Of a DNA stretch of 64,000 nucleotides, positions 1 through 64,000 are shown piece after piece. Under the pieces are notes generated by a model. The model was not told the origin of the DNA and searched no databases. It saw only the letters and a list, made by a program, of their open reading frames with translations. The stretch comes from Levilinea sp. (GTDB lineage Bacteria; Chloroflexota; Anaerolineae; Anaerolineales; Anaerolineaceae). Numbering within the stretch: position 1 is the stretch's first letter; every line of letters starts with the position of its first letter. The stretch spans positions 186,001-250,000 of the forward strand of contig JARKPO010000005.1 in the NCBI GenBank assembly GCA_029975215.1, written 5' to 3'. Position numbers and translations under genes: made by a program.

Positions 1-1
1 G

Positions 2-199
2 GTGGAAGACCAAGGTAATCAACAAGAAGGAATGAAAACTGCGTGTGGCGGTGTCATCCGTAATCCAGAGCGTTTCCCATCGGCAATTTATCAAAGTGTC
101 CGAGTGTATTTTTGCAACATGGCATGCCTGAGAGTTTACGAGCAAGCACCGGATGCTTTCATGCGAGGGGAAGTAGAGCACCCACCCGAAGAGGATTGA
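2..199 (+). CDS. YHS-domain-like small protein
   Basis: This short protein of 65 residues carries the layout of a YHS/TRASH-type metal-binding domain: CGG near the N terminus, then a stretch ending YFCNMACLRVYEQAP, which matches the usual FCxxxCxxxF pattern with a Cys pair spaced for zinc or copper. Members of this family occur as stand-alone metallochaperones or fused to metal-transporting ATPases. The reading frame opens with GTG two bases into the window, so the gene may begin upstream and only its end may be visible. Its neighbours on the other strand are metal-response genes, which agrees with a metal role. The domain call is fairly safe; the substrate metal is not known. Confidence 0.6.
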   Translation: MEDQGNQQEGMKTACGGVIRNPERFPSAIYQSVRVYFCNMACLRVYEQAPDAFMRGEVEHPPEED

Positions 200-232
200 G
201 GCTGTGGAATCGAGTGAACCATAAGCGGAGTC

Positions 233-270
233 AAAAAATCGCAGCCTCAGTTGTAATCAAGAGGCTGCGA
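233..270. terminator. Bidirectional Rho-independent terminator
   Basis: A perfect 10-bp stem (TCGCAGCCTC at 239-248 pairing with GAGGCTGCGA at 261-270) lies between two convergent genes. On the minus strand it is followed by a run of six T (233-238), so it is a good terminator for the SHOCT genes. On the plus strand the tail is weaker, but the hairpin still follows the YHS gene. Confidence 0.8.
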
Positions 271-291
271 CGATTTGTTCGCGGCACCGTT

Positions 292-510
292 CTATTGAAT
301 GTCTTTCTGCATTTGTAGGAATTGTTCCTGCGTGATCTCACCTCTGGCGTATCGCTGTTCAATAATTTCTAAGGCTGAAAGAGGAGCATTCGCATGGTTG
401 TTGCCAACGGATTGCTTCGATTGAAACAGGCCTCGTACCACTAACACGGCCAGAACGATCAGAACGACCCAGAATAAGAACATGCCACCCAGCATTCCAA
501 ATCCCATCAT
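292..510 (-). CDS. SHOCT-domain small membrane protein
   Basis: This 72-residue protein has an N-terminal MMGFGM stretch, one hydrophobic helix (about residues 9-27) and a C-terminal SHOCT motif (ALEIIEQRYARGEITQEQF). The SHOCT domain is a short bihelical segment usually found at protein ends; its biochemical role is unclear. The gene follows another SHOCT gene by 12 bp and is the last gene of a minus-strand operon with a two-component system, ending in the hairpin at 233-270. The Met-rich N terminus resembles that of its neighbour and of the PepSY-like protein upstream, so a link to copper or silver stress is plausible but inferred. Confidence 0.8.
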   Translation of the reverse strand: MMGFGMLGGMFLFWVVLIVLAVLVVRGLFQSKQSVGNNHANAPLSALEIIEQRYARGEITQEQFLQMQKDIQ

Positions 511-522
511 GACACACCTACC

Positions 523-777
523 TTAGCGGCTCAGATCCGACAAAATCTGCTGGTATTCTTCCCGGTTAATTTCGCCCTTGGCGTAGCGAGCCTGGGCAAT
601 ATCGCGGGCCGACTGCCCGGTCAAATTTTGGGAACCGGGCTGAGCATTGTTCCCGCTCATCCGGCGAACCGCCCACACAACCAGTAATACCAGGCCAATG
701 ATTACAGCAATAGTAATCACCAGACCCAGGATCATTCCGATCCAACCCATACCACCGTATCCAAAATTACCCATCAT
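523..777 (-). CDS. SHOCT-domain small membrane protein
   Basis: This 84-residue protein has a Gly/Met-rich start (MMGNFGYGGMGWIGM), one transmembrane helix and a C-terminal SHOCT motif (ARDIAQARYAKGEINREEY). The start at 777 is preferred over an in-frame ATG at 879 because AAGGAT lies a few bases upstream and the family normally begins close to the membrane helix. It is a paralogue of the next gene (292-510): both share a Met-rich start, one helix and SHOCT order. It lies downstream of the sensor kinase and probably shares its transcript. Confidence 0.8.
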   Translation of the reverse strand: MMGNFGYGGMGWIGMILGLVITIAVIIGLVLLVVWAVRRMSGNNAQPGSQNLTGQSARDIAQARYAKGEINREEYQQILSDLSR

Positions 778-921
778 AGTGTTCCATCCTTTTTTCGGAT
801 CTAATCCGTTGTTCAAATTGTATTTTCTTGTTCTTACTTTTAAATGATAACTTAGCGGGGTAAAGTTTCTTTGAAGCAAATGTAAAGCTTTGATGAAGAT
901 GTTCGTAAAAGCAAAAATGGA

Positions 922-2067
922 TTATCCAGCCGCCGGGAGCGTAAAATGAAATGAGCTGCCTTTTCCTTCGCCTGCGCTTTCTGCCCAGATGCGACCATGG
1001 TGCGCTTTGACTAGCGCTTGCGCAATGGTCAATCCAATCCCGCTTCCCCCGCTGGCGCGCGTCCTGGATTTATCCGTGCGGTAAAAGCGGTTGAAAATGA
1101 AGGGCAGATGATCCGGAGCGATGCCGATGCCGGTATCCGAAACGGAAATGAGAATTTCGGATTTGTCCCTGGCAGCTCGGATTGATACCTTTCCACCACT
1201 CGGCGTATATTGCAGTGCGTTTCCGACCAAATTCGTCAGCACTTGAAGAATTCGATCTTTATCAACCATGATATTCGGGAGATGTGGTTCCACTTGCGTT
1301 TCAAGCTGGATGCCTTTGTCCTCAAACTGATGCCCAAGATTTCCCTTGATGGTTTCGATGAGGCCAGGAAGTGAGACGGATACGGGCTTTAGTTGGAATG
1401 CGCCAGCTTCCACCCGGCTGAGCTCCTGCAAATCGTTCACCAGACGCTGCAGGCGATCGATTTCTGTGTGGACTTGCTGGTAGGTTTCCGGTTCTGCCGG
1501 CAGAACTCCGTCCATCAACCCTTCCATGTAGCCTTTGATTGCTGCAAGGGGAGTGCGCAGTTCGTGGGTTACATCGCCAATCAACTGCCGGCGCATGGTT
1601 TCTGTCTTTTCGAGCTTGTCCGCCATCTGATTGAAACTCAATGCCAATTGGTCCAGTTCATCCAACTGATTGGACCGCACGCCTCTCGAGACTGTGAGCC
1701 TTTCTTCGTATTCCCCTTCCGCGATGCGGTGGCTAAGCTTCATCATCCGTTGTACCGGGGTGACGACCTGGCGGCTGACGAGGAAACTGGCAACCACCGC
1801 CGCAATCAGCGCTGCGATCGCAGCCATAGAAAGTGCCTCAGTGACCGATGCCGTATAGTTAGTAAATAATTCAACCTCCATCGGTTGAGCATTTCCCATC
1901 ATATCCCCGCCGGACATCATTGCACTCATTCCTGCCATATGCCGGTCGAAGGCTGCTGGAACGGATAAACTGGTGGCGGTGGCCAGAACCACGACGCCGA
2001 CCAGAACGACCAGCACATAAGAGAGGAATACTTTCCAGGCGAGATGTGTGCGTAGAAGTCTCATCAT
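922..2067 (-). CDS. Sensor histidine kinase with Met-rich extracytoplasmic loop
   Basis: This is a membrane histidine kinase of 381 residues that should phosphorylate the response regulator encoded 8 bp upstream. Visible parts in order are a first transmembrane helix (about 12-32), an outer loop (33-75), a second helix (76-98), a HAMP linker, a HisKA domain with the phospho-acceptor His168 in the motif DVTHELRTPL, and an ATPase domain with N box (NLVGNALQYTP), G1 (DTGIGI) and G2 (GGSGIGL). The outer loop is unusual: within about 16 residues it has five Met plus a His (HMAGMSAMMSGGDMMG), which looks like a soft-metal site. That detail, with the Met-rich protein in the same cluster, suggests Cu(I) or Ag(I) sensing; this is an inference. 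Confidence 0.93.
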   Translation of the reverse strand: MMRLLRTHLAWKVFLSYVLVVLVGVVVLATATSLSVPAAFDRHMAGMSAMMSGGDMMGNAQPMEVELFTNYTASVTEALSMAAIAALIAAVVASFLVSRQVVTPVQRMMKLSHRIAEGEYEERLTVSRGVRSNQLDELDQLALSFNQMADKLEKTETMRRQLIGDVTHELRTPLAAIKGYMEGLMDGVLPAEPETYQQVHTEIDRLQRLVNDLQELSRVEAGAFQLKPVSVSLPGLIETIKGNLGHQFEDKGIQLETQVEPHLPNIMVDKDRILQVLTNLVGNALQYTPSGGKVSIRAARDKSEILISVSDTGIGIAPDHLPFIFNRFYRTDKSRTRASGGSGIGLTIAQALVKAHHGRIWAESAGEGKGSSFHFTLPAAG

Positions 2068-2075
2068 AAATTCAC

Positions 2076-2759
2076 CTACTTGTCTTCGAAGCGATAGCCA
2101 ACCCCACGGATGGTTTCGATAAAGTGGTCATCGCCCAATTTCTGGCGGATGTGGCCGATATGAACATCAACCACTCGGGTATCGCCGAAATAATCATATC
2201 CCCAGGCTTTTTCCAACAACTGTTCCCGGCTCAACACCATGCTGTGATGCTGGGCAAGCACAATCAACAGATCAAACTCTACCGCTGTCAGTTCAATCAG
2301 ACGCTCCCCCACCCATACTCGTCGCGCGGAGAGGTCAATTCGCAAGTGGGCGAATTTGAGTATGGCAGGTTCGCTTACCGTGGCAGAGGGGCTTTGCATG
2401 CGCCGCAAGGCCGCCTTGATTCGGGCGATTAACTCGCGCGGGCTGAAAGGTTTGGTCAGGTAATCATCCGCGCCGACAGAAAGGCCGACGATTTTGTCAG
2501 TTTCCTCTGAGCGGGCCGTCAGCATGATTACATAGATATTCGACTCGCGGCGCAGGTTGGCCAGAAGCTCGATCCCATCCATGCCGGGAAGCATCACGTC
2601 CAGTACGATGATGTCCGGCTTGAAAGAGCGAGCGGCGGTCAGCCCAGCCGGCCCGTCCATCGCCGACTGGAATTCATAGCCCTCTGCTTTCAAATACGCA
2701 GTTACGACATTGTGGATCGAGGGTTCATCATCAATCACGAGTATCTTTGCTGCTGGCAC
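2076..2759 (-). CDS. OmpR/PhoB-family response regulator
   Basis: This two-domain regulator has a receiver domain with the acidic pair Asp10-Asp11, phospho-acceptor Asp54 (VLDVMLPGMDG) and the conserved Thr and Lys (LTAR, TKPF), followed by a winged-helix DNA-binding domain ending VRGVGYRFE. I chose a GTG start at 2759 because GGAAGGAATC lies directly upstream; an in-frame ATG at 2804 would add 15 residues that are not typical of the family. The kinase starts 8 bp downstream. Target genes are probably the PepSY-like gene and the SHOCT genes around it, but no direct-repeat operator was identified. Confidence 0.93.
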   Translation of the reverse strand: MPAAKILVIDDEPSIHNVVTAYLKAEGYEFQSAMDGPAGLTAARSFKPDIIVLDVMLPGMDGIELLANLRRESNIYVIMLTARSEETDKIVGLSVGADDYLTKPFSPRELIARIKAALRRMQSPSATVSEPAILKFAHLRIDLSARRVWVGERLIELTAVEFDLLIVLAQHHSMVLSREQLLEKAWGYDYFGDTRVVDVHIGHIRQKLGDDHFIETIRGVGYRFEDK

Positions 2760-2805
2760 TTTCGATTCCTTCCGAATAGGTTTGCTTATCCATTTTACAT
2801 ACAAA

Positions 2806-2833
2806 CAGGGACCGGCGGAACGGCCGATCCCTG
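2806..2833 (-). terminator. Hairpin between PepSY-like gene and regulator
   Basis: An imperfect stem (CAGGGA plus CGGC paired with GCCG and TCCCTG) closes over the loop GGAAC. On the minus strand it is followed by TTTGT, so it probably limits read-through from the Met-rich gene into the two-component operon. Confidence 0.5.
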
Positions 2834-2855
2834 AAGTTGGGCAAGATGGATGTGA

Positions 2856-3683
2856 TTACTCAAACATTTCAATAAAAGTTCCGTGCCAGGTGTGCAGGAA
2901 GACCTGCCCGCTGAAGCCGTTTATGCTGAGCATCCCAGTCGGCTGACCATCCTTCAGGATATCGATAGTGTAGTAGCCATAGAACGGGTCGGCATCGTCG
3001 GCAGTGTTATAGCCAGGATACTGCTGATCCAGGTACTGCTGTGCAGCCTGAAGCGCTTGTTCCGGGGTTACCGTCATGTTTGAAGAAACAGAACCGGGAT
3101 TGGTGTTATTACCGCCCATCATTCCACGACCACCCATCATACCGCCGCTTCCCATCATGCCGTTTCCGCTCATGTGACCGTATTTCAGGTTCCACATCAT
3201 ATTGGGACCAAATTCAGGGAAAACAGACAAGTTGGAGGGGTCAACCAGTAATTCCATCGCGCCGATACCGGTGCCCTTTTCGGTGATGCGGGCATAGGCG
3301 TTGTTATCGAAGATCATGATTTCTTTTAGCTCAAGATCTGAATTGTTCAGGCCTTTCAAATAGCTTTCCACGGCCTGTTTGGCCTGATCAATCGTGAGCG
3401 GAGTCGTGTTGGTCGCGCTACCATTGGCATACCCACCCATCATTCCGTTGCCCCCCATCATGTTGTACCCGTTACCCATCATTCCGTTGCTACCCATCAT
3501 GTTCTGGCTATTCCCCATCATCGAATAGCTTTGGTTGGTGAAATTCCGACCCATCATAGTGAAGGGGCCAAAATTGGTCGACCCTAAATTCGCACGCCCC
3601 ACGACCAGGCCGGCCCCAAAGACTAATGCACTCAGGACGATGCCTGCAATAATCACTAACGCGATACCGAACGATTTGTTCAT
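2856..3683 (-). CDS. Met/Gly/Asn-rich exported protein with PepSY-like segments
   Basis: This protein of 275 residues begins with a hydrophobic anchor or signal (about residues 5-26), then a low-complexity stretch with many copies of MMG separated by Asn, Ser and Gly, two segments that read like PepSY domains (LTIDQAKQAVESYLKG and VTPEQALQAAQQYLDQQ, each followed by a beta-rich part), and a second MMG-rich linker between them. Met-rich tracts of this type bind Cu(I) or Ag(I) in other exported proteins, while PepSY domains are mostly associated with inhibition or chaperoning outside the membrane. The start at 3683 has AGGAG nine bases upstream. It sits just upstream of a two-component system whose kinase has a similar Met-rich loop. 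Confidence 0.75.
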   Translation of the reverse strand: MNKSFGIALVIIAGIVLSALVFGAGLVVGRANLGSTNFGPFTMMGRNFTNQSYSMMGNSQNMMGSNGMMGNGYNMMGGNGMMGGYANGSATNTTPLTIDQAKQAVESYLKGLNNSDLELKEIMIFDNNAYARITEKGTGIGAMELLVDPSNLSVFPEFGPNMMWNLKYGHMSGNGMMGSGGMMGGRGMMGGNNTNPGSVSSNMTVTPEQALQAAQQYLDQQYPGYNTADDADPFYGYYTIDILKDGQPTGMLSINGFSGQVFLHTWHGTFIEMFE

Positions 3684-3797
3684 CAGTAATTTCTCCTGTT
3701 CCAATTGATTTCAAACTTTCATCCTCAGTTTACTGGCCGAGGGTAAAGTCACCGTGAAGCATTTCTAAAGCTTTTGTAAAGATATAGCCGGTTTAAA

Positions 3798-3840
3798 ACA
3801 AAAATGTGGTTCAACAAGTCTATCGACATGAGTGAACCAC
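3798..3840 (-). terminator. Rho-independent terminator after the HMA gene
   Basis: A perfect 8-bp stem, GTGGTTCA (3806-3813) with TGAACCAC (3833-3840), is followed on the minus strand by ATTTTTGTTTT. It lies 48 bp past the stop of the HMA-domain gene and should end its transcript. Confidence 0.7.
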
Positions 3841-3888
3841 ATCCTGCTTTTCTTAGGAGCCTTGGAGGAAGAGAGGCAACGAATACCG

Positions 3889-4185
3889 TTATCCAATCAC
3901 TACTGCGGAGTAACTGTGAATGCCATCACTACCTGCTCTTGAGACGATTTCCATGAAATTGGTCGGGCGGATCAGGTCAGGGTTATATGAAACCTCTGCC
4001 AGTCCATCAATGTGATCGACCAACGCGTCGATCACCCCCAAGGAGCCAATCAACGCATTCCTTACCCGATTAGCACAATTAGGGCAGTTTAAACCAGAGA
4101 TAACCAGGTAGGCTCGCAGAGTTTTTGCGTTTTCCTCATCAGAGCTTATCTTTTGGACCGGGGTAACATGGCAGTGATCTTCCAT
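3889..4185 (-). CDS. Heavy-metal-associated (HMA) domain protein
   Basis: This 98-residue protein has an HMA-like ferredoxin fold pattern: a first strand YLVISGL, a metal loop NCPNCANRV with the CxxC pair, a helix NALIGSLGVIDALVD, and a third strand AEVSYNPDLI. Stand-alone proteins of this kind are copper chaperones (CopZ type), delivering the ion to ATPases or regulators. The N terminus has an extra His/Cys pair (DHCHV), which is uncommon. AAAGGA lies upstream of the ATG at 4185. It is transcribed away from the plus-strand redox cluster, and an inverted repeat occupies the space between them. Confidence 0.78.
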   Translation of the reverse strand: MEDHCHVTPVQKISSDEENAKTLRAYLVISGLNCPNCANRVRNALIGSLGVIDALVDHIDGLAEVSYNPDLIRPTNFMEIVSRAGSDGIHSYSAVVIG

Positions 4186-4214
4186 TGTTTATATCCTTTC
4201 ATAATAAACGATCC

Positions 4215-4256
4215 AAGAGCGCCACCCATATTTCCCGAAGATGAAATGGCGCTCTT
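4215..4256. repeat. Inverted repeat in the divergent intergenic region
   Basis: AAGAGCGCCA (4215-4224) and TGGCGCTCTT (4247-4256) form a perfect 10-bp dyad with a 22-base loop in the 221-bp gap between the HMA gene (minus) and the membrane-protein gene (plus). A short T run follows on the plus strand. It could be an operator for a metal-responsive regulator or a terminator; the sequence alone does not decide. I see no convincing gene in the rest of this gap. Confidence 0.5.
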
Positions 4257-4406
4257 TTCACGTAGGAGGAGAAGAATAAACAAATCATACCGGGATGGAA
4301 AGACGATCAACAGCGCTTTCTCGCCCAGCAACAGATAGGCTTTATTGCTTAGCCAGATTCGGGCAACTCGGCGCATGACAACCATATCTGGACTTCGTAT
4401 CATTTT

Positions 4407-4979
4407 ATGAAATTGTTTCTATCGTTATTCGAGTATGAAATGGAAAACACCTTGACCTTCAAACAAAAAAAGATCCTTCTGCCCATAGGAGCTGGATTAA
4501 TCGGAGCAGTCCTGCTTATAGCACTCTACTTTGGGATTGTGTCCTGGGCCGAGAGCCCGGCTCACGCTGCTGAGTTTTTCTGGCAGGATCGTTGGATTGT
4601 GTTTCCCATCATCATCGGATTTGGGGTGCAGGCTGCCTTATATACCATTTTGAAATTAAGACTGTATTTGCCGGTTACAAAGATAGGACCAGATGGATTG
4701 TCCCGCTTTCCAGCCACAGGAACCAGTATGGGCGCCAGCGGAACCACCTCGACTGTGGCGATGGTAGCTTGTTGCGTACACCATGTTACGGATGTACTAC
4801 CGATCCTGGGATTGACCGCAGCGGCTACTTTCCTGGCAAAATACCGCCTGCTCTTTATGGGGGTGGGCCTGGGCACGACCCTTCTAGGCATCAGCTATAT
4901 GGTCCATCTTATCATTCGCGAAAGGCGAAAAGTAATGCCATTACTATTCGATGCCCTCCTTGCAAAGGAATCATTATGA
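4407..4979 (+). CDS. Polytopic membrane protein with CCxHH motif
   Basis: This protein of 190 residues has about four or five hydrophobic helices (near residues 25-45, 65-85, 105-130, 135-155) and a distinctive in-membrane motif VACCVHHVTDVLPILG. Adjacent Cys and His residues in a membrane helix suggest binding of a metal or heme, but I do not recognise the family and no transport or enzyme function is assigned. There is no clear ribosome site before the ATG at 4407; an in-frame ATG at 4440 is an alternative start. The stop overlaps the ATG of the following lipoprotein gene, so the two are translationally coupled. Confidence 0.75.
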   Translation: MKLFLSLFEYEMENTLTFKQKKILLPIGAGLIGAVLLIALYFGIVSWAESPAHAAEFFWQDRWIVFPIIIGFGVQAALYTILKLRLYLPVTKIGPDGLSRFPATGTSMGASGTTSTVAMVACCVHHVTDVLPILGLTAAATFLAKYRLLFMGVGLGTTLLGISYMVHLIIRERRKVMPLLFDALLAKESL

Positions 4980-5506
4980 AATTTCGTTCAATTGTCGTTA
5001 TCGTTACGATCGCTGCGTTTTTACTCACCGCCTGCACTGGGCAAAACCCATCACAGGCTCCAACGGCTAAACCATCCAGTCAATCCGAGCCGGCCAAGTC
5101 TGAACCAACGACCGTTCCTACTCAAGAAATGGTCGCAACCCAGGAAGTAGAGGTCCCTGCTGATCTTACAAAATCAGACGCGCAGGGTGCTGTGACAATG
5201 GAGATTACACCGACCAATTTAAAAAATCCCGGCGATGCCGTGATCTTTGTGGTCTTAATGGATACCCATTCGGTCGATCTCAGCATGGATCTTGCTCAAC
5301 TCGCTGTTCTTTCCACGGATACCGGAAAAACCGTTCAGGCAACCTTATGGGATGCACCGCGGGGTGGTCACCACGTGGAAGGGAAGCTCTCATTCCCCTC
5401 TACTAAAGATGGATCTGCTTTGCTAGACGGCGCGAAGAGCGTCACAATCACCATCACCAATTTGGACGCCCCGTCGCGTGAGTTTACCTGGTCAGTTTCA
5501 GGATAA
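4976..5506 (+). CDS. Lipoprotein with Pro/Thr/Ser-rich linker
   Basis: This 176-residue protein starts with a lipoprotein signal (positively charged start, hydrophobic core, lipobox LTAC with Cys about residue 17), so it should be anchored on the outer face of the membrane. A Pro/Ser/Thr/Glu linker of about 50 residues follows, then a beta-rich domain of about 110 residues containing MEITPTNL, FVVLMDTHSVDL and the motif GGHHVEGKL. The His pair may bind metal. The frame extends upstream, but the start at 4976 is set by AAAGGA and by the signal peptide. It overlaps the previous gene by 4 bp. Confidence 0.78.
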   Translation: MKFRSIVVIVTIAAFLLTACTGQNPSQAPTAKPSSQSEPAKSEPTTVPTQEMVATQEVEVPADLTKSDAQGAVTMEITPTNLKNPGDAVIFVVLMDTHSVDLSMDLAQLAVLSTDTGKTVQATLWDAPRGGHHVEGKLSFPSTKDGSALLDGAKSVTITITNLDAPSREFTWSVSG

Positions 5507-5518
5507 AAGGAGGAACGA

Positions 5519-5761
5519 ATGTCTAAAAAACATGCACTCATCATGGTCGCCTGCTGCTTGATTGCCCTGGGCGCAGCTGCTGCGGTTTTGCTTTTCAAGG
5601 TTCCATTCAACAACGTCTTTATCATCCTGATGGTCTTGCTCTGCCCGCTGTCCCACCTTTTAATGATGGGCACAATGAAACATGGTGAGCATGAACACCA
5701 TCAGGCTCCTGATAAATCTGCTTTGGCTCTGCCAAAAGAACAGGAAAATATCTACAAATAG
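5519..5761 (+). CDS. DUF2933-like small membrane protein
   Basis: This 80-residue protein has two hydrophobic helices followed by a Met/His-rich tail (HLLMMGTMKHGEHEHH). The arrangement resembles DUF2933 proteins, which are often found near copper-handling genes. The ribosome site AAAAGGAGG is strong, placed 5 bases before the ATG. Its tail may bind a transition metal, which fits the neighbouring metal genes, but there is no direct evidence. The next gene starts immediately after its stop. Confidence 0.72.
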   Translation: MSKKHALIMVACCLIALGAAAAVLLFKVPFNNVFIILMVLLCPLSHLLMMGTMKHGEHEHHQAPDKSALALPKEQENIYK

Positions 5762-6370
5762 ATGAACGGCAAGTCATCCGCCACTACCTCGAAAAAACGG
5801 ACCTTTCCCATCCTCAGCTTTCTGCGGCTATCTGGAAACAAGAAATGGGATTATGTGATCCTGGGGATGGCTGGAATCGTTGTCTTGGCTTTCATATACT
5901 TCGGGATTCTTGGATTGAGCCGCGCCGGTCAGAAGCTCCAATATACTCCCGCAGACGTAGTGTATGGGAAAAAGATCCACGCCGTGCACGGAATGGACAT
6001 CGATCGCAGCCCCCAGGTTCTTGAAACCATTCCTGCGAATCTGAGTGAGGAACCGGTGATCCGCGTCTCTGAGTCCTTCTTTGATTTCGGTGAAGTCAAT
6101 TCTCATATTGTTTTGAGGCGCACATTTGTCATAGCTAACACCGGTCAATCTGCTTTGATCATCGAGCGCGCCTACACAACATGCGGCTGCACTATGGCAG
6201 ATTTCACGGCAACCGAAATTCCACCTGGAAAAGTTGTGTTGATGACCCTGCAATTTGATCCAGGCTTTCATGAGATGCGCGGAACGACGGTGCGTCGTGG
6301 CGTGCTGATCGAGACCAACGATCCTAATCATCCCATTCAGGAAATCTGGGTTCAGGCATCTGTTCGGTGA
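5762..6370 (+). CDS. Membrane-anchored DUF1573 protein
   Basis: This protein has 202 residues. A transmembrane helix spans about residues 36-58; the outer part contains a DUF1573 domain beginning ESFFDFGEVNSH and running through FVIANTGQSALII, TTCGCTMADF and EIPPGKVVLMTLQFDP. DUF1573 domains are Ig-like (ASH/PapD-type) and are often exported. The CGC pair sits at the usual place. Start codon ATG follows the stop of the previous gene directly. The cluster with a TlpA-like protein suggests work on extracytoplasmic thiols or metals, inferred from context only. Confidence 0.8.
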   Translation: MNGKSSATTSKKRTFPILSFLRLSGNKKWDYVILGMAGIVVLAFIYFGILGLSRAGQKLQYTPADVVYGKKIHAVHGMDIDRSPQVLETIPANLSEEPVIRVSESFFDFGEVNSHIVLRRTFVIANTGQSALIIERAYTTCGCTMADFTATEIPPGKVVLMTLQFDPGFHEMRGTTVRRGVLIETNDPNHPIQEIWVQASVR

Positions 6371-6389
6371 ATTTGTAGTAATTTCTCCA

Positions 6390-7484
6390 TTGGAAATTGC
6401 CGTGACAACATCTTCCATAATTTCCCGCCGTGAATTCCTGAAGAAAGCAGCAGGGGGATTGGCTGCAATGGCCATGACCCCTTCCCAAAAATGGCTCTCC
6501 CAGATTTCATTTCCGCAGGAAGAAAGATTGGGTAGGGTAACTGTTGGAATGGCAGAAGTCAAAGTCAAACCTGATGCAGACAGCCTGACGATAGCAAAAG
6601 TCTATGAAGATGCTGTTGTCCCCTGGTTGCGTGAAGTGGTGGGACGCCGGCCCTATCGGAGGAACCAGCGCTGGGTAGAGACTCCTCAGGGATATATCTG
6701 GACACCTTATCTCCAGCCAGTTAGAAATGTACCTAATACGCCGATTAACAAATTGCCCGAAACCAGTCTGGGGCTCGGAATGTGGGCCGAGGTAACCCAA
6801 CCGTATGTCGATCTATCCCTGGCAAACCCACCAGCTCGTTCGCCCTGGTTGAAGGAAGACCAAATCCCTCGTTTATACTACTCCCAGGTCTTTTGGATCG
6901 ACCAGATCAGGAAAGCCGATGATGGTCAGATCTGGTATCGGGTGAACGAGCGTTATGGTTATGGAGATATATTCTGGGCCAGGGCCGAGGCGTTCCGCCC
7001 AATGACCAACGACGAAGTTGCGCCTATTCATCCCGAAGTGGAAAACAAACGGATTGTCGTCAACATTGCCCGTCAGACAATTTCTTGCTTTGAGGGAAAC
7101 GCGGAAGTCCATTTCGCTCTGGTCTCTACTGGGATCCGGTTCGATATGTATGGGAATCGGACCGAGAACTGGGAAACGCCATTAGGTCTGAGACCGATCT
7201 GGCGCAAATTGATTTCGGTCCATATGTCTGGGGGTTCAACTGGTGGCGGGTATGATCTCCCAGGTGTGAGTTGGACGAGTTTATTTGAGGGCAACGGGGT
7301 AGCAATCCATTCCACTTTTTGGCATAACAACTTCGGGGAGGAAATGTCGCATGGATGTGTCAATGCTGCTCCAGAAGATGCCAAATGGATATTTCGGTGG
7401 ACAAATCCGGCCGTTGCGTATGACCCGGGTGATTTAACCGTTGGCATGCCAGGGGGAACCCTGGTGGATGTAGTGGAAAGCTGA
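6390..7484 (+). CDS. Tat-exported L,D-transpeptidase (YkuD family)
   Basis: This 364-residue protein carries a twin-arginine signal (SRREFLKKAAGG) and a C-terminal YkuD catalytic domain with the signature HSTFWHNNF then SHGCVN, which places catalytic Cys at residue 323 and His at 321. Such enzymes form 3-3 cross-links in peptidoglycan or attach proteins to it. The middle part (about 100-200) is a basic, aromatic region that I do not recognise. The frame starts with TTG at 6390; a GTG at 6402 is equally possible and leaves a more typical Tat signal. A Tat signal suggests folding before export, which is not typical of most YkuD proteins. Confidence 0.88.
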   Translation: MEIAVTTSSIISRREFLKKAAGGLAAMAMTPSQKWLSQISFPQEERLGRVTVGMAEVKVKPDADSLTIAKVYEDAVVPWLREVVGRRPYRRNQRWVETPQGYIWTPYLQPVRNVPNTPINKLPETSLGLGMWAEVTQPYVDLSLANPPARSPWLKEDQIPRLYYSQVFWIDQIRKADDGQIWYRVNERYGYGDIFWARAEAFRPMTNDEVAPIHPEVENKRIVVNIARQTISCFEGNAEVHFALVSTGIRFDMYGNRTENWETPLGLRPIWRKLISVHMSGGSTGGGYDLPGVSWTSLFEGNGVAIHSTFWHNNFGEEMSHGCVNAAPEDAKWIFRWTNPAVAYDPGDLTVGMPGGTLVDVVES

Positions 7485-7505
7485 TCAAGAATAGGAAATA
7501 CCGAT

Positions 7506-8078
7506 TTGGAGCCAATGAACAATCCTGTTGTAACCCCAAGTAATGAGCAAAAGTGGCGTTTCCGAATAACAGCGCTTATCGCCTTCGCCTTGTTGACAGC
7601 ACTGCTAGGCCTGGTTGGATGGGGATTGGCTCGAGCTCAACGAGGTCAGGTTCAGAACGGCATGGCACCCGATTTCACGCTGACTACTTTTGATAACCGG
7701 CAGGTATCTCTGAAAGAACTGCGCGGCAAGGTGGTCGTGCTCAATTTCTGGGCTTCCTGGTGCCTGCCGTGTCGATCGGAAGCTGCTTATCTAGAACAAA
7801 CCTGGCGTAAGTATAAAGACCGGGGAGTCGTGTTTATTGGGGTAGATTATGTCGATACAGAACCGAATGCTTTAGCTTATCTCAAGGAATTCGATATCAC
7901 TTATTTCAATGGCCCAGATCTTGGCACCCGTATATCGCAAGCCTACGGGATTAAAGGAGTGCCGGAAACTTTTTATATCGCGAAAAACGGCGAATTGCGT
8001 GGCATAAAAATTGGTCCTCTCGAAGCTCCTGAATTGGATGAAAAAATTGAAGAACTTCTAGCAGAAGGTGAAAAATGA
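7506..8078 (+). CDS. TlpA/ResA-like thiol-disulfide oxidoreductase
   Basis: This 190-residue protein has an N-terminal transmembrane anchor (about 20-44) and a thioredoxin-fold domain facing outside. The active site is [10 protein letters not shown] with Cys86 and Cys89, and the cis-Pro loop is GVPETF. Proteins of this type reduce disulfides during cytochrome c maturation or copper-centre assembly. The frame starts with TTG at 7506; an ATG at 7515 would only remove three residues. It is the last gene of the plus-strand run and is followed by a terminator hairpin. Confidence 0.9.
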
Positions 8079-8217
8079 GCGCTTGTGCCCAGGTTCAAGT
8101 TTCTCCGAACAAATTTGCGGGGCGATATTTTTATTCGCTGCCGCTTTTTCACTCATAATATTATCGTCGGGTTCGAACATCCAAGTAAAGAATACGGACA
8201 TTTTCCAATACATCATT

Positions 8218-8245
8218 CACGGGACAGCGGTCAGGCTGTCCCGTG
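8218..8245. terminator. Perfect 11-bp hairpin between convergent genes
   Basis: CACGGGACAGC (8218-8228) pairs fully with GCTGTCCCGTG (8235-8245) over a 6-base loop. It lies between the TlpA-like gene (plus) and the methyltransferase gene (minus). There is no strong T run on either side, so termination efficiency is uncertain, but position and stem strength fit a bidirectional terminator. The rest of the gap 8079-8295 shows nothing else I can support. Confidence 0.65.
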
Positions 8246-8295
8246 ATTCTAATTCTTGCATCCGAATGAACCTGCCAGGAAGGGAACCAAGATTA

Positions 8296-8868
8296 TTACC
8301 ATATACCCGGAAGAAGACGCCATTGAACTGTCCTGGCATAGCAACTATATCCGGATAACCATCTCTCTTCACGTAGGATCCGTAAACATTGGGCTGAAGC
8401 GAGTGTAATGATCAAAACGATATCCAGCACCAGATTGTTGGAGCTAAAGAGAAGTGCCGTTCGAAATACAAGTTCACCCAGATACATCGGATGCCGAATA
8501 AAACGATAAGGCCCCCGGCTGGTGATCCCGCGATCTGCCGGCGCAATCCCGAATCGCTTTCCTAGAGTTGTTAGGGACCATAAAATCAGACCATAGCCTG
8601 CGAGACCCGGCATGAGCAAATACCAGGGCGAAGGTCCGCTGTGGACAGCGGTCGGCAACAGCGCCGCGATCATCCCCAACCATAAACCAACCCGATCGTA
8701 CTTCTTCGCCGGCTCTCGCCTGGCATAAAACCAGGCCAACAGCAGATTGTGAAATGCGTACAACCAGGCAAGTACTGAGGGGCTTTGCCAGGCTGCAACT
8801 CCAGCGACGATCGCGGCAAAGGCGAAAAACGCAAATCCTAACCGGTCCCGGATCGTATCTTTCAGCAT
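8296..8868 (-). CDS. ICMT/PEMT-like membrane methyltransferase
   Basis: This membrane protein of 190 residues belongs by sequence to the isoprenylcysteine carboxyl methyltransferase / phospholipid methyltransferase-like group. It has about five helices and the C-terminal SAM-binding signature RGPYRFIRHPMYLGEL followed by a loop with two Glu (LREERWL). It starts at 8868, overlapping the TadC stop in an ATGA. A paralogue (60894-61472) sits in the same place next to TadC in the second Tad locus; both share DRLGxAFF and GIAPADRG. This repeated linkage suggests that it acts on a Tad-associated substrate. The real substrate is unknown; a protein, lipid or quinone target are all possible. Confidence 0.82.
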   Translation of the reverse strand: MLKDTIRDRLGFAFFAFAAIVAGVAAWQSPSVLAWLYAFHNLLLAWFYARREPAKKYDRVGLWLGMIAALLPTAVHSGPSPWYLLMPGLAGYGLILWSLTTLGKRFGIAPADRGITSRGPYRFIRHPMYLGELVFRTALLFSSNNLVLDIVLIITLASAQCLRILREERWLSGYSCYARTVQWRLLPGIW

Positions 8869-9728
8869 CACATGCTCCCCAGGCCGGATACAATTGGCCA
8901 CCCGATCACCACCAGAAGCGTTGCCAGAAATGGCAGGAAATAGAAGATCACCATCGGGATCACCAGTTCCGATCCCACTTTCTCGGCTCGCTGTTCCGCC
9001 GCGCCGATGTAGTCCGCGGCGATGCTGGTGGCCAACTGGCCCATCAATTCCTGCTGAGCTGTGCCGCGGCGGATAAACTCCAACTGCACAGCCATGCCGA
9101 TCAGCTCCGGGAGTTGGGTTTCCTGCGCCTCGCGCTGCATCTGCTCGATCAAGTTTCTTCCCTGCGCCATTTGCAGTACCTTGCGCATCCATTTACCGAC
9201 CATGCTTTGCGCCTGGGCAGTTCGGCGGAGCGCTTCTTCCATGGAAACGTTGGCCGACATCTGCGCTGACACGAGCTGCACGTATTCCGGTAGCTGGGCG
9301 ATAAACTGCCGGCGCGTTCGCCGGGCCACGCTTCCCATGCGCATCGCCGGGTACTGAAACCCTACGATGGCCCCGACCAGGGCAAATACCGGTTCGCCGA
9401 CAGCCACCATGCCGAGACCTAAGCCGGCTACCGCCAACGCAAAGCGCAGCGAAGTAAACTGGATTTCGTTCCAGTCTCCCCATTGGTCACTCACTTGCGC
9501 CCAATAGAGATCAGCCCGCGTTTTCCGTAGAAATCCCGCGGGAGTCCAGCGCGAAACCGGTTTATCCAATACAGAAAGAGACCTGCGCCAGCTTGATTGT
9601 GGAGCGGAATAATCGGGAGATAAGGTTTCAGCCAGACGACCGGTGGGGATGCTGGGCGCCCATTCCAGGGTCAGGTAGATCACCAACACAAAGCTAGCGA
9701 TCCCGGTGAGGAGTATCAAGGCTTGCAT
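8868..9728 (-). CDS. tadC: TadC-like inner-membrane platform protein
   Basis: This 286-residue protein shows the type II secretion F (T2SF) fold: a long N-terminal part with one or two helices, the cytoplasmic helical domain around VQLVSAQMSANVSMEEALRR, and two C-terminal helices (VIPMVIFYFLPFLATLLVV). In Tad systems TadB and TadC form the membrane platform that the CpaF ATPase drives. It follows tadB with no gap and precedes the methyltransferase. A homologue with the same motifs lies at 61629-62486. Confidence 0.9.
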   Translation of the reverse strand: MQALILLTGIASFVLVIYLTLEWAPSIPTGRLAETLSPDYSAPQSSWRRSLSVLDKPVSRWTPAGFLRKTRADLYWAQVSDQWGDWNEIQFTSLRFALAVAGLGLGMVAVGEPVFALVGAIVGFQYPAMRMGSVARRTRRQFIAQLPEYVQLVSAQMSANVSMEEALRRTAQAQSMVGKWMRKVLQMAQGRNLIEQMQREAQETQLPELIGMAVQLEFIRRGTAQQELMGQLATSIAADYIGAAEQRAEKVGSELVIPMVIFYFLPFLATLLVVIGWPIVSGLGSM

Positions 9729-10610
9729 TTAGACTGCCTCCATGATCATCGAGCGAATGATAAGGTAACCGGCTACCATAGCACCCATGGCCAGGCCAAT
9801 CACGATCTGCACCGGGAGTTGGGTGAGTGATTCGCGCACCATTGGGTCGGAACTGAGGTAGGCCAGGATCAACCCCAGCACAGCCGGCAAAACCTTAGCC
9901 GAGACCAGCGAATCCCCTGCCTTGGCCTGTGCCCGGTTGCGGGCCATCAGAATTTGCTGGACGCGGGTAGAGATATCCATCAGAACCTGGGTATAAGAGC
10001 GCCCGCCGGCTTCGGTAAAACCTTCCAGCAATTGCGCGAGATTGGCCAATGAAACGGAAGGCGATCGGGCGGCCAGGCTGTGCAGGGCATCCATGCGGTC
10101 CTTCACCCGCATCTCGGTGGCGGTCAGGATTAGTTCGGGAGTCAGTGGATTGTTCTTCTCCAGCGCCAACGACTCTCCCACCTGCTGCAGTACATCTGGA
10201 ACCGAGCCGCCAGCCAGCAGCCCCGCCGAAATGCGCCCAATGGCAATCGGCAGCTGCTGGTCGATCATCCGTCCCCGGCTTTTGACCTTGTCATCCAGCC
10301 AGGCATTGGGAACGTAGAAGGCAATCCCGCCAACAACCAACGCCGGCAGCCCAGGTAAAAACACCCACATGACAGCCATCCCGGCCAGACCTGCCGCGCC
10401 GCACAGCAGCCGAAAGGTAACCGGACGCAGCTTCAGGCCGGCGGCCAGTAGCTTATAGTCCAGGGATTTCGGATCCAGCCCGGCCAGTGTGCGCACCGAA
10501 TCGGCGGAGTAGAGATCGGATAACTTCCCAGTCTTGACCTGGTTGGGATACAACCAGAACAGAATCAGCGTGGTGCACAATAATCCAATCACGGGAATCA
10601 AGAATATCAT
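9729..10610 (-). CDS. tadB: TadB-like inner-membrane platform protein
   Basis: This 293-residue T2SF-family protein has an N-terminal helix, two central helices (about 85-125), the cytoplasmic bundle with GRISAGLLAGGSVPDVLQQVGES and LAQLLEGFTEAGGRSY, and a C-terminal pair of helices. It is the usual partner of TadC. It lies between cpaF and tadC with gaps of 12 bp and 0 bp, so it is in the same transcript. Its second-locus counterpart (62483-63367) is clearly homologous. Confidence 0.9.
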   Translation of the reverse strand: MIFLIPVIGLLCTTLILFWLYPNQVKTGKLSDLYSADSVRTLAGLDPKSLDYKLLAAGLKLRPVTFRLLCGAAGLAGMAVMWVFLPGLPALVVGGIAFYVPNAWLDDKVKSRGRMIDQQLPIAIGRISAGLLAGGSVPDVLQQVGESLALEKNNPLTPELILTATEMRVKDRMDALHSLAARSPSVSLANLAQLLEGFTEAGGRSYTQVLMDISTRVQQILMARNRAQAKAGDSLVSAKVLPAVLGLILAYLSSDPMVRESLTQLPVQIVIGLAMGAMVAGYLIIRSMIMEAV

Positions 10611-10622
10611 CTGCTTATCTCC

Positions 10623-11924
10623 TCAATCTTGGCTGTTGCGGGAGTGCAGCTCCCCCAGCTTTTCCCAGGCCGGATTACCTACCGGTGATTGCTCGTTGTA
10701 GCGAAAAATGGGCTCGAACCATACATCCCCGCTTTTGAGTTCCTTGGAAATGTTGGCGACCTGCACCACCCGGCGGATTTCGTGGCGGATGCCAATCTGG
10801 ACCAATAGATCGACCGCATCGGCGATCATCTGGTTGGCTTCGTGGGCCCGCACGCCGGCATCCGCACCCATCACGGTGGCCAGACGCCGTGCCGCCTCAC
10901 GCGGGGTGTCAGCATGGAAGGTGCAGGCTCCGCTGTGGCCGGTCATCAGCGCGCGAAACAGGCTCATTGCCGCTGCCCCATCGCGCACCTCGCCGATGAT
11001 CAGGTAATCCGGCGACATACGCATGGCATCATCCACGCCATCGGCCAGCTTATAGGGCCGTACCTCCGTCCCGATCGCCTGTGGACGCGCTTCAACCGTT
11101 TGCACAGTTTGCCGGTCGATCCAAATCTCCTCCGGATCTTCGATCTTGACGATGCGCCAGCCGCCCGGCAGGAAGTTGCACAATGCGCTAAGCAGGGTGG
11201 TCTTCCCGGTGCGCGTACCACCGGAAATCAGGATGCGCTGGCCGTCTTCCATCGCCTGGCGCAGCAGGTCCATCATCTCCGCGCTCATCACCCCGCGCTC
11301 CAGCAGCCATTCTGGCCGGACCGGTTTCTGCTCGTACAAACGAATGTTGATGCAAGGATTCCGACCGGGCGGGACCACCACCGGATGCAAGGCTTTGATG
11401 CGCCCACCGCCAGGGTTGTGTTGGGTGGCGGGCAGCTTGGCGTTGATCGACGGGTTGGTTTCATTGAGGGTCTTATTCTGCGGTCCTAGCAGGCGGTCCA
11501 ATACGCGCCAGATTTCGCCGGCTTCCGGGTGCAGATCCACCGTCTCCCAGCGCACGGAACCTTTCTTCATCACCTGGATCAGGCCGGACGAATAGATGCC
11601 GATCTCGGAAAGATCCGTCCGCGCTGGCGGCAGCAGCAAGTCGAGGAAACCCAGGCCAACAATCCGCCGGGTCAGGTCCTCCGCAATCTGTGCTTCAACC
11701 TGTAAACCGGGGCGCAGGTTACGCTTGCGGAAAGCGGCTGAGACGAGCGCTTCCACGCGCTCGCGAATCTGCTTGCGTTCCGTTTCGCCCGGGCTTTGCA
11801 GCACCGTAGGAGCAAACTCCTGGTTGATCTGGTCAATCACTTCATTCACCAGCGCGTTGCGCTCGGCCGGGCTGAGTTGCACTGCTTCAGAAGGGGTATC
11901 ATACAAACCTAAGATGCCTGGCAT
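10623..11924 (-). CDS. cpaF: CpaF/TadA secretion ATPase
   Basis: This 433-residue ATPase of the VirB11/GspE superfamily has an N-terminal domain, then Walker A GGTRTGKT (235-242), Asp box IEDPEEI, Walker B YLIIGEVRDG and His box GHSGACTFHAD. In Tad machines it powers pilus assembly; its closest relatives outside Tad are the VirB11 ATPases of type IV secretion systems. That is relevant here, because the operon also encodes a VirB4-like ATPase. The partial CpaF at the right edge of the window is very similar in sequence. Confidence 0.94.
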   Translation of the reverse strand: MPGILGLYDTPSEAVQLSPAERNALVNEVIDQINQEFAPTVLQSPGETERKQIRERVEALVSAAFRKRNLRPGLQVEAQIAEDLTRRIVGLGFLDLLLPPARTDLSEIGIYSSGLIQVMKKGSVRWETVDLHPEAGEIWRVLDRLLGPQNKTLNETNPSINAKLPATQHNPGGGRIKALHPVVVPPGRNPCINIRLYEQKPVRPEWLLERGVMSAEMMDLLRQAMEDGQRILISGGTRTGKTTLLSALCNFLPGGWRIVKIEDPEEIWIDRQTVQTVEARPQAIGTEVRPYKLADGVDDAMRMSPDYLIIGEVRDGAAAMSLFRALMTGHSGACTFHADTPREAARRLATVMGADAGVRAHEANQMIADAVDLLVQIGIRHEIRRVVQVANISKELKSGDVWFEPIFRYNEQSPVGNPAWEKLGELHSRNSQD

Positions 11925-11936
11925 GGATGTTTCCTT

Positions 11937-13250
11937 TTATGTAAAGCGGATCTTTGGCAAGCGTAAAACGCCGCGCTGGCCTGAGTTGTTACTTTCCAAC
12001 GAGCCGACGTTGGGAAAAAGCACGCCAATCAGCGAGCGGATCCCGCGCGCAAAACCATCCACGCGCGTCACCGGCGGAATGCCTTGGTCCTGCGCCTGTG
12101 TGACAGCCAGGTCGTAGGGAATGACGGCCGCGATCGGCGGGGCCCAGCCGACCGTACCAGCCAACTCATCCTGAAAACTGCGCGCGGTGAAACCGCTGCG
12201 ATCGGTGAACTGGTTGAGCACCAGGTAGATCGACTCACGCGCCAGGCGCTTTTCGCTCTTGAGCCCGGAGAGCAGCAGGTTCAGCGTGTGGCGGGTTGCG
12301 GCCAGGTCGGCCAGCGTTGGCCGCGCCACAATCAGGGCGTAATTGGCAAAGATAATCGAGTGCGCCATCCACAAATCTTCATTGGAGGGAACGTCCATCA
12401 CGATCGCCGCATAGCGTCCATCTTCTGAATCAATCAGCATCCCGTTGATGCTGCCTTCTCCCGTTCCGCGGTTGGAGCTTTCCAGGATTTTCATATACTC
12501 GACCGATGCTTCCGGCGCAACCAGCACCTCCAGGTTTTCTCGGCGCTGCAATGCAGCCTGGAAGGACGCCTTGCCGGGGCGGTCGAAGTACTCAGTCAGG
12601 TTGGGCAGGTAGCGCAAGCGCAGGTGGGGTGGAGCGCTAGGCGGCAGCCCCATCGATACCAACAGGGTCTTGATGCTCAATCGTGCCGCCAGCTCATACG
12701 CCAGGTTTTCCGCCACGGTTGAGCAGCCTGTCCCGCCGGCATGAGATATGACCGCGATGCGCTTGGTGCCGGTGATGAAGGCAGCGGATCCACCGACGAC
12801 GGGACCGGCGACGCTTTGCTGCATGGGCGCTGTTTGAGACATATTGGCTCGCGCCGTCATGGCCGCGCCATACCCGGCCTGGGCAATCTCGGTCCAGTTG
12901 ACCGGCGCGATAAACACCCCGCGCACCATGTTCAGGCCTTCGTACGCGCCGCGCAGATCCTTCTGCCCCAGTGGCAGCACCACGACTGCTACACCGTTCC
13001 AGGCTGATAGGCGCTGCAGGAGGCGCTTCATCGCCTCCGGGTCCGGGGCAATGTCGGTCTGGACAATCAGCAGTTCCGGGTGCAGGTCGTTGACGTTGTT
13101 TTCCAGCACCAGCCACTGGGTGGCATGCCCGGCGACGATAAAGCGGGCGTCCGAAAGCAGCGGCGGTTGCATCTGGTAATAAACCAGCTCGTGGCCGGCT
13201 CCCGCCAGGAGGACGGAAACCTTGTTGGTCTGATAGGAGGTTTCAGACAT
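11937..13250 (-). CDS. CpaE/TadZ-like P-loop protein with degenerate Walker A
   Basis: This 437-residue protein has an N-terminal receiver-like domain (about 10-120) without obvious phosphorylation residues and a C-terminal MinD/ParA-type domain. The P-loop reads SHAGGTGCSTVAENLA, so the signature KGGxGKT has lost both Lys residues (HAGG and GCS). Atypical receivers and weak P-loops are common in TadZ/CpaE, which place the pilus apparatus at a cell pole. It is probably a positioning or scaffold factor rather than an active ATPase. It is flanked by cpaB and cpaF with gaps of 3 and 12 bp. Confidence 0.85.
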   Translation of the reverse strand: MSETSYQTNKVSVLLAGAGHELVYYQMQPPLLSDARFIVAGHATQWLVLENNVNDLHPELLIVQTDIAPDPEAMKRLLQRLSAWNGVAVVVLPLGQKDLRGAYEGLNMVRGVFIAPVNWTEIAQAGYGAAMTARANMSQTAPMQQSVAGPVVGGSAAFITGTKRIAVISHAGGTGCSTVAENLAYELAARLSIKTLLVSMGLPPSAPPHLRLRYLPNLTEYFDRPGKASFQAALQRRENLEVLVAPEASVEYMKILESSNRGTGEGSINGMLIDSEDGRYAAIVMDVPSNEDLWMAHSIIFANYALIVARPTLADLAATRHTLNLLLSGLKSEKRLARESIYLVLNQFTDRSGFTARSFQDELAGTVGWAPPIAAVIPYDLAVTQAQDQGIPPVTRVDGFARGIRSLIGVLFPNVGSLESNNSGQRGVLRLPKIRFT

Positions 13251-13253
13251 CGC

Positions 13254-14168
13254 TTAATCCTTCTTGCGGTGGTCGTTCATTTCCTCATACAGCTCGCCCA
13301 GGTTGAGGGTGACCACGTCTGAAACGTCCAGGTTTACCCCGCTGACCGGTTCGAGGGCCAGATGGATGATGCCGTACTGATCGAGCGCCGCCAGCAGGGT
13401 CGGAGGATCCACTTTGAATCCCGGGGTCACCTCCACGGCGGTGGTCGGCACCTGCACCACGATTACGCTGCCGTCCTGCGAAGCCGCACTCGTGCGGGCG
13501 GAGGCAAATAACTGCTCCTCGCTTGCACCCGCCGGGACCTCTTCATAGCGGAAGGGCTGGGGAACCATAAGCACCTTGAGGCCGGTGATTGCCAGACGCG
13601 CCAGCGGAGCGGAAGGCGGCGCAGGCGTAGGTGTCGGGGTAGGCGTGGCGGTGGACAGGAGCGGCGCAGAGGGGGTGAGGGAAGGGGAGGAAAACTCCGG
13701 AATCGCGGCCGGCAGCACGGTGGTTGGATTTTCATTGATTAAGTCGGGCGAGATCATCCCGATAACGGTCACCGTTTGCCCGGCGCGCAGCAGCCCCGCT
13801 ACACCGCTGGCTAGATCCACGTGAATGGCCATGGCAATATGCCCTTCGGGCAGTTCTGCCGGCAGACCGGCGCCGGCGATCTCGCCCAGAACCGATTGCA
13901 CGATCATGTCGCCCGGCGCACGGCCAACCGCAACCATCTTCCCGGCTGCATCTTCAACTTTGGTCAATGCATCTGCCGGTTTCGCGCCGGCCGGAATCGT
14001 GTGCAGTTCGACCAACTCCGCGGTAAGCAGCGTGCCTGGAGAGATTGGGACACGGGCGACGACCACCTGGGTCGGGCGCACGACGCCGTTCAACAGGGCG
14101 ATGACCAGCAGCCCGATGATGACGGCCAGGACGATGGCGGTAAAGGGGGAACGTTTCTTGGTTTGCAT
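13254..14168 (-). CDS. CpaB/RcpC-like pilus assembly protein (SAF domain)
   Basis: This 304-residue protein has an N-terminal transmembrane helix (about 10-28), a SAF domain (VVVARVPISPGTLLTAELVE, GRAPGDMI) and an RcpC/CpaB domain with a Pro/Thr-rich low-complexity insert made of repeated TP pairs near residue 170. In Tad systems this protein acts outside the inner membrane, near the secretin in two-membrane bacteria. No secretin gene is present in the window, which fits a cell envelope without a classical outer membrane. Confidence 0.88.
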   Translation of the reverse strand: MQTKKRSPFTAIVLAVIIGLLVIALLNGVVRPTQVVVARVPISPGTLLTAELVELHTIPAGAKPADALTKVEDAAGKMVAVGRAPGDMIVQSVLGEIAGAGLPAELPEGHIAMAIHVDLASGVAGLLRAGQTVTVIGMISPDLINENPTTVLPAAIPEFSSPSLTPSAPLLSTATPTPTPTPAPPSAPLARLAITGLKVLMVPQPFRYEEVPAGASEEQLFASARTSAASQDGSVIVVQVPTTAVEVTPGFKVDPPTLLAALDQYGIIHLALEPVSGVNLDVSDVVTLNLGELYEEMNDHRKKD

Positions 14169-14194
14169 GTTTTTCCTTGTCTGAAATTTGGTTT

Positions 14195-17100
14195 CTACGA
14201 ACGGAGGATTTCTTCGACAGTAGGGCGCAGGGATACTCGCCCCAGTTCTTGAATGATTTCCTGCTCGGACGGTTCATCGCATTCGACCATCATCGGGCGG
14301 ATCAGCACCGGTTCCAGTTCATGTACATCCGCGCTGTAACCCAGCTTGGCGATCGCGTAGGTTCTCGGGATGCGCGCCAGGTAGCGTTTGTATTCGGTGT
14401 TGACCAACCCTTTTTCCGAACGGCCCAGATGGGGGAGGATCATGTCGCGATCTTTGGCATCTTTGGTCTGGAAGACGAACAGGTTGGCGCAGGAAGAGAG
14501 AATTCCGGACGGCAGTTCGCTGACGGTCTGGGCCATCAGGTGCAGGTACACGCCGTACTTGCGCCCATCCCGCCACATGGTTTGGAAGATGTGGCTGACC
14601 GGGTTTCCACCCTCGCCGGCATTCTGATCGGATGCTGCGCCGCCCGATACACCGGTCAGAACCTTGTTGGCTTCTTCAAAGAAGATCTGCATTTTTGGAA
14701 AAGCGCGGTAGCCATCCAGCGCTTCCCGACGGCGGGCAACGGCATCGAAATAGAGGATGCTGGATAAGAGCGAGAGCAAGGCCGCTTTCGGATACTCGTC
14801 CATCTCCGCACCCCCTTCGATCACGGTGATTCCCCAGCGGTCCTCCGGATTTCCGAGCAGCCCCAGGTCTTCGACCGGCTCGGCGCTGCGACCCGGCCCG
14901 TACTGACGCGCCATGGTTTCTTCAGCAAACTGCTCCAAACGCAGCAGCACCCCTTCCAGGCTGGTGCGGCTGGCCTGGTCGCGCTCGAACTCTTTCTGAT
15001 AAGAGCGTAGGCGTTCCACCCAGTTCACCACGCTGAGGGTAGCGCTGCGATAAACAGCTAGCGCCTGCAAATCCTGCGGATCAAGCCGCTCCAAGGCGGT
15101 TCCAACCGCTACATCATCCATTGGAAGGGAACGAACGCTGCGCACCTGGCGGACTACGTTGACTTCGGCAAAGTTCAGCAAGCTGCCCATCTCCCCGCGC
15201 TGCACCTTGGGATCGCTGGTCAACACCCCAGCCTGGGTATAAATCTCGGTCAGCGCGCGGCGCATAAAGCCCAGCTGGCGTGGGCCCATTCGTCCGGCGT
15301 TGGCGAACAACTCCGCGATCATGCTGCGGTAACGAGCTGGATCGATGCGCTGCGGCACCTGCAGGATGTTCCAGCGCAGGGGCCGCGGCGAGGCGGGATA
15401 CAACTGGCGAATGTCGATGTGTTCTTCATTGCGACCTGGTTCGCGGTAGATCAGGCCAGGCCAGCGCAGTGCTTTGCGCCAGCCCTGCCCGAAGTCCAGG
15501 ACGATTGTGCGGTAGCGCCAAAAACGCGTGGTCTCGTAGGCCAGGCGTTCGGCGGCGATGGATTTACCAAAGCCGGTGTCGCCAACAAAAGCGGTATGGA
15601 AGTGCCGCTGCGGATCGAGGCGTAAAAACACATCGGTGAGCTGCCCGGTTTCGGTTGACCACTGGCGGCCCAGGGTCAGGTCGCCGGCCATCTCGGGATA
15701 AAAAGCAAAGGCGGGGGTTTCTTCCTGAATGGTCAGGGCTGACCCTTGCTCAAAGGTGCCGGGGGCGGTATAGGCTGCCAGCTGAAGCATGGTCAGCAGC
15801 GTCGAATCGGCGTAACCACTCATCGCTTCCGGGATTGTTTCGACCCGTGTGGAAGGGGTAAAAGCGTGCGCATGCAGGCTGATATATGCCTGCTCTTCCT
15901 CGTTCAGGCTGCGTGTCTGTACTCCGGCCACTACATCTTCCGTGCCATGGAAGGCTTCGGGGATCAGTCCCATTAATGCCTGCGCGCCTTGTTCACTGCG
16001 CGCCAGCCCATAAACATCGGTATAGAATGCCCCTTCCCGGCTGGCAATATCCAGCAGCTTGCGCTGGGTGCGCATGATCTCGGTGAGCAGGATATTGGGA
16101 TCATCCTGCCATTGGTAACTGTTGGACAGCGAGAAAGATGGCGCAACGCCAACGCTCATTCCTGAGCTGAACCCCCGACCGATCACCTGTCCGATGCCGG
16201 AGCCTTTGGTATCTGAAGTGGCCGTGCTGTGCGAATCGGCATGACTTTTGGTGATTGAGGAGCTGGCTGTATCGGCGACTGAATCCGTTTCTGATCCTGA
16301 GGTGGTCCAGGCCTCTGATTGGGTCGTTGAATGACTCTGAGAGTTGGTGCTGGACTGGCTTTGGGTGGTGCTATCTGAAACTGTATCGGCTTGGCTCGAT
16401 GTGACCGAGTGCATGGAGCTGTCCGCCGACCCGCTGCTATTGGTCACCCCATCTGAGGATCCCCAGCTGGCGTTTCCGCCCACGTTGGCTGAGAGTCCCA
16501 CTCCGGCCGGGGCGATGCTCCCGCCCACCCCGCCGTTTACCCCATAACCGGAACTGTCCGAATGGGAAACCGCGGTGGAGGAGGATTCTGTGTGTGAGGA
16601 GCCGTCGGTGACCGCTGTGCCTTCGGTATGGGCGGTGCCATGGCTGACCGCCGTGCCTTGGGTAACCGAGGTCCCGGTGGTGACTGTTTCCGAAACCCCT
16701 ACGGTATGCGCCCAGCCGCGCGAACTGGCATGCCCTACCGTATGTGCCTGACCTTCCGCATTCGCAACCCCGTCCGTGGTCGATTGTCCTTCGGTCAGGC
16801 CGGTGGACTGGTTGGTGTTGTAGGAATGTGATGCATTTTCGGCCAGCCCACCGGTGAGGATTGCCGGCAGGCTGATGCCAAAGGATGCCGCGCGTGCCCC
16901 GGTTTGGCGGGAGGCGTAAACAGAGGTGTCCTCCAACAAACCCGAAAGCATGGTGGTAATGTCGGCCAGGTTGACGTGGCTGGCCATCACCAGCAGTATA
17001 AATTCTTCACCAAGACCGCTCATGCCGCGGAAGAGCAGCTCGTTTTGCTGCATGGAATACTGCTGCGCGCCTGGCTGCCCGGATGTCAGTGGATCGCGCA

Positions 17101-17689
17101 GAGATGCATCCCCGCCACGCGCGTTCTCGCGCGGATCGGGATGGCCGACAGTCACCAATGCAAAGCGCATCTGGGTAAAGGCTTTTGCGACCCACTGCGC
17201 AATTGTGGGGGTGAGGGGCTCCAGGCGGATCTGGCGGTAAGCGCCGACCATCGCGGCTTTGAGCGCCATCAGCATCTGCGCGGACCGGCGGACGGCTTCG
17301 TCTTTGTTGGGACAAAATGCTGATACCCCGTAGCACTGCACGATGCCAATGCGCGGCTGTTCGAAAATGCCGGCAGCCAGGTAGACCAGATCCACATTGG
17401 AACCGTACAAGCCGCGCAGGATTGTGCGCATCTTTTGCAGCAGCCCTGCATCCCGGCGCGCTTCGAGTGAGATGTATTTCAACTGAAGTAAACGCACGAC
17501 CCGGTAGCCCTCATAGACTTGTCCGCCCTCCCGTTCCTGGACGTGGAAACACAGGTACTCCATCTGTTCGCGGTTTGGGGTAAAGGACAGATCAATCTCA
17601 CCCACCCGTAAATCGTCGGGAACGTGCAGGGCAGCCGCTTTTTGCAGCCAGGGGATTTTTTCGGACAGTCGATCAATGATTTTTGCCAA
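14195..17689 (-). CDS. VirB4/HerA-like ATPase with Ser/Thr/His-rich insert
   Basis: This very large protein (1164 residues) has an N-terminal domain (1-280) of mixed alpha/beta type, a low-complexity Ser/Thr/Gly/His-rich stretch (about 286-525), and a C-terminal P-loop ATPase with Walker A GDTGFGKS (703-710), a strand LDFGQGWRKAL, a Walker B-like IFFEEANKVL where Glu replaces the usual Asp, and the motif TVSELPSGILSSCANLFVFQTKD. This order is typical of the VirB4/TraC/HerA (DUF87) group that moves DNA or protein. The start is a TTG at 17689 with GGAGGAAA directly upstream. Most Tad loci have no such gene. Whether it acts as VirB4 or as a coupling protein cannot be told by eye. Confidence 0.8.
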   Translation of the reverse strand: MAKIIDRLSEKIPWLQKAAALHVPDDLRVGEIDLSFTPNREQMEYLCFHVQEREGGQVYEGYRVVRLLQLKYISLEARRDAGLLQKMRTILRGLYGSNVDLVYLAAGIFEQPRIGIVQCYGVSAFCPNKDEAVRRSAQMLMALKAAMVGAYRQIRLEPLTPTIAQWVAKAFTQMRFALVTVGHPDPRENARGGDASLRDPLTSGQPGAQQYSMQQNELLFRGMSGLGEEFILLVMASHVNLADITTMLSGLLEDTSVYASRQTGARAASFGISLPAILTGGLAENASHSYNTNQSTGLTEGQSTTDGVANAEGQAHTVGHASSRGWAHTVGVSETVTTGTSVTQGTAVSHGTAHTEGTAVTDGSSHTESSSTAVSHSDSSGYGVNGGVGGSIAPAGVGLSANVGGNASWGSSDGVTNSSGSADSSMHSVTSSQADTVSDSTTQSQSSTNSQSHSTTQSEAWTTSGSETDSVADTASSSITKSHADSHSTATSDTKGSGIGQVIGRGFSSGMSVGVAPSFSLSNSYQWQDDPNILLTEIMRTQRKLLDIASREGAFYTDVYGLARSEQGAQALMGLIPEAFHGTEDVVAGVQTRSLNEEEQAYISLHAHAFTPSTRVETIPEAMSGYADSTLLTMLQLAAYTAPGTFEQGSALTIQEETPAFAFYPEMAGDLTLGRQWSTETGQLTDVFLRLDPQRHFHTAFVGDTGFGKSIAAERLAYETTRFWRYRTIVLDFGQGWRKALRWPGLIYREPGRNEEHIDIRQLYPASPRPLRWNILQVPQRIDPARYRSMIAELFANAGRMGPRQLGFMRRALTEIYTQAGVLTSDPKVQRGEMGSLLNFAEVNVVRQVRSVRSLPMDDVAVGTALERLDPQDLQALAVYRSATLSVVNWVERLRSYQKEFERDQASRTSLEGVLLRLEQFAEETMARQYGPGRSAEPVEDLGLLGNPEDRWGITVIEGGAEMDEYPKAALLSLLSSILYFDAVARRREALDGYRAFPKMQIFFEEANKVLTGVSGGAASDQNAGEGGNPVSHIFQTMWRDGRKYGVYLHLMAQTVSELPSGILSSCANLFVFQTKDAKDRDMILPHLGRSEKGLVNTEYKRYLARIPRTYAIAKLGYSADVHELEPVLIRPMMVECDEPSEQEIIQELGRVSLRPTVEEILRS
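16115..16834 (-). repeat. Coding tract for the Ser/Thr/His-rich insert
   Basis: About 240 codons of the VirB4-like gene encode short degenerate repeats built on GTAxT, HTxG, SHSxS and SQSxS patterns, with a Gly-rich middle (about residues 380-412). It interrupts an otherwise conserved ATPase. Similar tracts are known in some HerA-like conjugation ATPases of Gram-positive bacteria. Function is not known; it could be a flexible tether, a disordered gate or a protein-binding tract. Confidence 0.7.
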
Positions 17690-17701
17690 ATTTCCTCCGC
17701 A

Positions 17702-17746
17702 TGTCTCGTGAAAGGATCAATGCTCTACTGATCCTTTCACGAGACA
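17702..17746 (-). promoter_or_regulatory. Perfect 18-bp hairpin just before the VirB4-like gene
   Basis: TGTCTCGTGAAAGGATCA (17702-17719) pairs without mismatch to its reverse complement at 17729-17746, over a 9-base loop. In the mRNA it ends only about 6 bases before the GGAGG ribosome site of the VirB4-like gene. It lacks a T run, so it looks more like a translation-control, RNA-processing or protein-binding element than a terminator. Confidence 0.7.
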
Positions 17747-17783
17747 CCTCCTGCTTTCCGCAGAAGATGTCGCGCTTGCAGGT

Positions 17784-18068
17784 TTACTGCGCTGTCTCGT
17801 ACCACCATTCCGCGTCGATCACCTCCTCCTCTTCCTGTTCGCGAACCGAACGCTTCGGGGAACGAGGGGTCGAGTAGGAAATAGGTGAATCTGGGACGGT
17901 CTGCGGCTTTGCAGCCGGTTGCGTCTGCCAGGGGCGCAGACGCAGTAGCAGGCTGACCTGTGCGATCAGCGCCGCGAAAGCAGTGATAACGATGACGCCG
18001 GCCAAAGCGAAGATCATAACGATCACGCCTAGCGCCGGACCACGCAGTATGTCAAGGATCGAATTCAT
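17784..18068 (-). CDS. Small one-helix membrane protein (VirB3-like size)
   Basis: This protein of 94 residues has a hydrophobic stretch (about 11-42, possibly two short helices), then a basic segment, a Pro-rich part and an acidic tail (REQEEEEVIDAEWWYET). The start at 18068 has GGAGG 5 bases upstream and is preferred over an upstream ATG at 18140. It lies directly upstream of the VirB4-like ATPase, the place where VirB3 occurs in type IV secretion operons, but size and position are the only similarity I can claim. Confidence 0.7.
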   Translation of the reverse strand: MNSILDILRGPALGVIVMIFALAGVIVITAFAALIAQVSLLLRLRPWQTQPAAKPQTVPDSPISYSTPRSPKRSVREQEEEEVIDAEWWYETAQ

Positions 18069-18204
18069 ACATTCCTCCGAGGTTGGAATAGAGACCGAGG
18101 TTGACGGCAAAAACGCCCGAGGTGTAAAAACAGTTCTCATCCAGGGGGTGAGAAAAGCAAACGGAGCCTGTTCATAAAATGTGAAAGGGTTCCATTTGCG
18201 TTCC

Positions 18205-18894
18205 TCATCGCCTCATCCGGTAGCGTTGGATTAGTTCGGTCGCATTGGCCAGCGGGTTAACCAACGACCAGGGGTTGAGCAGCGCTTGCTGGAGCAGCAT
18301 GGCAAAATAACCCAAAGGGATCACCAGCCATAACGCCCAAAGAATGATCGTGGTCACGTTACTGCGCGTGCTTGCGATTACCTGGGCGGCGCTTTCGGTG
18401 CTGCCGATCAGCGCCGCCCATTGTTCCGGGGACAGTTGGGCGGTAGAAGCCAGGTACAGCCGGCTGCCCAGCACCGCCAGGGCGTAGATAAGAATCCCAG
18501 ATTTGACATTCCAGAGAGTGGTTGTTTCCTGCTGGCGGACCAGCAGTGCTACCAATAATCCAAAACACCACATTGCCGCGCCGATCCATGGCACCGGTGC
18601 GCCCATTCCCCATTGGCTGGCGATCCAGAAAAACAGAGCGATCCCTGTGATGATCTGAGCCGTATGGGTTTCAACAGGTGTGACCTGTCCCTGCCGTCCA
18701 TTTCTGGTTGGCCGGAAAGCGGCCCTGCTTTGCACATGAGCGTCGATCCAGGCTGCAATTCCAGCAGCGCAGGCAAGGCTGATTAGCGCAGCGCCGGAAT
18801 CGGCCAACCAATAGAGCGTCGCCAGTAAACCGTTCAATAGATAGGTTGGCAGCGCTTCTAAGAATTGGGAGAACAGAACGAAATAGTCGGTCAT
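18205..18894 (-). CDS. Polytopic membrane protein of the hybrid operon
   Basis: This 229-residue protein has about six hydrophobic helices (near 15-35, 38-50, 80-97, 100-118, 130-150, 185-207) and an outward-facing loop with QLSPEQWAALIGS. It is not recognised. A polytopic membrane protein in the same operon as VirB4-like and VirB8-like proteins could play a VirB6-like channel role; that is inference from topology and context. It sits 25 bp after the secreted-protein gene and 136 bp before the small one-helix protein. Confidence 0.7.
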   Translation of the reverse strand: MTDYFVLFSQFLEALPTYLLNGLLATLYWLADSGAALISLACAAGIAAWIDAHVQSRAAFRPTRNGRQGQVTPVETHTAQIITGIALFFWIASQWGMGAPVPWIGAAMWCFGLLVALLVRQQETTTLWNVKSGILIYALAVLGSRLYLASTAQLSPEQWAALIGSTESAAQVIASTRSNVTTIILWALWLVIPLGYFAMLLQQALLNPWSLVNPLANATELIQRYRMRR

Positions 18895-18919
18895 AGGGCG
18901 TCAGGTCAGAAAAACAAGG

Positions 18920-20221
18920 TTAAGGCACCAGAGCAGGCAGCGTAACGTATACCTGCAAATCGCCGTCCGCGCTCAGACTACGCGGCTGGGTGATCGTCAC
19001 CCCACGGAACTGCGCGCCGGTGGTGGTCACGCGGAGTTTCAGGTCGAACTTACCAGGGTCGGCAAAAGGTACTTTCAGGGCATTGGCCGTTGCTGTGCAC
19101 GTGCCGCCGCTGCACCCGCCGGACCAGTTGGTTATTCCTGGCACCAGCACGAAGCTTTCTTTGTGTATGTAAGCGCCGTAATGGGTCTGTCCCAGGTGGC
19201 TGGTGATCCAGGCCTTGCTGGCTCCATCCAATGTGGCGGTGGCTTGTAGGGTCGCCACGGCATCGGGTAAGAGTTCTACGTGGCGCAGGCACTCCTTGAA
19301 GACCTGCCGGGTATCATCAACTCCGTCGTTTACGGCGCTGGCATCGCTGGTTTTACAGTTGGATATCTCGCCGGCATTTGCCGCCCGGCAATAATCCTCT
19401 TCCTCGTAGATTGGTTCGTGCCAGACAAAGATCACCGGAGGGATGGTCACCATCGCCTGCACATCCGCTCCGCGCTTTTCCGGATCTTGCCCGACGACCA
19501 GCGGATTGGCCGGCGCCAGCTTCTGGATGCTCAATGTCGGTTGTTGGATGGTCACTTCTGGCCCAGGACAAACCGGAGGTGGTGGCGGCTGGGTTGGGAT
19601 CACCCCGGAACAGCCACCCGGAATCGAGGCGCAGTTCTGTACGCCGTTGAGGTACATCAGGTAAGCACTGCGCAAAGCCGCATCGTTCCATGACATGGAG
19701 AGCAAGTTGGTGATGAAACCCCAACCAGAAAACCAGGTCCAGGCGCTTTCCTGTCCACTCAATACCGCGTTCCAGAACTGGCTGGGGTCCTGGTACTGTG
19801 GGCGTTCCTGCTGGAGCCGGTTCCAATCCAGGCTGTCGCCAGCCACCAATCCCAGAAAGGTGATCATGCTGCCGTAGCCGTTGCTCATCATGCCGGCGGA
19901 ATTGGCCAAACCGCTTTCTTGTGGGTTCATCGCCATAAAGAAAAGGGTCGAGGCCGATGGGAGGACAACCATGTTCCCGTCCGCCGTCTGGAAACGATGG
20001 TAATTGGCATCCAGCTGAAGCGATTGCCCTAAAGGCAGATCCACATTCATCCACGAAGGTGTTTCGGTGGTGACACCCAGATCGACTACGTCTGAGCGCA
20101 GGTTGCCGTTTTCATCGAATACTTCGCTCCATGGGCTTGGATCCTGTGCGGAGACCAGAGAGAGCGGCATCACGCTCAAGAGGATTGCCAGGATGAGACC
20201 TAATCGGAGGACATTTCTCAT
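18920..20221 (-). CDS. Secreted protein of the hybrid operon, function unknown
   Basis: This 433-residue protein has a clear signal peptide (RNVLRLGLILAILLSVMPLSLVSAQ). The N-terminal half (30-190) is an aromatic, helix-rich region (SLDWNRLQQE, WTWFSGWGF), followed by a Pro-rich hinge (IPTQPPPPPVCPGPE) and a beta-rich C-terminal half with several Cys residues (EEDYCRAANAGEISNCK, CSGGTC) that probably form disulfides. It should act outside the membrane. Its start overlaps the end of the VirB8-like gene by 4 bp, so both are coupled. I recognise no family. Confidence 0.75.
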   Translation of the reverse strand: MRNVLRLGLILAILLSVMPLSLVSAQDPSPWSEVFDENGNLRSDVVDLGVTTETPSWMNVDLPLGQSLQLDANYHRFQTADGNMVVLPSASTLFFMAMNPQESGLANSAGMMSNGYGSMITFLGLVAGDSLDWNRLQQERPQYQDPSQFWNAVLSGQESAWTWFSGWGFITNLLSMSWNDAALRSAYLMYLNGVQNCASIPGGCSGVIPTQPPPPPVCPGPEVTIQQPTLSIQKLAPANPLVVGQDPEKRGADVQAMVTIPPVIFVWHEPIYEEEDYCRAANAGEISNCKTSDASAVNDGVDDTRQVFKECLRHVELLPDAVATLQATATLDGASKAWITSHLGQTHYGAYIHKESFVLVPGITNWSGGCSGGTCTATANALKVPFADPGKFDLKLRVTTTGAQFRGVTITQPRSLSADGDLQVYVTLPALVP

Positions 20222-20760
20222 TGCTGGCCTTCCTTGCCTACCCGTTCTTTCAAAACCTGCACTTCTGGTTCAAGCAGGAAGCGGTCGAACTTCCACCCAT
20301 CCTCCGTTTTGAGGATCAGAACGTAAGCCTCATCTTCTGCCTTGTTGCTGCCCGGCAGTGGCTCGGAGAGTCTGATCGCAACACGCCATACTTGCTCTTT
20401 GGCTGTCGAGGAGACGCACTCAAGCGCGCTGACTTCCGCCTGAACCTCTGCTTTCGCTTCTTGATATTTCTGCCACAGACGGTCTGCTCCCATGCGGAGA
20501 AGTGCGCAGCCACTTTCCGTGCTGGCGGCGCAGAACCGGTTCAACCAGGCGTCCTTTCCCTCGTTCACGCTAATTTGGAAGAAAGCGCGCGTTCCAACCA
20601 CTGCCGCGTTGGTTATCTCGGCTTCTTCTGGTGAGGGAGTGGCAGTTTCCCCTGAGGGTCGGGGAGAGAATTGCTGGATCAGGATGATTCCGGCTCCTGT
20701 CAGGAAGATGATCAGGAGAATGAGAAAGGCGTTGCGTTTAGAAAAGGTGAATTCTTTCAA
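20218..20760 (-). CDS. Membrane-anchored protein, VirB8/TcpC-like layout
   Basis: This protein of 180 residues has a short cytoplasmic N terminus, one transmembrane helix (about 11-29), a Pro/Glu/Thr linker and a globular outer domain of about 120 residues with helix AAVVGTRAFFQISV, a Cys pair, and late strands EQVWRVAIRLSEPL, EAYVLILKTEDGWKFDRFLL. This single-helix plus NTF2-like pattern is shared with VirB8 and TcpC of conjugation systems. The start is a TTG at 20760 with AAGGAG upstream; the frame runs further up but crosses the leader terminator. Homology to VirB8 is a suggestion based on layout only. Confidence 0.6.
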   Translation of the reverse strand: MKEFTFSKRNAFLILLIIFLTGAGIILIQQFSPRPSGETATPSPEEAEITNAAVVGTRAFFQISVNEGKDAWLNRFCAASTESGCALLRMGADRLWQKYQEAKAEVQAEVSALECVSSTAKEQVWRVAIRLSEPLPGSNKAEDEAYVLILKTEDGWKFDRFLLEPEVQVLKERVGKEGQQ

Positions 20761-20782
20761 AGAGACTCCTTGCAAAGGGATT

Positions 20783-20838
20783 AAAAAGAGCGACCACCAG
20801 CAAACATCTTTGGATGAAGAGTTTGCAGGCGGTCGCTC
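20783..20838 (-). terminator. Leader terminator (attenuator) of the hybrid operon
   Basis: A strong stem (GAGCGACC-CC-GCAAAC with 16 of 18 pairs; arms at 20788-20805 and 20821-20838) is followed on the minus strand by TTTTTAA, the form of a Rho-independent terminator. It lies between a candidate promoter (20906-20911) and the ribosome site of the first gene of the operon, so transcription of the operon must pass it. The leader upstream of the stem is about 65 nt and contains a GGTCGCC stretch that could pair with GGCGACC-like parts of the terminator arm. A regulated leader is likely. Confidence 0.7.
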
Positions 20839-20905
20839 CAACGGTAGAAAAAGTTGCGGCCCAGGGACTTCAGGCGACCGGTAATCTTATGACATCATCT
20901 CTGGT

Positions 20906-20911
20906 ATTGTA
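20906..20911 (-). promoter_or_regulatory. Candidate extended -10 promoter for the hybrid operon
   Basis: On the minus strand TACAAT is preceded by TGC, giving an extended -10 element. No good -35 at the right distance is visible. Start of transcription would fall near 20899, about 140 nt before the first start codon, leaving room for the leader terminator at 20783-20838. Confidence 0.5.
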
Positions 20912-21147
20912 GCATCTCGAAATGGGGCTTCCTAGCAAAAGCTGGATTGCACATCATGATCCAGAACAGGAAGATAGCGTCAGAATCCCGACAGCATCTT
21001 GTGGATATCGTTATCGGTATTTCTCGCATCTTTTCTCAACGTCGCTGTGTCGCTTTTATTTCAGGGGATTTTCTAGTGAAACAAATGCCCATGCTAGGAA
21101 AGCATGATTTCGCGACATACAATCGTAGTACGAATTGGGAAACGCAT

Positions 21148-21369
21148 ATGAACAAACAGCGAACAACAAAATCCGTGCATTCACTGCGGCTGAGCGCTGA
21201 AGGTCTCCGACAACTCAGAGACCTTTCGATGCAAACGCAACGCAGCGAAGCAAATGTCGTCGAAATCGCCATCGACCGAATGTACCGTGAGGAGATCCGT
21301 TTTGGCTGCCTCTCGGTTCATGAAGCTGAAGGTATATACACCATTGAAGAATACAAGGATGAAAAATGA
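21148..21369 (+). CDS. Ribbon-helix-helix-like small regulator
   Basis: This 73-residue protein reads like a ribbon-helix-helix DNA-binding protein: a first strand SVHSLRLSAEGLRQLRDLS, then helix SEANVVEIAIDRMYREE. Proteins of this type are antitoxins or operon repressors. The frame is open further upstream, but the ATG at 21148 has GGGA at a suitable distance and matches family size. Its last codons overlap the start of the next membrane-protein gene by 4 bp, so the two form a pair. Possible roles include antitoxin or transcription factor. Confidence 0.65.
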   Translation: MNKQRTTKSVHSLRLSAEGLRQLRDLSMQTQRSEANVVEIAIDRMYREEIRFGCLSVHEAEGIYTIEEYKDEK

Positions 21370-21824
21370 AACTGATTGGCCTTCTTTTTGGAATGATTAC
21401 CAAGACAATTTCACTGGTCGTAATTTCGACCATTGTACTTGCCAGTCTATATATCGGGTACAAGGGCAATCAGCCCATGTCGGTTCCTCAAGCTCCGAAA
21501 GGAATGTCTTATTTTGAGTTCATCCAGGATCGAGTTGAGGCAGCTAAAGTTGTGAAGCCGGCTCGTTGTGGTTGGGGAATGTTTCTTTCCCTCGCTGCTC
21601 TGGGACCTGTTTATTCGGCGGTCTATACGGAGGTAGCTTTGCACCCGGATGGTTTTTGGGCAAAGGTAACTGCACCGGATCCCGATATCCCGATTGGCGT
21701 GCAAAACGCCTCGTGGCTGGATGTGCCTGGTATCTGGTGGGGCGTGGTTGAACGCCTTAGCTGGACGATGCTTGGAAAATCGAATGCTGGCTGCCATTTT
21801 CGGCCGGTGTCCTCTCAACAATAA
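21366..21824 (+). CDS. Membrane protein paired with an RHH-like regulator
   Basis: This 152-residue protein has an N-terminal transmembrane helix (about 5-30), an outer segment, and a second hydrophobic stretch (GMFLSLAALGPVYSAVY) with the C-terminal third rich in Trp and Pro. No family is recognised. It is translationally coupled to the small RHH-like gene (ATGA overlap), so it may be a membrane toxin or a cargo gene under its control. This is a guess from the arrangement; the size is larger than typical toxin peptides. Confidence 0.6.
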   Translation: MKLIGLLFGMITKTISLVVISTIVLASLYIGYKGNQPMSVPQAPKGMSYFEFIQDRVEAAKVVKPARCGWGMFLSLAALGPVYSAVYTEVALHPDGFWAKVTAPDPDIPIGVQNASWLDVPGIWWGVVERLSWTMLGKSNAGCHFRPVSSQQ

Positions 21825-21925
21825 CCTGTCTGTGTCCAGGCCCTGGTTCACTTGTAGCGGTTGCTGCGCCCAGGATTATCCTTTTGACAGGTATGTTCAG
21901 CTGCTAAAGCAAGACAGGGACGTTA

Positions 21926-21971
21926 TTTACATTCATGCTTATTTTGTTTATAATATAAGCATGAATGTAAA
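21926..21971 (+). promoter_or_regulatory. Promoter-operator of the AbiE system
   Basis: A perfect 17-bp inverted repeat (21926-21942 and 21955-21971, 12-base spacer) contains a full promoter: -35 TTTACA (21926-21931), 17-bp spacer and -10 TATAAT (21949-21954). Transcription would start near 21961, the A of the AbiEi start codon, which itself is inside the right arm. AbiEi proteins repress their own promoter by binding inverted repeats, so this is the expected operator. Confidence 0.85.
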
Positions 21972-22572
21972 AACTGAACAGAAACCGATCGAAAGATTGC
22001 GCATGATCCTACGAGAACAGAACGGTATCCTTTTTACCTCCGATCTGGCGAAACTGGGCATTCCGCGAACTTACCTCTCCATTTTGGAAGCGGCAGGTGA
22101 AATCCAGAAGGTCTCCAGAGGGATTTATTCGGCTGTCAATTCTATGGCCGATGAAATGGCCGGCCTTCAAGTCAGATATAAACGTGCCATTTTCTCCCAT
22201 GAAACTGCTCTCTATTTTTTGGAATTATCCGACCGAACACCCTTGTTTTACTCGGTTACCGTCCCAGCTGGATATAACGCTACTCCTTTAAAGGCAAGTG
22301 GGGCCAAAGTCTATTTTGTGAAACGCGAATTGCATTTATTGGGTGAAAGCATGGCAAAGACGCCGAACGGGAACGAAATCAAAACCTACAATCTCGAACG
22401 AACCATCTGTGATATCCTGCGCAGCCGGAACCAGATGGATATCCAGTTCATAAACGAAGCGCTGAAGCGGTACGTGAGGAAAAAAGAAAGAAACATTGAT
22501 CTGCTCTATTCTTACGCTCAACAATTCCGCATCCAGAAAATCGTCAGGGCAACCATAGAGGTTCTTCTATGA
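21961..22572 (+). CDS. abiEi: AbiEi antitoxin (type IV toxin-antitoxin system)
   Basis: This 203-residue protein has an N-terminal winged-helix domain (ERLRMILREQNGILFTSDLAKLGIPRTYLSILE) and a C-terminal domain containing the AbiEi-type core (SHETALYFLELSDRTP, TVPAGYN, NLERTICDILR). It neutralises the AbiEii nucleotidyltransferase without direct binding and represses the operon. The ATG at 21961 has no ribosome site; the promoter seen above suggests a leaderless transcript. Its stop overlaps the toxin start by 4 bp. The pair acts in plasmid maintenance and phage abortive infection. Confidence 0.92.
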   Translation: MNVKTEQKPIERLRMILREQNGILFTSDLAKLGIPRTYLSILEAAGEIQKVSRGIYSAVNSMADEMAGLQVRYKRAIFSHETALYFLELSDRTPLFYSVTVPAGYNATPLKASGAKVYFVKRELHLLGESMAKTPNGNEIKTYNLERTICDILRSRNQMDIQFINEALKRYVRKKERNIDLLYSYAQQFRIQKIVRATIEVLL

Positions 22573-23402
22573 GCAACGTGATGCAGTTCAAGGCGAAAAT
22601 CAAGAACCTGGCGATAAAACACCATATTCCTGCCCAAGCAGTTTTACAGAATTTCATACTGGAGCGATTGCTGGAACGAATTTCGATTTCGAAATATCAG
22701 GACCGGATTGTTCTCAAAGGCGGCATGCTAATTGCTTCTATGGTCGGGATCAGCAGCCGGACCACCATGGATATGGATGCAACTCTGAGGAATTTCCCCA
22801 TGATGGAGGAGACGATCCGTGCGGCGTTCCTGGAGATCTGTGCTATTCCCCTGGAGGATGAAGTTCTCTTTACCCTGGATCATGTTGCTCCGATCCGTGA
22901 AGACGATGAATATGGCGGCTTTCGAGTGTCGCTGTTGGCCAGGTTTGAAACCATCCAGACACCGCTGAAGATCGATGTGACTACGGGGGATGTCATCACC
23001 CCTGAAGCGGTTTGTTATTTCTTTCCATCGGCATTTGAAGACAAACGGATTGAGGTCTGGGCTTACAACCTTGAAACCATCCTGGCGGAGAAGATTGAAA
23101 CCATTTTGCGCAGGAGCGTATTCAATACTCGGCCGAGAGATTTCTATGATGTCTTTATTCTGACGAAAACTTACAGGCAGTCGATCGACCAAAATGTCTT
23201 GAAAACTGCATTGAATGCGACGGCTCAGAAAAGAATGTCCCTTGATGCGTTAAAGAACAACAACGCAATTGTCCGCACGATCCAGGCCGATTCGACTATG
23301 AGGGCGCGATGGGATCGTTATTGCAGGGAGTATTATTTCGCGAGCGGAATCTCCTTTGATGAGGTAGTGAATATTCTCCACGCTGTCCTGCAAGAGGAAT
23401 GA
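22569..23402 (+). CDS. abiEii: AbiEii nucleotidyltransferase toxin
   Basis: This 277-residue protein belongs to the AbiEii/MNT-type nucleotidyltransferase group: the motif VLKGGMLIASMVGISSRTTMDMDATLR contains the GG plus the DxD active-site pattern (MDMD), and the C-terminal part has AEKIETILRR and RPRDFYDVFIL, a Lys/Arg-rich signature of the family. Members add nucleotides to tRNA and so stop translation. All expected active residues seem present, so the toxin is probably functional. It completes a two-gene system with AbiEi. Confidence 0.92.
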   Translation: MSNVMQFKAKIKNLAIKHHIPAQAVLQNFILERLLERISISKYQDRIVLKGGMLIASMVGISSRTTMDMDATLRNFPMMEETIRAAFLEICAIPLEDEVLFTLDHVAPIREDDEYGGFRVSLLARFETIQTPLKIDVTTGDVITPEAVCYFFPSAFEDKRIEVWAYNLETILAEKIETILRRSVFNTRPRDFYDVFILTKTYRQSIDQNVLKTALNATAQKRMSLDALKNNNAIVRTIQADSTMRARWDRYCREYYFASGISFDEVVNILHAVLQEE

Positions 23403-23418
23403 ACATACAGATTGCATT

Positions 23419-23459
23419 TGTTCCCCCTTAAGACTCTATGGGAACGTTCTGGGGGAACA
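23419..23459. repeat. GTTCCC/GGGAAC inverted repeats between convergent genes
   Basis: TGTTCCCCC (23419-23427) and GGGGGAACA (23451-23459) form a perfect 9-bp dyad, and further GGGAAC and GTTCCC copies lie at 23440 and near 23475. The cluster sits in the gap after the toxin gene and before the convergent 566-residue gene. It may serve as a terminator or as a protein-binding site. Confidence 0.5.
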
Positions 23460-23570
23460 TTCCGGTTGTTCCCGTAAAATTTCTGACTTTAATACGAAGT
23501 TTTGCTATAGCAATTCTTTCCGATAAGGGTTTGATGACATACCTTGCATAAATTTGGTAAAACAAATTTA

Positions 23571-25271
23571 TCAAAACCCACGAAAAGCATCCATTATTAT
23601 TCCCAAACTTTCATCGCACCTGGAACAAAGATTTGTATAGTGTTGACGGAAGCTCCCGAATTCCTGTAATGCCTGCTTCCTCAACTCTGCCGCTTCACTA
23701 CCGTTAGCATGACTTTTTAATATAGACCGAAGGTTGTGAACATCATGGAACGGCGACATCAGATCGTGTGCATGATCTTCGTGAAAGCCAACACCTATCA
23801 GACATTCTTCTATTGACTTTAAAGCACGCAATTTCAGATCTGGATCTCTCCCCAGCTCTTTTGCTTTTCGCTGTAACCATTTTTCTTCAAAGCCTTCAAT
23901 GATTAGCTGATCAAGGTTTAATATTTCATCTGCCCATTCATCACGTGAAGAAGTAAAAGGATAAAGAACCCGTTCTAAATTATCTTCACCTCGCAATGTC
24001 CACCAACCGACATCGGCCTGATGTAACTGTTTGAGCTTATTCTTCAAACTATAGAGGGGATTATATTCGTCAGACCATTGGCCTTCAAAATCGGCTGCAA
24101 ACGCTCTTTTGGATAGGGGAGCTTTTGGCTCTTCATTATATTGCTTCCAATGTAACTGCTCCTCGTATGGAAGGCGATTTAGATAACCTAGATATGTGTG
24201 AATTTGACCCGCATCGTTAATGTCAAATGTCTCAAGATGCCAAACTCCACGACAACTAACCGATCGCTCCTCCAACTGGTACTTTTCCCGGTCGCTTTTG
24301 TATTTCAATAATACTTCTGGTCTAAAAAATGCAGGAGAGAGCTCAAAAGGAAGTTCTGATTGCGTAAAATAATTCGCTAAGCAAGATGGGGAACAAGAAA
24401 TCTCCTTAATCCTTTTATTTTTCCAATCCAATGCGATGTATGTGGCATACTGTCTGGAATCCTTTGAGGAAGACCTTCCCCAAACCCGATCTACTATTTC
24501 TTTTTTGGCCACATTCATCTTTTTAACTTGTATCCCCCTAGAATAACTTCCATACCCGTTATAAACCACTAAATTACTATAAATGTCGATTCCATTACCA
24601 ACCCGATTGGCATTATTTTTATTTCCCCATCCAGAAAAACTGCCCTTTTTATAACGCGTGAAATCGAACATGCGACATAGAGAATAATTTTCTAAACTTG
24701 CGTATTCCCCTAGTACGCTTTTTTTCATAGTAACAACCGTTCCCGATTCTTTTCCAGGTAGGTTGTTCAGTTCCAAGATTTTTACTACATCTTCGATATC
24801 TCCATGTTGATCAAGTCGACACCAAGCATTACGTTCAGGCATGTGGTGCAATCCTAAAACATGAGAAATCTTTTGTTCTAATTCAAAGTATTTTCGGCGT
24901 GATTCAACCCCATCGAATGTGCGAATAAAAATAATTTGCTCGCCTTGACATAATATTTTGCTGCGTGATCCCGCTAGGGGACCTTCAATCCAGGCATCAT
25001 CTGAGGATGATACAAGACTCCATGAAGAATATGGGTTATGATCCCATTCCAATAGATCCTTTACCTCCGACTCGTCCAGGCTTATGCTCGGAATTAGGAC
25101 TGCATGAATGAACGCAAACGGGAGAGATCCATAAATAATGATATCCTCATCCGTGAATTCCTGCTCCAAGAAAGGAATAACATCTTCTTGTTGAACCCAT
25201 AAATCAAAATCCAATTTTTCCACGGGCTCTATCAAAATAGGTGCAATACTTTTCAGGTTAAATATATCCAT
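23571..25271 (-). CDS. Orphan 566-residue protein, candidate defence gene
   Basis: This 566-residue soluble protein is not recognised. It has no signal peptide or membrane helix. The N-terminal half is acidic and aromatic, the middle is rich in Tyr, Ser and Gly, and the C-terminal 120 residues are helical (LRSILKSHANGSEAAELRKQ and then SFRQHYTNLCSRCDESLGII), which could hide a HEPN-like or other helical nuclease domain; I cannot confirm this. GGGAGGAG precedes its ATG. Base composition is much more AT-rich than its surroundings, and it lies next to the AbiE module. Both point to recent transfer and a possible anti-phage role. Confidence 0.65.
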   Translation of the reverse strand: MDIFNLKSIAPILIEPVEKLDFDLWVQQEDVIPFLEQEFTDEDIIIYGSLPFAFIHAVLIPSISLDESEVKDLLEWDHNPYSSWSLVSSSDDAWIEGPLAGSRSKILCQGEQIIFIRTFDGVESRRKYFELEQKISHVLGLHHMPERNAWCRLDQHGDIEDVVKILELNNLPGKESGTVVTMKKSVLGEYASLENYSLCRMFDFTRYKKGSFSGWGNKNNANRVGNGIDIYSNLVVYNGYGSYSRGIQVKKMNVAKKEIVDRVWGRSSSKDSRQYATYIALDWKNKRIKEISCSPSCLANYFTQSELPFELSPAFFRPEVLLKYKSDREKYQLEERSVSCRGVWHLETFDINDAGQIHTYLGYLNRLPYEEQLHWKQYNEEPKAPLSKRAFAADFEGQWSDEYNPLYSLKNKLKQLHQADVGWWTLRGEDNLERVLYPFTSSRDEWADEILNLDQLIIEGFEEKWLQRKAKELGRDPDLKLRALKSIEECLIGVGFHEDHAHDLMSPFHDVHNLRSILKSHANGSEAAELRKQALQEFGSFRQHYTNLCSRCDESLGIIMDAFRGF

Positions 25272-25378
25272 TACTGCTCCTCCCTTTTATTCATCATTTA
25301 ATTATAGCCCGTACAGGAGAAGCAATTTCTATTGTTTATATCTTTATCAAAATTACTGTTCATCGAAATTTGGCTATG

Positions 25379-26689
25379 TTATCTGGCGGTCCTAACCGAC
25401 AGCCAAATCCCCCCACTTTGGGAACGTTTCCCTTTCCTTATTGAATTGAGATTCGTCAAGTGTGAATTGAACCGAGCATCCCCCAATGCAATATTGATTT
25501 CCGCCTGGATGGCTCGTTCACAGCTAATATTGTCACACATCACATAAATGTTTCCATTGGTCGCGTTCAGCACATTCTTCCATTTTCTCACTCGCGCGCC
25601 TCGATCTTTGTTGGCGTCTCTTTCAACTTCTACAAAGATCATTTCACCATTGCGTTGATCCACAACGACCAGGTCAGGGATGAACAGGCTCCCATCTGGG
25701 AGTTGAATTTCTGGAGCCTGCTCCGTGATTCGATAGCCACCAAACTCTACCAGCGCTTCAGCGGCCTGGATATTCAACAAGGTGTGTTCTGGGGATTTGT
25801 GGCGGCGGATCAGTCTTTCATACTCATTTTCAATCGGCGCGTTTCCCGTCAAATACTGATATGCAAGCCGGCCGCGATCTGTCAGGCGTAGGATATCAGG
25901 ATGGTTGCCTCCCGTGCTGGCTCCAGATTGTTGAAATACATCTAGTACTTCGATCAATCCTCCACCGGTGTCAAAATTGATGAGCCGGTTGAATGTTTCC
26001 GATAAGCTGCTTGTGGTGGATGTCAGATTAAGCTTCTTAGCCAGCAGTTCGATCAGGGTTGGGCGCAAACATTTACCTGTCTCACCCATTATGATGATCG
26101 CTGTGGATTCTTTGCTAAACGTTCGCCCTGATCGCCAATCCTGCATCCAATCCGGTTCACATGTTGTCTTCGGTGCATCCTCCAGTTTGGAATCTTGGAT
26201 GGAGTCCGCTTGTGTTTCTGGGGTTGGAGTGATCGTGCGCTGCACTTGCTGGATAGCATTTAGATGAATGGATAACTGTTGGTTATTACTCCTTAATTCC
26301 TGGTTTATCCTCCGAAGGTTTTTCTCCTCTTGCTGTAATACTTCGATCTTCCCTAAAGCTTCAGTCAGGTTGTTTTGAAGCACTAATGTGTTATCAGGGT
26401 GAGTAGCCTGCAGGAGACGGTTCTGTATGGATTTGATCCTTGCCACAATCCACATGTGTAGGGCAGCATCTTCAAAATCCACAATTGCGTGTCCGGATTT
26501 TTGGCAGGCGTCAAAATAATCTGCATCAAGGTGACGTACGACCTGGACCAATGCTTCGTGTGCCTTTTTCCATCTCTGTTCTGCATTGGCTTGAATAGTC
26601 TGCTGGTGTTCGACGCTTTGCCGGATCACCTCATCTGATATTCGATTAGCCTGTTCACTTTGATGAGCTGCTAACGGATCTCCAACCAT
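25379..26689 (-). CDS. Coiled-coil protein with nuclease-like C-terminal domain
   Basis: This 436-residue protein has a helical N-terminal half with a predicted coiled coil (about 105-145, LGKIEVLQQEEKNLRRINQELRS), a linker, a winged-helix-like middle (RPTLIELLAKKLNLTSTTSSLSETFNRLI) and a C-terminal domain with a PD-(D/E)xK-like pattern: LFIPDLVVVDQ then MIFVEVERD, with Asp, Glu and a downstream Arg/Lys. This C-terminal pattern also occurs in replication-relaxation-type and mobilisation proteins. It overlaps the end of the small membrane-protein gene (26671) by 19 bp, so both are in the rep-linked operon. Confidence 0.6.
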   Translation of the reverse strand: MVGDPLAAHQSEQANRISDEVIRQSVEHQQTIQANAEQRWKKAHEALVQVVRHLDADYFDACQKSGHAIVDFEDAALHMWIVARIKSIQNRLLQATHPDNTLVLQNNLTEALGKIEVLQQEEKNLRRINQELRSNNQQLSIHLNAIQQVQRTITPTPETQADSIQDSKLEDAPKTTCEPDWMQDWRSGRTFSKESTAIIIMGETGKCLRPTLIELLAKKLNLTSTTSSLSETFNRLINFDTGGGLIEVLDVFQQSGASTGGNHPDILRLTDRGRLAYQYLTGNAPIENEYERLIRRHKSPEHTLLNIQAAEALVEFGGYRITEQAPEIQLPDGSLFIPDLVVVDQRNGEMIFVEVERDANKDRGARVRKWKNVLNATNGNIYVMCDNISCERAIQAEINIALGDARFNSHLTNLNSIRKGKRSQSGGIWLSVRTAR

Positions 26690-27222
26690 TTACTTCCCTC
26701 CAACGATTCCAACGAAAGCCTGGCCTGGTGCAGGTTCTCTACCATTTCAGCGCGCTTTGGTTCTTCCGGCGCGCCAATCCAAACCATCATTTTTCGAGCC
26801 GCTTCTAAATATTGAAGCGATGTGGATATAAGTTCCTCATGTAGGCTGACAGCCGAAGGGGGAAAGGCAGTCCGGTCGATATCTTGCGCCTGTTGAACAG
26901 CCAGCTGTAAAGCACTTTGCGCCTCACGAGACTGAGAAAACAAGTCTCCCTGCTGGTTAGCTGTAATCGTCACAATCTGCCTGTCCAGCGTGTGGAAATT
27001 TTCGATCCAATGAAAACTTGATCGCCGGTATGCTTCCATCTGTTTGACTTCTGGCAGCAGTAAGATTGGTTTTCCAGTTTCATCATGCGGAGATGCAAAG
27101 TAGCCAATAACCGAAAAGATCACCGCCAGGACCAGAAGAAGAATGCCGGCGCGTTGGAGTGAATCCACCTTGACTTCCAGTGTATCTGCATGATCTCCAG
27201 GGTTATTCGACTCGAACGCCAT
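26671..27222 (-). CDS. Small membrane protein of the replication operon
   Basis: This 183-residue protein has one transmembrane helix (about residues 23-45), then a mostly helical domain with heptad-like runs (SREAQSALQLAVQQAQDI, EELISTSLQYLEAARKMM). No family is recognised. The start at 27222 has AAGGAG nine bases upstream and overlaps the SSB-like gene by 20 bp. It could anchor replication or transfer proteins to the membrane; this is only a suggestion from its place between an SSB-like gene and a nuclease-like gene. Confidence 0.65.
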   Translation of the reverse strand: MAFESNNPGDHADTLEVKVDSLQRAGILLLVLAVIFSVIGYFASPHDETGKPILLLPEVKQMEAYRRSSFHWIENFHTLDRQIVTITANQQGDLFSQSREAQSALQLAVQQAQDIDRTAFPPSAVSLHEELISTSLQYLEAARKMMVWIGAPEEPKRAEMVENLHQARLSLESLEGSKWLEIR

Positions 27223-27658
27223 TTTCGCTGGCTCCTTCAGCAAAGCTGATCTCCATTGCAGTAGGGCTGGCAATGCCAATGAAGCCTGGAAGTTTGCCGC
27301 GTGCTTTCAATTCTTCCATGACCTGGTTTCCACGCTCGTAATCAATGTGACGGATGAACTCAACGTGTTCGGCAACCACTTCAAAGGTTGGGCTCGTAGT
27401 GTTCGGCCGTTCCCGCATTTGAATATGACCTTCTACTCCAATGCGGCTGCCTTTCTGGACATGACCATATAAAATCTCGGCCAGGCTTCCGTAAGCCATG
27501 ATACGCAGCCCGCGCACCGGTTTCGCGTCGCGGTTGCCATCGATCATCATATACAAACGGATAAATGGAATTCGTTCCCCACTTGGAGGGCGCAGGTAAT
27601 CAAAATAGATGTCGCCAGTAATATCGCCCCGATGCCAGGTAAAGTTGCCTTGAGCCAT
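27203..27658 (-). CDS. SSB-like OB-fold protein
   Basis: This 151-residue protein reads as a single-stranded DNA-binding protein variant. The N-terminal part has strand patterns typical of an OB fold (DIYFDYLRPPSG, PFIRLYMMIDG, GLRIMAYGSLAEILYGHVQKGSRIGVEGHIQMRER, TFEVVAEHVEFI), matching the core of SSB from strand 1 to strand 5. It lacks an acidic DDxxF tail. It directly follows the replication gene and probably serves the element's own replication. A second, classical SSB lies at 49149-49568. Confidence 0.75.
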   Translation of the reverse strand: MAQGNFTWHRGDITGDIYFDYLRPPSGERIPFIRLYMMIDGNRDAKPVRGLRIMAYGSLAEILYGHVQKGSRIGVEGHIQMRERPNTTSPTFEVVAEHVEFIRHIDYERGNQVMEELKARGKLPGFIGIASPTAMEISFAEGASENGVRVE

Positions 27659-27730
27659 ACGTCTCTTCTCCTTAATCTTGTCATGAAATAATCGAGTAGG
27701 TTGTAATGAAAGTGCTGCTACGATGATCAA

Positions 27731-29863
27731 TCAAGTATTCAGGTCCACCTCCAGCAAGTCGAGAGGGATGTTGAGAAGATCGGCCAGTAACCGTACTCGA
27801 TCAAGACTGGTGTTTCCCAGAGCTATTTCCCAATCTTTATTCGATGGACGGGAAAGCGAAATCCGTTGTTGTATCAAGCCGATCAGACGTTCCGGTGGAT
27901 AAGCCGCTATACGTTCACATGCACCCCCCGCGCCTTTTCGTGGTGCTTCAGCGAGCTTGGCGATGGCAAGGCTGTATGGATTTTGAATCCGCGGGTTGGA
28001 TACACCATGAATGAGCCAGGATACAAATGGAATCGCATTTCTTTCCTGCTTTTGCAGCAACGAACGTTGTTTTTCGCTGGCTTTTGAAAGGATGGTATCC
28101 AGATTCCACAGATTTTCCGAATTGGTAACCTCCACCGCCACCTGTGTAAGCCGGCGCGCGCGAACTGAAGGCAAAGAATCTTGGTTGGGGGAGGAGTCTT
28201 TCTCAAAAAAGGAATCTTTAAAGCCTTTTAGAATCTTTAAAAGAGTCTCAAAACAATCCTCACTGTCGATTTTGAGAGTCTCAAAACAATCATTGAGCCG
28301 TGTTCTGAGAGTCTCAGAACAATCATTGAGGAATTTTGACCGTCTCAAAACAATCATTGAGCAGGTTTTGACAGTCTCAGAACAATCATTGGTGACTTTA
28401 TCGACCCAATCCATCATTTCATCCAACAGATCATCGTGATCCAGATCGGAAATCAACCGGGCAACTTGCCGGTAAAGCAATTCATGTTCAGGGATAAGAG
28501 GATCCGAGCGCTTCACTTTGAACTTCCAGTTGTAGTTCCCGTTCTCGCCAGTGCGATGATCAATTCGCTGGGCAAATGCGCCCATCCGTTCCTGAAATTG
28601 GGCGCGCCGGTCCACTTCTTTTTGTGTGTTGTAGGTCAAAGTTTCCTTTTGCCGGCTGCGCTCGATGGCTGCTGGAAACCAGTGTGAGATCAGGCGTGGA
28701 TTATCTAAACCCAGGCGCTGGGCCAGCACATCGTATCCGCCTTCGATCCAGACCTCATCCCGCATTTCGCCGGTGGTTTCGTTGAAGTAGCAGGCGTTAC
28801 GTAAAATGAAAATAAGCATTGCGGCATCAGCGCCGAGTAGTGGCAACCAGTAGCGCAAGAAATACCAGGAGACCAGAATGAACTCATTTGGGGTGAGCAG
28901 GTGATCTGAAAGCTGGTCGGCCAGGTCCATCAGGTCTGGCGTTAGTTTCTGTCCGGTTGCCTCACGAACAACATCTTGAACAGTTAACTTCCTGGGAGGA
29001 GGAGAGATTGCACCTTCAACGGGAAGGCGGGCCGGGTATTTCAAGATATCGCGTGGTTGAGCAGATAGGGCTGAAAGGAGCGCAGACTTAGGATTTTCTT
29101 GAATGCCATTCTCAAGCAAATACATTTTCAGATCCTCTGCATCGCCGGGTGTAATGGGTATGCCGTAAAGGGTATATTTGTTCGGCGATTTCTTCGCCTT
29201 GCCTGTACGCTTATCTACCTCATAATCAGTTTCACTCTTTTTCCCAAACCAACCGAAGCCATTATCTGGCTGCATGAGGCGGAAGAACTGTGCCCGGCTG
29301 ATCCCTGCCCATTGGCAAACCCGTTCCGCGCGGGCGGCCACTTTCCCGGAAGAATTGCCTTTGCCACCCGTCTGGATGTAATACTCCTGACGAAGCGCAA
29401 GTACCAGAAAGAGGATTTCAGCATCCACATAGGGGAGCCAACGCAGGAAGTACACTGGCAGCTTGACTACCCGCTCGGGCTCGATTAGTACGCCACGGAC
29501 GGTCTCATGCAATACCTGGAGGTGGAATTCTTCTTTCTCATCTTCTTGTTCTTCTTGCTCTTCCTCTTCTTCATCGTTGTCTAGATCAACAACTTCATCC
29601 AGAACGATGAATTGGACGGTTATTGCCTTGCCGAGGATTCCTTGCAGCAGGCGTTGAACAGTGGTTTTGAGCCGGCTGTCCAACCAGTCACGACCATAGG
29701 CGTTATAAGTACCAAGCGTATATCTATCGTCTATCAGGGAGATAAATTCAATCGACTTCACCCAGGTGTCAAAGGACGCCTTCGACATTTCCATCTGCAG
29801 CTGGCCCAAGACCATCTGCCATGCTCGCTCGGGGGGTGTCGATGTGGTTGTAAGTAAATCCAT
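27731..29863 (-). CDS. Replication initiator with DnaA-type N-terminal domain
   Basis: This 710-residue protein begins with a domain very close to DnaA domain I (residues about 10-92: ERAWQMVLGQLQMEMSKASFDTWVKS, then YGRDWLDSRLKTTVQRLL and ITVQFIVLDEV) and has no AAA+ domain. A Glu-rich tract follows (about 93-112), then two winged-helix-like units (LPVYFLRWLPYVDAEILFLV with AGISRAQFFRLM; SWYFLRYWLPLLGADAAMLIF with LAQRLGLDNPRLISHWF), typical of plasmid initiators. The region for residues about 493-540 is made of DNA repeats (see 28245-28387). Domain I could recruit the host helicase. Located near parA, it is probably the Rep of a plasmid or ICE. Confidence 0.75.
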   Translation of the reverse strand: MDLLTTTSTPPERAWQMVLGQLQMEMSKASFDTWVKSIEFISLIDDRYTLGTYNAYGRDWLDSRLKTTVQRLLQGILGKAITVQFIVLDEVVDLDNDEEEEEQEEQEDEKEEFHLQVLHETVRGVLIEPERVVKLPVYFLRWLPYVDAEILFLVLALRQEYYIQTGGKGNSSGKVAARAERVCQWAGISRAQFFRLMQPDNGFGWFGKKSETDYEVDKRTGKAKKSPNKYTLYGIPITPGDAEDLKMYLLENGIQENPKSALLSALSAQPRDILKYPARLPVEGAISPPPRKLTVQDVVREATGQKLTPDLMDLADQLSDHLLTPNEFILVSWYFLRYWLPLLGADAAMLIFILRNACYFNETTGEMRDEVWIEGGYDVLAQRLGLDNPRLISHWFPAAIERSRQKETLTYNTQKEVDRRAQFQERMGAFAQRIDHRTGENGNYNWKFKVKRSDPLIPEHELLYRQVARLISDLDHDDLLDEMMDWVDKVTNDCSETVKTCSMIVLRRSKFLNDCSETLRTRLNDCFETLKIDSEDCFETLLKILKGFKDSFFEKDSSPNQDSLPSVRARRLTQVAVEVTNSENLWNLDTILSKASEKQRSLLQKQERNAIPFVSWLIHGVSNPRIQNPYSLAIAKLAEAPRKGAGGACERIAAYPPERLIGLIQQRISLSRPSNKDWEIALGNTSLDRVRLLADLLNIPLDLLEVDLNT
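28245..28387. repeat. Five iteron-like direct repeats inside the rep gene
   Basis: GTCTCA(A/G)AACAATC occurs five times, starting at 28245, 28278, 28311, 28342 and 28374. Spacing is 33, 33, 31 and 32 bp, about three helical turns, and the conserved unit extends over CATTGAG on the same side. Because 31 and 32 are not multiples of three, one copy is read in another frame, so conservation is at DNA level. Each unit also holds a small dyad (TTTTGAG / CTCAAAA). These are good candidates for initiator binding sites. Confidence 0.8.
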
Positions 29864-29939
29864 TCGAGGCTCCAGGTCAGCCGAAATTCAAAATCAATTG
29901 AAGTACCAGAATCCTTGAAAAGGGCAAAATCAAGGGGTT

Positions 29940-30090
29940 ATTGGCTTTAAGGCCTCTTCTACCTTGAGGTGTAGAAACGCGCCTCTACGGCCTTCCTGGC
30001 AAGGACACGTCGGCGTCAACGTCTGCGACATTGCAGACGTGTCGCTGACGTTGTGCTGACGTGACGCCGACGCTGTCGCAGACGTTGAAC
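29940..30090. repeat. Dense dyad cluster, candidate origin or partition site
   Basis: The 276-bp gap between rep and the partition gene contains several exact inverted repeats: CGTCGGCGTCA (30009-30019) with TGACGCCGACG (30062-30072); CAACGTCTGCGACA (30017-30030) with TGTCGCAGACGTTG (30074-30087); CGTCTGC with GCAGACG around 30020-30039; and smaller ones (TTCTAC/GTAGAA, AAGGCC/GGCCTT) near 29950-29995. No gene fits here. Position next to rep and par genes suggests a replication origin or a parS-like site. Confidence 0.65.
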
Positions 30091-30139
30091 TTTTACAGAT
30101 TCCTCTTGCAGCAATTTCCTTGGAAAACGAAGCGTCCAG

Positions 30140-30859
30140 TTATTCATCGAGAAACAGTGTCTTTCCAGAAGCGCGTGGTGAAGGGCTCAAACGCAGTTCA
30201 CCGCTCTGGTAATCCCGCAGCCCATGATCGAGGAAGAAAAGTGCGAGTTCTCCAACTGGAACATCGTGATCTTCCGCAATCGCTTTGACTTGCTCTTTCA
30301 ACGCCAATGGAAGCCGGTATGTGGCTCGCGATTCCCAGCGATCTTTCTTGTTTTGAGCCCTCCCGGGTTTCTTCTTCCCAGCAGAGGTTCGACCTCGCCC
30401 GGATATTGCAAAAGCCTGGTCCAACCAGACCGCCGCGGAAGAAGCCTCTTTTTTACCTGAATACGCATTGGATGCTTCGCCGGTTGGGAATAATGTCATG
30501 CGCTGTGCTTTTGGATAGGCAGCGATAACCAGTCGATTGGATTGGAGATCCGATAGACTGTATTCCAGAAAAGCCCGAACGAGTTCATCCCTGGGAACGT
30601 TGAGGCTGGCTGCTAAATCACTCACTGTTTCCTGCAAGCGTTTCGGGATTCCTCGATAGGTGGCCTTTTCATCGCGGTGGTTACGATCCCAGTCGCGATT
30701 TCGTTTGGTCCGGCGAGCTGCGACTGGGATTAGATCCAGCGGTTTTGTCGCATTCGTTATCGCCGGGACTTCCGCGTCTACCTTTTTTATAGGTACAAGC
30801 GGAACATCTGGAGAAGGTTCAGGCTGGCGAAGCGAGGAAAAAGCATCTCGTCTAGGCAT
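30140..30859 (-). CDS. Partition-operon protein with duplicated DNA-binding-like unit
   Basis: This 239-residue basic protein follows parA by 10 bp. It contains the same unit twice: residues 68-114 (YRGIPKRLQETVSDLAASLN, then VPRDELVRAFLEYSLSDLQS) and residues 181-226 (YRLPLALKEQVKAIAEDHD, then VPVGELALFFLDHGLRDYQS). Each unit has a short strand plus two helices, like a ribbon-helix-helix fold, so one chain could act as a built-in dimer. A Lys/Arg-rich linker joins them. Its place suggests a ParB-type centromere-binding partner for ParA. Confidence 0.7.
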   Translation of the reverse strand: MPRRDAFSSLRQPEPSPDVPLVPIKKVDAEVPAITNATKPLDLIPVAARRTKRNRDWDRNHRDEKATYRGIPKRLQETVSDLAASLNVPRDELVRAFLEYSLSDLQSNRLVIAAYPKAQRMTLFPTGEASNAYSGKKEASSAAVWLDQAFAISGRGRTSAGKKKPGRAQNKKDRWESRATYRLPLALKEQVKAIAEDHDVPVGELALFFLDHGLRDYQSGELRLSPSPRASGKTLFLDE

Positions 30860-30869
30860 GGAGATCCCC

Positions 30870-31640
30870 CTAATATTTGAGTACGGCTTTGGCTAGCGCA
30901 GTATATTCTTCGGCTGAACGTGATTCAGGAGCGTGCTCGAAAATCGTTTTCCCTTCGGACCAGCACTCTCGCAGAACTGTAGCTTTATGGATTGGTTGGA
31001 GCACCTTATCGCCAAATTCAGCCTGCAGGTCATCCATTGAATTCTTGGATTCCCTCGTACCATCGAAGAAGGTGGGCAGAATCCCCATCATCCCACCTCG
31101 CCAGCCTTTTGTGTCCCGTAAGGCGCGCAGGGTCTCGGCGGTCTTGGCCAGCGCATCCAGGGAGGCGAATTCGGTTGCTGTCGGAATAATGACCAGGTCG
31201 GAAGCCCATAAGGCCCGCTCCTGAAGACCGCCCACAGATGGTGAGGTGTCGAATAGGATGTAGTCAAAGCCGTCTCTGACGAACAACTTAAGCAAATCCC
31301 GAATGTAAGAGACTGGCCGTTCTTGAACACCAAGGATCATCTGCGCAGAGTTGGTCATCGAATTGCCGGGGATGATTTTCAATCCGTCTCGCCCGGTCTC
31401 ACGAACCCATTGCTTGACGAATACGACTTCGGCGGGACTGGATTGCGCTGTGGTCAGAAAATAAAACGCACCCATCTCACCATCCATGCCCAGTTTGGTA
31501 GCGCTTTGTCCCTGGGGATCCAGATCGATGAGCATAACTTGGGCGCCGTGCAGTGCCAGGCAGTGTGCTAGATTGACAGACGTGGTGGTTTTCCCTACAC
31601 CACCCTTCTGATTGCTGATTGTGATAACTTTTGCCGCCAT
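30870..31640 (-). CDS. parA: ParA-family partition ATPase
   Basis: This 256-residue ATPase has the deviant Walker A KGGVGKTTTSVNLAH near the N terminus, a second motif MLIDLDPQGQSATKLG and Walker B-like FDYILFDTSPSVG. It segregates low-copy plasmids or ICE copies together with a DNA-binding partner, here the downstream gene. There is no N-terminal winged helix, so it is of the Soj-like or type Ib size class. GGAGAAA precedes the ATG. The initiator gene lies about 1 kb downstream. Confidence 0.93.
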   Translation of the reverse strand: MAAKVITISNQKGGVGKTTTSVNLAHCLALHGAQVMLIDLDPQGQSATKLGMDGEMGAFYFLTTAQSSPAEVVFVKQWVRETGRDGLKIIPGNSMTNSAQMILGVQERPVSYIRDLLKLFVRDGFDYILFDTSPSVGGLQERALWASDLVIIPTATEFASLDALAKTAETLRALRDTKGWRGGMMGILPTFFDGTRESKNSMDDLQAEFGDKVLQPIHKATVLRECWSEGKTIFEHAPESRSAEEYTALAKAVLKY

Positions 31641-31675
31641 TGTGTTTCTCCTTTGAAGGTCTTGCTTTTCTTTGG

Positions 31676-31945
31676 TTATGCTTGATCAAGGAATTGGATG
31701 TGGGTGGCGCCTTCGTGCCCGTGAACGGCTATCAGATCCGCTACGCTCTGAAATACACCTACGGCGTAAGGTTCTCGCAGCCAGCGTAGGACAGCCAGCC
31801 CACTGGTAAATTCGGCCCCTTCGGCTACAATGCCTATCCCGGAGACTCCGGTGAGATCTCGTTCGCGTACCAACAGGAACCGGCGCATACTCATTGGCCG
31901 GTCGTTATTCTCAGTTTCCTTGTGGTATATCCCTGAGATTTCCAC
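31676..31945 (-). CDS. Small conserved-looking protein upstream of parA
   Basis: This protein of 89 residues is soluble and mixed alpha/beta (RRFLLVRERDLTGVSGIGIVAEGAEF, LRWLREPYAVGVFQSVADLIAVHGHEGATHIQFLD). The pattern resembles small phage and plasmid proteins of unknown function with a strand-rich start. It is 2 bp from the next small gene and 35 bp from parA, so it belongs to the same transcript. No function is proposed. Confidence 0.6.
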   Translation of the reverse strand: MEISGIYHKETENNDRPMSMRRFLLVRERDLTGVSGIGIVAEGAEFTSGLAVLRWLREPYAVGVFQSVADLIAVHGHEGATHIQFLDQA

Positions 31946-31947
31946 GC

Positions 31948-32205
31948 TTATGCCTTCTGCAGCTTGCCCTGAACATAGGTGAGTTTCTCGCCGGTTTTGA
32001 CACTCTGGAAAACAATTCCATTAGGCCAGGTAGGCTTTTCGCCGGGGTAAATGTGGATATCGAAGATCCGGAACAGCCGGCCGTAAAACAGGCCTGGTTC
32101 ATCCATGGAACGAGTTGGATCGACGACGACTTTCCATTCGTACCCTTTAGGAGGGCGGTAGACTGCTTCGACTGGAAATTCTTGAAAAGTTGGATTTAAA
32201 TACAA
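31948..32205 (-). CDS. Small hypothetical protein at the head of the par operon
   Basis: This 85-residue protein is rich in aromatic residues and Pro (PPKGYEWKVVVDPTRSMDE, LFRIFDIHIYPGEKP) and reads as a compact beta-rich fold. The start is a TTG at 32205 with the strong ribosome site GGAGGTGAT just before it. It is the first gene of the partition transcript and begins at the edge of the long dyad at 32205-32266, which may control it. Confidence 0.6.
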   Translation of the reverse strand: MYLNPTFQEFPVEAVYRPPKGYEWKVVVDPTRSMDEPGLFYGRLFRIFDIHIYPGEKPTWPNGIVFQSVKTGEKLTYVQGKLQKA

Positions 32206-32266
32206 ATCACCTCCGATATTTCGACCGCATCTTTATGCGCAAGGTTCCGAAATATCCAAGGCGATT
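32205..32266. repeat. Nested palindromes upstream of the par operon
   Basis: An outer imperfect dyad (32205-32223 with 32248-32266, 16 of 19 pairs) encloses a perfect inner hairpin CGCAT-CTTT-ATGCG (32226-32239). The left arm overlaps the ribosome site of the first par-operon gene. It could be an operator for the partition proteins or an RNA structure controlling translation. Confidence 0.55.
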
Positions 32267-32272
32267 AAAAGC

Positions 32273-32310
32273 ACGTGTCCCTCACATGAAGCTGTGGGGG
32301 ACACGTTTTT
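32273..32310. terminator. Bidirectional terminator between recombinase and par modules
   Basis: A long stem (ACGTGTCCC-CACA with one wobble; arms at 32273-32286 and 32293-32306) is followed by TTTTT on the plus strand and by GCTTTTAAT on the minus strand. It should stop transcripts from the recombinase side before the par operon. Confidence 0.75.
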
Positions 32311-32328
32311 ATTAGGTAATCTTACTTC

Positions 32329-32559
32329 TCAGCAAGGGATAAGTTTTCGCCATCCAGTTTTCGCTGGATAATAGTCATACATTCTTGTTTCGAGGCTGTA
32401 GATGGCAGAATTATTAAGTGGTAGGTCGGTGATCCACGCCCACCCTCTCCGCAGGTCGTAAGATCCTCGTAGCAGCGAAAGCTGCACATTATCGCCGGCC
32501 TCAATCGTTGGTGATATGGTCCTACTCGACCGAGGGCTTGCGACAGGCGTGATTTCCAC
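32329..32559 (-). CDS. Doubtful small ORF downstream of the recombinase
   Basis: A frame of 76 residues starts with GTG at 32559 and ends before the terminator at 32273-32310. The central part (GDNVQLSLLRGSYDLRRGWAWI) looks protein-like, but there is no ribosome site and no known family, so it may be chance. A second frame overlaps it. Apart from this frame, the gap 32206-32613 holds only the palindromes and hairpins listed here. Confidence 0.25.
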   Translation of the reverse strand: MEITPVASPRSSRTISPTIEAGDNVQLSLLRGSYDLRRGWAWITDLPLNNSAIYSLETRMYDYYPAKTGWRKLIPC

Positions 32560-32562
32560 GCC

Positions 32563-32594
32563 CGAGATCGCTCAGTGACAGCTGGGCGATCTCG
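32563..32594 (+). terminator. Hairpin downstream of the serine recombinase
   Basis: CGAGATCGC (32563-32571) pairs perfectly with GCGATCTCG (32586-32594) and is followed by CTTTTAAG on the plus strand. It lies 20 bp past the recombinase stop. With T's only on the plus-strand side, its role for the minus-strand recombinase transcript is uncertain; it may also be part of a recombination site. Confidence 0.4.
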
Positions 32595-32613
32595 CTTTTA
32601 AGGTGCATTGCCC

Positions 32614-34290
32614 TCATTTTACGTACTCCTCCGCTCTTGTCAAGGTATTGCGGGACAAAGTTTTGTCAGACACCTGCAGCAAGATTTCGATTCCAGTACT
32701 GCTCTGACCTGTATCTGCTCCTGTTTCACAATGATTCTCTTGTGCTTCTGAACGTTCCAGCCAAAACCGCCTGTCATCATCCTGGCGCAATCCATTCAGA
32801 ATAGAAAAAAGCGGCTCGTAATCGGGTCGGGCTTTTACCCACAGTATCCGCTTGATTTCCAGGTCAACGCCAACCTCCTGGATCATGATGTGCACCAGAT
32901 CCTTGCGCTCTTCCTTGGTGGAGTTCTCCCAGGTTTCGCGCAAGTCGAGCAGGGTGCGCGCTGCCCGATTGATGGAAGACTCAGGTACCCTTTCTAGCAG
33001 AGACAGTTTTTCTTTCAAAGCGTTGACCTTCTGCCAGTACTGGTATTCTTCGCCCTCGTAGAGACCACGTTCATAATTGTCCCGCATCAATCGCAGCATG
33101 CTGCGGATCTCCTTACGCTCAGCTTCCGGATCTGCTCGCTCACTATGAACATCAAGCATTTGACGCACAGTCGGCTCCCAGTTTTCGGGCAGGTGGATGG
33201 ATTGGATCAGTTCTGCGATCTGAGCATCGATGACCTCGGCGCGAACGCTCTGCCCGTTGTAGGGGCAGTCGTGGTATCCCCGCAGATGCGAATCTTCCCT
33301 GTAGTACGTAGGGCAACGCTTCGGGGTCTGGATGCGTAATCGCCTGCCACAATGGACGCAGACCACCAGTCCCTGCAACAGGTTGATCCGCACCGTTTTC
33401 TTGATGGTCTTGACTGCCACCCGTCGACTGGCACGCACCGCCTGACAGCGATCCCACAGTCCCTGAGTAATGATCGGTTGGTGTTGTCCTTCGGATACTC
33501 GGCGCGGAGTAGAACGAAAGCTGACGCCTTTGGGGCGTACGGTCATGCCACGGTAACTGATCTTACCCAAATAATACATGTTACAGAGCATATCTCGCAC
33601 GGTATCTTTACCAAATGGATGATCTCTACTCGTGCGATACCCCTGCACATTCAACCATTCAGCGATCTGCTGGTCTGAGTAAGCCCCGGTGGCATAGCGT
33701 TCAAACATCTCCACCACGACCGGAGCCTTCTCCGGGTCGGGAACTCCAACTTTACGATTGCCTTGAAGCTGGCTGATATAGCCCCACGGCACAGCGCCGT
33801 TGTGGTAGCCTTGGGTGGAGCGTTCCAGCTTTCCCTTGTTCGTTTCTTTACTCAAGTTATCCGAATAAAACTCGCCCAGCGAACTGACCAGATGGAAGAG
33901 CAACTTGCCTTCTGGGGTGCGCAGATCAAACGGTTGTTCTACCGCTTTGAAGCTGATATCCAGGGATTGCAGTTCATGGACGATTTCAAGCGCCCATTCC
34001 AGACGGCGCGCCAAACGATCCACCTTGTGGACATACAGAATCCTGAATTCGCCGCGCCGGGCAGCTTCACGCATGGCATTGATGCCGGGACGATATTTCT
34101 TGCGGTAAGCCGATTGGGCCGGATCGGCAAATACTTTGACGATCTCGACGCCGTCGCGCTCGGCTTGCTCCTTGATCTGCCTCAACTGCGCGTCCAGGCT
34201 AAAAGAGTCGCTTTGCATCTCGGATGAGTAGCGGATGTAAGCCGCTCCTGGAACTGGGGATGAAGTCTTTGGTGGGTTGTCTCGATTCAT
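32614..34290 (-). CDS. Large serine recombinase (site-specific integrase)
   Basis: This 558-residue protein has an N-terminal resolvase catalytic domain with Ser22 in YIRYSSEMQ and the Arg residues of VHKVDRLARR, a recombinase domain (VPWGYISQLQG through MYYLGKISYRGM), a zinc ribbon (VVCVHCGRRL and later HDCPYNG) and a coiled-coil C-terminal part (KEEYQYW-type heptads about 420-470). This is the layout of phage and ICE integrases such as phiC31-type and Tn-type large serine recombinases. GGAGTGAT precedes the ATG. It should integrate or excise the element; the att sites were not identified. The small gene 34396-34596 upstream could be a directionality factor. Confidence 0.93.
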   Translation of the reverse strand: MNRDNPPKTSSPVPGAAYIRYSSEMQSDSFSLDAQLRQIKEQAERDGVEIVKVFADPAQSAYRKKYRPGINAMREAARRGEFRILYVHKVDRLARRLEWALEIVHELQSLDISFKAVEQPFDLRTPEGKLLFHLVSSLGEFYSDNLSKETNKGKLERSTQGYHNGAVPWGYISQLQGNRKVGVPDPEKAPVVVEMFERYATGAYSDQQIAEWLNVQGYRTSRDHPFGKDTVRDMLCNMYYLGKISYRGMTVRPKGVSFRSTPRRVSEGQHQPIITQGLWDRCQAVRASRRVAVKTIKKTVRINLLQGLVVCVHCGRRLRIQTPKRCPTYYREDSHLRGYHDCPYNGQSVRAEVIDAQIAELIQSIHLPENWEPTVRQMLDVHSERADPEAERKEIRSMLRLMRDNYERGLYEGEEYQYWQKVNALKEKLSLLERVPESSINRAARTLLDLRETWENSTKEERKDLVHIMIQEVGVDLEIKRILWVKARPDYEPLFSILNGLRQDDDRRFWLERSEAQENHCETGADTGQSSTGIEILLQVSDKTLSRNTLTRAEEYVK

Positions 34291-34395
34291 AATCTATCAC
34301 TCCTTTGTTTAGCAATGTGGTTTCAAGTAGCCGTAAGCGATGTATCAAGATGACTTCATCATGCGCCTCCTATCCAGGAGCAGTATTGAGATCAT

Positions 34396-34596
34396 TTAGC
34401 TGGTGTCTCTAACCTTTTCCTTTTCCAACGCCATCAGACGCAGGTGGACGCGCACCAGCCAATCCACCAGGCTCTTGGGTGGCCGGGTAAGAACGATCTG
34501 CTGCTCCTGGGAAGGGGTTATATCATCTCCAGAAGACGGTTTTTCTTGTGGGTCAGGGTTTTCGGAGAAGGTTCGACTTACATGCTCATTTGCCAT
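34396..34596 (-). CDS. Small acidic/basic protein upstream of the recombinase
   Basis: This 66-residue protein has a disordered, Pro/Ser/Glu-rich first half and a helical second half (LTRPPKSLVDWLVRVHLRLMALEKEKV). AGAGGTG is placed well before the ATG. It is unrecognised. Small genes next to large serine recombinases sometimes encode recombination directionality factors or recombinase accessory proteins, so this is a possible role, based only on position. Confidence 0.55.
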   Translation of the reverse strand: MANEHVSRTFSENPDPQEKPSSGDDITPSQEQQIVLTRPPKSLVDWLVRVHLRLMALEKEKVRDTS

Positions 34597-34659
34597 ACTT
34601 GCACCTCTTGCTATAAATGGGTTGAATGTCTCTTATGCGCTTTAGGGGAAAAAAGAAAA

Positions 34660-34694
34660 CTCCGGTTTTGGCAGCCAGTCTGCCAGAACCGGAG
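34660..34694. repeat. 35-bp hairpin, left copy of an inverted pair
   Basis: A 15-bp stem (CTCCGGTTTTGGCAG with CTGCCAGAACCGGAG, one wobble) lies 64 bp upstream of the small gene by the recombinase. Its reverse complement matches the element at 39529-39563 in 34 of 35 positions. On the minus strand it is followed by TTTTCTTTTTT, so it can also act as a terminator. The pair bounds the LuxR-oxidoreductase segment. Confidence 0.7.
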
Positions 34695-34806
34695 CGTGGG
34701 ATATACGCCACATAACAAATATGGACTTTTCCACTCCTATGTTTATTTAGATAGAGAATTGAGGATTGGACAATGACGCCGTAGCTCCCGACCAATCTCG
34801 GGGCGA

Positions 34807-34814
34807 TGTATAAT
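34807..34814 (+). promoter_or_regulatory. Extended -10 promoter of the LuxR/MalT gene
   Basis: TATAAT (34809-34814) preceded by TG in the form TGTATAAT lies 10 bases before the ATG at 34825. A start of transcription at about 34821 would leave a leader of only a few bases, and no ribosome site is seen. The gene is probably translated from a nearly leaderless mRNA. No good -35 is visible. Confidence 0.6.
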
Positions 34815-34824
34815 CTATCTCACA

Positions 34825-37602
34825 ATGTCCGTTTCACTTCTTTCAACCAAACTCTATATTCCCCCAGTCCGAGAGAACGCCGTTGCGCGCCCACACCTGA
34901 CCGAAAAATTGATGACCGGCCTCAGGCAGCCAAATTGTTTTGTGCTGTTTTCTGGTCCGGCTGGATTCGGTAAAACCACCTTGCTCAGCGAATTAATTGC
35001 TCAGCTTCGACAGTCAGTGGCTTGGGTCTCCCTAGACGAAGGCGACAATGATCCGGTCCGTTTTTGGAGCTACGTGATCGCCGCCTGCCAGACGGTGCAG
35101 GCAGGGGTAGGTGCATCGGCGCAAGCCATCCTACAATTGCCCCAGCCGCCATCTGAAGAGACGATTCCAACCATCCTGATCAATGACATCGCCAGCCTGG
35201 ACCGCGAGCTTGTGTTGATCCTGGACGACTACCATGCCATTCAGAACGAGACAATTCATTCGGCACTCTTTTTCCTGCTCGAGCACCTCCCTAAAAAACT
35301 CCGCCTCGTCATTTCCACTCGAGTTGATCCCCCCTGGCCCCTGGCGCGCTTCCGCGCCCGCAACCAATTAATCGAAATCCGCGCCCAGGACCTGCGTTTT
35401 ACCACGGAAGAAGCGGCATCCTTCCTGAACCAGGTGATGGGGTTGAACCTGACCACCGGGGACGTGGCGGTGCTGGAAGAACGCACCGAGGGCTGGGTTG
35501 CCGGCTTGCAGTTGGCCGCCCTCTCCATGGGAGGGCGTAGTGACATCGCAGGGTTTGTCAAAGCCTTTACCGGCAGTCATGTCTACATTGCGGAATACCT
35601 GCTCGAGGAAGTTCTTAAGCAGCAACCGGAGGATATTCAGTCATTCTTGCTGCAAACTTCCCTCTTGGAGCGCCTGAATGCAGGGCTGTGTGAGGCAGTT
35701 ACCGGATGCCAGGATGGACAGGCAGTGCTCAAGGCGCTGCAGCGGGGAAACATCTTCGTTTTCCCGCTGGACGACGAGGGGCGGTGGTTCCGTTACCATC
35801 CCTTGTTCGCCGATTTGCTCCAAGCCCGCCTCCGCCGGACTTACGCGGCAGATTCGATTTCCCTGTTGCACACGCAGGCCAGCCGGTGGTACGAGGCAGC
35901 CGGTATGCCTGACGAAGCCATCCAACATGCCTTGGCAGCAGCCGATTATGCGACCGCGGTGCACCTGATCGAAGACCATACGGTCGAGATGCTGGTAAGA
36001 GGCTATTCTAAGACGGTGAAAGGTTGGTTAAATTCAATTCCATCGGGGATACACTTTCAAAGCCCGAAGATCCAGATGGCATTCATCTGGATGCATATGC
36101 TGCATGGAAACTACGCGCAAATTTCGCCTTATGTGGAACGACTGCAAGGAGTGTTTTCTAATGCACAGGTGGGCAAAATAGACCCTTCGTCCAGCGCTGA
36201 ATGGCTCACCTTGGAGTCCTTCCTGCTGGGCGCACAAGGAAAGGCGGCCGATAGCCTGGCGCTGGCCCGCCAGGCGCTGGAAATCGCGCCATCTGAGGAC
36301 AGCTACGTGCAAAGCATGGCTTATAATGCGCTAGCTGCGGCCTACCAGTTGGTAGATGATTACCCACATTCGGTAGAGGCTTGCCAGAATGCTATCCTGC
36401 ATGGCCGGGCGACGGCCAATTTTTTCTCGGAAATGATGGGATTTGCCCTGCTGGTTCAAATTGCCCTTCAGCATGGCCAATCCAATTTTGCCTTCGAGAC
36501 CGCTGCCGAAGGAATCGGTCGAGTCGAGAGCATTGGCTTACAGTCTCCGATCAGCGCCGTCGTGTATGGAGCGCTTGGGCAGGTGTATTACCAGCGGCAT
36601 CAGATCGAACAGGCGCGAGGTTATCTTCTGCGCGCCCTTCATCTGAGCACATTGGGAGGCTACAGTGACGTCGAGATCTACCTCAGGGTAGTTATCTCGC
36701 GCCTGCTTCAATTGGAAGGCGACCTGGACGCCTCCACACAGGAGATCCAGAAAGCGGTCGAACGGACGCAGGTGGCTGTGACGGCCTGGGCGCGAGATGA
36801 GGCGGTTGCCCAGCAGATCAGTCTCTATCTCGCTCAAAATCGTCTCGCGGCTGCCGAGACGGCGCTCAAAGCACGCGGGGTTGGCCTTCCGGTGCCATCA
36901 TCCGTCCCTGATCTCGGGCCCGGACAGACTACCTACTCGGTTGGGCTGTTGTACAACAGCGCATTGCGCATTCTCTTACACCAGGCCAATGACAGGCAGG
37001 AGGTCGCCAGATTGCGGCAGGGGATCGAGCTGGCAGAAAACCTGATCTCCAGAGCACTCCAGGGTGAATACCTTGTTATAGCGATAGAATCGCTCCTGCT
37101 GCGCGCCCAAATTCACGCCGCGCTTGGGGAAAATGAGGCCTCCCTGGAAAACGTTGCCAAAGCCCTGGAATTGGCAGAGCCGGAAGGGTTTATTAGTATT
37201 TTTATCGAAGAAGGATCACCCATCGAGGAGATCTTAACCACCCTGATCAGGCAAAACCGGCCAGGGAAAGTCCAACCGGAATATGTCAAAAGCATCCTGG
37301 CTGCATTTTCTAGCTCTCGGGCATCCGGCGAAGCGCCCGGCGAGCGGCCTGGTGCGAGCGGGCCTGCCGGGCAATCACCGGCTACAGCAGATGTGATTTT
37401 GATCCTGGTTGAACCTTTAAGCCGGCGCGAATTAGACGTCCTGCGCCTGATCGGTGAAGGCTGTTCCAACCAGGATATCGCCGGGCGGTTGGTACTCTCC
37501 CTGCACACGGTGAAGAAGCACGTCAGCAACATCTTTTCGAAGCTGGGTGTTAAAAGCCGCACCCAGGCGATTGCCCGGGCGCGCGAGTTGAAGTTGCTGT
37601 AG
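34825..37602 (+). CDS. LuxR-family MalT-like transcriptional regulator
   Basis: This 925-residue STAND-type activator has an N-terminal NTPase domain with Walker A SGPAGFGKTTLL (44-51) and Walker B LVLILDDYH, a long helical repeat region (TPR/SUPR-like, about 350-830) and a C-terminal LuxR helix-turn-helix (PLSRRELDVLRLIGEGCSNQDIAGRLVLSLHTVKKHVSN). A Gly/Ala/Pro-rich linker precedes the last domain. Family members switch on catabolic or stress genes after binding an inducer. It likely controls the three genes just downstream on the same strand. It is longer than E. coli MalT by a few residues, which is normal for the Chloroflexota expansion of this group. Confidence 0.93.
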   Translation: MSVSLLSTKLYIPPVRENAVARPHLTEKLMTGLRQPNCFVLFSGPAGFGKTTLLSELIAQLRQSVAWVSLDEGDNDPVRFWSYVIAACQTVQAGVGASAQAILQLPQPPSEETIPTILINDIASLDRELVLILDDYHAIQNETIHSALFFLLEHLPKKLRLVISTRVDPPWPLARFRARNQLIEIRAQDLRFTTEEAASFLNQVMGLNLTTGDVAVLEERTEGWVAGLQLAALSMGGRSDIAGFVKAFTGSHVYIAEYLLEEVLKQQPEDIQSFLLQTSLLERLNAGLCEAVTGCQDGQAVLKALQRGNIFVFPLDDEGRWFRYHPLFADLLQARLRRTYAADSISLLHTQASRWYEAAGMPDEAIQHALAAADYATAVHLIEDHTVEMLVRGYSKTVKGWLNSIPSGIHFQSPKIQMAFIWMHMLHGNYAQISPYVERLQGVFSNAQVGKIDPSSSAEWLTLESFLLGAQGKAADSLALARQALEIAPSEDSYVQSMAYNALAAAYQLVDDYPHSVEACQNAILHGRATANFFSEMMGFALLVQIALQHGQSNFAFETAAEGIGRVESIGLQSPISAVVYGALGQVYYQRHQIEQARGYLLRALHLSTLGGYSDVEIYLRVVISRLLQLEGDLDASTQEIQKAVERTQVAVTAWARDEAVAQQISLYLAQNRLAAAETALKARGVGLPVPSSVPDLGPGQTTYSVGLLYNSALRILLHQANDRQEVARLRQGIELAENLISRALQGEYLVIAIESLLLRAQIHAALGENEASLENVAKALELAEPEGFISIFIEEGSPIEEILTTLIRQNRPGKVQPEYVKSILAAFSSSRASGEAPGERPGASGPAGQSPATADVILILVEPLSRRELDVLRLIGEGCSNQDIAGRLVLSLHTVKKHVSNIFSKLGVKSRTQAIARARELKLL

Positions 37603-37760
37603 TTTAACAAGGTAAAATACGAAAATAACACTTTCGGCCCATCCGATTCCCTCCTGAAATCAACCAAAATCACACTTTCGCCTGCTGACCCTGCAGTCGT
37701 GAACGTCTAAAATGCAGGTTAAATTTGGATTGGATCATTGGAAAGGAAAAGGATAAACCC

Positions 37761-38144
37761 ATGAGTACCATCGTATCAAGGCCTGTTATCGCTGGATTGC
37801 TTTTGCTCTTCACGCTGATTTCCGGGGTTTGGCTGAGCTATTCTGGAAAGCCGTTGAATGTGGCGATCTTTACGATCCACAAGCTTATTGCGCTGGCGAC
37901 CGTGATCGTCATTTCAGTGAACGTCAATCATCTATACAGAGCTGTGGAGTTTCGAACTTTCCTTGAACTGGTCCTCATCGCCGTCACCGGGCTGCTTTTC
38001 CTCGCCCTGTTTATTTCTGGCGCATTGCTCAGCCGGGGTAACCCGCTACCGGAAGCCATCCTGAGAATCCATCAGGTGGCGCCACTGCTGGCGCTGGCCT
38101 TCTTGGTGATGACTATTTATGTGTTGGCCAGCAGCAAGTCGTAA
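37761..38144 (+). CDS. Small four-helix membrane protein
   Basis: This 127-residue protein is almost entirely hydrophobic, with about four helices and two conserved-looking His (TIHKLIALATV and ILRIHQVAPLL) positioned within helices 2 and 4, which could coordinate a heme or metal, as in small cytochrome b-like proteins. The start at 37761 has AAGGATAAA upstream. It lies 158 bp after the LuxR gene and 19 bp before the oxidoreductase. Function is not known. Confidence 0.7.
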   Translation: MSTIVSRPVIAGLLLLFTLISGVWLSYSGKPLNVAIFTIHKLIALATVIVISVNVNHLYRAVEFRTFLELVLIAVTGLLFLALFISGALLSRGNPLPEAILRIHQVAPLLALAFLVMTIYVLASSKS

Positions 38145-38163
38145 TATCGGGTAGGAGAACGAA

Positions 38164-39216
38164 ATGAAATACAAAAGCGTAATCGTAACCAAAACAGGCG
38201 GCCCCGAAGTTCTCCAGGTGATCGAGAATAACCTGCGCCGGCCATCAAAAGGGGAGGCGCGCATCAAAGTCCTGGCTGCGAGCGTATGCCGGCCTGATGT
38301 TTCCGCCCGGCGGGGGGAAGCGCTCTACAGCGGAACCCCGTTGGGGAAGAAGCCACCATTTGTGCCGGGGTATGCGGTCATCGGGGACGTGGATGCGGTT
38401 GGAGAAGGTGTTACCGAAGCCGCGGTTGGAGACCGGGTTGGCGCTCTGACGGTGGTCGGCGGCTACAGCGAGTACCTGTATTGGCGAAGTGACCGGTTGA
38501 TTCCTGTTCCCACCACGTTGGACCCTGCAGAAGCGGTCACGCTGATCCTGAATTTCATCGTGGCTTACCAGGCGCTCCACCGGTCGGCCAAGGTCAAGGT
38601 CGGGGAGAAAGTGCTCATCATCGGCGCCAGCGGTGGGATCGGAACTGCGTTACTGCAACTTGGCAAGCTGGCCGGTCTCAAAATGTACGGGGTCGCATCC
38701 AAAAGCAAGCATCCCATCCTGAAGGATTACGGAGCGACGCCGATTGATTACCACACCCAGGACTTCGTCGAGGTGATCCGCCGGGCAGAACCGGATGGAA
38801 TCGATATCGTGCTGGATGGGACGATGGGGTTGGATACCATTCGAGGTGCGCTGTCGCTGCTGCAGCGTGGCGGCAGGCTGGTGAGCTTCGGCGAACCCGC
38901 CGGGTTTCCCGATCTGTTTCGTATTCTGGGGACCTTCGCTGCAGTCAACTTACTGCCAAATGGAAAATCATGCAAGCCTTACGGAACATCATTTTATTTT
39001 TTGGGCGACAAACAGCCGTTCCTGGAAGACTGGGCTACGCTTTTCAAGCTGCTGGAAGAAGGCAAAATCAAACCGGTCATTGAGAAGAAGTACTCCATCC
39101 TGGAAGCAGCCCAGGCGAATGAACTGCTGGAAAGCGGTACGGTCACCGGCAACCTGGTCTTGTTGGCGCCGGAATTGTTGCAAGGTCCTGACAATGGACA
39201 AACCCAGCCTTTATGA
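38164..39216 (+). CDS. Medium-chain oxidoreductase (VAT-1/quinone oxidoreductase type)
   Basis: This 350-residue enzyme belongs to the MDR superfamily. The N-terminal GroES-like domain (GGPEVLQVIENN, PDVSARRGE, PGYAVIGDVDAVGEG) is followed by a Rossmann domain with the NAD(P)-binding motif IIGASGGIGTALLQLGKL. No structural-zinc Cys cluster and no catalytic-zinc ligands are seen, which fits the quinone oxidoreductase/VAT-1 branch rather than alcohol dehydrogenases. AGGAG lies 6 bases before the ATG. It overlaps the next gene by 23 bp and is probably under control of the MalT-like regulator. Confidence 0.9.
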   Translation: MKYKSVIVTKTGGPEVLQVIENNLRRPSKGEARIKVLAASVCRPDVSARRGEALYSGTPLGKKPPFVPGYAVIGDVDAVGEGVTEAAVGDRVGALTVVGGYSEYLYWRSDRLIPVPTTLDPAEAVTLILNFIVAYQALHRSAKVKVGEKVLIIGASGGIGTALLQLGKLAGLKMYGVASKSKHPILKDYGATPIDYHTQDFVEVIRRAEPDGIDIVLDGTMGLDTIRGALSLLQRGGRLVSFGEPAGFPDLFRILGTFAAVNLLPNGKSCKPYGTSFYFLGDKQPFLEDWATLFKLLEEGKIKPVIEKKYSILEAAQANELLESGTVTGNLVLLAPELLQGPDNGQTQPL

Positions 39217-39412
39217 GATACGGGTCGAGGGGCATCTTACGGATCGCTGGACGGATTGGTTTGAAGGACTGGCGATCCGTAATGAACCCAAAGGTGAAAC
39301 AACGTTGAGCGGCCTAATCATTGACCAGGCAGCTCTATTCGGTGTGCTCACCAAGATCCACGCGCTCAATTTGACACTGATCTCAGTTTACAGGTTATCC
39401 CCTCCGGAATGA
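39194..39412 (+). CDS. Small protein paired with MDR oxidoreductase
   Basis: This 72-residue soluble protein (YEIRVEGHLTDRWTDWFEGL, LSGLIIDQAALFGVLTKIHAL, LTLISVYRL) has a beta-alpha pattern typical of a short ferredoxin-like or ACT-like fold. Similar small proteins often accompany MDR oxidoreductases and LuxR/MalT regulators in Chloroflexota and Actinobacteria. The frame is open further upstream inside the oxidoreductase gene, but the ATG at 39194 with AAGG before it is the natural start. It overlaps the preceding gene by 23 bp, indicating coupled translation. Confidence 0.7.
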   Translation: MDKPSLYEIRVEGHLTDRWTDWFEGLAIRNEPKGETTLSGLIIDQAALFGVLTKIHALNLTLISVYRLSPPE

Positions 39413-39528
39413 GAATTATATAACTTCCTGGCACCCAACGTATCAAGCATCCTGACGCTCAATGGGAAGTTACCGGCGCAGTTTAAACCGAGAAGGCGTA
39501 GGTTGTCTTGCATGGAAGGCAAACGAAG

Positions 39529-39563
39529 CTCCGGTTCTGGCAGATTGGCTGCCAAAACCGGAG
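39529..39563. repeat. 35-bp hairpin, right copy of an inverted pair
   Basis: CTCCGGTTCTGGCAG (39529-39543) pairs with CTGCCAAAACCGGAG (39549-39563). The element is the reverse complement of the one at 34660-34694 with a single difference. It also stands 30 bp past the stop of the methylase-helicase gene on the minus strand, so it may end that transcript. The rest of the gap 39413-39593 shows nothing more. Confidence 0.7.
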
Positions 39564-39593
39564 CGTTGGAATTGTGAAAGATGTTCTTCGATA

Positions 39594-42500
39594 CTATTTC
39601 TCCTTCATGGTACTCCAAATAGACAATTGACCTGGTGCTTCTGAACTTGATCGTCTACCGGATCGTCTTGAAGCTGGTATCCTGTCGCTAAGGTCTCGCG
39701 ATCTGAGCCATTCATCCCAGGTCCTGGGTTGAACCGGAACCAGTAATGGGCTGGTCTCGGTTGGGCAGCCCATAGGTGAGTTGGACATTTGCATCTCATC
39801 CGCAAACAGCGATTGCAGATCATCTAGCTGAGCTCCTCGGAGCACCTCGCGAGCCAGCTCGGTGATAAAATCTCCATCTTCCACGGGTACGATCGCGCCG
39901 CCGACGTTGTCGCCATACAGGAGTTGGGCGGCGCGCATCTTGCGCCCCATCAGGGCCAGCGCCTGAGCTTCCATCGTGCCCCGGTAGACGGAGAAGACCG
40001 CCTTCACAGGTTTGGTCTGCCCCAGACGCCAGACTCTGCGCAGAGCCTGCCACAACACGTACAATGAGTATTCGACCTCGGCAAACACCACTGAGGCGAA
40101 ATTCACCAAATCCAGGCCGGTAGCCACCAGGCGGGGATTGGTAATCAACACATCTACGTCAGCATGCTTATCGATCCAAGCTTCGCGCTTACGGGGATCC
40201 ACACTGCTATACAGGGTGATCACCCGCAAGCCAACATCCTTCAACACAGTTTCAATGCGATCCTGGATGTCCCTGGTACCGGTCTGGCGCACATACACCA
40301 GCACCCGCCTGCGTTGGGCTTTCTCAGACTGGCAAAAGCTGGCCAGCCAACGCTCCTTGGGCAACAGGTTGCTTCCGATCAACTGCTCCTGCAGCACAGC
40401 CGGCAGCGGCATCAGCGGGCTCTGGACGATCACTTCCTTCTCACGTTTTCCAGCCGCAGATTGCGCTGTAGGGGCTGCTTCCAGCAGGACTTGGGCAGCT
40501 TGTCGATGCATTTCACTGTCTCCAGTGGAGTCCAGCAGTTCTTTCGCCAGAGCAGCAAGCTGATTGGCCGGGACAGCGGCGTGATTGAGCATCACCATTT
40601 CATCCCGGAAGGCCGAGTTCGGACGGGCTAACGCCCACTGCAACCACAAGGAGAGATAACGCGAATCGCGGAGCGCCATGTGACGCAGGATGTTTTCCAT
40701 CCCCTGATACTGGCGGGCTTGAGCATCTTCCATCTCCAGCTCTACCACCTCCTCCGCGTAGGGAGGCAGCTCGATCCCCAGGTCTTTCAGGTTGAGGAAG
40801 ATCGAGTTGTGCAGCAGGCGAGTGATGATCGCCGGGCTGACGCCTGGGATCTCGTGCGCCTGGTCGCGATAGCGCCGGTTGCCGGTGAAGGCTCCATCCT
40901 CGTCTGCCAGGTCGCTGCCTACCTTGCGCTTGCGAACGCTTTCCAGCAGTCCGTAGGCGTTAGCCCAGCGCAGCTCGTCATGGAATGCAAAATCCTGGCG
41001 GACGCTGGGCGTAAGGCGGTGCAGCAACCAAAAGATTGAAGTACTCCGTCCACCGAAATAGGTGCCGGTCAGGGTCAGGGTGTACATTGTCGCTTCGGCC
41101 AACTGGTGGAAGGCCACGCCCCGGTCACTGGATTTCGACTTGTACTCATGGCACTCATCTCCTATGAGGATCTTGAAACGCCCATGCGCCTTGTCCTTGA
41201 TGTACTCTGCGATGGACCAGCGGCGGGCTTCGGAATGCTCGAAGAGCGGCGCGGCGCAGGGACGCGTCTCCCAGACCGGATTGCCATCTTCATCCCGGAC
41301 TCGCCGGCCTTTAGCGTCCAGTTTCCAACCGCTGACCTGCGCCGAACAAAAGCTACGGTGTTTTTGGAAGTACTCGATCTCGGTCACCGGAATGCCCTGG
41401 TTATCGGTCTGTACCTGGCCGCACTGCGGGCAGGTATAAACGACCAGGGGCTTGCCGTTGAGCTTGATCGTCTTTGCATGGACGACCGGTTTCCATCCAG
41501 CGCCCATCTTGGCTGCGGTGGACGCAACGACGGCGATGGCCTTGCGCCCCAGCTTGCCGGTCTCGAAGTCATCCAGGAAAGCGCGCACGTCGTTGACGTC
41601 GCCATCCGTTCCCTTGCCGATGCGGCGCAGTTCACGGGCCTTCACGCCGGGGATGACATCTTCCGCCTCGCGGATCCATTTGGGCACCAGGTGCGGCGGG
41701 CACAAGATCAAGGCAGGGTAGGCGTCGAGCAGTTCAATGACAGCCAGGCCAATCGAGCTCTTGCCGCTGCCCATTTCGCCCTGCACGTTGGCCGTCCGGT
41801 GAATCTGGATTGCCCGTGCTGCGGCGATGGCGGCGTGCTTCTGGGTCGGGAGCAGGCCAGGTGCGGACTGGCCGGGCAGCGGCTTGCGCTGCTTGCCCAG
41901 ACGGTCGAGGATCGCCAGCTCATCTTCGGTGGGCTTCAGGTCGTAAAGCGGCTGGTAGGCTGCCAGGGTATGGGCAGCGATCTTGTCGCCGTGCGCCTTC
42001 ATGAAGTCGGTCAGGCGCTCCGTGTCCTGGATGATCTCCAGACCGTGGGCGGCGCTCAGAGTAGCGATTGTTGTCACGTAGCGGTCGCGGAAACGCTCGA
42101 CCAGGGTGTCGGGGTCGTGATCGTCGCGGTGAGTGGTTTTATCCACTACCTTGATCACTCTCCCTTTGACCAGCATGGGGTGACCCTCATCGTCCGTCAG
42201 TTTCAAGGTTCCCATCAAGCCGGAGGCCATCAACATCGCCAGGTGACCTTTCTTGAGCGGCATGGTGGGCGTAAATGCGACCTCGCTGTTGACCGGATGA
42301 ACCAGATTCTGCCAGGCGCGGGTCTTGCGCACGCCAGCCCAACGGCTGGCTTCCACCAGGTCATCAGGCGCCCAGTCCAGCCGGCGAAATGTGATCGCCC
42401 TGCCGCCCGCGCCCTTCAGCGGAGCAGGCAGCAGCGGGTAGACCGGCTCGGGAGCAAATCCTAACGTCGGCAGATCGCTCTCCGCCAGGCGCTGGATGAC

Positions 42501-43076
42501 TTCGATCTCTTCATTGGTTGGGACGCTGTACTTCTCGCGCCGAGTCGCCAACAGCAGAATTTGCTTGAAGCGCTCGTACTCGCCGTCCAGGAACCGCAGA
42601 ACGGTGAAGCGCTCGTACTGGCTGGCCAGGTAGCGGGCGACCTCCGCCAGGTGCAAGATGCGCTGGGGAATGACGAACGCCAGCACACCGCCACGCACCA
42701 GCTTGGGCGTGGCTGATTTCAGGAAAGCCAGCTCGAGCCGCTTTTCATCGCCGTGTCGATCGTCATCATACGGCGGGTTTAACCAAAGAAGCGTGACCGA
42801 CTCGTCGGTGAGTGAGCAGCTCTCCCAGGCAGCGCTGTGGCACTTGTCCATCCGCGCAGCGGCCTTCTCGGCGCGGTGGGGGAACAGTTCGCAGCCCCAG
42901 GTCTCGAAATTGAGCAGCCTGCCCAGGAGGCTGGCTATTTCACCTTCACCAGCGCACGGATCAAGGAGACGACCGCGTGTGCCTTCTGGAAGCGGGATGA
43001 ACCAGGAAGCCGTAGCTTCCGCCATGTGAGATGGGTAGGGATAGAACCCTCCCTTTTCAATGCCTGCAAGTCTCAT
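39594..43076 (-). CDS. Adenine-methylase/helicase fusion protein
   Basis: This 1160-residue protein joins two activities. Residues 1-250 form a SAM-dependent methyltransferase with LLDPCAGEGEIASLL and the catalytic motif LWLNPPYDD (about residue 97), of the N6-adenine type (DUF6094-like). Residues 410-1100 form an SF2 helicase with Walker A GEMGSGKS (about 434), DECH box (about 639), a zinc-ribbon insert (YTCPQCGQV, RSFCSAQ) and a C-terminal helicase domain (RRVLVYVRQTGTRDIQDRI, ATGLDLVNFASVVF, ALRRVWRLGQTKPV). The last part matches SNF2-type helicases. Such fusions occur on ICEs and plasmids. It may protect or process the element's DNA, or act against phage. It is probably the last gene of the operon starting at 51804. 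Confidence 0.88.
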   Translation of the reverse strand: MRLAGIEKGGFYPYPSHMAEATASWFIPLPEGTRGRLLDPCAGEGEIASLLGRLLNFETWGCELFPHRAEKAAARMDKCHSAAWESCSLTDESVTLLWLNPPYDDDRHGDEKRLELAFLKSATPKLVRGGVLAFVIPQRILHLAEVARYLASQYERFTVLRFLDGEYERFKQILLLATRREKYSVPTNEEIEVIQRLAESDLPTLGFAPEPVYPLLPAPLKGAGGRAITFRRLDWAPDDLVEASRWAGVRKTRAWQNLVHPVNSEVAFTPTMPLKKGHLAMLMASGLMGTLKLTDDEGHPMLVKGRVIKVVDKTTHRDDHDPDTLVERFRDRYVTTIATLSAAHGLEIIQDTERLTDFMKAHGDKIAAHTLAAYQPLYDLKPTEDELAILDRLGKQRKPLPGQSAPGLLPTQKHAAIAAARAIQIHRTANVQGEMGSGKSSIGLAVIELLDAYPALILCPPHLVPKWIREAEDVIPGVKARELRRIGKGTDGDVNDVRAFLDDFETGKLGRKAIAVVASTAAKMGAGWKPVVHAKTIKLNGKPLVVYTCPQCGQVQTDNQGIPVTEIEYFQKHRSFCSAQVSGWKLDAKGRRVRDEDGNPVWETRPCAAPLFEHSEARRWSIAEYIKDKAHGRFKILIGDECHEYKSKSSDRGVAFHQLAEATMYTLTLTGTYFGGRSTSIFWLLHRLTPSVRQDFAFHDELRWANAYGLLESVRKRKVGSDLADEDGAFTGNRRYRDQAHEIPGVSPAIITRLLHNSIFLNLKDLGIELPPYAEEVVELEMEDAQARQYQGMENILRHMALRDSRYLSLWLQWALARPNSAFRDEMVMLNHAAVPANQLAALAKELLDSTGDSEMHRQAAQVLLEAAPTAQSAAGKREKEVIVQSPLMPLPAVLQEQLIGSNLLPKERWLASFCQSEKAQRRRVLVYVRQTGTRDIQDRIETVLKDVGLRVITLYSSVDPRKREAWIDKHADVDVLITNPRLVATGLDLVNFASVVFAEVEYSLYVLWQALRRVWRLGQTKPVKAVFSVYRGTMEAQALALMGRKMRAAQLLYGDNVGGAIVPVEDGDFITELAREVLRGAQLDDLQSLFADEMQMSNSPMGCPTETSPLLVPVQPRTWDEWLRSRDLSDRIPASRRSGRRSSSEAPGQLSIWSTMKEK

Positions 43077-43083
43077 GTATGTA

Positions 43084-43676
43084 TCCTCCGTGTGAATGAC
43101 CCCCAGGAGGACACTTCGCCCCGAGGGGCGCGAGGTCCCCTCAGGGGAAAAGGGTTTTGATTACTTGTGTGAATGAGAGTCACAATCTAAAATGTTGTTA
43201 ATTTTCACCTCCAGGTTAGTATTCTTATCTCGACCTGCCAACGTTTTGAATTCCGCGCATGAGAAGTCGGATTTACGCGGAAATTATTCCAAAAATTTAA
43301 GTCGGCTGGAATCCTGTCAATGGATCTTCAATGATTGATGGCAACTGCTCAGCCCATCAAAAATGGTCGGGCAGTTACTTTATAATTTCCACGATACAAT
43401 AGTAATAAAGAGTTGAGACCAGCAAAGAGACTTACTCGCTCCAATACCAATCAATGAAACACACCTGTCACTGTATTTTCAAGAGAAATCGAGCCCTAAT
43501 TAATCGCGAAAACGAACCCACTTTGAATTCCCACACATTAAAAATCACATCGAATTCGGGATATCCAGCACTTGTGGAGTGCAAGCCCAAAAGCTTCAGA
43601 AACATAGGAAACCCGAAAGAGCAATTAAATCCATAACGGTTTCAGCGTAAATACTGCACCAAGGAGGTCAATTGAA
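43084..43676. other. Gene-less AT-rich stretch between two modules
   Basis: I see no supported gene in this 593-bp gap. It holds a CACACG box and ribosome site for the methylase-helicase gene (43084-43095), the small palindrome CGCCCCGAGGGGCG near 43115, a second TGTGTGAATGAG box at about 43167, an imperfect hairpin at 43343-43375 (AACTGC/GCAGTT core), and a candidate -10 TATAAT at about 43380 on the plus strand for the zinc-ribbon gene. Composition changes from GC-rich to AT-rich here, marking the edge of an inserted cargo. Confidence 0.5.
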
Positions 43677-44786
43677 ATGGGATTAGTGTATTGCCCGGAA
43701 TGCGGAACAAAAGCATCAGATAAGGCCCCGGTTTGCCCGTTTTGCGGCTTTAGAAGTAGCACTAAAAATCTGCCGATGATTGCAAATAAAAAGCCTTTAA
43801 AGAGGATTCAATGGGAAAGTTCATCACTTGCGTCTGAATTTGACCAAGTATTTCCTATAAGTACGATACAAAACAATAATTTAAATATTATTTTCGGTAG
43901 AGCCGAAAACCTATCCAGAGTTGCGCCTGCATTCTTTGAAGCTATTAAATCAATTATTCCAAAGACTTTGAAGGTAGCAGAAATAAATCCCGAAATACAA
44001 AGATTGATTGATGAAGGGCTCTATAAATTTCTTACCGATAAGACTGGTGAAATACTGCCCTCTATCTTTGGGGACAAAGGAATTGTTGCACAGGTGCGTT
44101 TAAAAGACATAAAGCTAACACCCGACTTGGGTCCATCGATTGTTAATTTACAAACACAGATTGCATTGGCTCAGATAATAAACGAAATACATGATGTTCA
44201 AAGGGGTATTGCAAATCTTCATAGCGAACTACAGGATGATAGACTAGCATTGGCTGAGAGTGCTTGGCAGCAGTTACAGCAGGCAGCACAGATAAACGAT
44301 GCCAGAGTGAGAGAAGAAAAACTCCTCAGTATTTTGAGTAGTGCTACGGATGCCAAATGCATTCTTTTTCGAGCGTTTGCGAGTGAAAAGCGTTTCTTCG
44401 ATGAGAGGAAGGATAAGAATTGGTTCTCAAAATTAATTGATAGAGAGGCACAGAATCATGGAGATGAGCATAGTGCCGAAATTTTTAATAGCTTATTGGC
44501 TATTACCAAAACCGTGCAAGTTGAAACAACCGTGTATTGCTTGCTCGGTGAGCAAAATGCTGCGAGAATAAGTCTGAAACAATTCAGTGATTTTGTTAGC
44601 GCAAATTCGCTTGATGATAGGGACACCTTATTAACATTGAATTCGTTTAGTAACTCAGACCAAAAGAGCTTAATTGACAATTTTACAGAAATTCAACAGA
44701 AGATTTCAGCACTACCTTTGGTGATTGAAGAGACGCAACCACTAATTGATGCCGAGTCAGCAACGAAGGAGAAGAAGGATGAGTAA
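43677..44786 (+). CDS. Zinc-ribbon protein of unknown function (AT-rich cargo)
   Basis: This 369-residue protein starts with a double zinc ribbon (VYCPECGTKASDKAPVCPFCG). The rest is unrecognised: a middle part with helices (SRVAPAFFEAIKSIIPKTLK), a long helical stretch that could form a coiled coil (about 160-225) and a helical C terminus. The ribosome site AAGGAGGTCAAT is very strong. Codon use is AT-rich, unlike the GC-rich operon around it, and the gene is on the opposite strand. It overlaps the next small gene by 8 bp. It may be a transferred cargo pair with a defence or membrane role; this is not shown. Confidence 0.7.
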   Translation: MGLVYCPECGTKASDKAPVCPFCGFRSSTKNLPMIANKKPLKRIQWESSSLASEFDQVFPISTIQNNNLNIIFGRAENLSRVAPAFFEAIKSIIPKTLKVAEINPEIQRLIDEGLYKFLTDKTGEILPSIFGDKGIVAQVRLKDIKLTPDLGPSIVNLQTQIALAQIINEIHDVQRGIANLHSELQDDRLALAESAWQQLQQAAQINDARVREEKLLSILSSATDAKCILFRAFASEKRFFDERKDKNWFSKLIDREAQNHGDEHSAEIFNSLLAITKTVQVETTVYCLLGEQNAARISLKQFSDFVSANSLDDRDTLLTLNSFSNSDQKSLIDNFTEIQQKISALPLVIEETQPLIDAESATKEKKDE

Positions 44787-44973
44787 ACACTGCAAAAAGT
44801 GCGGAAAAGAGATACCACAAACCAGTAAGAAAGATTTATGCGAATACCACCAAAACGAAGATTATGGGAAAATCAGAAAAATCGGAGAGGGAGTGTTGGG
44901 CTTAGTTTTTACAGCTGTTTCTATTGGTCTTTTGGTGATCACCAAGGGGAAATTTGGTGGTCCTAAGACATAA
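44779..44973 (+). CDS. Small zinc-finger membrane protein (AT-rich cargo)
   Basis: This 64-residue protein has an N-terminal zinc site (HCKKCGKEI and later DLCEYH, giving CxxC...CxxxH) and a C-terminal transmembrane helix (LGLVFTAVSIGLLVITKG). Starting with ATG at 44779, it has AGAAGG just upstream and overlaps the preceding zinc-ribbon gene by 8 bp. It could act as the membrane partner of that protein. No family is recognised. Confidence 0.7.
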   Translation: MSKHCKKCGKEIPQTSKKDLCEYHQNEDYGKIRKIGEGVLGLVFTAVSIGLLVITKGKFGGPKT

Positions 44974-45068
44974 ATATTGAACTAGAGCCAGTGCTGCAAT
45001 TTAACGAGATTATTAACGATTCCGAATATTCGCTGTACACTTTACAAAAATGACCTAGGGAGAGATGT

Positions 45069-45110
45069 AAGCCATAACGGGTAAATTTCGGCCTTCCCGT
45101 TATGGCTTTT
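45069..45110. terminator. Bidirectional terminator after the AT-rich cargo
   Basis: A perfect 13-bp stem, AAGCCATAACGGG (45069-45081) with CCCGTTATGGCTT (45096-45108), has TTTT on the plus strand and lies between the cargo pair and the convergent zinc-protein gene. It should end both transcripts; on the minus strand the tail is ACATC and weaker. Confidence 0.75.
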
Positions 45111-45114
45111 CAAA

Positions 45115-46209
45115 TTACTTACTAAACATACCGATTTTATTTGCTCTTATCAACCCAATCACCACCTCCTTCCAGGCGTTTTCGCATAATTGAACAATAT
45201 ATCCCTCCTGGCAATCACCGCAGGTTTCCATTCTGACTACCAGTTCTTTTTTTCGTGCTACCTCCCAGAGAGAGGTATTCCATTCGTCTAGGATGGGGAT
45301 CGGCAACGTTTCTGCCAGCCTGACAGCCAGCATGTGCTGTGCCTGTGCATCGCCATCATCCTCTCCCTCAAACACCAGCAGATAAACCACCTCTTCGCCG
45401 GGATGCCACTTACCCGGCAGCGCAGGATCGGCGATCAGGGTCGCATGGTACGCACCGTAGTCCGGTAAGTGCTGCCAGGTCTGGCAGTAGTGAGTGGCAA
45501 GCGGGTAGACTGGCCTCCCTTGCAGGAAGAGCTTCCTGCGCTGCCTGGCCTGGATGGTGGCCCGAATCGACTCCAGCACTGTCTTATGCCCGACCATGCC
45601 CAGGTAGATCAAGTTGCCGGCATCATCGTGAGCGTAGCCGGTCACGTAGGCTGAGCCGTGCTCGTTGCGGATCTGCGGGACGCCATCCGGCCACAGCCGG
45701 TCAACCTCGCCGTTGACCCACTCCAGTCGCCAGGCCACGAAGGGCTGGCAGCTTTGCGCCAGGGCTGCGTTGACCTGCTGGAGCAGGTTGTAAGGGCTTT
45801 CGCCTACTGGTACATCTCGCAGGACGATTTCTCGATCCTTTGTCTTGACGGTCGCAAGGCGGCGCGCCCTGTCAATCACGGCGGTCACCGGTTGGATGGG
45901 TGTTTGCAGATCATATCGCTCCCATCCGGGTGGAAGCTGGCCGTTGTGCGGGGTGAAGATGTAGGCGCTCAGCTCGTACTCGTACTTGAAGCAGCCCCAT
46001 TCACACTCATAGTCGTAAGGGTAGCTGCCGCGGCATAGTCCAGGGACATCGTGAATGTAGGGCAGAGGCAAGCCCTGACCGTTGTCCGGTTTGGAACCAG
46101 AAACCAGGATGTTTCCCTGCTTTTGCCGGTTGGCTGCCTTGAGGGCGCGTTCCCGGAAGTAAGTGTTCTCAAAGGGGGCAGGCAGGCCTGGGTTAGTCTT
46201 TCCAGTCAT
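45115..46209 (-). CDS. Hypothetical protein of the recombination operon
   Basis: This 364-residue protein is soluble and not recognised. It has a Cys/Tyr-rich segment (CRGSYPYDYECEWGCFKYEYE) that may bind metal, a beta-rich middle (AYIFTPHNGQLPPGWERYDL, TAVIDRARRLATVKT) and a C-terminal part with another Cys pair (ETCGDCQEGYIVQLC). The start at 46209 has GGGAGG 5 bases upstream; the longer frame above it lies inside radC and is not real. It lies 10 bp after radC in the same transcript. Such proteins of unknown role are common beside DNA-processing genes on ICEs. Confidence 0.65.
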   Translation of the reverse strand: MTGKTNPGLPAPFENTYFRERALKAANRQKQGNILVSGSKPDNGQGLPLPYIHDVPGLCRGSYPYDYECEWGCFKYEYELSAYIFTPHNGQLPPGWERYDLQTPIQPVTAVIDRARRLATVKTKDREIVLRDVPVGESPYNLLQQVNAALAQSCQPFVAWRLEWVNGEVDRLWPDGVPQIRNEHGSAYVTGYAHDDAGNLIYLGMVGHKTVLESIRATIQARQRRKLFLQGRPVYPLATHYCQTWQHLPDYGAYHATLIADPALPGKWHPGEEVVYLLVFEGEDDGDAQAQHMLAVRLAETLPIPILDEWNTSLWEVARKKELVVRMETCGDCQEGYIVQLCENAWKEVVIGLIRANKIGMFSK

Positions 46210-46219
46210 GGCTGCCTCC

Positions 46220-47410
46220 CTAGAAATCCTCGGGGAAACCGATCGTGATGACCGGCTCGCCACTTCCTCCGTCAGTGCAAGCCTGATCGCCAGGACCGAC
46301 CACCATCCACAAGGAGAGTGTCCGGCGGTGAGTACGGTGCGGAGGTGCCTCGTCAGCTTCGAACAGATTGACCTCGAATCTGCATCGATCTTGTGTGCCT
46401 GATCGGCGAGCGGCGAAGGAGGCCAGGAAAACCACATCCCACAGCCGGCCTTCATAGCTCTGACCCAGCACTTTCTCCCGCTCGTTCGGTGTGATGCGGG
46501 CATGCAAGTCGGCGGTGATGGCGGTGGGGTAACGAAAACCGGCTTCCGATGCCATTTGAGAGACATTCATCAGGACGCCATCTTCCAGCGCCTGGGAGCG
46601 AGTGTAAGCGTAGATAAAATCGTCATCATCCTGGATGGAATACCTGGTTGACCGCCGCAGGCGGTAGCCTGGGATCGTTTCGGAAACGCGACCGTCAAAA
46701 CCCAAACCACGTTCCTTGAGCGAAACGAAGCGACCACGGCCAATGACCAGGTGATCCAGCCTGTCGATATCCAGAAGCTTGCCCGCCTGGACAACAGCGC
46801 GAGTGACAGCCACGTCGTCTGGGCTGGGCGTCGGGTCGCCGGATGGGTGGTTATGAACCAGAATGATCGCCGCTGACATGCGCTGGATGGCGGGCTTGAA
46901 CAGCTCAGCCACCCGCACCTGAGCGGAGTTCAGGCTGCCGTGGTAGATCTCCACGATGTCGATCACCCGGTTGCGCGTGTCGAGCAGGATCACCCGCAGG
47001 TGCTCCTGCTCCAGCGCGCTCATTTCGTGCTGCAACATCGCAGCCGCGTCCGCTGGGCTGTGGATCGTGGGGCGCTCCTCTTCGTTGTTGAGCGTAAAGC
47101 GCAGCCCAAGCTCCACAGCGGCTTTGATACGGGCGGCGTTCTGCTGCCCGATGCCGGGGATGTCAGCAATCTCGTGCGCCGGAGCTCGGCGCAGGTCGGA
47201 AAGCCGGCCGTTGAAGTGCGCCAGCAGGGCATCGGCAGTCTCGATGGGCTGTGGACCGCCGAGAATGGCAGCCAACAGCTCTACGATCGTGCAGGCGTCT
47301 GCGCGGGCGCTGACCCGTTCGACCGGGCGCTCCCGCAAGGGGAGCAGCTTGTGCTTGGGGGTGTATTTCGTGTTGCCGGGCTTATCCGGCAGTAAAAGCA
47401 ACTGGCACAT
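46220..47410 (-). CDS. radC: RadC (JAMM) protein fused to a DUF6573-like domain
   Basis: This 396-residue protein begins like RadC: helix-hairpin-helix region (ADIPGIGQQNAARIKAAVELGLR) and a JAMM metalloprotease-like core (LLDTRNRVIDIVEIYHGSLN, then ILVHNHPSGDPTPSPDD). From about residue 250 a second domain follows (DDFIYAYTRSQALEDGVLMNVSQMASEAGFRYPTA), which resembles DUF6573. Both families occur on plasmids and ICEs, usually as separate genes. ATG at 47410 has GGAGG 5 bases upstream; an ATG at 47422 would overlap the ribosome site. The RadC role in these elements is not well understood. Confidence 0.85.
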   Translation of the reverse strand: MCQLLLLPDKPGNTKYTPKHKLLPLRERPVERVSARADACTIVELLAAILGGPQPIETADALLAHFNGRLSDLRRAPAHEIADIPGIGQQNAARIKAAVELGLRFTLNNEEERPTIHSPADAAAMLQHEMSALEQEHLRVILLDTRNRVIDIVEIYHGSLNSAQVRVAELFKPAIQRMSAAIILVHNHPSGDPTPSPDDVAVTRAVVQAGKLLDIDRLDHLVIGRGRFVSLKERGLGFDGRVSETIPGYRLRRSTRYSIQDDDDFIYAYTRSQALEDGVLMNVSQMASEAGFRYPTAITADLHARITPNEREKVLGQSYEGRLWDVVFLASFAARRSGTQDRCRFEVNLFEADEAPPHRTHRRTLSLWMVVGPGDQACTDGGSGEPVITIGFPEDF

Positions 47411-47432
47411 GTTTTCCTCCATGTAAAGAAAT

Positions 47433-47462
47433 CGCCCGCCCTGGAAGATTCCAGAGCGGGCG
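47433..47462 (-). promoter_or_regulatory. GC-rich hairpin in front of radC
   Basis: CGCCCGC-C-CTGGAA pairs with TTCCAG-A-GCGGGCG around a 2-base turn, a near-perfect palindrome with one mismatch. On the minus strand it is followed by ATTTCTTT and then the radC ribosome site. It may be a terminator, an attenuator or a processing site. Confidence 0.6.
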
Positions 47463-47486
47463 GCGTGTGAATTGGTTATGGCGGGA

Positions 47487-47948
47487 TTACCGCCAGGCTT
47501 GTTCGATGACGGGTAGCCGGGCGGGTAGGAATGGTTCGTTTGTGCGCACCAAACCGCGCAGCTGGTTGATCGCAGTTTGCGGTGAGATACGCCCGGCGAC
47601 CAGCAGGTAGACGATCTTGGAGATCGGCTCCTGGTTCTGCTGATCGGGCGGTACCGCCTTGGCCAGATGAGCTAGCCCATCACGAACGCAGGCTAAGTTT
47701 TCATCAATCGAACGATCCAGCGGTCGCAGCGGAGCAATGGCATCGCCCAGGCGCACGCAGCGCGGGTTGTGCCCGCAGGCCAGGCGCATGTAGTAGACGT
47801 GATCGGCATAAGCCTCCAGCGGGGAGTGGTCGATGATCAGGAACATACCGCCCTGATCTGGCGACCCGCACTCCCAGCAGCGGAACGGCTCGCCGATCTG
47901 CACTGGCGCAGGCTCGAATTCCATGTGGGTCAACGTGTGAACTTGCAT
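47487..47948 (-). CDS. Small Cys-containing hypothetical protein
   Basis: This 153-residue protein has a Cys pair (FRCWECGSPDQGGMF) and a second CGHNPRC segment, which could bind one zinc ion, followed by a helical C-terminal half (ENLACVRDGLAHLAKAV, ISKIVYLLVAGRISPQTAINQLRGL). GGAGGAAAT precedes the ATG at 47948; the upstream extension overlaps another gene and is not real. It is in the middle of the recombination operon. No family is recognised. Confidence 0.65.
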   Translation of the reverse strand: MQVHTLTHMEFEPAPVQIGEPFRCWECGSPDQGGMFLIIDHSPLEAYADHVYYMRLACGHNPRCVRLGDAIAPLRPLDRSIDENLACVRDGLAHLAKAVPPDQQNQEPISKIVYLLVAGRISPQTAINQLRGLVRTNEPFLPARLPVIEQAWR

Positions 47949-47968
47949 TATTTCCTCCGTTAAAAAAA

Positions 47969-48418
47969 TCAGCGGCCAGCTGCACTTTCGTGTTCGCTGA
48001 CCGCTGCAAGCTTGCCGCTCTTTTGGCAAGCCGATTGCTGGCGAAGCGCCTCTTTTATGCGTTCGGCTTTGGCTTCCAGGAAGTGTCGAAGACCTCCTGC
48101 TGTACAGCGCCAGCCGAGCTCTTTGGTGTACTTGCCATCCCACTTGCGGTCACGGACAATCTCCGCGCCGCAGATCGGGCAGGGCGGCATGGGATCGGGA
48201 GCGCGCTGCCCGCCGTTGCGCAGGTACTCTGCTACAGCTTCGATGGCCGGGCAGGTCTCCTTCAATGGACACGTGCAGCTGCGTAGCTTGTTGACGGTGT
48301 GAAAACGGGGTTGGGTTGATGGTCCGAAATCGACCAGGTAGGTGTACCCAATCACGCGGATGCGGGTGGGCCTGCCTGCCAGATCGATCCCCGGCTTCTG
48401 GGTCAGGGTATCTTGCAT
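47969..48418 (-). CDS. SWIM-like zinc-finger protein
   Basis: This protein of 149 residues has a SWIM-like motif (LRSCTCPLKETCPAIEAVAEYL), where CTCP-x-C matches the start of the domain, and a downstream zinc ribbon (PPCPICGAEIV with the rest likely WRCTAGG). The C-terminal part is helical and basic. SWIM domains bind DNA or proteins and occur with recombination factors. GGAGGTAAA precedes the ATG at 48418. The SWIM of the Rad52 fusion in the same operon looks related in layout, so they may cooperate. Confidence 0.65.
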   Translation of the reverse strand: MQDTLTQKPGIDLAGRPTRIRVIGYTYLVDFGPSTQPRFHTVNKLRSCTCPLKETCPAIEAVAEYLRNGGQRAPDPMPPCPICGAEIVRDRKWDGKYTKELGWRCTAGGLRHFLEAKAERIKEALRQQSACQKSGKLAAVSEHESAAGR

Positions 48419-48470
48419 GCTATTTACCTCCAGAACGTGTGGGAATTGATATGCCAACGGTGAGAATTGA

Positions 48471-48740
48471 CTAGAAGGGGATATCCATCTCCTCTAGCGA
48501 CTCGTCATCCAGCTCCGAGCGATCCTTCCTGGGATTGCAGAGCTTGCAAGGAACTTCGTCGTACGAACAGCCATCCCAGGGATAAACCCGGACAACTACG
48601 TACCCTTCGCCATTGCAGTTCGGGCATGGCTGCTCTGCAGGTGCAGATTCACCGCTGGAAACAGATTTCCACCAGCCGCTCTCGTAGGGATCGAACAGGT
48701 CGGAGCCGGGACCGTCATCCGAGATATACTCATCGATCAT
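48471..48740 (-). CDS. Small acidic protein with DnaJ-like zinc motif
   Basis: This 89-residue protein has an acidic start (MIDEYISDDGPGSDLFDPYESGW), then a zinc-finger-like pair CPNCNGEGY and VPCKLCNP, as in DnaJ Cys-rich repeats, and an acidic end (DDESLEEMDIPF). The end DIPF is the same as the SSB C-terminal tail (DDIPF), so it may bind the same partner surface that recognises SSB tails. It overlaps the stop of the upstream gene by 4 bp. Confidence 0.65.
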   Translation of the reverse strand: MIDEYISDDGPGSDLFDPYESGWWKSVSSGESAPAEQPCPNCNGEGYVVVRVYPWDGCSYDEVPCKLCNPRKDRSELDDESLEEMDIPF

Positions 48741-49084
48741 GGTTGCACCTCCACGCCCCGCTTGCGCAGCCAGCCGGCGATGGTATCCGAGTCGATCTCG
48801 AACCTGCCGCTATATTCCCACCGGGCAACAAACTCGCGCTTGAAATCCTGGTGGTGAGGGTAAGCCTTGAACCGCCCGTGGTAGATCTGCTTCTCAGACG
48901 GTCGCTCGCCCAGCACATCGCACAGGATGCTCAGCGCCAGGTCTGCCGGTCCAGACCCGCAGTAGCCCCACCCAAAGCCGGTAGGGGAATGCAACACCAC
49001 GTGTCGCAAGGGCCGCGCCTTGCCGGATGGCAGGATAACTTTGACTACACCGCCCGGTTCGCCGCGGTAAAGCTTCTTGATCAT
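48737..49084 (-). CDS. DUF6166-like protein
   Basis: This 115-residue protein matches the pattern of DUF6166: a YRGEPGG start, the core motif GFGWGYCGSGPADLALSILCDVLG, then a helical and aromatic C-terminal part (FKREFVARWEYSGRFEIDSDTI). DUF6166 genes are common on plasmids and ICEs, and their role is unknown. The ATG at 49084 has CACACGGAGG upstream. It is coupled to the next gene by a 4-bp overlap. Confidence 0.75.
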   Translation of the reverse strand: MIKKLYRGEPGGVVKVILPSGKARPLRHVVLHSPTGFGWGYCGSGPADLALSILCDVLGERPSEKQIYHGRFKAYPHHQDFKREFVARWEYSGRFEIDSDTIAGWLRKRGVEVQP

Positions 49085-49110
49085 GGTTACCTCCGTGTGG
49101 GGAATTCAGG

Positions 49111-49140
49111 AGATTGCCCCAGGCGTACCCAGGGCAATCT
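49111..49140 (-). promoter_or_regulatory. Hairpin between ssb and the DUF6166 gene
   Basis: AGATTGCCC (49111-49119) pairs with GGGCAATCT (49132-49140), 9 perfect bp with a 12-base loop, just after the ssb stop on the minus strand. There is no T run, so it may be a processing or stability element rather than a terminator. Confidence 0.5.
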
Positions 49141-49148
49141 CGTATGGA

Positions 49149-49568
49149 TCAGAACGGAATGTCATCATGCTGGGGTGCAGCCGAGCCATTCCCGGTAGGT
49201 TCGGGTTCGCCTTCTTCTTCACGCCCCGACAGGAAGCGCACCGTGCTGGCGCTCACTTCGAAGGACGAGGCCGGCGAGCCATCCTGGCGGGTGTAGAGCC
49301 GCGGTCCGCCCGTTTCGGGGTCGCACACCAACCGGCCTTCCACCAGCACCAGGCTGCCTTTGTGCAGGTACTGGTTGCAGTTCTCGGCGGTCTTGCCCCA
49401 GGCCGAAACCCGGAACCAGGTGGTTTCCTTCACCACCTGACCGCTCGAGTCGGTGTACTGGCGGTTGGCAGCCAGGTTGAAGTTGGTCACGGCCTGCCCG
49501 GCAGGGGTGTAGCGCATCTCCGGGTCGCGGCCCAGGTGACCGGCGATGATGATCGTTTGGAATGACAT
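49149..49568 (-). CDS. ssb: Single-stranded DNA-binding protein
   Basis: This 139-residue protein is a classical bacterial SSB: an OB fold with FQTIIIAGHLGRDPEMRYTPAG, the strand VVKETTWFRVSAWGKTAENCNQYLHKGSLVLVEGRL, and a disordered tail ending in DDIPF, the motif that recruits repair and replication partners. It sits between the Rad52-like gene and the DUF6166 gene. With the Rad52-like protein it forms a likely single-strand annealing pair for the element. GGAGG lies before the ATG at 49568. Confidence 0.94.
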   Translation of the reverse strand: MSFQTIIIAGHLGRDPEMRYTPAGQAVTNFNLAANRQYTDSSGQVVKETTWFRVSAWGKTAENCNQYLHKGSLVLVEGRLVCDPETGGPRLYTRQDGSPASSFEVSASTVRFLSGREEEGEPEPTGNGSAAPQHDDIPF

Positions 49569-49598
49569 GGGATTTTCCTCCGTTTCTCAAATATGGGA

Positions 49599-50744
49599 TT
49601 ACTTCTTGCCGTTGCGGCTGGCGACCCAAGCGCGCAGCACTTCGCGCGACGCGGGAGCCAGCTCCTGATGGGCGGACTTGAAGGCATTGAAAGCCTCCAA
49701 TTCCGCAGCGTTGCTTGTGTCCACCGCTACACCATCCCGGTATTGCAGCGCCTCCGCCAGGGATGCGGGTGGGTTGGGTGGTACAGGCGGATTAGGCGGT
49801 GTGGTTTGCCCGGACGACTTTTCGGATTGCCCGTTACCGTTCGATCCGTGACCGTTCGAAGCGCCGTTCTCCAGGCCTGCGGTCCTGGCAATTTCCTTGT
49901 CGTACAGGCTGTTGCCAAACTGCTCACCGAGCTGGCGGAAGCAGCGCTTCAGGCAGTCGGTGACCGCGCCGGCGATGGCCATATCGAGGGCTTCGGGTGT
50001 GTCGCCATTGAAGATGCAGCGCCCGACGTCGGCATGGTTGTAAGGCTTGCCGTCCAGCTCGACCGTGATCCGGCCGGTGACGTAGGCCACGCCGGCAATC
50101 TCCGTGGTTGGCTTGCCGTCTTCGCCCAGCACCGGCACCTTCTGCTTTACGCGCTGATCGTAAAAAGTGATCACCTTGTCCCAGCGCATGATGTGCGGCT
50201 CGCTGAGCAGGTCGAACGACCAACGGAACAGGAACAGGTCGTTGGCGGTATCGATGACGTCGTAGCCTTCCAGGTATGGAACCGTCCCTTGCCCGGGAGC
50301 CTGGCGGCGCTTGACGCGGTTCATATCCAGCGGCTGTCGCAGTCGCCACAGGATCTGTTCGCCGGACGGGTCGAGCGTGGGTGGATCGTGTGTTTGCATG
50401 GATTCGGTCATAGGTTCCTCCGTGTGAGTGGTTGAAAACTGTGGATACGTGTATTGGCTTACCAGCCCGGACTCAGCGATCTTTGCCGTCTCGGTGAGAC
50501 GGACTGCCTCAACGTGCTTGCAGCGCAAGCCAAAGCGCTGGCAGCGTCCCGTGAAATCCGGGCAGGTGCAGGCCCAGTCATTGCCGTCCAGCGAGACGGT
50601 ATATCGGCTGTTCTTGCTGGCAACCATCCAGGTGCAGTCAGTCAAGACCATCACCTGCATCTCGCCGCGCTGCAGGGCAGCCTGCGCCCGGGCCGTGCGT
50701 TCGTGTTGGAGTTGGTTCTCCAGGATTGGGGGTGCGGTATTCAT
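49599..50744 (-). CDS. SWIM zinc-finger fused to a Rad52/Rad22-like annealing protein
   Basis: This 381-residue protein has an N-terminal SWIM zinc-finger (WACTCPDFTGRCQRFGLRCKHVEAV, residues 57-81) and a C-terminal Rad52/Rad22-type domain (about 120-290): VITFYDQRV, GVAYVTGRITVEL, the helix PEALDMAIAGAVTDCLKRCFRQLGEQFGNSLYD. The latter is typical of single-strand annealing proteins. An internal ATG at 50411 with CACACGGAGG before it would give a Rad52-only form of 270 residues. A Pro/Gly/Asn-rich linker follows, then a helical end. The neighbours SSB and RadC fit a recombination role. Confidence 0.82.
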   Translation of the reverse strand: MNTAPPILENQLQHERTARAQAALQRGEMQVMVLTDCTWMVASKNSRYTVSLDGNDWACTCPDFTGRCQRFGLRCKHVEAVRLTETAKIAESGLVSQYTYPQFSTTHTEEPMTESMQTHDPPTLDPSGEQILWRLRQPLDMNRVKRRQAPGQGTVPYLEGYDVIDTANDLFLFRWSFDLLSEPHIMRWDKVITFYDQRVKQKVPVLGEDGKPTTEIAGVAYVTGRITVELDGKPYNHADVGRCIFNGDTPEALDMAIAGAVTDCLKRCFRQLGEQFGNSLYDKEIARTAGLENGASNGHGSNGNGQSEKSSGQTTPPNPPVPPNPPASLAEALQYRDGVAVDTSNAAELEAFNAFKSAHQELAPASREVLRAWVASRNGKK

Positions 50745-51318
50745 CGTGTGCGCATTTTGCTCCTTTCATGTCAAAAGACAAACGTATGGGGATTGGTTTC
50801 CAGCGTTGATTAGGAAAGCCATAACCGGCTACCCAACCGACGATTGCTTCCCTGAGTTCATCATTTCAGGGCACGTCAGGGCAGCAAACCTCGACCGCCG
50901 ATCGCAACTGAGCGCGTGCAGCTGCCGAAGTTTGCTGCTCTGAGTCTGTGAGCGGCTGCCCGGCCGGCCTAAAACCAACCGGGCAGCCAATACAATCGGT
51001 ATTTGGCATCTTATGAGCCTGGCCTTTGCGGACGACTTCCAGGAAACGTAGTTTCCCCAGCGCTTCTCACGACCCGCCCCCGGACTAAGGGGCAGCGGCC
51101 ACCGCCTGCCAGGGCAGAACGTTCACGCAAAGAGGCTGTTTGTAAAGGTGCAGGCTGCTGGTTAAAGCAGCAAGGCCGGCGCACAACCCTCCTGGGGGAA
51201 GCACACCGGCCTACGTATAAGTCACTGAACTATTCGGTTGTTCTGAGATATCCCCCTGGAAAATGAATCGGATGATTGCTAATCGACGCCAGTAGAGAAC
51301 GGCTACTCAGTCAAATGA
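50745..51318. other. Gene-less leader region with several hairpins
   Basis: I see no gene I can support in this 574-bp gap. It contains a long dyad (GCAGCAAAC and GTTTGCTGC, near 50881 and 50931), a 10-bp hairpin at 50954-50988 (GGCTGCCCGG with CCGGGCAGCC) and a stretch at 51172-51249 that looks like a diverged copy of the operon's promoter and leader at 51740-51816: a GGCCGG hairpin followed by CTGAACTATTCG. A frame of 88 codons on the plus strand lacks a ribosome site and protein-like composition. Confidence 0.55.
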
Positions 51319-51711
51319 TCACTTTTTCGATCCATTACGCTGGCTCATGATACGCCGGGCGATCACTTCGGTAGTGCCGCGTGGAGCGCGCAGCTCGTTC
51401 GGATCCAGGTTTTCGGGAACCGGCAATTCTGCGCCGCGGGCATCCTTCAGGAAGTCAGCCAGGCTCTCTTCGTAATCCCGGCTCTGCAGGAAACCGTGCA
51501 CTCGTACATGGTAGCCCTTCTCGACCACCACCGGCGCGCCCAGGTTGCCCTTCAGGACACGGATGGTGACGAAATCGGCAGCATCCTGGGCTTCGTTGAG
51601 CGACTTGGAGGGCAGGTCCGGGTCGCGGTAACAGGCGATGCGGAAGAGCAGGTCTTCAGCATACTTCCAGGTCTTGACAACAATGCCTTCGAGAACGACT
51701 TCGTTGATCAT
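51319..51711 (-). CDS. OB-fold-like small protein, first gene of the operon
   Basis: This 130-residue protein starts MINEVVLEGIVVKTWKYAEDLLFRIAC, then VTIRVLKGNLGAPVVVEKGYHVRVHGFLQSRD. This strand pattern is the one found in SSB/PriB-type OB folds: a first strand with a turn, a DNA-binding strand and a strand with VRVxGFLxSRD. The C-terminal part is basic and helical. The start at 51711 has GAAGGAGG upstream. It is the first gene behind the promoter at 51811-51840 and behind a leader terminator. Confidence 0.7.
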   Translation of the reverse strand: MINEVVLEGIVVKTWKYAEDLLFRIACYRDPDLPSKSLNEAQDAADFVTIRVLKGNLGAPVVVEKGYHVRVHGFLQSRDYEESLADFLKDARGAELPVPENLDPNELRAPRGTTEVIARRIMSQRNGSKK

Positions 51712-51734
51712 GGTAGCCTCCTTCACAGGGTTAA

Positions 51735-51776
51735 ACAAAAAGGCCGGGACGCATCTCCAGCAGGAGAGTCCCGGCC
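51735..51776 (-). terminator. Leader terminator (attenuator) of the recombination operon
   Basis: GGCCGGGAC (51742-51750) pairs with GTCCCGGCC (51768-51776), with an inner CTCC/GGAG pair. On the minus strand it is followed by TTTTTGTTT. It stands between the promoter (51811-51840) and the first ribosome site, so it probably controls read-through into the operon. Confidence 0.75.
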
Positions 51777-51810
51777 AACGTGTGAGCAACTGAACTATTC
51801 GATTGCTGAG

Positions 51811-51840
51811 ATTATAGCATTAGTTTACATATATTGTCAA
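51811..51840 (-). promoter_or_regulatory. Consensus promoter of the recombination operon
   Basis: On the minus strand TTGACA (at 51835-51840) and TATAAT (at 51811-51816) are both exact consensus boxes with an 18-bp spacer. Transcription would begin near 51804 and run leftwards through the OB-fold, Rad52, SSB, RadC and helicase genes. The strength suggests repression or attenuation under normal conditions. Confidence 0.85.
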
Positions 51841-51883
51841 GAGTATTTACTAAAGTTTCATCATGAGATTTTATCCTGATCAC

Positions 51884-52181
51884 CTATCTGGTAAATGTTC
51901 TTATTTTAGCAAATCCGTTTACGGTAACAACCACATCCGGCGCTACGCTTGGAAATAGCTTTACCAGATTCGCCGATACCTGCACCAATACCATATCATC
52001 CCCGGCATCCACTGAAACTCCCGTAACCACCGAATTCAATCCATACTGGCTGAGGTAACCGTTATTCATACTGGCAAAAGCCTGGACGTTGGCCCAGGTG
52101 CGACTGGTTAGTTGCTATTCTCTGGCCTGTCTCATCAGCGGCCAATGCGGCGTCGGCGGTTTTGGTCTCGTCTTTGCGCAT
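51884..52181 (-). pseudogene. Decayed copy of a TadG-like pilus gene
   Basis: The last 61 codons encode a sequence nearly the same as the end of the TadG-like protein at 58088-58537 (MNNGYLSQYGLNSVVTGVSV and VLVQVSANLVKLFPSVAPDV against the intact copy). Upstream, TSRTWANVQAFAS still matches, then the frame is lost by 1 nt, and a TADAALAA remnant is visible about 30 codons before, with about 10 codons missing. So this is a 3-prime relic with at least one frameshift and one deletion. It lies in the same orientation as the intact gene, on the far side of the ABC/sigma cluster. Confidence 0.85.
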
Positions 52182-52439
52182 CTTCTGGAATCAAATTCAA
52201 GGGCTTTGGTAAATCATATCTTCGAGCATGAAAAATGTAAGGGAGAAAAGATAAAAAGGATGGGATTCCCTTCGTCGGCATTATACTTCCCGTTGTATCG
52301 CGGTGTATCAGAGAAAAGGGACTGCATTAGAACGGATTTGCCATAATGCGGAATTTTATTATTAAGAGCCATTTAAACCTTCCTTCGCTGTAATTCGTCA
52401 TTTAAAGAGGACGGCTAAAAAGGGTTTTTGGAGTAGAAC

Positions 52440-53330
52440 GTGAAAATTACAATTACACAATTGACAAAGTACTACGGCAAGATCCGGGCGCTTGAGGATA
52501 TTTCCCTTTGCATCTCTGGCGGCATATTTGGCCTGCTTGGACCCAATGGCGCCGGGAAAACGACGCTTCTGCGCATTCTCACAACCCTACTGGAGCCAAC
52601 CTCCGGGCAGGCGCGGGTTGGGGAGTTCGATGTGATGAAGGATCCCGGGGAAGTGCGCCGGTGTTTAGGATACCTTCCCCAGGATTTTGGCTTCTACCGC
52701 AGCCTAACGGCTTTCGAAATGTTGGACTACATCGGCGCGATGAAGAACATTCCCGCCCGCCAACGCAAGGAGCAGGTCCAAGCTGCGCTTGCAGAAGTTA
52801 ACCTTCTCAAAGAAGCCCGCCGTAAGGTAGGCATGTTCTCGGGCGGTATGCGCCAGCGGTTAGGGATCGCACAGGCCTTGCTGGGAGACCCCGAGCTGAT
52901 CGTGGTCGACGAACCGACCGCCGGGTTGGACCCGGAGGAGCGCATCCGTTTTCGCAATCTACTGGCGCGCCTGGCAGGTGAACGCACTGTGCTGATTTCC
53001 ACGCACATCGTCGCTGACGTCGAAGCGAGCTGCATGGGTCTGGCGGTATTGAATCGCGGCAGGCTGGTCTTCAGCGGCAGCCCGGAAGCATTGAGAGACC
53101 GGGCACGCGGGGTTGTCTGGCAGGTGGAAGTGCCGGCAGGGCGCTGGCCGGAGCTGGAAGAGCGCTACCCGGTGCTGTCGACGCGGGCGTTGAACGGTCG
53201 TATGCAAGCCCGCTTGCTGTCTGACCACCCGCCGCTAGCTGGGGCGCAGCCTGTAGAGCCTGGTCTGGAGGACGGCTACGTCTACGTGATGAAAGTGGAT
53301 GCAGATCGGAAGGAGGCCCAGCATGCTTAG
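52440..53330 (+). CDS. ABC transporter ATP-binding protein
   Basis: This 296-residue ATPase has Walker A GPNGAGKTTLL, the Q loop (LPQDFGFY), signature FSGGMRQRLGIAQ and Walker B ELIVVDEPTAGLDPEE, followed by the H loop (STHI). The C-terminal 80 residues are an accessory domain common in ABC-2-type exporters. It starts with GTG at 52440, with GGAGTAG upstream. It is the first gene of a six-gene run with two permease-like proteins, a sigma factor, a membrane protein and a second ATPase. Confidence 0.94.
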   Translation: MKITITQLTKYYGKIRALEDISLCISGGIFGLLGPNGAGKTTLLRILTTLLEPTSGQARVGEFDVMKDPGEVRRCLGYLPQDFGFYRSLTAFEMLDYIGAMKNIPARQRKEQVQAALAEVNLLKEARRKVGMFSGGMRQRLGIAQALLGDPELIVVDEPTAGLDPEERIRFRNLLARLAGERTVLISTHIVADVEASCMGLAVLNRGRLVFSGSPEALRDRARGVVWQVEVPAGRWPELEERYPVLSTRALNGRMQARLLSDHPPLAGAQPVEPGLEDGYVYVMKVDADRKEAQHA

Positions 53331-55338
53331 CCCGGCGTTCGACCGTTTTCGAGTCGCTCTCCGGACCGAGCTGCGCCTCCTGGCGCTCAACTGGATTTAT
53401 CCGCTGCTGCACCTGCTGTGGATCACCTTGCTGGTGTGGATGTTCGTCGGGCGCGATTACCGTTCGGCCCAGGCACTCTTGGAGACCACGCTGGGCCGGA
53501 TCGCGATTGGTATGATCTCGCTGGCGGGCCTCTTCCTGGCCGGGATTAGCGCCTCGCGTTCCCGCCGAGTGAAGTTCCACGAATTGGACCACTCATTCCC
53601 CACTGGCTTCGAAGTGACCACCGGGCGCTGGCTAGCCGGCATTCTGGCGTTGCTGTTCTTCCTGGTCGAACCGCTCGCCGTCGCCACTCTCCAGGGGCCG
53701 CTGGCTTCGCTGTTGGACGGGCTGCCGCTCTTCCTGGGCGAGGCCGCTCTGACGGTCGCCTTCACTACTACTTTCGCCTGGGCACTCATGACCTGGCTTA
53801 GACCGGGGCGTTGGGCTTACCCGCTGCTGGCGGCCGGCTGGATGGGCTTTCTGCTCGGCCCTACCATGCTGACCGGCGTCTTTCCACCCGCCAGCCTGCT
53901 CAATTTTATGCGCCAGGGGGTAAGTTTTTACGCCGAGCTATGGGGTCGGCTGGTGTATGGCCAGCAGCCCTTCTGGTTCAACCTGTTCTACGCCGGTTTG
54001 CTATTGGCCTGCTTGGCCGCACTGATGTTGGGTTTTCAGGTGCGCCGCTTCCACCGGCCCTTCGTTTTCAGCGGGGTGCTGTTGGCCTTTGCCCTGATCC
54101 TGGCCGCGTTGGGCGGGGTACGCTACATTGCCGGGGTGCAGGCCGCGACGAAACAGCCCCCAGCTGAGTTCCTCCGGGACGAGTCCGCCCCCTTCACCGT
54201 GAGCGACTATGACCTGGCGCTGGACTTGAGCGATCCGCGGCTGCCGCATTTCACCGCCCGGCTGACGGTCCAAAACACTGGATCTGTCCCGCTCGATAGG
54301 CTGTCTTTTCAGCTAAACCCATCTTTGGTGCTAGAAGAGTCCAATTTGCCGTTCGAACAGGACGGCGGGCGGGTGCAAATCCGTCTTGTAGAACCCCTCG
54401 CCCCTGGCGTCAGCCTGCCGCTGATCCTGCACTACTCGGGTGTGCTGTGGGTGGAGAGCATCTCGGATGGGGTGGTTGAGGCAAGCGATTTCATCGATCC
54501 GCGCGGGCTGCGGCTCACACCTCAGGCTATCTGGTACCCGATCCCCGTCGGCCCGGCCGAGACGCCCGGTCTACACGACCCGGCTCACATCCGCCTAGTC
54601 GTAACCGGCAGCAACCTGCCGTTCGCTGCAAACCTGCCTGCCGCAGGAGAGAACGTCTTCGAGGCGAACACAGCCGAATGGGTCTTCCTGATCGGCTCGC
54701 CGCGGCTGGTGGTCGAGCGGTTCGGAGAGGTCACCCTGATCACTTCGAAAGCCGATCTTGCCCAGGCGCGCCAGTATGCCAAAGTCTTCGCTGACCCGCT
54801 AAATGCTGTCATCCCATTCTTTCCGCAAGCCAACGTGCAGGGGCTCATCCTGATGGTGCTCGGCGAGGAAAGCGGGCTGCCTGAGAACACGCCCCCTGTT
54901 GCTGGGTACCCGCTGGTTGTTACCCAACGCTACGCGCTAGTTAACATGGGTACCAGCGAAAACTTTTCCCGTCTGTTCATCTTGCGCGCTTTGGCCGCCG
55001 ACCTGTGGCGATTGAGCGGCGGCAGCCTGGATCCCCAGTACAGCGGGCCGGTCACCGGCCTGAACCAGGCCTTCGGTGTGGTGGTCCAGTTCCTGGACGT
55101 GTACATCAAGGAGGACGGTGACCCGGGGAAGATGCTGGCATGGGTGCATGACGAAGCCACTAGATCCCGGTGGGAGCCAGACCCTGCCTTGCTGGCTCTG
55201 GTGGATGTCTACCGCCAGGGTGGGGCAGGAGGAGTGGCAGCCGTGCTGGACCAGGTTTACCAGCGCCCGGATGAGCTGCGCTCTCTGCCCTACGAATCCC
55301 TGCCAGAATGGATCCGCGCCGCGGGGAGCGGGAGATGA
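53323..55338 (+). CDS. ABC-2 permease fused to an M1-peptidase-like outer domain
   Basis: This 671-residue protein has an N-terminal permease part of about six helices (residues about 20-275) and a large C-terminal outer domain that begins like an M1 aminopeptidase N-terminal domain (DYDLALDLSDPRLPHFTARLTVQNTG, RLSFQLNP, LILHYSGVLW). The zinc site HExxH of M1 enzymes is not seen, so it is probably non-catalytic. The start at 53323 has AGGAGG upstream and overlaps the ATPase stop by 8 bp. Similar fusions occur in Chloroflexota and Bacteroidota exporters. Confidence 0.83.
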   Translation: MLSPAFDRFRVALRTELRLLALNWIYPLLHLLWITLLVWMFVGRDYRSAQALLETTLGRIAIGMISLAGLFLAGISASRSRRVKFHELDHSFPTGFEVTTGRWLAGILALLFFLVEPLAVATLQGPLASLLDGLPLFLGEAALTVAFTTTFAWALMTWLRPGRWAYPLLAAGWMGFLLGPTMLTGVFPPASLLNFMRQGVSFYAELWGRLVYGQQPFWFNLFYAGLLLACLAALMLGFQVRRFHRPFVFSGVLLAFALILAALGGVRYIAGVQAATKQPPAEFLRDESAPFTVSDYDLALDLSDPRLPHFTARLTVQNTGSVPLDRLSFQLNPSLVLEESNLPFEQDGGRVQIRLVEPLAPGVSLPLILHYSGVLWVESISDGVVEASDFIDPRGLRLTPQAIWYPIPVGPAETPGLHDPAHIRLVVTGSNLPFAANLPAAGENVFEANTAEWVFLIGSPRLVVERFGEVTLITSKADLAQARQYAKVFADPLNAVIPFFPQANVQGLILMVLGEESGLPENTPPVAGYPLVVTQRYALVNMGTSENFSRLFILRALAADLWRLSGGSLDPQYSGPVTGLNQAFGVVVQFLDVYIKEDGDPGKMLAWVHDEATRSRWEPDPALLALVDVYRQGGAGGVAAVLDQVYQRPDELRSLPYESLPEWIRAAGSGR

Positions 55339-56024
55339 GAGCCAAACCCGCGCTGCTCTACGAAGCCCGCCTGGTCGCCGGATGGGCCAGCCTATTGCCC
55401 GCTCTCGGCCTGCCAGCCTACGCCGTGCTCGCGCGTCTGCTTTGGGCCGGCAACGACGAACTGGCTCTCGGGACTCTGCTCAACACGTTCGTCGTCCTCT
55501 TGCCCCTCGAGGCTGGCCTGTCGGCTGCCCACCTGATGGGTATCGAAAGCGAGGCGAGCTTCGACGAATTGCGCCACTCGTACCCCGAACCACGCCTGAA
55601 GCTGCCGCTGCTGCGCACAGGCGCCGCCCTGACCTTCCTGCTGCTGGCGGTTGGGCTGGGCTTAGCAGGGTTTGGGTGGGTCTGGGGGGCATTCGACATC
55701 GGTCTGCTCCCGGCGATGCTGCCTGCCTTGCCCCCGGCGTTGTTCCTGTGTGGGCTGTCCCTTCTGGTCGGCGGCCTCTCCCGTTCCTACTGGGCGGCAG
55801 CAGGCGCAGCAATGGGCTGGTGGTTCCTCGAGCTGCAAACACGCGGCCAGGTTAGCGGTGCACTGTTCCTGTTCCACCCCGTCTGGCCGCGCGCCGGGCT
55901 TTTACCGGAGCTCAACCAGGCATTGCTGGCCGGCGTTGGCGTGGTCTTTTTGCTGACCAACGCCTGGGTGTACGCTCGCCGCGGCGGATGGCGTCTGAGG
56001 AGACCCGCGCTTGGAGCAGGATGA
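55335..56024 (+). CDS. ABC-2-type membrane subunit
   Basis: This 229-residue protein has about six hydrophobic helices and resembles the first half of the permease upstream (both have the sequence type ESEASFDELRHSYPEPRLKLP versus KFHELDHSFPTGFEV, at the same place after the second helix). It starts at 55335, overlapping the previous stop (ATGA), and its end overlaps the sigma factor start. It is likely the second membrane subunit of the exporter. Confidence 0.78.
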   Translation: MRAKPALLYEARLVAGWASLLPALGLPAYAVLARLLWAGNDELALGTLLNTFVVLLPLEAGLSAAHLMGIESEASFDELRHSYPEPRLKLPLLRTGAALTFLLLAVGLGLAGFGWVWGAFDIGLLPAMLPALPPALFLCGLSLLVGGLSRSYWAAAGAAMGWWFLELQTRGQVSGALFLFHPVWPRAGLLPELNQALLAGVGVVFLLTNAWVYARRGGWRLRRPALGAG

Positions 56025-56562
56025 GGCGCTTTTCTCGCGCGTCCGTTCCGGAGACCGCCAGGCCCTGGCAGCGCTGGTCGAGCGCTATCATAGCCCGCTC
56101 TTGAAATTCTTGTTCCGCATGACTGGCCAGGCGCAGACTGCCGAAGACTTGGTGCAGGAGACGTTCGTCCGCTTGCTGACCTACCGCCGCGCGGCTCCCG
56201 ATCGCTTTCGCCCGTGGGTCTTCACCATCGCCTGTAATCTAGCCCGCGATCGCTTTCGTTCGGCTTCCTTTCGCAAAGAAGTCGATGCCCGGTTAGATAG
56301 CGATTTGGATGACGAAGTAACGGTTGATCCCCAAGACGTGGAAAGCCTAGTTTTGCAAGCCTCCGATTCCCGGCGAGTGATATTGTTATTGCAGCGCCTG
56401 CCTGCCAGCCAGCGCGAAGTCCTGGTACTGCGCTTCTATCACGAGCTGCCCCTGGAGGAGATCGCCGAGATTACGGGCGTGCCGCTCGGTACGGTCAAAA
56501 GCCGCCTGTTCCACGGATTGCGGCGCGCCCGGCAGATCTTGGAACGGGAGGAGGTAAGCTGA
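56011..56562 (+). CDS. ECF-family RNA polymerase sigma factor
   Basis: This 183-residue protein has sigma region 2 (LVERYHSPLLKFLFRMTGQAQTAEDLVQETFVRLL) and region 4 (LQRLPASQREVLVLRFYHELPLEEIAEITGVPLGTVKSRLFHGLRRAR), the two-domain plan of ECF sigma factors. The start is a TTG at 56011 with GAGGAG upstream, overlapping the membrane-subunit gene by 14 bp. Its anti-sigma is probably the next gene. It may control the ABC operon itself. Confidence 0.94.
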   Translation: MEQDEALFSRVRSGDRQALAALVERYHSPLLKFLFRMTGQAQTAEDLVQETFVRLLTYRRAAPDRFRPWVFTIACNLARDRFRSASFRKEVDARLDSDLDDEVTVDPQDVESLVLQASDSRRVILLLQRLPASQREVLVLRFYHELPLEEIAEITGVPLGTVKSRLFHGLRRARQILEREEVS

Positions 56563-56563
56563 T

Positions 56564-57412
56564 ATGAAAGATAATGGTGACCGGCTAACCGATGGGTTGG
56601 ACGAAGCGCAGCGCCAAGCGCTGGGCGATCTGACCTCTCTAGCTCGCTTTCTGCAAAGCGATCCTGCCCCCGAGCCCAGCCTGACCGAACAAGCTCACCT
56701 GCTGGCTGTGCTGGAGCCGTATCTGAGCGCTGCTGCCCCATGTAAGCCGAGTTTAGTGAGCCACTGGCTGCGCCTGGCCGGGAGCCAGATCGTCCTATTC
56801 GAAAGTTCTTTTTGGCTGGCCGGCGTGTTAACCCTGCTGCTTGGGCTGTTCCTGACCATTGTGGACGGGCAAGAGTTACTGCCGCTGGCCTTCGTGCTGC
56901 TCGCGCCGCTCCTGGCGGCTGCCAGCGTGGCTTACGCCTTCCGGCCCGAAACGCGAACCTTGGGAGAACTGGAACGCCTGACCGCCACAGACGCCGCCGA
57001 GCTGCTCTACATCCGCCTGGCGCTGACGCTGACCTTCAACCTGCTGGTCGCCCTGCTACTGCTCCTGCTGATCTGGTTAGAAGGGGCGCAGGTGGTACTC
57101 TGGCGGCTGGCGTTAGCCTGGCTGGGTCCCATGCTGGTGCTGTCCGGCCTGGCGCTCTACACCACGATCCGTTGGAACTCGTTGGTGGGGGCCATCCTCC
57201 CGCTGGGCCTGTGGGGCGGGCTGGTGCTGCTGGGCTGGCGAGAGGTGCTGTTACACGCGGCGGGGGGAATCACGCCAACCGCCTGGCTCCTGCTTGGGAT
57301 CAGCCATTCTAACCTGGTTCTGATCGGCTCAATTTTGACCAGCCTGGTTGGCTTGGGACTGCTGGTCCAGGCCGGGCGAACCGTCACCAGCGAGAGGCGA
57401 TCGTGGAGCTGA
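56564..57412 (+). CDS. Membrane protein, possible anti-sigma factor
   Basis: This 282-residue protein has a cytoplasmic N-terminal part of about 75 residues, then about six helices. Anti-sigma factors for ECF sigmas often have such a soluble N-terminal part with membrane segments, and are encoded immediately downstream of the sigma gene, as here (1 bp gap). The HxxxCxxC zinc motif of the ZAS class is absent. It overlaps the next ATPase gene by 10 bp. It could equally be a permease for that ATPase. Confidence 0.65.
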   Translation: MKDNGDRLTDGLDEAQRQALGDLTSLARFLQSDPAPEPSLTEQAHLLAVLEPYLSAAAPCKPSLVSHWLRLAGSQIVLFESSFWLAGVLTLLLGLFLTIVDGQELLPLAFVLLAPLLAAASVAYAFRPETRTLGELERLTATDAAELLYIRLALTLTFNLLVALLLLLLIWLEGAQVVLWRLALAWLGPMLVLSGLALYTTIRWNSLVGAILPLGLWGGLVLLGWREVLLHAAGGITPTAWLLLGISHSNLVLIGSILTSLVGLGLLVQAGRTVTSERRSWS

Positions 57413-58098
57413 AAATCCAGGAGCTATCGAAATCCTACGGCTCCCAGGCAGCGTTGCGGAACGTGACCCTGAATCTCAAGCCCGGTACAGTCGCCCTGCT
57501 GGGGCCGAACGGATCAGGGAAAACCACCCTTCTGCGCTGCCTGGCTTCCCTGACCCGGCCGGATCGTGGCCAGCTTTGGTTTAACGGGCTTCCTTATTCA
57601 AAGAATCTGGCGCTGCTGCGGAGCCAGCTCGGATACCTTCATCAGGATCTGGACTTGCCATCCCATTTGACGCCACGCCAACTGCTGGAATATCTAAGAA
57701 CTCTGAAAAGCACCCCTGACGCCGGCCAAGTTGATCAACTTCTCTCCGCCTTAGATCTGAAGCCGGTCGCCAATTTGCCCTTTTCCAGTCTGTCCGGCGG
57801 ACAGATCCGCCTTGCCGGGGTCGCGCAAGCCTTCCTGGGTCAGCCGTCTCTGCTATTGTTAGACGAATTGACTCGAGGGTTGGATGTGGAAGAGCGTGAA
57901 CATGTCTTTGCACTGGCTCGAAAACCGTTACCAGGACGCCTGATTCTGTTCAGTACCCACGAACCTGCCGACGTCGAACGGTTGGCGGACCAGGTGATTA
58001 TTCTGCGCCAGGGGCAGGTAGTTTTCTTCGGAGATGTTGATGATTTCCGTGGACAAGCTCGAATTGTAGCAGTAGACAACCGTCTTCTCAACGGGTAA
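57403..58098 (+). CDS. ABC transporter ATP-binding protein, second of the cluster
   Basis: This 231-residue ATPase has Walker A GPNGSGKTTLL and Q loop YLHQDLDLPS. Its signature reads LSGGQIRLAGVAQ, and Walker B reads LLLLDELTRGLDVEE, with Leu-Thr-Arg where most family members have Pro-Thr-Ala/Ser. It starts with GTG at 57403, with GAGAGG upstream. Its end overlaps the convergent TadG-like gene by 11 bp. It probably works with the membrane protein upstream or with the permeases at 53323-56024. Confidence 0.9.
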   Translation: MELKIQELSKSYGSQAALRNVTLNLKPGTVALLGPNGSGKTTLLRCLASLTRPDRGQLWFNGLPYSKNLALLRSQLGYLHQDLDLPSHLTPRQLLEYLRTLKSTPDAGQVDQLLSALDLKPVANLPFSSLSGGQIRLAGVAQAFLGQPSLLLLDELTRGLDVEEREHVFALARKPLPGRLILFSTHEPADVERLADQVIILRQGQVVFFGDVDDFRGQARIVAVDNRLLNG

Positions 58099-58537
58099 AC
58101 GCTCGAATCTTAGCAAAACCATTCTCTGTGACAACCACATCTGGCACAACACTCGGAAACAACCTCTCCAAATTCGCCGACACCTGCACCAGCACTGTAT
58201 CATCTCCCGAATCCACTGTAATCCCCGTCACCACCGCATTCACCCCATACTTCGCCAGGTAGCCATTGTTCATGCTGGCAAATGCTTGAGCGTTCGCCCA
58301 GGTACGGCTGGTGGGTTGTAAATCGCCGGTCTCTTCGAACACACGCTGGCTGATCTCGGCAGCGGCAGCCAGGGCGGCGGCATCGGCTGCCTTGGCGATC
58401 TCCGCCCTGGCGTAGAAATAGCGCCCCAGTTCGATCCCTAAAGCCATGATCGGGATCAGGATAAAGCCAAAGAAGACTGTCCAGAAGGTCAGCGAGTAAG
58501 CGTGCGTATCTTGCAATAGCTTGAGCTTCATCACCAT
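58088..58537 (-). CDS. TadG-like pilus-associated protein
   Basis: This 149-residue protein has one N-terminal transmembrane helix (about 15-35) with a TadG-like start (TFWTVFFGFILIPIMALGIELGRYF) and an outer part that includes the Ala-rich helix AKAADAAALAAAAEISQ. It is the last gene of the Tad locus. A decayed copy of its 3-prime part is at 51884-52181. Gene order downstream of the TadE-like gene also fits TadG or TadF. It overlaps the TadE-like gene by 7 bp. Confidence 0.78.
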   Translation of the reverse strand: MVMKLKLLQDTHAYSLTFWTVFFGFILIPIMALGIELGRYFYARAEIAKAADAAALAAAAEISQRVFEETGDLQPTSRTWANAQAFASMNNGYLAKYGVNAVVTGITVDSGDDTVLVQVSANLERLFPSVVPDVVVTENGFAKIRAFTR

Positions 58538-58929
58538 CCCTCCTGCCTGAATGTCGCCTCCGCAGAAACCGGAAAGCTCCCCGGCAAGCCAGGAACCAGG
58601 CTGCCCAGAAAGCTGGGGATCGTACCCGAAACTCGCACGCTCAGGATGCTGCCAGCCACACCACCCGGAGAAAGGATGGCGACGCTGGGTTCTTTGACAA
58701 TCGGATCGCCATCAATAGCACTGCTGGCCGCGCTGGCGGCATAGCAGGCGCCGCACTGCTGCGCCACACTCCCCATGCGTGCCCCATGCCGGGCGGCAGC
58801 CTGCACAGCCTGCTGACCGTAGACGACCATGCCCAGGTTGACCGTTGCCAGCATGACCAGGATGGCGATCGGAAAGGTGATGGCAGCCTCCAATGTCTCA
58901 ATCGCACGTTTAGAGAATAGAAATCGCAC
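58531..58929 (-). CDS. TadE-like pseudopilin
   Basis: This protein of 132 residues has a TadE-type N terminus (FSKRAIETLEAAITFPIAILVMLATVNLGMVVYGQQAVQAAARHGAR): a short basic leader, a Glu before a hydrophobic helix, and the outer part. Two Cys (QQCGAC) may form a disulfide. The start is a GTG at 58929 with AGGAGG seven bases upstream; the longer frame runs through the pilin gene and is not real. It should be processed by the prepilin peptidase at 59180-59719. Confidence 0.82.
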   Translation of the reverse strand: MRFLFSKRAIETLEAAITFPIAILVMLATVNLGMVVYGQQAVQAAARHGARMGSVAQQCGACYAASAASSAIDGDPIVKEPSVAILSPGGVAGSILSVRVSGTIPSFLGSLVPGLPGSFPVSAEATFRQEGW

Positions 58930-59002
58930 TTTCGACCTCCTGATAATCGAGTAAGGCGCTGGCAAGGGCAGAGCCATAACCCCACCCTTGCCAGCAGGTT
59001 GT

Positions 59003-59149
59003 TCATATCCGTCCGGCGATATCCTGGACGACCTGGGCGATGCGGGCGCCCAGGAGCTGGTAAGCTCCATAAGCGACCAGCACGACCACGGCGATAATCA
59101 CCGCCACTTCTGAAGTTTCAATGGCTTCTCGATCCCGTAAGAAACGCAT
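59003..59149 (-). CDS. flp: Flp-type pilin, 48 residues
   Basis: A short frame from ATG at 59149 to TGA at 59003-59005 encodes MRFLRDREAIETSEVAVIIA followed by a hydrophobic helix and a short amphipathic end. It follows the Flp pattern of a basic leader, a Glu before a long hydrophobic segment, and a small size. GGAGGTGAA lies eight bases upstream of the ATG. It sits between the prepilin peptidase and the TadE-like gene, where flp is expected. It is the likely main pilin of this locus. Confidence 0.8.
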   Translation of the reverse strand: MRFLRDREAIETSEVAVIIAVVVLVAYGAYQLLGARIAQVVQDIAGRI

Positions 59150-59179
59150 GGCTTGTTCACCTCCTTTCCTTGAGTTTAG

Positions 59180-59719
59180 TTATGATGAATAGTTGATCAT
59201 CCACAACCAGGCAACCGTTCCCAGAGCAATCGCGACCGTATAGGGGATAGTTTTCCGCCTGGCAATCAACCCAACCAGCCCCTGCACGCCTCCCACCAGG
59301 ACAATTGGGATAAACAGCAATCCGTCGGCGAAGAACAACACCAAAGCAATGATGATCTTGGCGTCTGCCCCGCCGGTTGCGACGATCTCCCACAGCGCCC
59401 AGACAGCAAAAACTACCAACATGGCATACATGATGCCCGGCGACCCAGCAATGGATAGACCCAGGACTGTGGCAGCACAGGCGACCGGTATGCGCCATTT
59501 TGCCTGTGGCAGATCGGATATCAGGACCAGGAGCGCCACCAAAGCCACAAGCTGCCAGCCGCCCTGGATTAACTGCCATATGGCAGCCAGGATCAGAGGC
59601 ACGACGGTCAGGAAGGCTGGCACCTGCCGAGAGCGCAGGTCGAAAATCACGCATATCGCCAGCCAGGCCAGCAGAAGCGCCCATACGATCACCTGGGCTG
59701 ATAAAGGCGTTGGCAACAT
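59180..59719 (-). CDS. Prepilin peptidase (A24, TadV/CpaA type)
   Basis: This 179-residue membrane peptidase has about six helices and the two Asp sites of GxGD-type A24 enzymes: DLRSRQVP (first) and TGGADAKIIIAL (second, with GGAD in place of the GxGD). It has no N-terminal methyltransferase domain, in contrast to PilD. It should cut the Flp-type leader. GAGGAG lies before the ATG at 59719, and the gene overlaps its upstream neighbour by 31 bp. Confidence 0.85.
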   Translation of the reverse strand: MLPTPLSAQVIVWALLLAWLAICVIFDLRSRQVPAFLTVVPLILAAIWQLIQGGWQLVALVALLVLISDLPQAKWRIPVACAATVLGLSIAGSPGIMYAMLVVFAVWALWEIVATGGADAKIIIALVLFFADGLLFIPIVLVGGVQGLVGLIARRKTIPYTVAIALGTVAWLWMINYSS

Positions 59720-60900
59720 AACTCCTCGAGCACTACATCTGCGAATCTTGATGGAACTGAAATGGTTGTTGTGAAATTATTTGTAATGGGAAAGGATGGT
59801 GTAAGGGAAGGGAGAGATGCGGGGTCCAGATCACCTTCCGACAGACGAACCGAGACCGGTAAACTCAGGGACTCATATTGGGCCTGTTCTTGAGACGCTG
59901 GTGAACCGGCACTAGATCGTAAATCCGTGAGATTTTCCGAGACATGGGTAACCGTTTTTAGCTGGAGCCACCACGGGCTCTGGATACCGATCCTGTTCAT
60001 AACGGGGAATGAGACAAGCAACAGCAGAAACACTGCCAGTACCCGTTTCGGCCAACTGCTGGTGAGGATGAAATAGAGTAACAAGCCGGCAGCGATCAAT
60101 CCCAATCCGAGCCACAAAGCCGTAATGTGGCTTGGCCAGGCATTAAAATGCAAGGAGACGCCGTTATAGGCTAAGACGATGATAGCGGCTACGATGGCTG
60201 CTCTGAGAATGCGCAGATAAGGCCAGACATGCTCCTTCGTCAGCATAAACCGGCTGGCGCGATCCCACCCTCGACCCGCCCGCTGATGCAGCCGATCAGC
60301 CACCTGAACCAGAGCGGGCCCTGTTTGCAAGTTGATATGTTTCAATGTGAGCACAAACTCATCCAGGTAGGGATCGATCCCGCGCAACAACGCAAGGCAT
60401 TCCTGGGCAGCAAGACCACTGCGCCGCCTGTGTAAGGCTTCCCGCAGCTCCTGTTGCACTTCTCCCTCAGGCAGATCCTGAACAGCCCTTGATAGCACCT
60501 CGAATAGATCATGACCTGATTCGGTATAAACGTGGATTCGGTCCATCAAAACTGTAACCGCCAGCAGATTTATTGCATTCCTCGAAGGTCGGAATTCCTC
60601 ACTCAAAACCACAGCAGCCACCAATACCAGGATAAGCCACTCCCTGGATATCCAGTTCGCCGCCCAATTTGCGAAGAAAAAACCAATGGCTGCAGCAAGG
60701 ATCTTAAGCAATATTCCCAACCGATCGTTGGTTTCCCGCAGCGCGCTCAACGACAGGACTCTGCCGGCCGCCTTACGGTGGAATATCCAGGCGCGTAGTT
60801 GCGCCACAAGCGCCCACGACTGGTGGAATAGCCAGGCGGCTAAGTACGCCGCGGCTATGAAGTAGCTGATCAGGGGCAGCAGTCGCAGCTCCATTACCAA
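59689..60900 (-). CDS. Tad-locus membrane protein with T2SF-like cytoplasmic part
   Basis: This 403-residue protein has two N-terminal helices, another pair (about 65-95), a cytoplasmic helical region (SGHDLFEVLSRAVQDLPEGEVQQEL, then GLAAQECLALLRGIDPYLDEFVLTLKHINLQTGPALVQVADRL) and C-terminal helices with a Ser/Pro-rich tail. The cytoplasmic pattern is like the bundle of TadB, TadC and GspF. So it may be a third, divergent platform-type protein. It is not clearly in any named family and has no counterpart in the first Tad locus in this window. Confidence 0.65.
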   Translation of the reverse strand: MVMELRLLPLISYFIAAAYLAAWLFHQSWALVAQLRAWIFHRKAAGRVLSLSALRETNDRLGILLKILAAAIGFFFANWAANWISREWLILVLVAAVVLSEEFRPSRNAINLLAVTVLMDRIHVYTESGHDLFEVLSRAVQDLPEGEVQQELREALHRRRSGLAAQECLALLRGIDPYLDEFVLTLKHINLQTGPALVQVADRLHQRAGRGWDRASRFMLTKEHVWPYLRILRAAIVAAIIVLAYNGVSLHFNAWPSHITALWLGLGLIAAGLLLYFILTSSWPKRVLAVFLLLLVSFPVMNRIGIQSPWWLQLKTVTHVSENLTDLRSSAGSPASQEQAQYESLSLPVSVRLSEGDLDPASLPSLTPSFPITNNFTTTISVPSRFADVVLEELCCQRLYQPR

Positions 60901-61472
60901 ACTCCCGGGATCAGTCGGTAGCTCACCCGGCTGGCATAAGTGTTATAGGCATTGATGATGCGCTCTTCCCGAAGGGCGCGGATCACCTGGATAATCACCA
61001 GCACAACCAATAAGGCTGCGGCAAGCAGCGGTTGAGGCGAAGTGACGACCAGGGCAGCCCGCAAGATTAGCTCTCCCAAGTACATGGGATGACGGATAAA
61101 GCCATACGGCCCACGAGTGACCAGTCCGCGGTCGGCAGGTGCGATGCCAAAGCTGCGCCTCAAGGTGAGCAGAGACCAAAGCACCAATCCGTACCCAAGC
61201 AGACCGATTATTAAGACCGGCACAGGCATCTTGGCCGGATAGGGAGCGGCCATCGGCAGCACAGCCGCCAGTATCCCCAACAACAAGCCACGCTGATCGT
61301 AACTCTTCGCCGGTTTACGTCGGGCGTAGAGTGCAGCCAGGATTGCGTTATGCAAAGCCGCCAGCCAGGCCAGAATGGTCGGCTGTTCCCAGGCAGCCAG
61401 AGCCGAAACAACCGCCGCAAAGGTGAAGAAAGCCAGCCCCAGGCGGTCCTTCATTTGCTCAACCCTCGTCAT
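60894..61472 (-). CDS. ICMT/PEMT-like membrane methyltransferase, second copy
   Basis: This 192-residue protein is a paralogue of 8296-8868. It has about five helices and the signature RGPYGFIRHPMYLGEL with the late LREERII motif. The start at 61472 makes the size match the first copy and overlaps the stop of the small membrane gene (ATGACGAGGGTTGA). It lies next to tadC in both loci. A role in methylation of a Tad substrate is attractive here, because the prepilin peptidase lacks a methyltransferase domain. Confidence 0.82.
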   Translation of the reverse strand: MTRVEQMKDRLGLAFFTFAAVVSALAAWEQPTILAWLAALHNAILAALYARRKPAKSYDQRGLLLGILAAVLPMAAPYPAKMPVPVLIIGLLGYGLVLWSLLTLRRSFGIAPADRGLVTRGPYGFIRHPMYLGELILRAALVVTSPQPLLAAALLVVLVIIQVIRALREERIINAYNTYASRVSYRLIPGVW

Positions 61473-61614
61473 GATCTCGCTGGTTTGATGAGCTGGATGA
61501 GCCACCGAAGTGCAGGATGGCTAGAAACCACCCAAAGGTAAAACCCAATGCAAAGGTGGAACCGGCAATTGCTATGGCACGCGCCACGAAATATTCTGTA
61601 ACTGTCATTGTCAT
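61459..61614 (-). CDS. Small single-helix membrane protein
   Basis: A frame from ATG at 61614 encodes 51 residues: MTMTVTEYFVARAIAIAGST, a hydrophobic helix (FALGFTFGWFLAILHF) and a Ser-rich polar tail. GAGGGT is just before the ATG. It lies between tadC and the methyltransferase and overlaps the latter by 14 bp, so it is in the same transcript. No family is recognised. The first Tad locus has no such gene in this position. Confidence 0.6.
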   Translation of the reverse strand: MTMTVTEYFVARAIAIAGSTFALGFTFGWFLAILHFGGSSSSSNQRDHDEG

Positions 61615-61628
61615 ACCCTCACAATCCT

Positions 61629-62486
61629 TTACAACGTCGCCAGAATGGGCCAGCCGATCAAAGCCAGGATGACGGCAATGAAGGGCAGGAAGTAGAAAAT
61701 CACCATGGGAATGACCAGCTCCGCACCGACACGCTCGGCGCGCTGTTCTGCTCCGCCGGTGTATTCCGCAGCGATGCGGTTGGCCATTTGCGCCATCAGT
61801 TCCTGCTGGGCGGTGCCCAGGCGGACGAATTCCAACTGCACCGCCAACCCGATCAAATCCGGCATATTTGAAGCCTGGGCTTCCTTTTGCAACTGGGTGA
61901 AGATGACGCGTCCCTGGGACATCTGCAGCACATGGCGCATCCACTGCGCAGCCAGGCTGTCCATCTGGGCGGTACGCCGCAGAGCCTCTTCCAAAGAGAC
62001 GCCGGCAGCCATCTGGGCTGCCACGAGCTGGATGAATTCCGGTAGTTGCGCCTGGAAACGCCGGCGCACCCTGCGAGCGCCGCCTCCCAACAGAACCACA
62101 GGCACCTGCCAACCCAACAAGGCAGCGATTACACTCGGAATCAGGTCGTCATAGATCAGCAACCCAAACACGAGCGCTCCCAAAGCCAGGGCAACCCTGA
62201 GGGAGGTAAACTGAACTTCGTCCCAGCCCTGCCACTTACCGGCAAGCTGGGCAAAATATAAGTCGGCTTTGGTCCGCCTGAGAATCGAACCGGGAGCCCA
62301 GCGCGCCGTGGGGCGATCCAGCCAGGCCAGCCATCTCCGCCAGCCGGGTAGCTCGGGATCTGCCGGCTGATCGCTTTCGCGAAGGTAGCGCGCCGCGCGA
62401 CCCGAGGGAAGGCTGGGCACAAACTCGACCCATAAGACGATCAGCAAGGATGTGGTCGCAAGTCCAAGCAGGTAAATAATCGTCAT
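61629..62486 (-). CDS. tadC: TadC-like inner-membrane platform protein, second locus
   Basis: This 285-residue T2SF-family protein is a close homologue of 8868-9728: both share FVQLVSAQM/FIQLVAAQM, EEALRRTAQ and the C-terminal RAERVGAELVIPMVIFYFLPF. It has an N-terminal helix, a middle pair and a C-terminal pair of helices. Its start overlaps the stop of tadB by 4 bp. It forms the platform for Flp assembly in this locus together with TadB. Confidence 0.9.
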   Translation of the reverse strand: MTIIYLLGLATTSLLIVLWVEFVPSLPSGRAARYLRESDQPADPELPGWRRWLAWLDRPTARWAPGSILRRTKADLYFAQLAGKWQGWDEVQFTSLRVALALGALVFGLLIYDDLIPSVIAALLGWQVPVVLLGGGARRVRRRFQAQLPEFIQLVAAQMAAGVSLEEALRRTAQMDSLAAQWMRHVLQMSQGRVIFTQLQKEAQASNMPDLIGLAVQLEFVRLGTAQQELMAQMANRIAAEYTGGAEQRAERVGAELVIPMVIFYFLPFIAVILALIGWPILATL

Positions 62487-63367
62487 ACGGCCTCCGATAC
62501 AATGGAACGAATCAGCAGATAACCCAACACCATCATCCCAATTCCGGCCGAAATCACCGCCTGAACGGGCAGGGAGAGGAGCGATTCCTGGATCAGCGGA
62601 TCGCGGGTGAGAAACAGGAAGACGATCAGCAGAACAACCGGAATGATCCGGGCAGAGAGCAATGCATCGCCGGCCTTGGCGACGGCCCGGTTGCGCGCTA
62701 CCAGGATTTGCTGGATGCGTTGAGAGATCTGTTGCAAGACTTCAGCATACTTACTGCCACCGGCTTCGCTGTAACCGTCCAGCAGGTAAGCCAGGTTAGA
62801 GAGCGAGGTAGAAGGCGAGCGAGCAGCCAGACCGCGCAAGGCTTGCTGGCGCTCTTTGCTGCGCAACTCTGCGGCGGTCAGCATGAGCTCCGCAGTCAAC
62901 GGGTTGGGACCTTCGACTTCCAATGACTCGCCAGTCTTCTGCAGAACCTCAGGCACAGAACTCCCCGCCAGCAGACCAGCCGTGATCCGACCTACAGCAA
63001 CCGGCAGCAAGCGGTCGATTTCCCTGCCACGGCTTTTGACCCGATCATCCAGCCAGGCGTAAGGTAGATACCCTGCGACGATGCCGATGATCACAGCAGG
63101 CAAACCAGGCAGAAAAGGCCAGGTAATCACCCCAGCAGCAACCCCAATCGCGAGCGTCAGCAACCGGAAAGTGACTGGCTGCATGCGCACCCCAGCTGCG
63201 AGCAATTTATAGTCCAACGACCCGGGCTTCAGCTCACTCAAAGAACGCGCCGTTTCGAGTGAATACAGCTCAGCAATGCGCTGGCTAGCCTCGCCGCGCC
63301 GGACACGACGCGGCGCAAAGAGTACATAAACCAAAAGTCCTACCAGAATACCTACCAGGGTTATCAT
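62483..63367 (-). CDS. tadB: TadB-like inner-membrane platform protein, second locus
   Basis: This 294-residue T2SF-family protein is homologous to 9729-10610: it has LDYKLLAAGVRMQPVTFRLL, GRITAGLLAGSSVPEVLQKTGESL and LAYLLDGYSEAGGSKY. The start at 63367 has AGGAGGTGAAT upstream; a longer frame exists but overlaps cpaF. It lies 14 bp after cpaF. Two central and two C-terminal helices are visible. Confidence 0.9.
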   Translation of the reverse strand: MITLVGILVGLLVYVLFAPRRVRRGEASQRIAELYSLETARSLSELKPGSLDYKLLAAGVRMQPVTFRLLTLAIGVAAGVITWPFLPGLPAVIIGIVAGYLPYAWLDDRVKSRGREIDRLLPVAVGRITAGLLAGSSVPEVLQKTGESLEVEGPNPLTAELMLTAAELRSKERQQALRGLAARSPSTSLSNLAYLLDGYSEAGGSKYAEVLQQISQRIQQILVARNRAVAKAGDALLSARIIPVVLLIVFLFLTRDPLIQESLLSLPVQAVISAGIGMMVLGYLLIRSIVSEAV

Positions 63368-63381
63368 CGTAAATTCACCTC

Positions 63382-64000
63382 CTACAGACTGGTCTCGGCC
63401 AGGATACGAGGGCGAAGATCGCCGACTTTTGTCCAATGCGGTTGGCTATCTGGCAATTGGTCGTCCAGGCGAAAAATTGGCTCGAAGCGGATATCGCCAT
63501 TTACGAGTTCCTTGGCGACGTTGGCGATCACCGTCGCCCGGCGCACCTCATCTCGAATGCCGATCTGCACCAGCAGGTCAATCGCCTCGGCGATCAACTG
63601 CAAGGCGTCCGAAGGGCTAACGCCAGCGTCCGCTCCCAATACAGTGGTCAGCCGGCGTACAGCTTCGCGCGGGTTGTCAGCGTGGAAGGTGCAGGCGCCG
63701 GAGTGCCCGGTCATCATCGCCCGGAACAAGCTCAGCCCGGCATGCCCATCCCGCACCTCCCCCAGGATGAGGTAGTCGGGCGACATGCGCAGGGCGTCAT
63801 CCACACCGTTGGCCAGCGTGTAGGGTTCGATCTCGGTGCCGAGCGCAGCCGGGCGGGCTTCGATGGTCTGCACCGTGGGCCGGTCGATCCAGATCTCCTC
63901 CGGGTCTTCGATCTTGACAATGCGCCAGGCCGAGGGCAGAAAATTGCACAGCGCTGAGAGGAGGGTGGTCTTGCCGGTGCGAGTCCCGCCAGTGATCAGG
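63382..64000 (-). CDS. cpaF: CpaF/TadA secretion ATPase, partial at window edge
   Basis: Only the C-terminal 205 residues are in the window; the frame continues beyond the edge. Visible are Walker A (GGTRTGKTTLL, close to the edge), IEDPEEIWID, Walker B YLILGEVRDG and His box GHSGACTFHAD. It closely resembles the CpaF at 10623-11924 over this range, by eye well over half of residues are identical. It is followed by tadB and tadC, as in the first locus. Confidence 0.93.
   Translation of the reverse strand, partial: LITGGTRTGKTTLLSALCNFLPSAWRIVKIEDPEEIWIDRPTVQTIEARPAALGTEIEPYTLANGVDDALRMSPDYLILGEVRDGHAGLSLFRAMMTGHSGACTFHADNPREAVRRLTTVLGADAGVSPSDALQLIAEAIDLLVQIGIRDEVRRATVIANVAKELVNGDIRFEPIFRLDDQLPDSQPHWTKVGDLRPRILAETSL

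Follow-up and report, generated by a model that had tools for sequence, protein, structure and literature searches.

The window analysed here, a stretch of 64,000 nucleotides, holds a run of minus-strand genes at 8296-20841 (operon 1), with its named genes at the coordinates given below. The terminal gene encodes an ICMT/PEMT-like membrane methyltransferase (8296-8871, start estimated; PF04191, E 2.4e-7), present at 23 of 35 well-flanked loci. Next to it lie a TadC-like platform protein (8868-9728), named from its position and relatives with a T2SSF match below cut-off (E 0.0047), and a TadB-like one (9729-10610). The latter gave no T2SSF match of its own in Pfam and was named from its place and from a 56% identical paralogue in element B (see below), which matches T2SSF below cut-off (E 0.00037). 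They are followed by a CpaF/TadA secretion ATPase (10623-11924; T2SSE, E 1.3e-28; TIGR03819, E 7.2e-43, below its cut-off), a CpaE/TadZ-like ATPase (11937-13250; AAA_31, E 2.9e-5, below cut-off) recognised by the conserved order, and a CpaB/RcpC-like protein (13254-14168) with RcpC (1.2e-7) and SAF (6.4e-6) above cut-off and TIGR03177 below it (E 1.3e-15). The CpaF/TadA ATPase expected of a Tad (type IVc) system is thus present, with T2SSE above cut-off, and TadB and TadC are separate proteins encoded in tandem, their HMM matches being below cut-off and their naming aided by order and paralogues. A first-pass annotation of this DNA had described a single run of CpaB, CpaE, CpaF, TadB, and TadC with an ATPase and small proteins, and the positions of the open reading frames bear this out. 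The search it proposed for the same order in other Chloroflexota was equally favourable: the exact core M6, HerA-like serine-rich ATPase, CpaB, CpaE, CpaF, TadB, TadC recurs at 27 of the 35 well-flanked loci. Given this recurrence, the gene order is, on sequence comparison, not random, and operon 1 is a genuine gene unit. A small U157-like membrane protein adjoins it on the plus strand (21366-21824); it is 34% identical to the element-B copy, whose family has 12 members across 12 contigs.

The largest protein of the operon (14195-17689) is a HerA-like ATPase, assigned from NCBIfam NF033849, HerA structures, motifs, and composition. It scores 1349.7 bits against NF033849, a family named "serine-rich protein" (cut-off 650), and its middle is rich in serine and threonine (38% S+T across residues 281-510). 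Its closest described relatives are HerA proteins, with a best E of 5e-10 to solved HerA chains. HerA relatives act on DNA. No VirB4 model was listed in its NCBIfam scan, even with E allowed up to 1. When 13 candidates per genome were scored against TIGR00929 (VirB4) across 61 Anaerolineae-side genomes, none of the 61 had one above the curated cut-off, and the operon ATPase was not among the candidates. The VirB4 signature ATPase by which conjugative T4SSs are recognised is therefore not what the operon ATPase provides. The earlier label of "VirB4/HerA-like" keeps its second half and loses its first, and the grouping test suggested at that time, VirB4 or coupling proteins, places the protein not with VirB4 but in NF033849, with HerA as nearest described relatives.

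Four further proteins complete the operon. V8 (20218-20760, minus strand) has one helix and a predicted VirB8/DotI/TcpC-type fold (model pLDDT 86.6); in the structural search with this model (VIA), the first 22 rows were all VirB8-family proteins of T4SSs, in agreement with the VirB8/TcpC layout noted earlier. A VirB8-type protein, as found in conjugative T4SSs, is thus present on the predicted fold. Structure entry 3ub1 we take to be TcpC. SEC (18920-20221, minus strand) has a signal-like hydrophobic N terminus by hydropathy and occurs at 34 of the 35 well-flanked loci. M6 (18205-18894, minus strand), a polytopic six-helix membrane protein adjoining the ATPase, gave a helical model (pLDDT 80.7) without significant match to known structures, VirB6 included, and it can be called VirB6-like only tentatively, from its topology; its family was found on 18 of 20 contigs. 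S118 (17784-18068, minus strand) is a small protein with one hydrophobic segment by hydropathy, for which a VirB3 role is hypothetical, and its family is on 8 of the 20 contigs, the window's own counted.

Beyond the operon follow replicon genes on the minus strand. The first, r436 (25379-26689), combines a coiled coil, a winged-helix-like region, and a PD-(D/E)XK-like domain, and is a candidate MOB_C-like relaxase on the strength of its sequence. Residues E289, H297, H302, P338, D339, E354, E356, and K369 are invariant in 15/15 family members, the PD, ExE, and K of the PD-(D/E)XK-like core among them. The protein itself reached no Pfam cut-off. Among the 15 members, VRR_NUC appears in three and Replic_Relax in two, all below cut-off, the weak Replic_Relax matches sitting on plasmid versions that align to the window's r436 with hhalign E of 1.7e-10 and 2e-8. 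Searching this genome with PF13814 failed to recover r436. Among 14 control genomes, moreover, 10 showed PF13814 matches below threshold when the same lax limit was applied. Neither a VirD4-like protein nor a classical relaxase was found among the window's open reading frames scanned with Pfam, and contig C15 carries the genome's sole PF03432 match above cut-off. Then come r202, a one-helix protein (26671-27279, start uncertain; 9-member family alignment), an SSB-like protein (27203-27730; PF00436, E 6.3e-8), a DnaA-N-domain protein that may be a replication initiator (27731-29863; PF11638, E 7.6e-8), and a ParA partition ATPase (30870-31640; AAA_31, E 1e-35) with its partner (30140-30859), called parB from its position alone, in pairing with ParA.

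The window, with all these genes, is part of a 268-kb chromosomal island starting at a tRNA-Ser gene. Synteny with a genome of the same genus (G001) breaks off at contig 18121, where tRNA-Ser(CGA) has its 3' base, and resumes at 286321. The 14-nt 3' end of this tRNA gene recurs only at contig 218439 and 286196, which makes three copies in a 420-kb contig against about 0.006 expected; one of them marks the A/B junction (window 32439-32452, plus strand). Judged from the sequence, these three copies divide the island into tandem elements A and B with one backbone, element A holding operon 1 and the replicon genes and element B a second operon (operon 2). GC is 0.514 and 0.544 inside the island and 0.589 and 0.612 outside. 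Compared with G001, the island's borders do not define an empty site cleanly: 2.1 kb between its tRNA and the gene at 286321 are unmatched in C69, it has its own 29-kb stretch further along, and the 50 bp past the tRNA show 86% resemblance to G000. The backbone runs from the att repeat through a serine recombinase, DUF6094, RadC, Rad52, SSB-like protein, and TadG/TadE/Flp/peptidase to methyltransferase, TadC, TadB, CpaF, CpaE, CpaB, and HerA-like ATPase, and from there through M6, SEC, V8, r436, r202, SSB, and DnaA-N with ParA to the closing att repeat. On the minus strand of element B these are, starting from its left end, a large serine recombinase that is the likely integrase (32614-34290; Resolvase 6e-31, Recombinase 3.3e-20) and shares 22% identity with a recombinase in the equivalent position of element A; a DUF6094 methyltransferase-helicase (39594-43076), 54% identical to its element-A counterpart; RadC-DUF6573 (46220-47422; PF04002, E 2.5e-40), which has counterparts; a Rad52-like protein with a SWIM finger (49599-50744; PF04098, E 4.6e-16) and an element-A counterpart; and an SSB-related one (51319-51789; PF00436, E 0.052, below cut-off), also with a counterpart.

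The pilus genes follow in operon 2, also on the minus strand: TadG-like (58088-58537; PF13400, E 8e-10), TadE-like (58531-58977, start estimated; PF07811, E 2.7e-10), a Flp-like mini-pilin of 48 residues (59003-59149) with a 94% identical copy in Bellilinea, and an A24 prepilin peptidase (59180-59719; PF01478, E 0.0023, below cut-off), whose element-A homologue is above cut-off (E 1.9e-6). TadE and TadG were identified by Pfam, and the pilin was recognised from its small size, its hydrophobic segment, and its place in the operon; similar Flp-like readings occupy the matching slot of element A and Leptolinea. Further on are a membrane protein, F403 (59689-60900; weak T2SSF, PF00482, E 0.12), and a methyltransferase-like gene, TadC, TadB, and part of CpaF (60894-64000). 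Operon 2 extends past the window, its V8 ending at contig 259709 (73709 on the window scale). In element A, the genes for TadG, TadE, the Flp-like pilin (its start codon unsettled), and A24 peptidase lie about 133 kb from operon 1, and both elements hence possess the pilin, TadE/TadG, and A24 peptidase of a Tad system, outside 8296-20911. The first-pass statement that pilin and prepilin peptidase are lacking holds within 8296-20911, but not for element A as a whole. It had also named, as a sign against its reading, related genomes with a pilin and peptidase beside the operon and no mobile element; the genes are near the operon there, yet so is the mobile element.

Islands of the same kind occur in other genera. 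Bellilinea has an 81-kb island at the same tRNA-Ser(CGA), with the same 14-mer and the same backbone, and Leptolinea tardivitalis a 102-kb island with this backbone at tRNA-Met, bounded by a 22-nt repeat and carrying a tyrosine-integrase-like ORF, with no serine recombinase detected. Direct repeats at a tRNA gene together with an integrase, the marks of an ICE, were found in three genomes; no tRNA turned up in the 140 kb searched near the copy in Longilinea, nor any repeat around the one in G047. Operon 2 matches Bellilinea DNA over 15.8 kb at 90.7% identity, whereas rpoB and recA are 76.3% and 75.7% identical, and G001 shares 8.7 kb at 94.3% with G008 (rpoB 73.6%). Because the operon DNA is far more alike across genera than these genes, it appears, on this indirect evidence, to have moved horizontally between them. 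Values of dN/dS are 0.02-0.19 in 13 of 15 genes compared (F403 0.38, peptidase 0.26), and most of these genes seem to be under selection, which we count for the explanation preferred below. The core order is recognisable on the circular clostridial megaplasmids pRUMAL01 and pB6464, which group SSB, r436, ATPase, CpaF, two T2SSF proteins, and A24 peptidase. On these two plasmids neither V8 nor SEC could be detected, and r202 and M6 were identified there by position, so that the core shared across phyla is smaller than the operon. In metagenomes, at least 182 proteins are related to the plasmid ATPase at E 1e-10, one cluster comprising 805 sequences, and the few relatives with a named source include Anaerostipes caccae and Ruminococcus. 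Typing calls pB6464 "non-mobilizable" and pRUMAL01 mobilizable, with a MOBP relaxase that could do the relaxase work there.

We consider it likely that operon 1, on its island at a tRNA gene, encodes a conjugation machine that combines a Tad platform with a HerA-like ATPase and a protein of predicted VirB8-like fold. The first-pass view, in which a Tad platform and T4SS-like parts make up a single machine linked to the neighbouring replicon, survives without its VirB4 component: operon and replicon genes share a repeat-bounded element that sits at a tRNA gene and has a conserved backbone, and a related set is found on circular megaplasmids. Against the conjugation reading weigh the missing VirD4-like protein and classical relaxase among the scanned reading frames of the window, the sub-threshold matches of r436, the lack of a VirB6-like match for M6, the smaller core on the clostridial plasmids, the uneven island borders, the missing tRNA or repeat at the Longilinea and G047 copies, and the higher dN/dS of F403 and the peptidase. 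Conjugative self-transfer of the elements is predicted, and might proceed as follows. The serine recombinase would excise the element, and insert it at the tRNA end, while DnaA-N and ParA would maintain the excised circle. The protein r436 would likely nick or trim the DNA in the manner of a MOB_C relaxase, SSB would coat the processed DNA, and the HerA-like hexamer would pump it, with M6, V8, and SEC providing passage through the envelope. CpaF, TadB, and TadC would extend and retract a Flp pilus, with the A24 peptidase doing the processing, and this pilus might draw cells together or act as a conduit.

Tad loci on plasmids elsewhere have been interpreted as adhesins (PMC5696575), and the variable part of element A does contain an extra CpaF/CpaB/CpaE set, so one may ask whether an adhesive Tad pilus is simply cargo of the mobile element, tuned by the extra proteins and unrelated to DNA transfer. 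We regard this as improbable: the operon is part of the backbone that four repeat-bounded elements from three genomes have in common, and lies outside their variable portion; its linkage to a HerA-like ATPase and to a nuclease-like protein persists across phyla; and contigs C45 and C50, in the 18-kb stretches surrounding their CpaF-type genes, have no relatives of the ATPase, M6, V8, or SEC. A machine for protein secretion built of Tad and T4SS-like parts is less probable again. VirB8-like proteins do occur in effector T4SSs, e.g., Dot/Icm, and SEC appears secreted, but the constant neighbours are SSB, DnaA-N, ParA, Rad52, and the nuclease-like protein, and the kinship with HerA points to DNA as substrate, as in TdtA (PMC5365140).

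A slightly smaller chance still is left to DNA uptake or release outside cell-to-cell conjugation, comparable to archaeal Ced or the gonococcal GGI. Ced is described as pairing a VirB4/HerA-like ATPase with a six- or seven-helix channel (PMC9905601), and the title of one paper ties Tad pili to DNA uptake in Liberibacter (PMC8513845); self-transfer is suggested instead by the carriage on megaplasmids and integrated elements that bring recombinase and partition genes of their own. Returning to the conjugation machine, we propose tentatively, at somewhat under even chances, that it represents a widespread separate class without VirB4/VirD4, in which a HerA-like pump and a VirB8-like protein would send element DNA through or along a Tad pilus platform, with a PD-(D/E)XK protein as starter, integrated at tRNA genes in Anaerolineae and reduced on Clostridia megaplasmids. 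If conjugation is confirmed, a transfer machine on a Tad platform would explain the passage of islands of ~70 to 200 kb between genera, Tad pili would prove capable of donor-side DNA transfer, and a family known in databases merely as "serine-rich protein" would gain a function. The spread of related plasmids may then escape present typing, pB6464 being an example.

Our literature search found no study of conjugation-type systems in Chloroflexi/Anaerolineae. The kind of operon is not wholly new, since Tad plus T4SS genes have been reported on other plasmids. In Sulfobacillus thermotolerans, pL15/pY0017 and a chromosomal region have CpaF-, TadB/TadC-, and MinD-like genes by conjugation genes on one backbone, as here, but these systems include proteins resembling VirB4 and the coupling protein TraG as well as a named relaxase (PMC6803676), none of which appeared among the window's scanned open reading frames, and a HerA-like ATPase is found here instead. 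Flp/Tad linear plasmids of Cutibacterium acnes likewise place a tad locus beside a TcpC-like gene and ATPases, and their authors leave the functional link open; unlike operon 1, they carry FtsK-like and VirB4-family proteins (PMC5696575). In the plasmid collection searched, the window's ATPase matched two records by tblastn, neither from Cutibacterium. Archaeal Ced/Ted also combine a VirB4/HerA-like ATPase, a polytopic membrane protein, and pili, but are described as domesticated DNA importers for which the excerpt names no Tad genes (PMC9905601). PAPI-1 of Pseudomonas aeruginosa is integrated, needs a type IV pilus for transfer, and has few clear T4SS genes; it differs in having VirB4 and VirD4 and, as the review describes it, a pilus that is not of Tad type (PMC12857230). 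ICETh1 of Thermus thermophilus is an integrative element whose TdtA, a HerA-superfamily hexamer encoded with a nuclease gene, is needed for DNA donation, although the DNA is taken up by recipient competence and the part consulted names no Tad or VirB8 gene (PMC5365140). TdtA and PAPI-1 are precedents that support reading operon 1 as a conjugation machine.

The run of genes that the first-pass annotation had described as a hybrid of Tad and type IV secretion-like (T4SS) parts is real and holds eleven genes (window 8296-20841, minus strand). From its start, this operon 1 encodes V8 (20218-20760; one helix and a globular domain), SEC (18920-20221; signal-like N terminus), the polytopic M6 (18205-18894), S118 (17784-18068; one helix), an ATPase of 1164 residues with a serine/threonine-rich middle (14195-17689), CpaB, CpaE, CpaF, TadB, TadC, and an ICMT/PEMT-like methyltransferase, whose substrate might be a pilin or a lipid. 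A perfect 18-bp inverted repeat immediately ahead of the ATPase gene (17702-17719 and 17729-17746) is a possible intra-operon hairpin. The ATPase is a member of NCBIfam NF033849, 'serine-rich protein' (1349.7 bits), and the genome holds three copies of it: in operon 1, in a paralogous operon past the right end of the window, and on another contig whose end truncates it. The paralogous operon 2 (window 58088 to contig base 259709) continues beyond TadC and the methyltransferase with the membrane protein F403 (59689-60900, minus strand), an A24 peptidase, a Flp-like pilin of 48 residues, TadE and TadG.

Both operons lie in what we read, from comparison of the 420-kb contig (assembled from stretches) with part of one contig of another Levilinea genome, as an island of two tandem elements: A, of about 200 kb, carries operon 1, and B, of about 68 kb, carries operon 2. 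The contigs are 90.5% identical across 18.2 kb, ending at contig base 18121, the exact 3' end of tRNA-Ser(CGA); the match resumes at 286321-287286 and once more from 289995. The final 14 nt of this tRNA occur three times in the same orientation, at 18108, 218439 (window 32439-32452) and 286196, and nowhere else in the contig, against about 0.006 copies expected. Among the 56 ORFs of element B, 22 have counterparts among the 202 of A, all but three of them in conserved order. The 22 include serine recombinase, DUF6094, Rad52, SSB-like, TadG, TadE, peptidase, methyltransferase, TadB, CpaF, CpaE, CpaB, ATPase, M6, SEC, U157 (21366-21824, plus strand), r436 (25379-26689) and r202 (26671-27279, both minus strand), ParA and DnaA-N; V8, TadC, SSB and RadC join this set by profile. 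Three observations count against clean island edges: the other Levilinea has 2.1 kb between the tRNA and the gene at 286321 that find no match in our contig, it has its own 29-kb stretch past that gene, and the 50 bases following the tRNA, perhaps its terminator, are 86% alike in the two genomes.

This arrangement bears on the pilin and prepilin peptidase, which had been reported missing. They are indeed absent within operon 1, but element A encodes TadG, TadE, a Flp-like reading frame with an unsettled start codon and an A24 peptidase above cut-off at contig 59790-61354; they had escaped notice because they lie about 133 kb away, across variable DNA. That variable part also holds an additional CpaF/CpaB/CpaE set (contig, about 152.7-155 kb). 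In element B, two 36-bp inverted repeats, nearly perfect and separated by 4.8 kb (window 34660-34695 and 39528-39563), flank a MalT/LuxR-type regulator and an alcohol dehydrogenase, and the DNA within them looks like an inserted unit. An ABC transporter cluster amid backbone genes (52440-58098) is likely cargo, since the corresponding slot in Bellilinea holds other genes. A histidine kinase, a response regulator and Met/Gly-rich proteins at the left edge (292-3704), with relatives adjoining the operon in the other Levilinea, are possible shared cargo.

Some match to the ATPase occurs in 59 of 61 genomes, this one included, and exceeds the family cut-off in only 18. A scan of the species-genome collection yielded 78 loci. 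Almost all bear Chloroflexota titles; the four that do not (Clostridiales PH28_bin88, a Desulfuromonas MAG, a Nanosynbacter MAG and an unnamed bacterium) could reflect misbinning or distant relationship. Where flanks were ample (5 kb or more ahead of the ATPase and 8 kb or more behind it; 35 of the 78), M6, CpaB, CpaE and CpaF were always present, followed by SEC (34/35), TadB (32/35), V8 and TadC (29/35 each), and the core order was exact in 27; r436 lay within 10 kb of the ATPase, on either strand, in 14. The methyltransferase (window 8296-8871 and 60894-61505) follows tadC in 23 of these 35 loci. Five loci (L054-L057 and L059) carry 1.8 to 4.7 kb of additional DNA between cpaF and tadB, identified as AbiE in the other Levilinea. 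An AbiEi/AbiEii pair also adjoins operon 1 itself (21694-23402, plus strand); the genes between cpaF and tadB in the other Levilinea are its relatives, as are genes after cpaF in genome G015. In six genomes, families of a second Tad set stand behind the operon (locus L072, 3750-14003, and relatives in G005, G007, G008, Leptolinea and Longilinea), comprising, as judged on the Levilinea copy, CpaE-, CpaB-, TadE- and TadG-like proteins, a PKD protein and an SLT transglycosylase.

Four more contigs were inspected with wider flanks. As here, the backbone in Bellilinea (81 kb) lies between tRNA-Ser(CGA) and the 14-mer, and that in Leptolinea tardivitalis (102 kb) is bounded by tRNA-Met and a 22-nt repeat of the tRNA end. 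The backbone is also present in Longilinea, with no tRNA detected within 140 kb, and the copy in genome G047 has tRNAs and no repeat was found. Operon 2 DNA is 90.7% identical to that of Bellilinea over 15.8 kb, against 76.3% for rpoB and 75.7% for recA; copies in the other Levilinea and G008 are 94.3% identical over 8.7 kb, against 73.6% for rpoB. Of 15 genes compared between our genome and Bellilinea, 13 have a dN/dS of 0.02-0.19, and the peptidase (0.26) and F403 (0.38) are looser. Hence the elements have passed from lineage to lineage, and selection maintains their genes.

The system reaches beyond Chloroflexota. Against 72,556 plasmid records (tblastn), the window ATPase matched two, both circular: pRUMAL01 of Ruminococcus albus 7 (420,706 bp), whose typing as mobilizable includes a MOBP relaxase, and pB6464 of Alkaliphilus (435,827 bp). 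The Alkaliphilus ATPase can be aligned across 1061 columns (E 1.6e-68) and had no match in a phage collection. In both plasmids the ATPase is surrounded by SSB, a hypothetical protein that has a single hydrophobic segment, r436 and small hypothetical proteins, as well as CpaF, two T2SSF proteins and an A24 peptidase; a hypothetical protein takes the CpaB slot and an AAA ATPase the CpaE slot. Only pB6464 has Flp pilin and TadE annotated. Orthology of r436 is supported by profile comparison (E 1.7e-10 and 2e-8), M6 and r202 are assigned by position only, and V8 and SEC were looked for on both plasmids and not found. A Thermoflexus locus has a plasmid-like order, with SSB, r202, r436, M6, ATPase and Tad genes.

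In the candidate relaxase r436, a coiled coil and a winged-helix-like region accompany a C-terminal domain whose E, H, H, PD, ExE and K are invariant across all 15 aligned members, which come from both phyla (one G047 member of alignment A3 is excluded). Its matches are weak: Bax1 and Hjc at E 0.07-0.5, amid many coiled-coil matches, and, across the 15 members, VRR_NUC in three and Replic_Relax in two. They converge, if weakly, on nuclease folds. On each whole plasmid the sole Replic_Relax match is r436 (E 2.1e-4 and 0.0076, below cut-off). Nor does r436 attain any curated cut-off, and the window's copy was not recovered by PF13814, which we take to be the MOB_C profile; at the same lax limit, this profile gave sub-threshold matches in 10 of 14 control genomes too. 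MOB_C relaxases are described in a 2025 T4SS review as akin to PD-(D/E)XK nucleases (PMC12857230). The genome's only PF03432 relaxase match above cut-off (contig C15, 9554-9838) is on a contig separate from the elements.

Going past the sequence evidence, we propose as the likely mechanism that the serine recombinase would excise the element, that DnaA-N and ParA would maintain the circle, and that r436 would cut DNA that SSB would protect and a HerA-like hexamer pump through a passage built from M6, V8 and SEC. The Tad platform would build a Flp pilus that makes contact or acts as a conduit, and Rad52 and RadC would act in the recipient.

By term search, the main text of the 2025 review mentions neither Tad nor CpaF, and it presents PAPI-1 and plasmids of mycobacteria as systems that may be chimeric (PMC12857230). 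Two earlier papers, on Sulfobacillus (PMC6803676) and Cutibacterium (PMC5696575), report plasmids with Tad and T4SS genes side by side. What is new relative to these is the HerA-like ATPase with its nuclease-like partner, the Chloroflexota family of tRNA-bounded elements, and the reach to clostridial megaplasmids; the system is therefore a variant of something known rather than wholly new.
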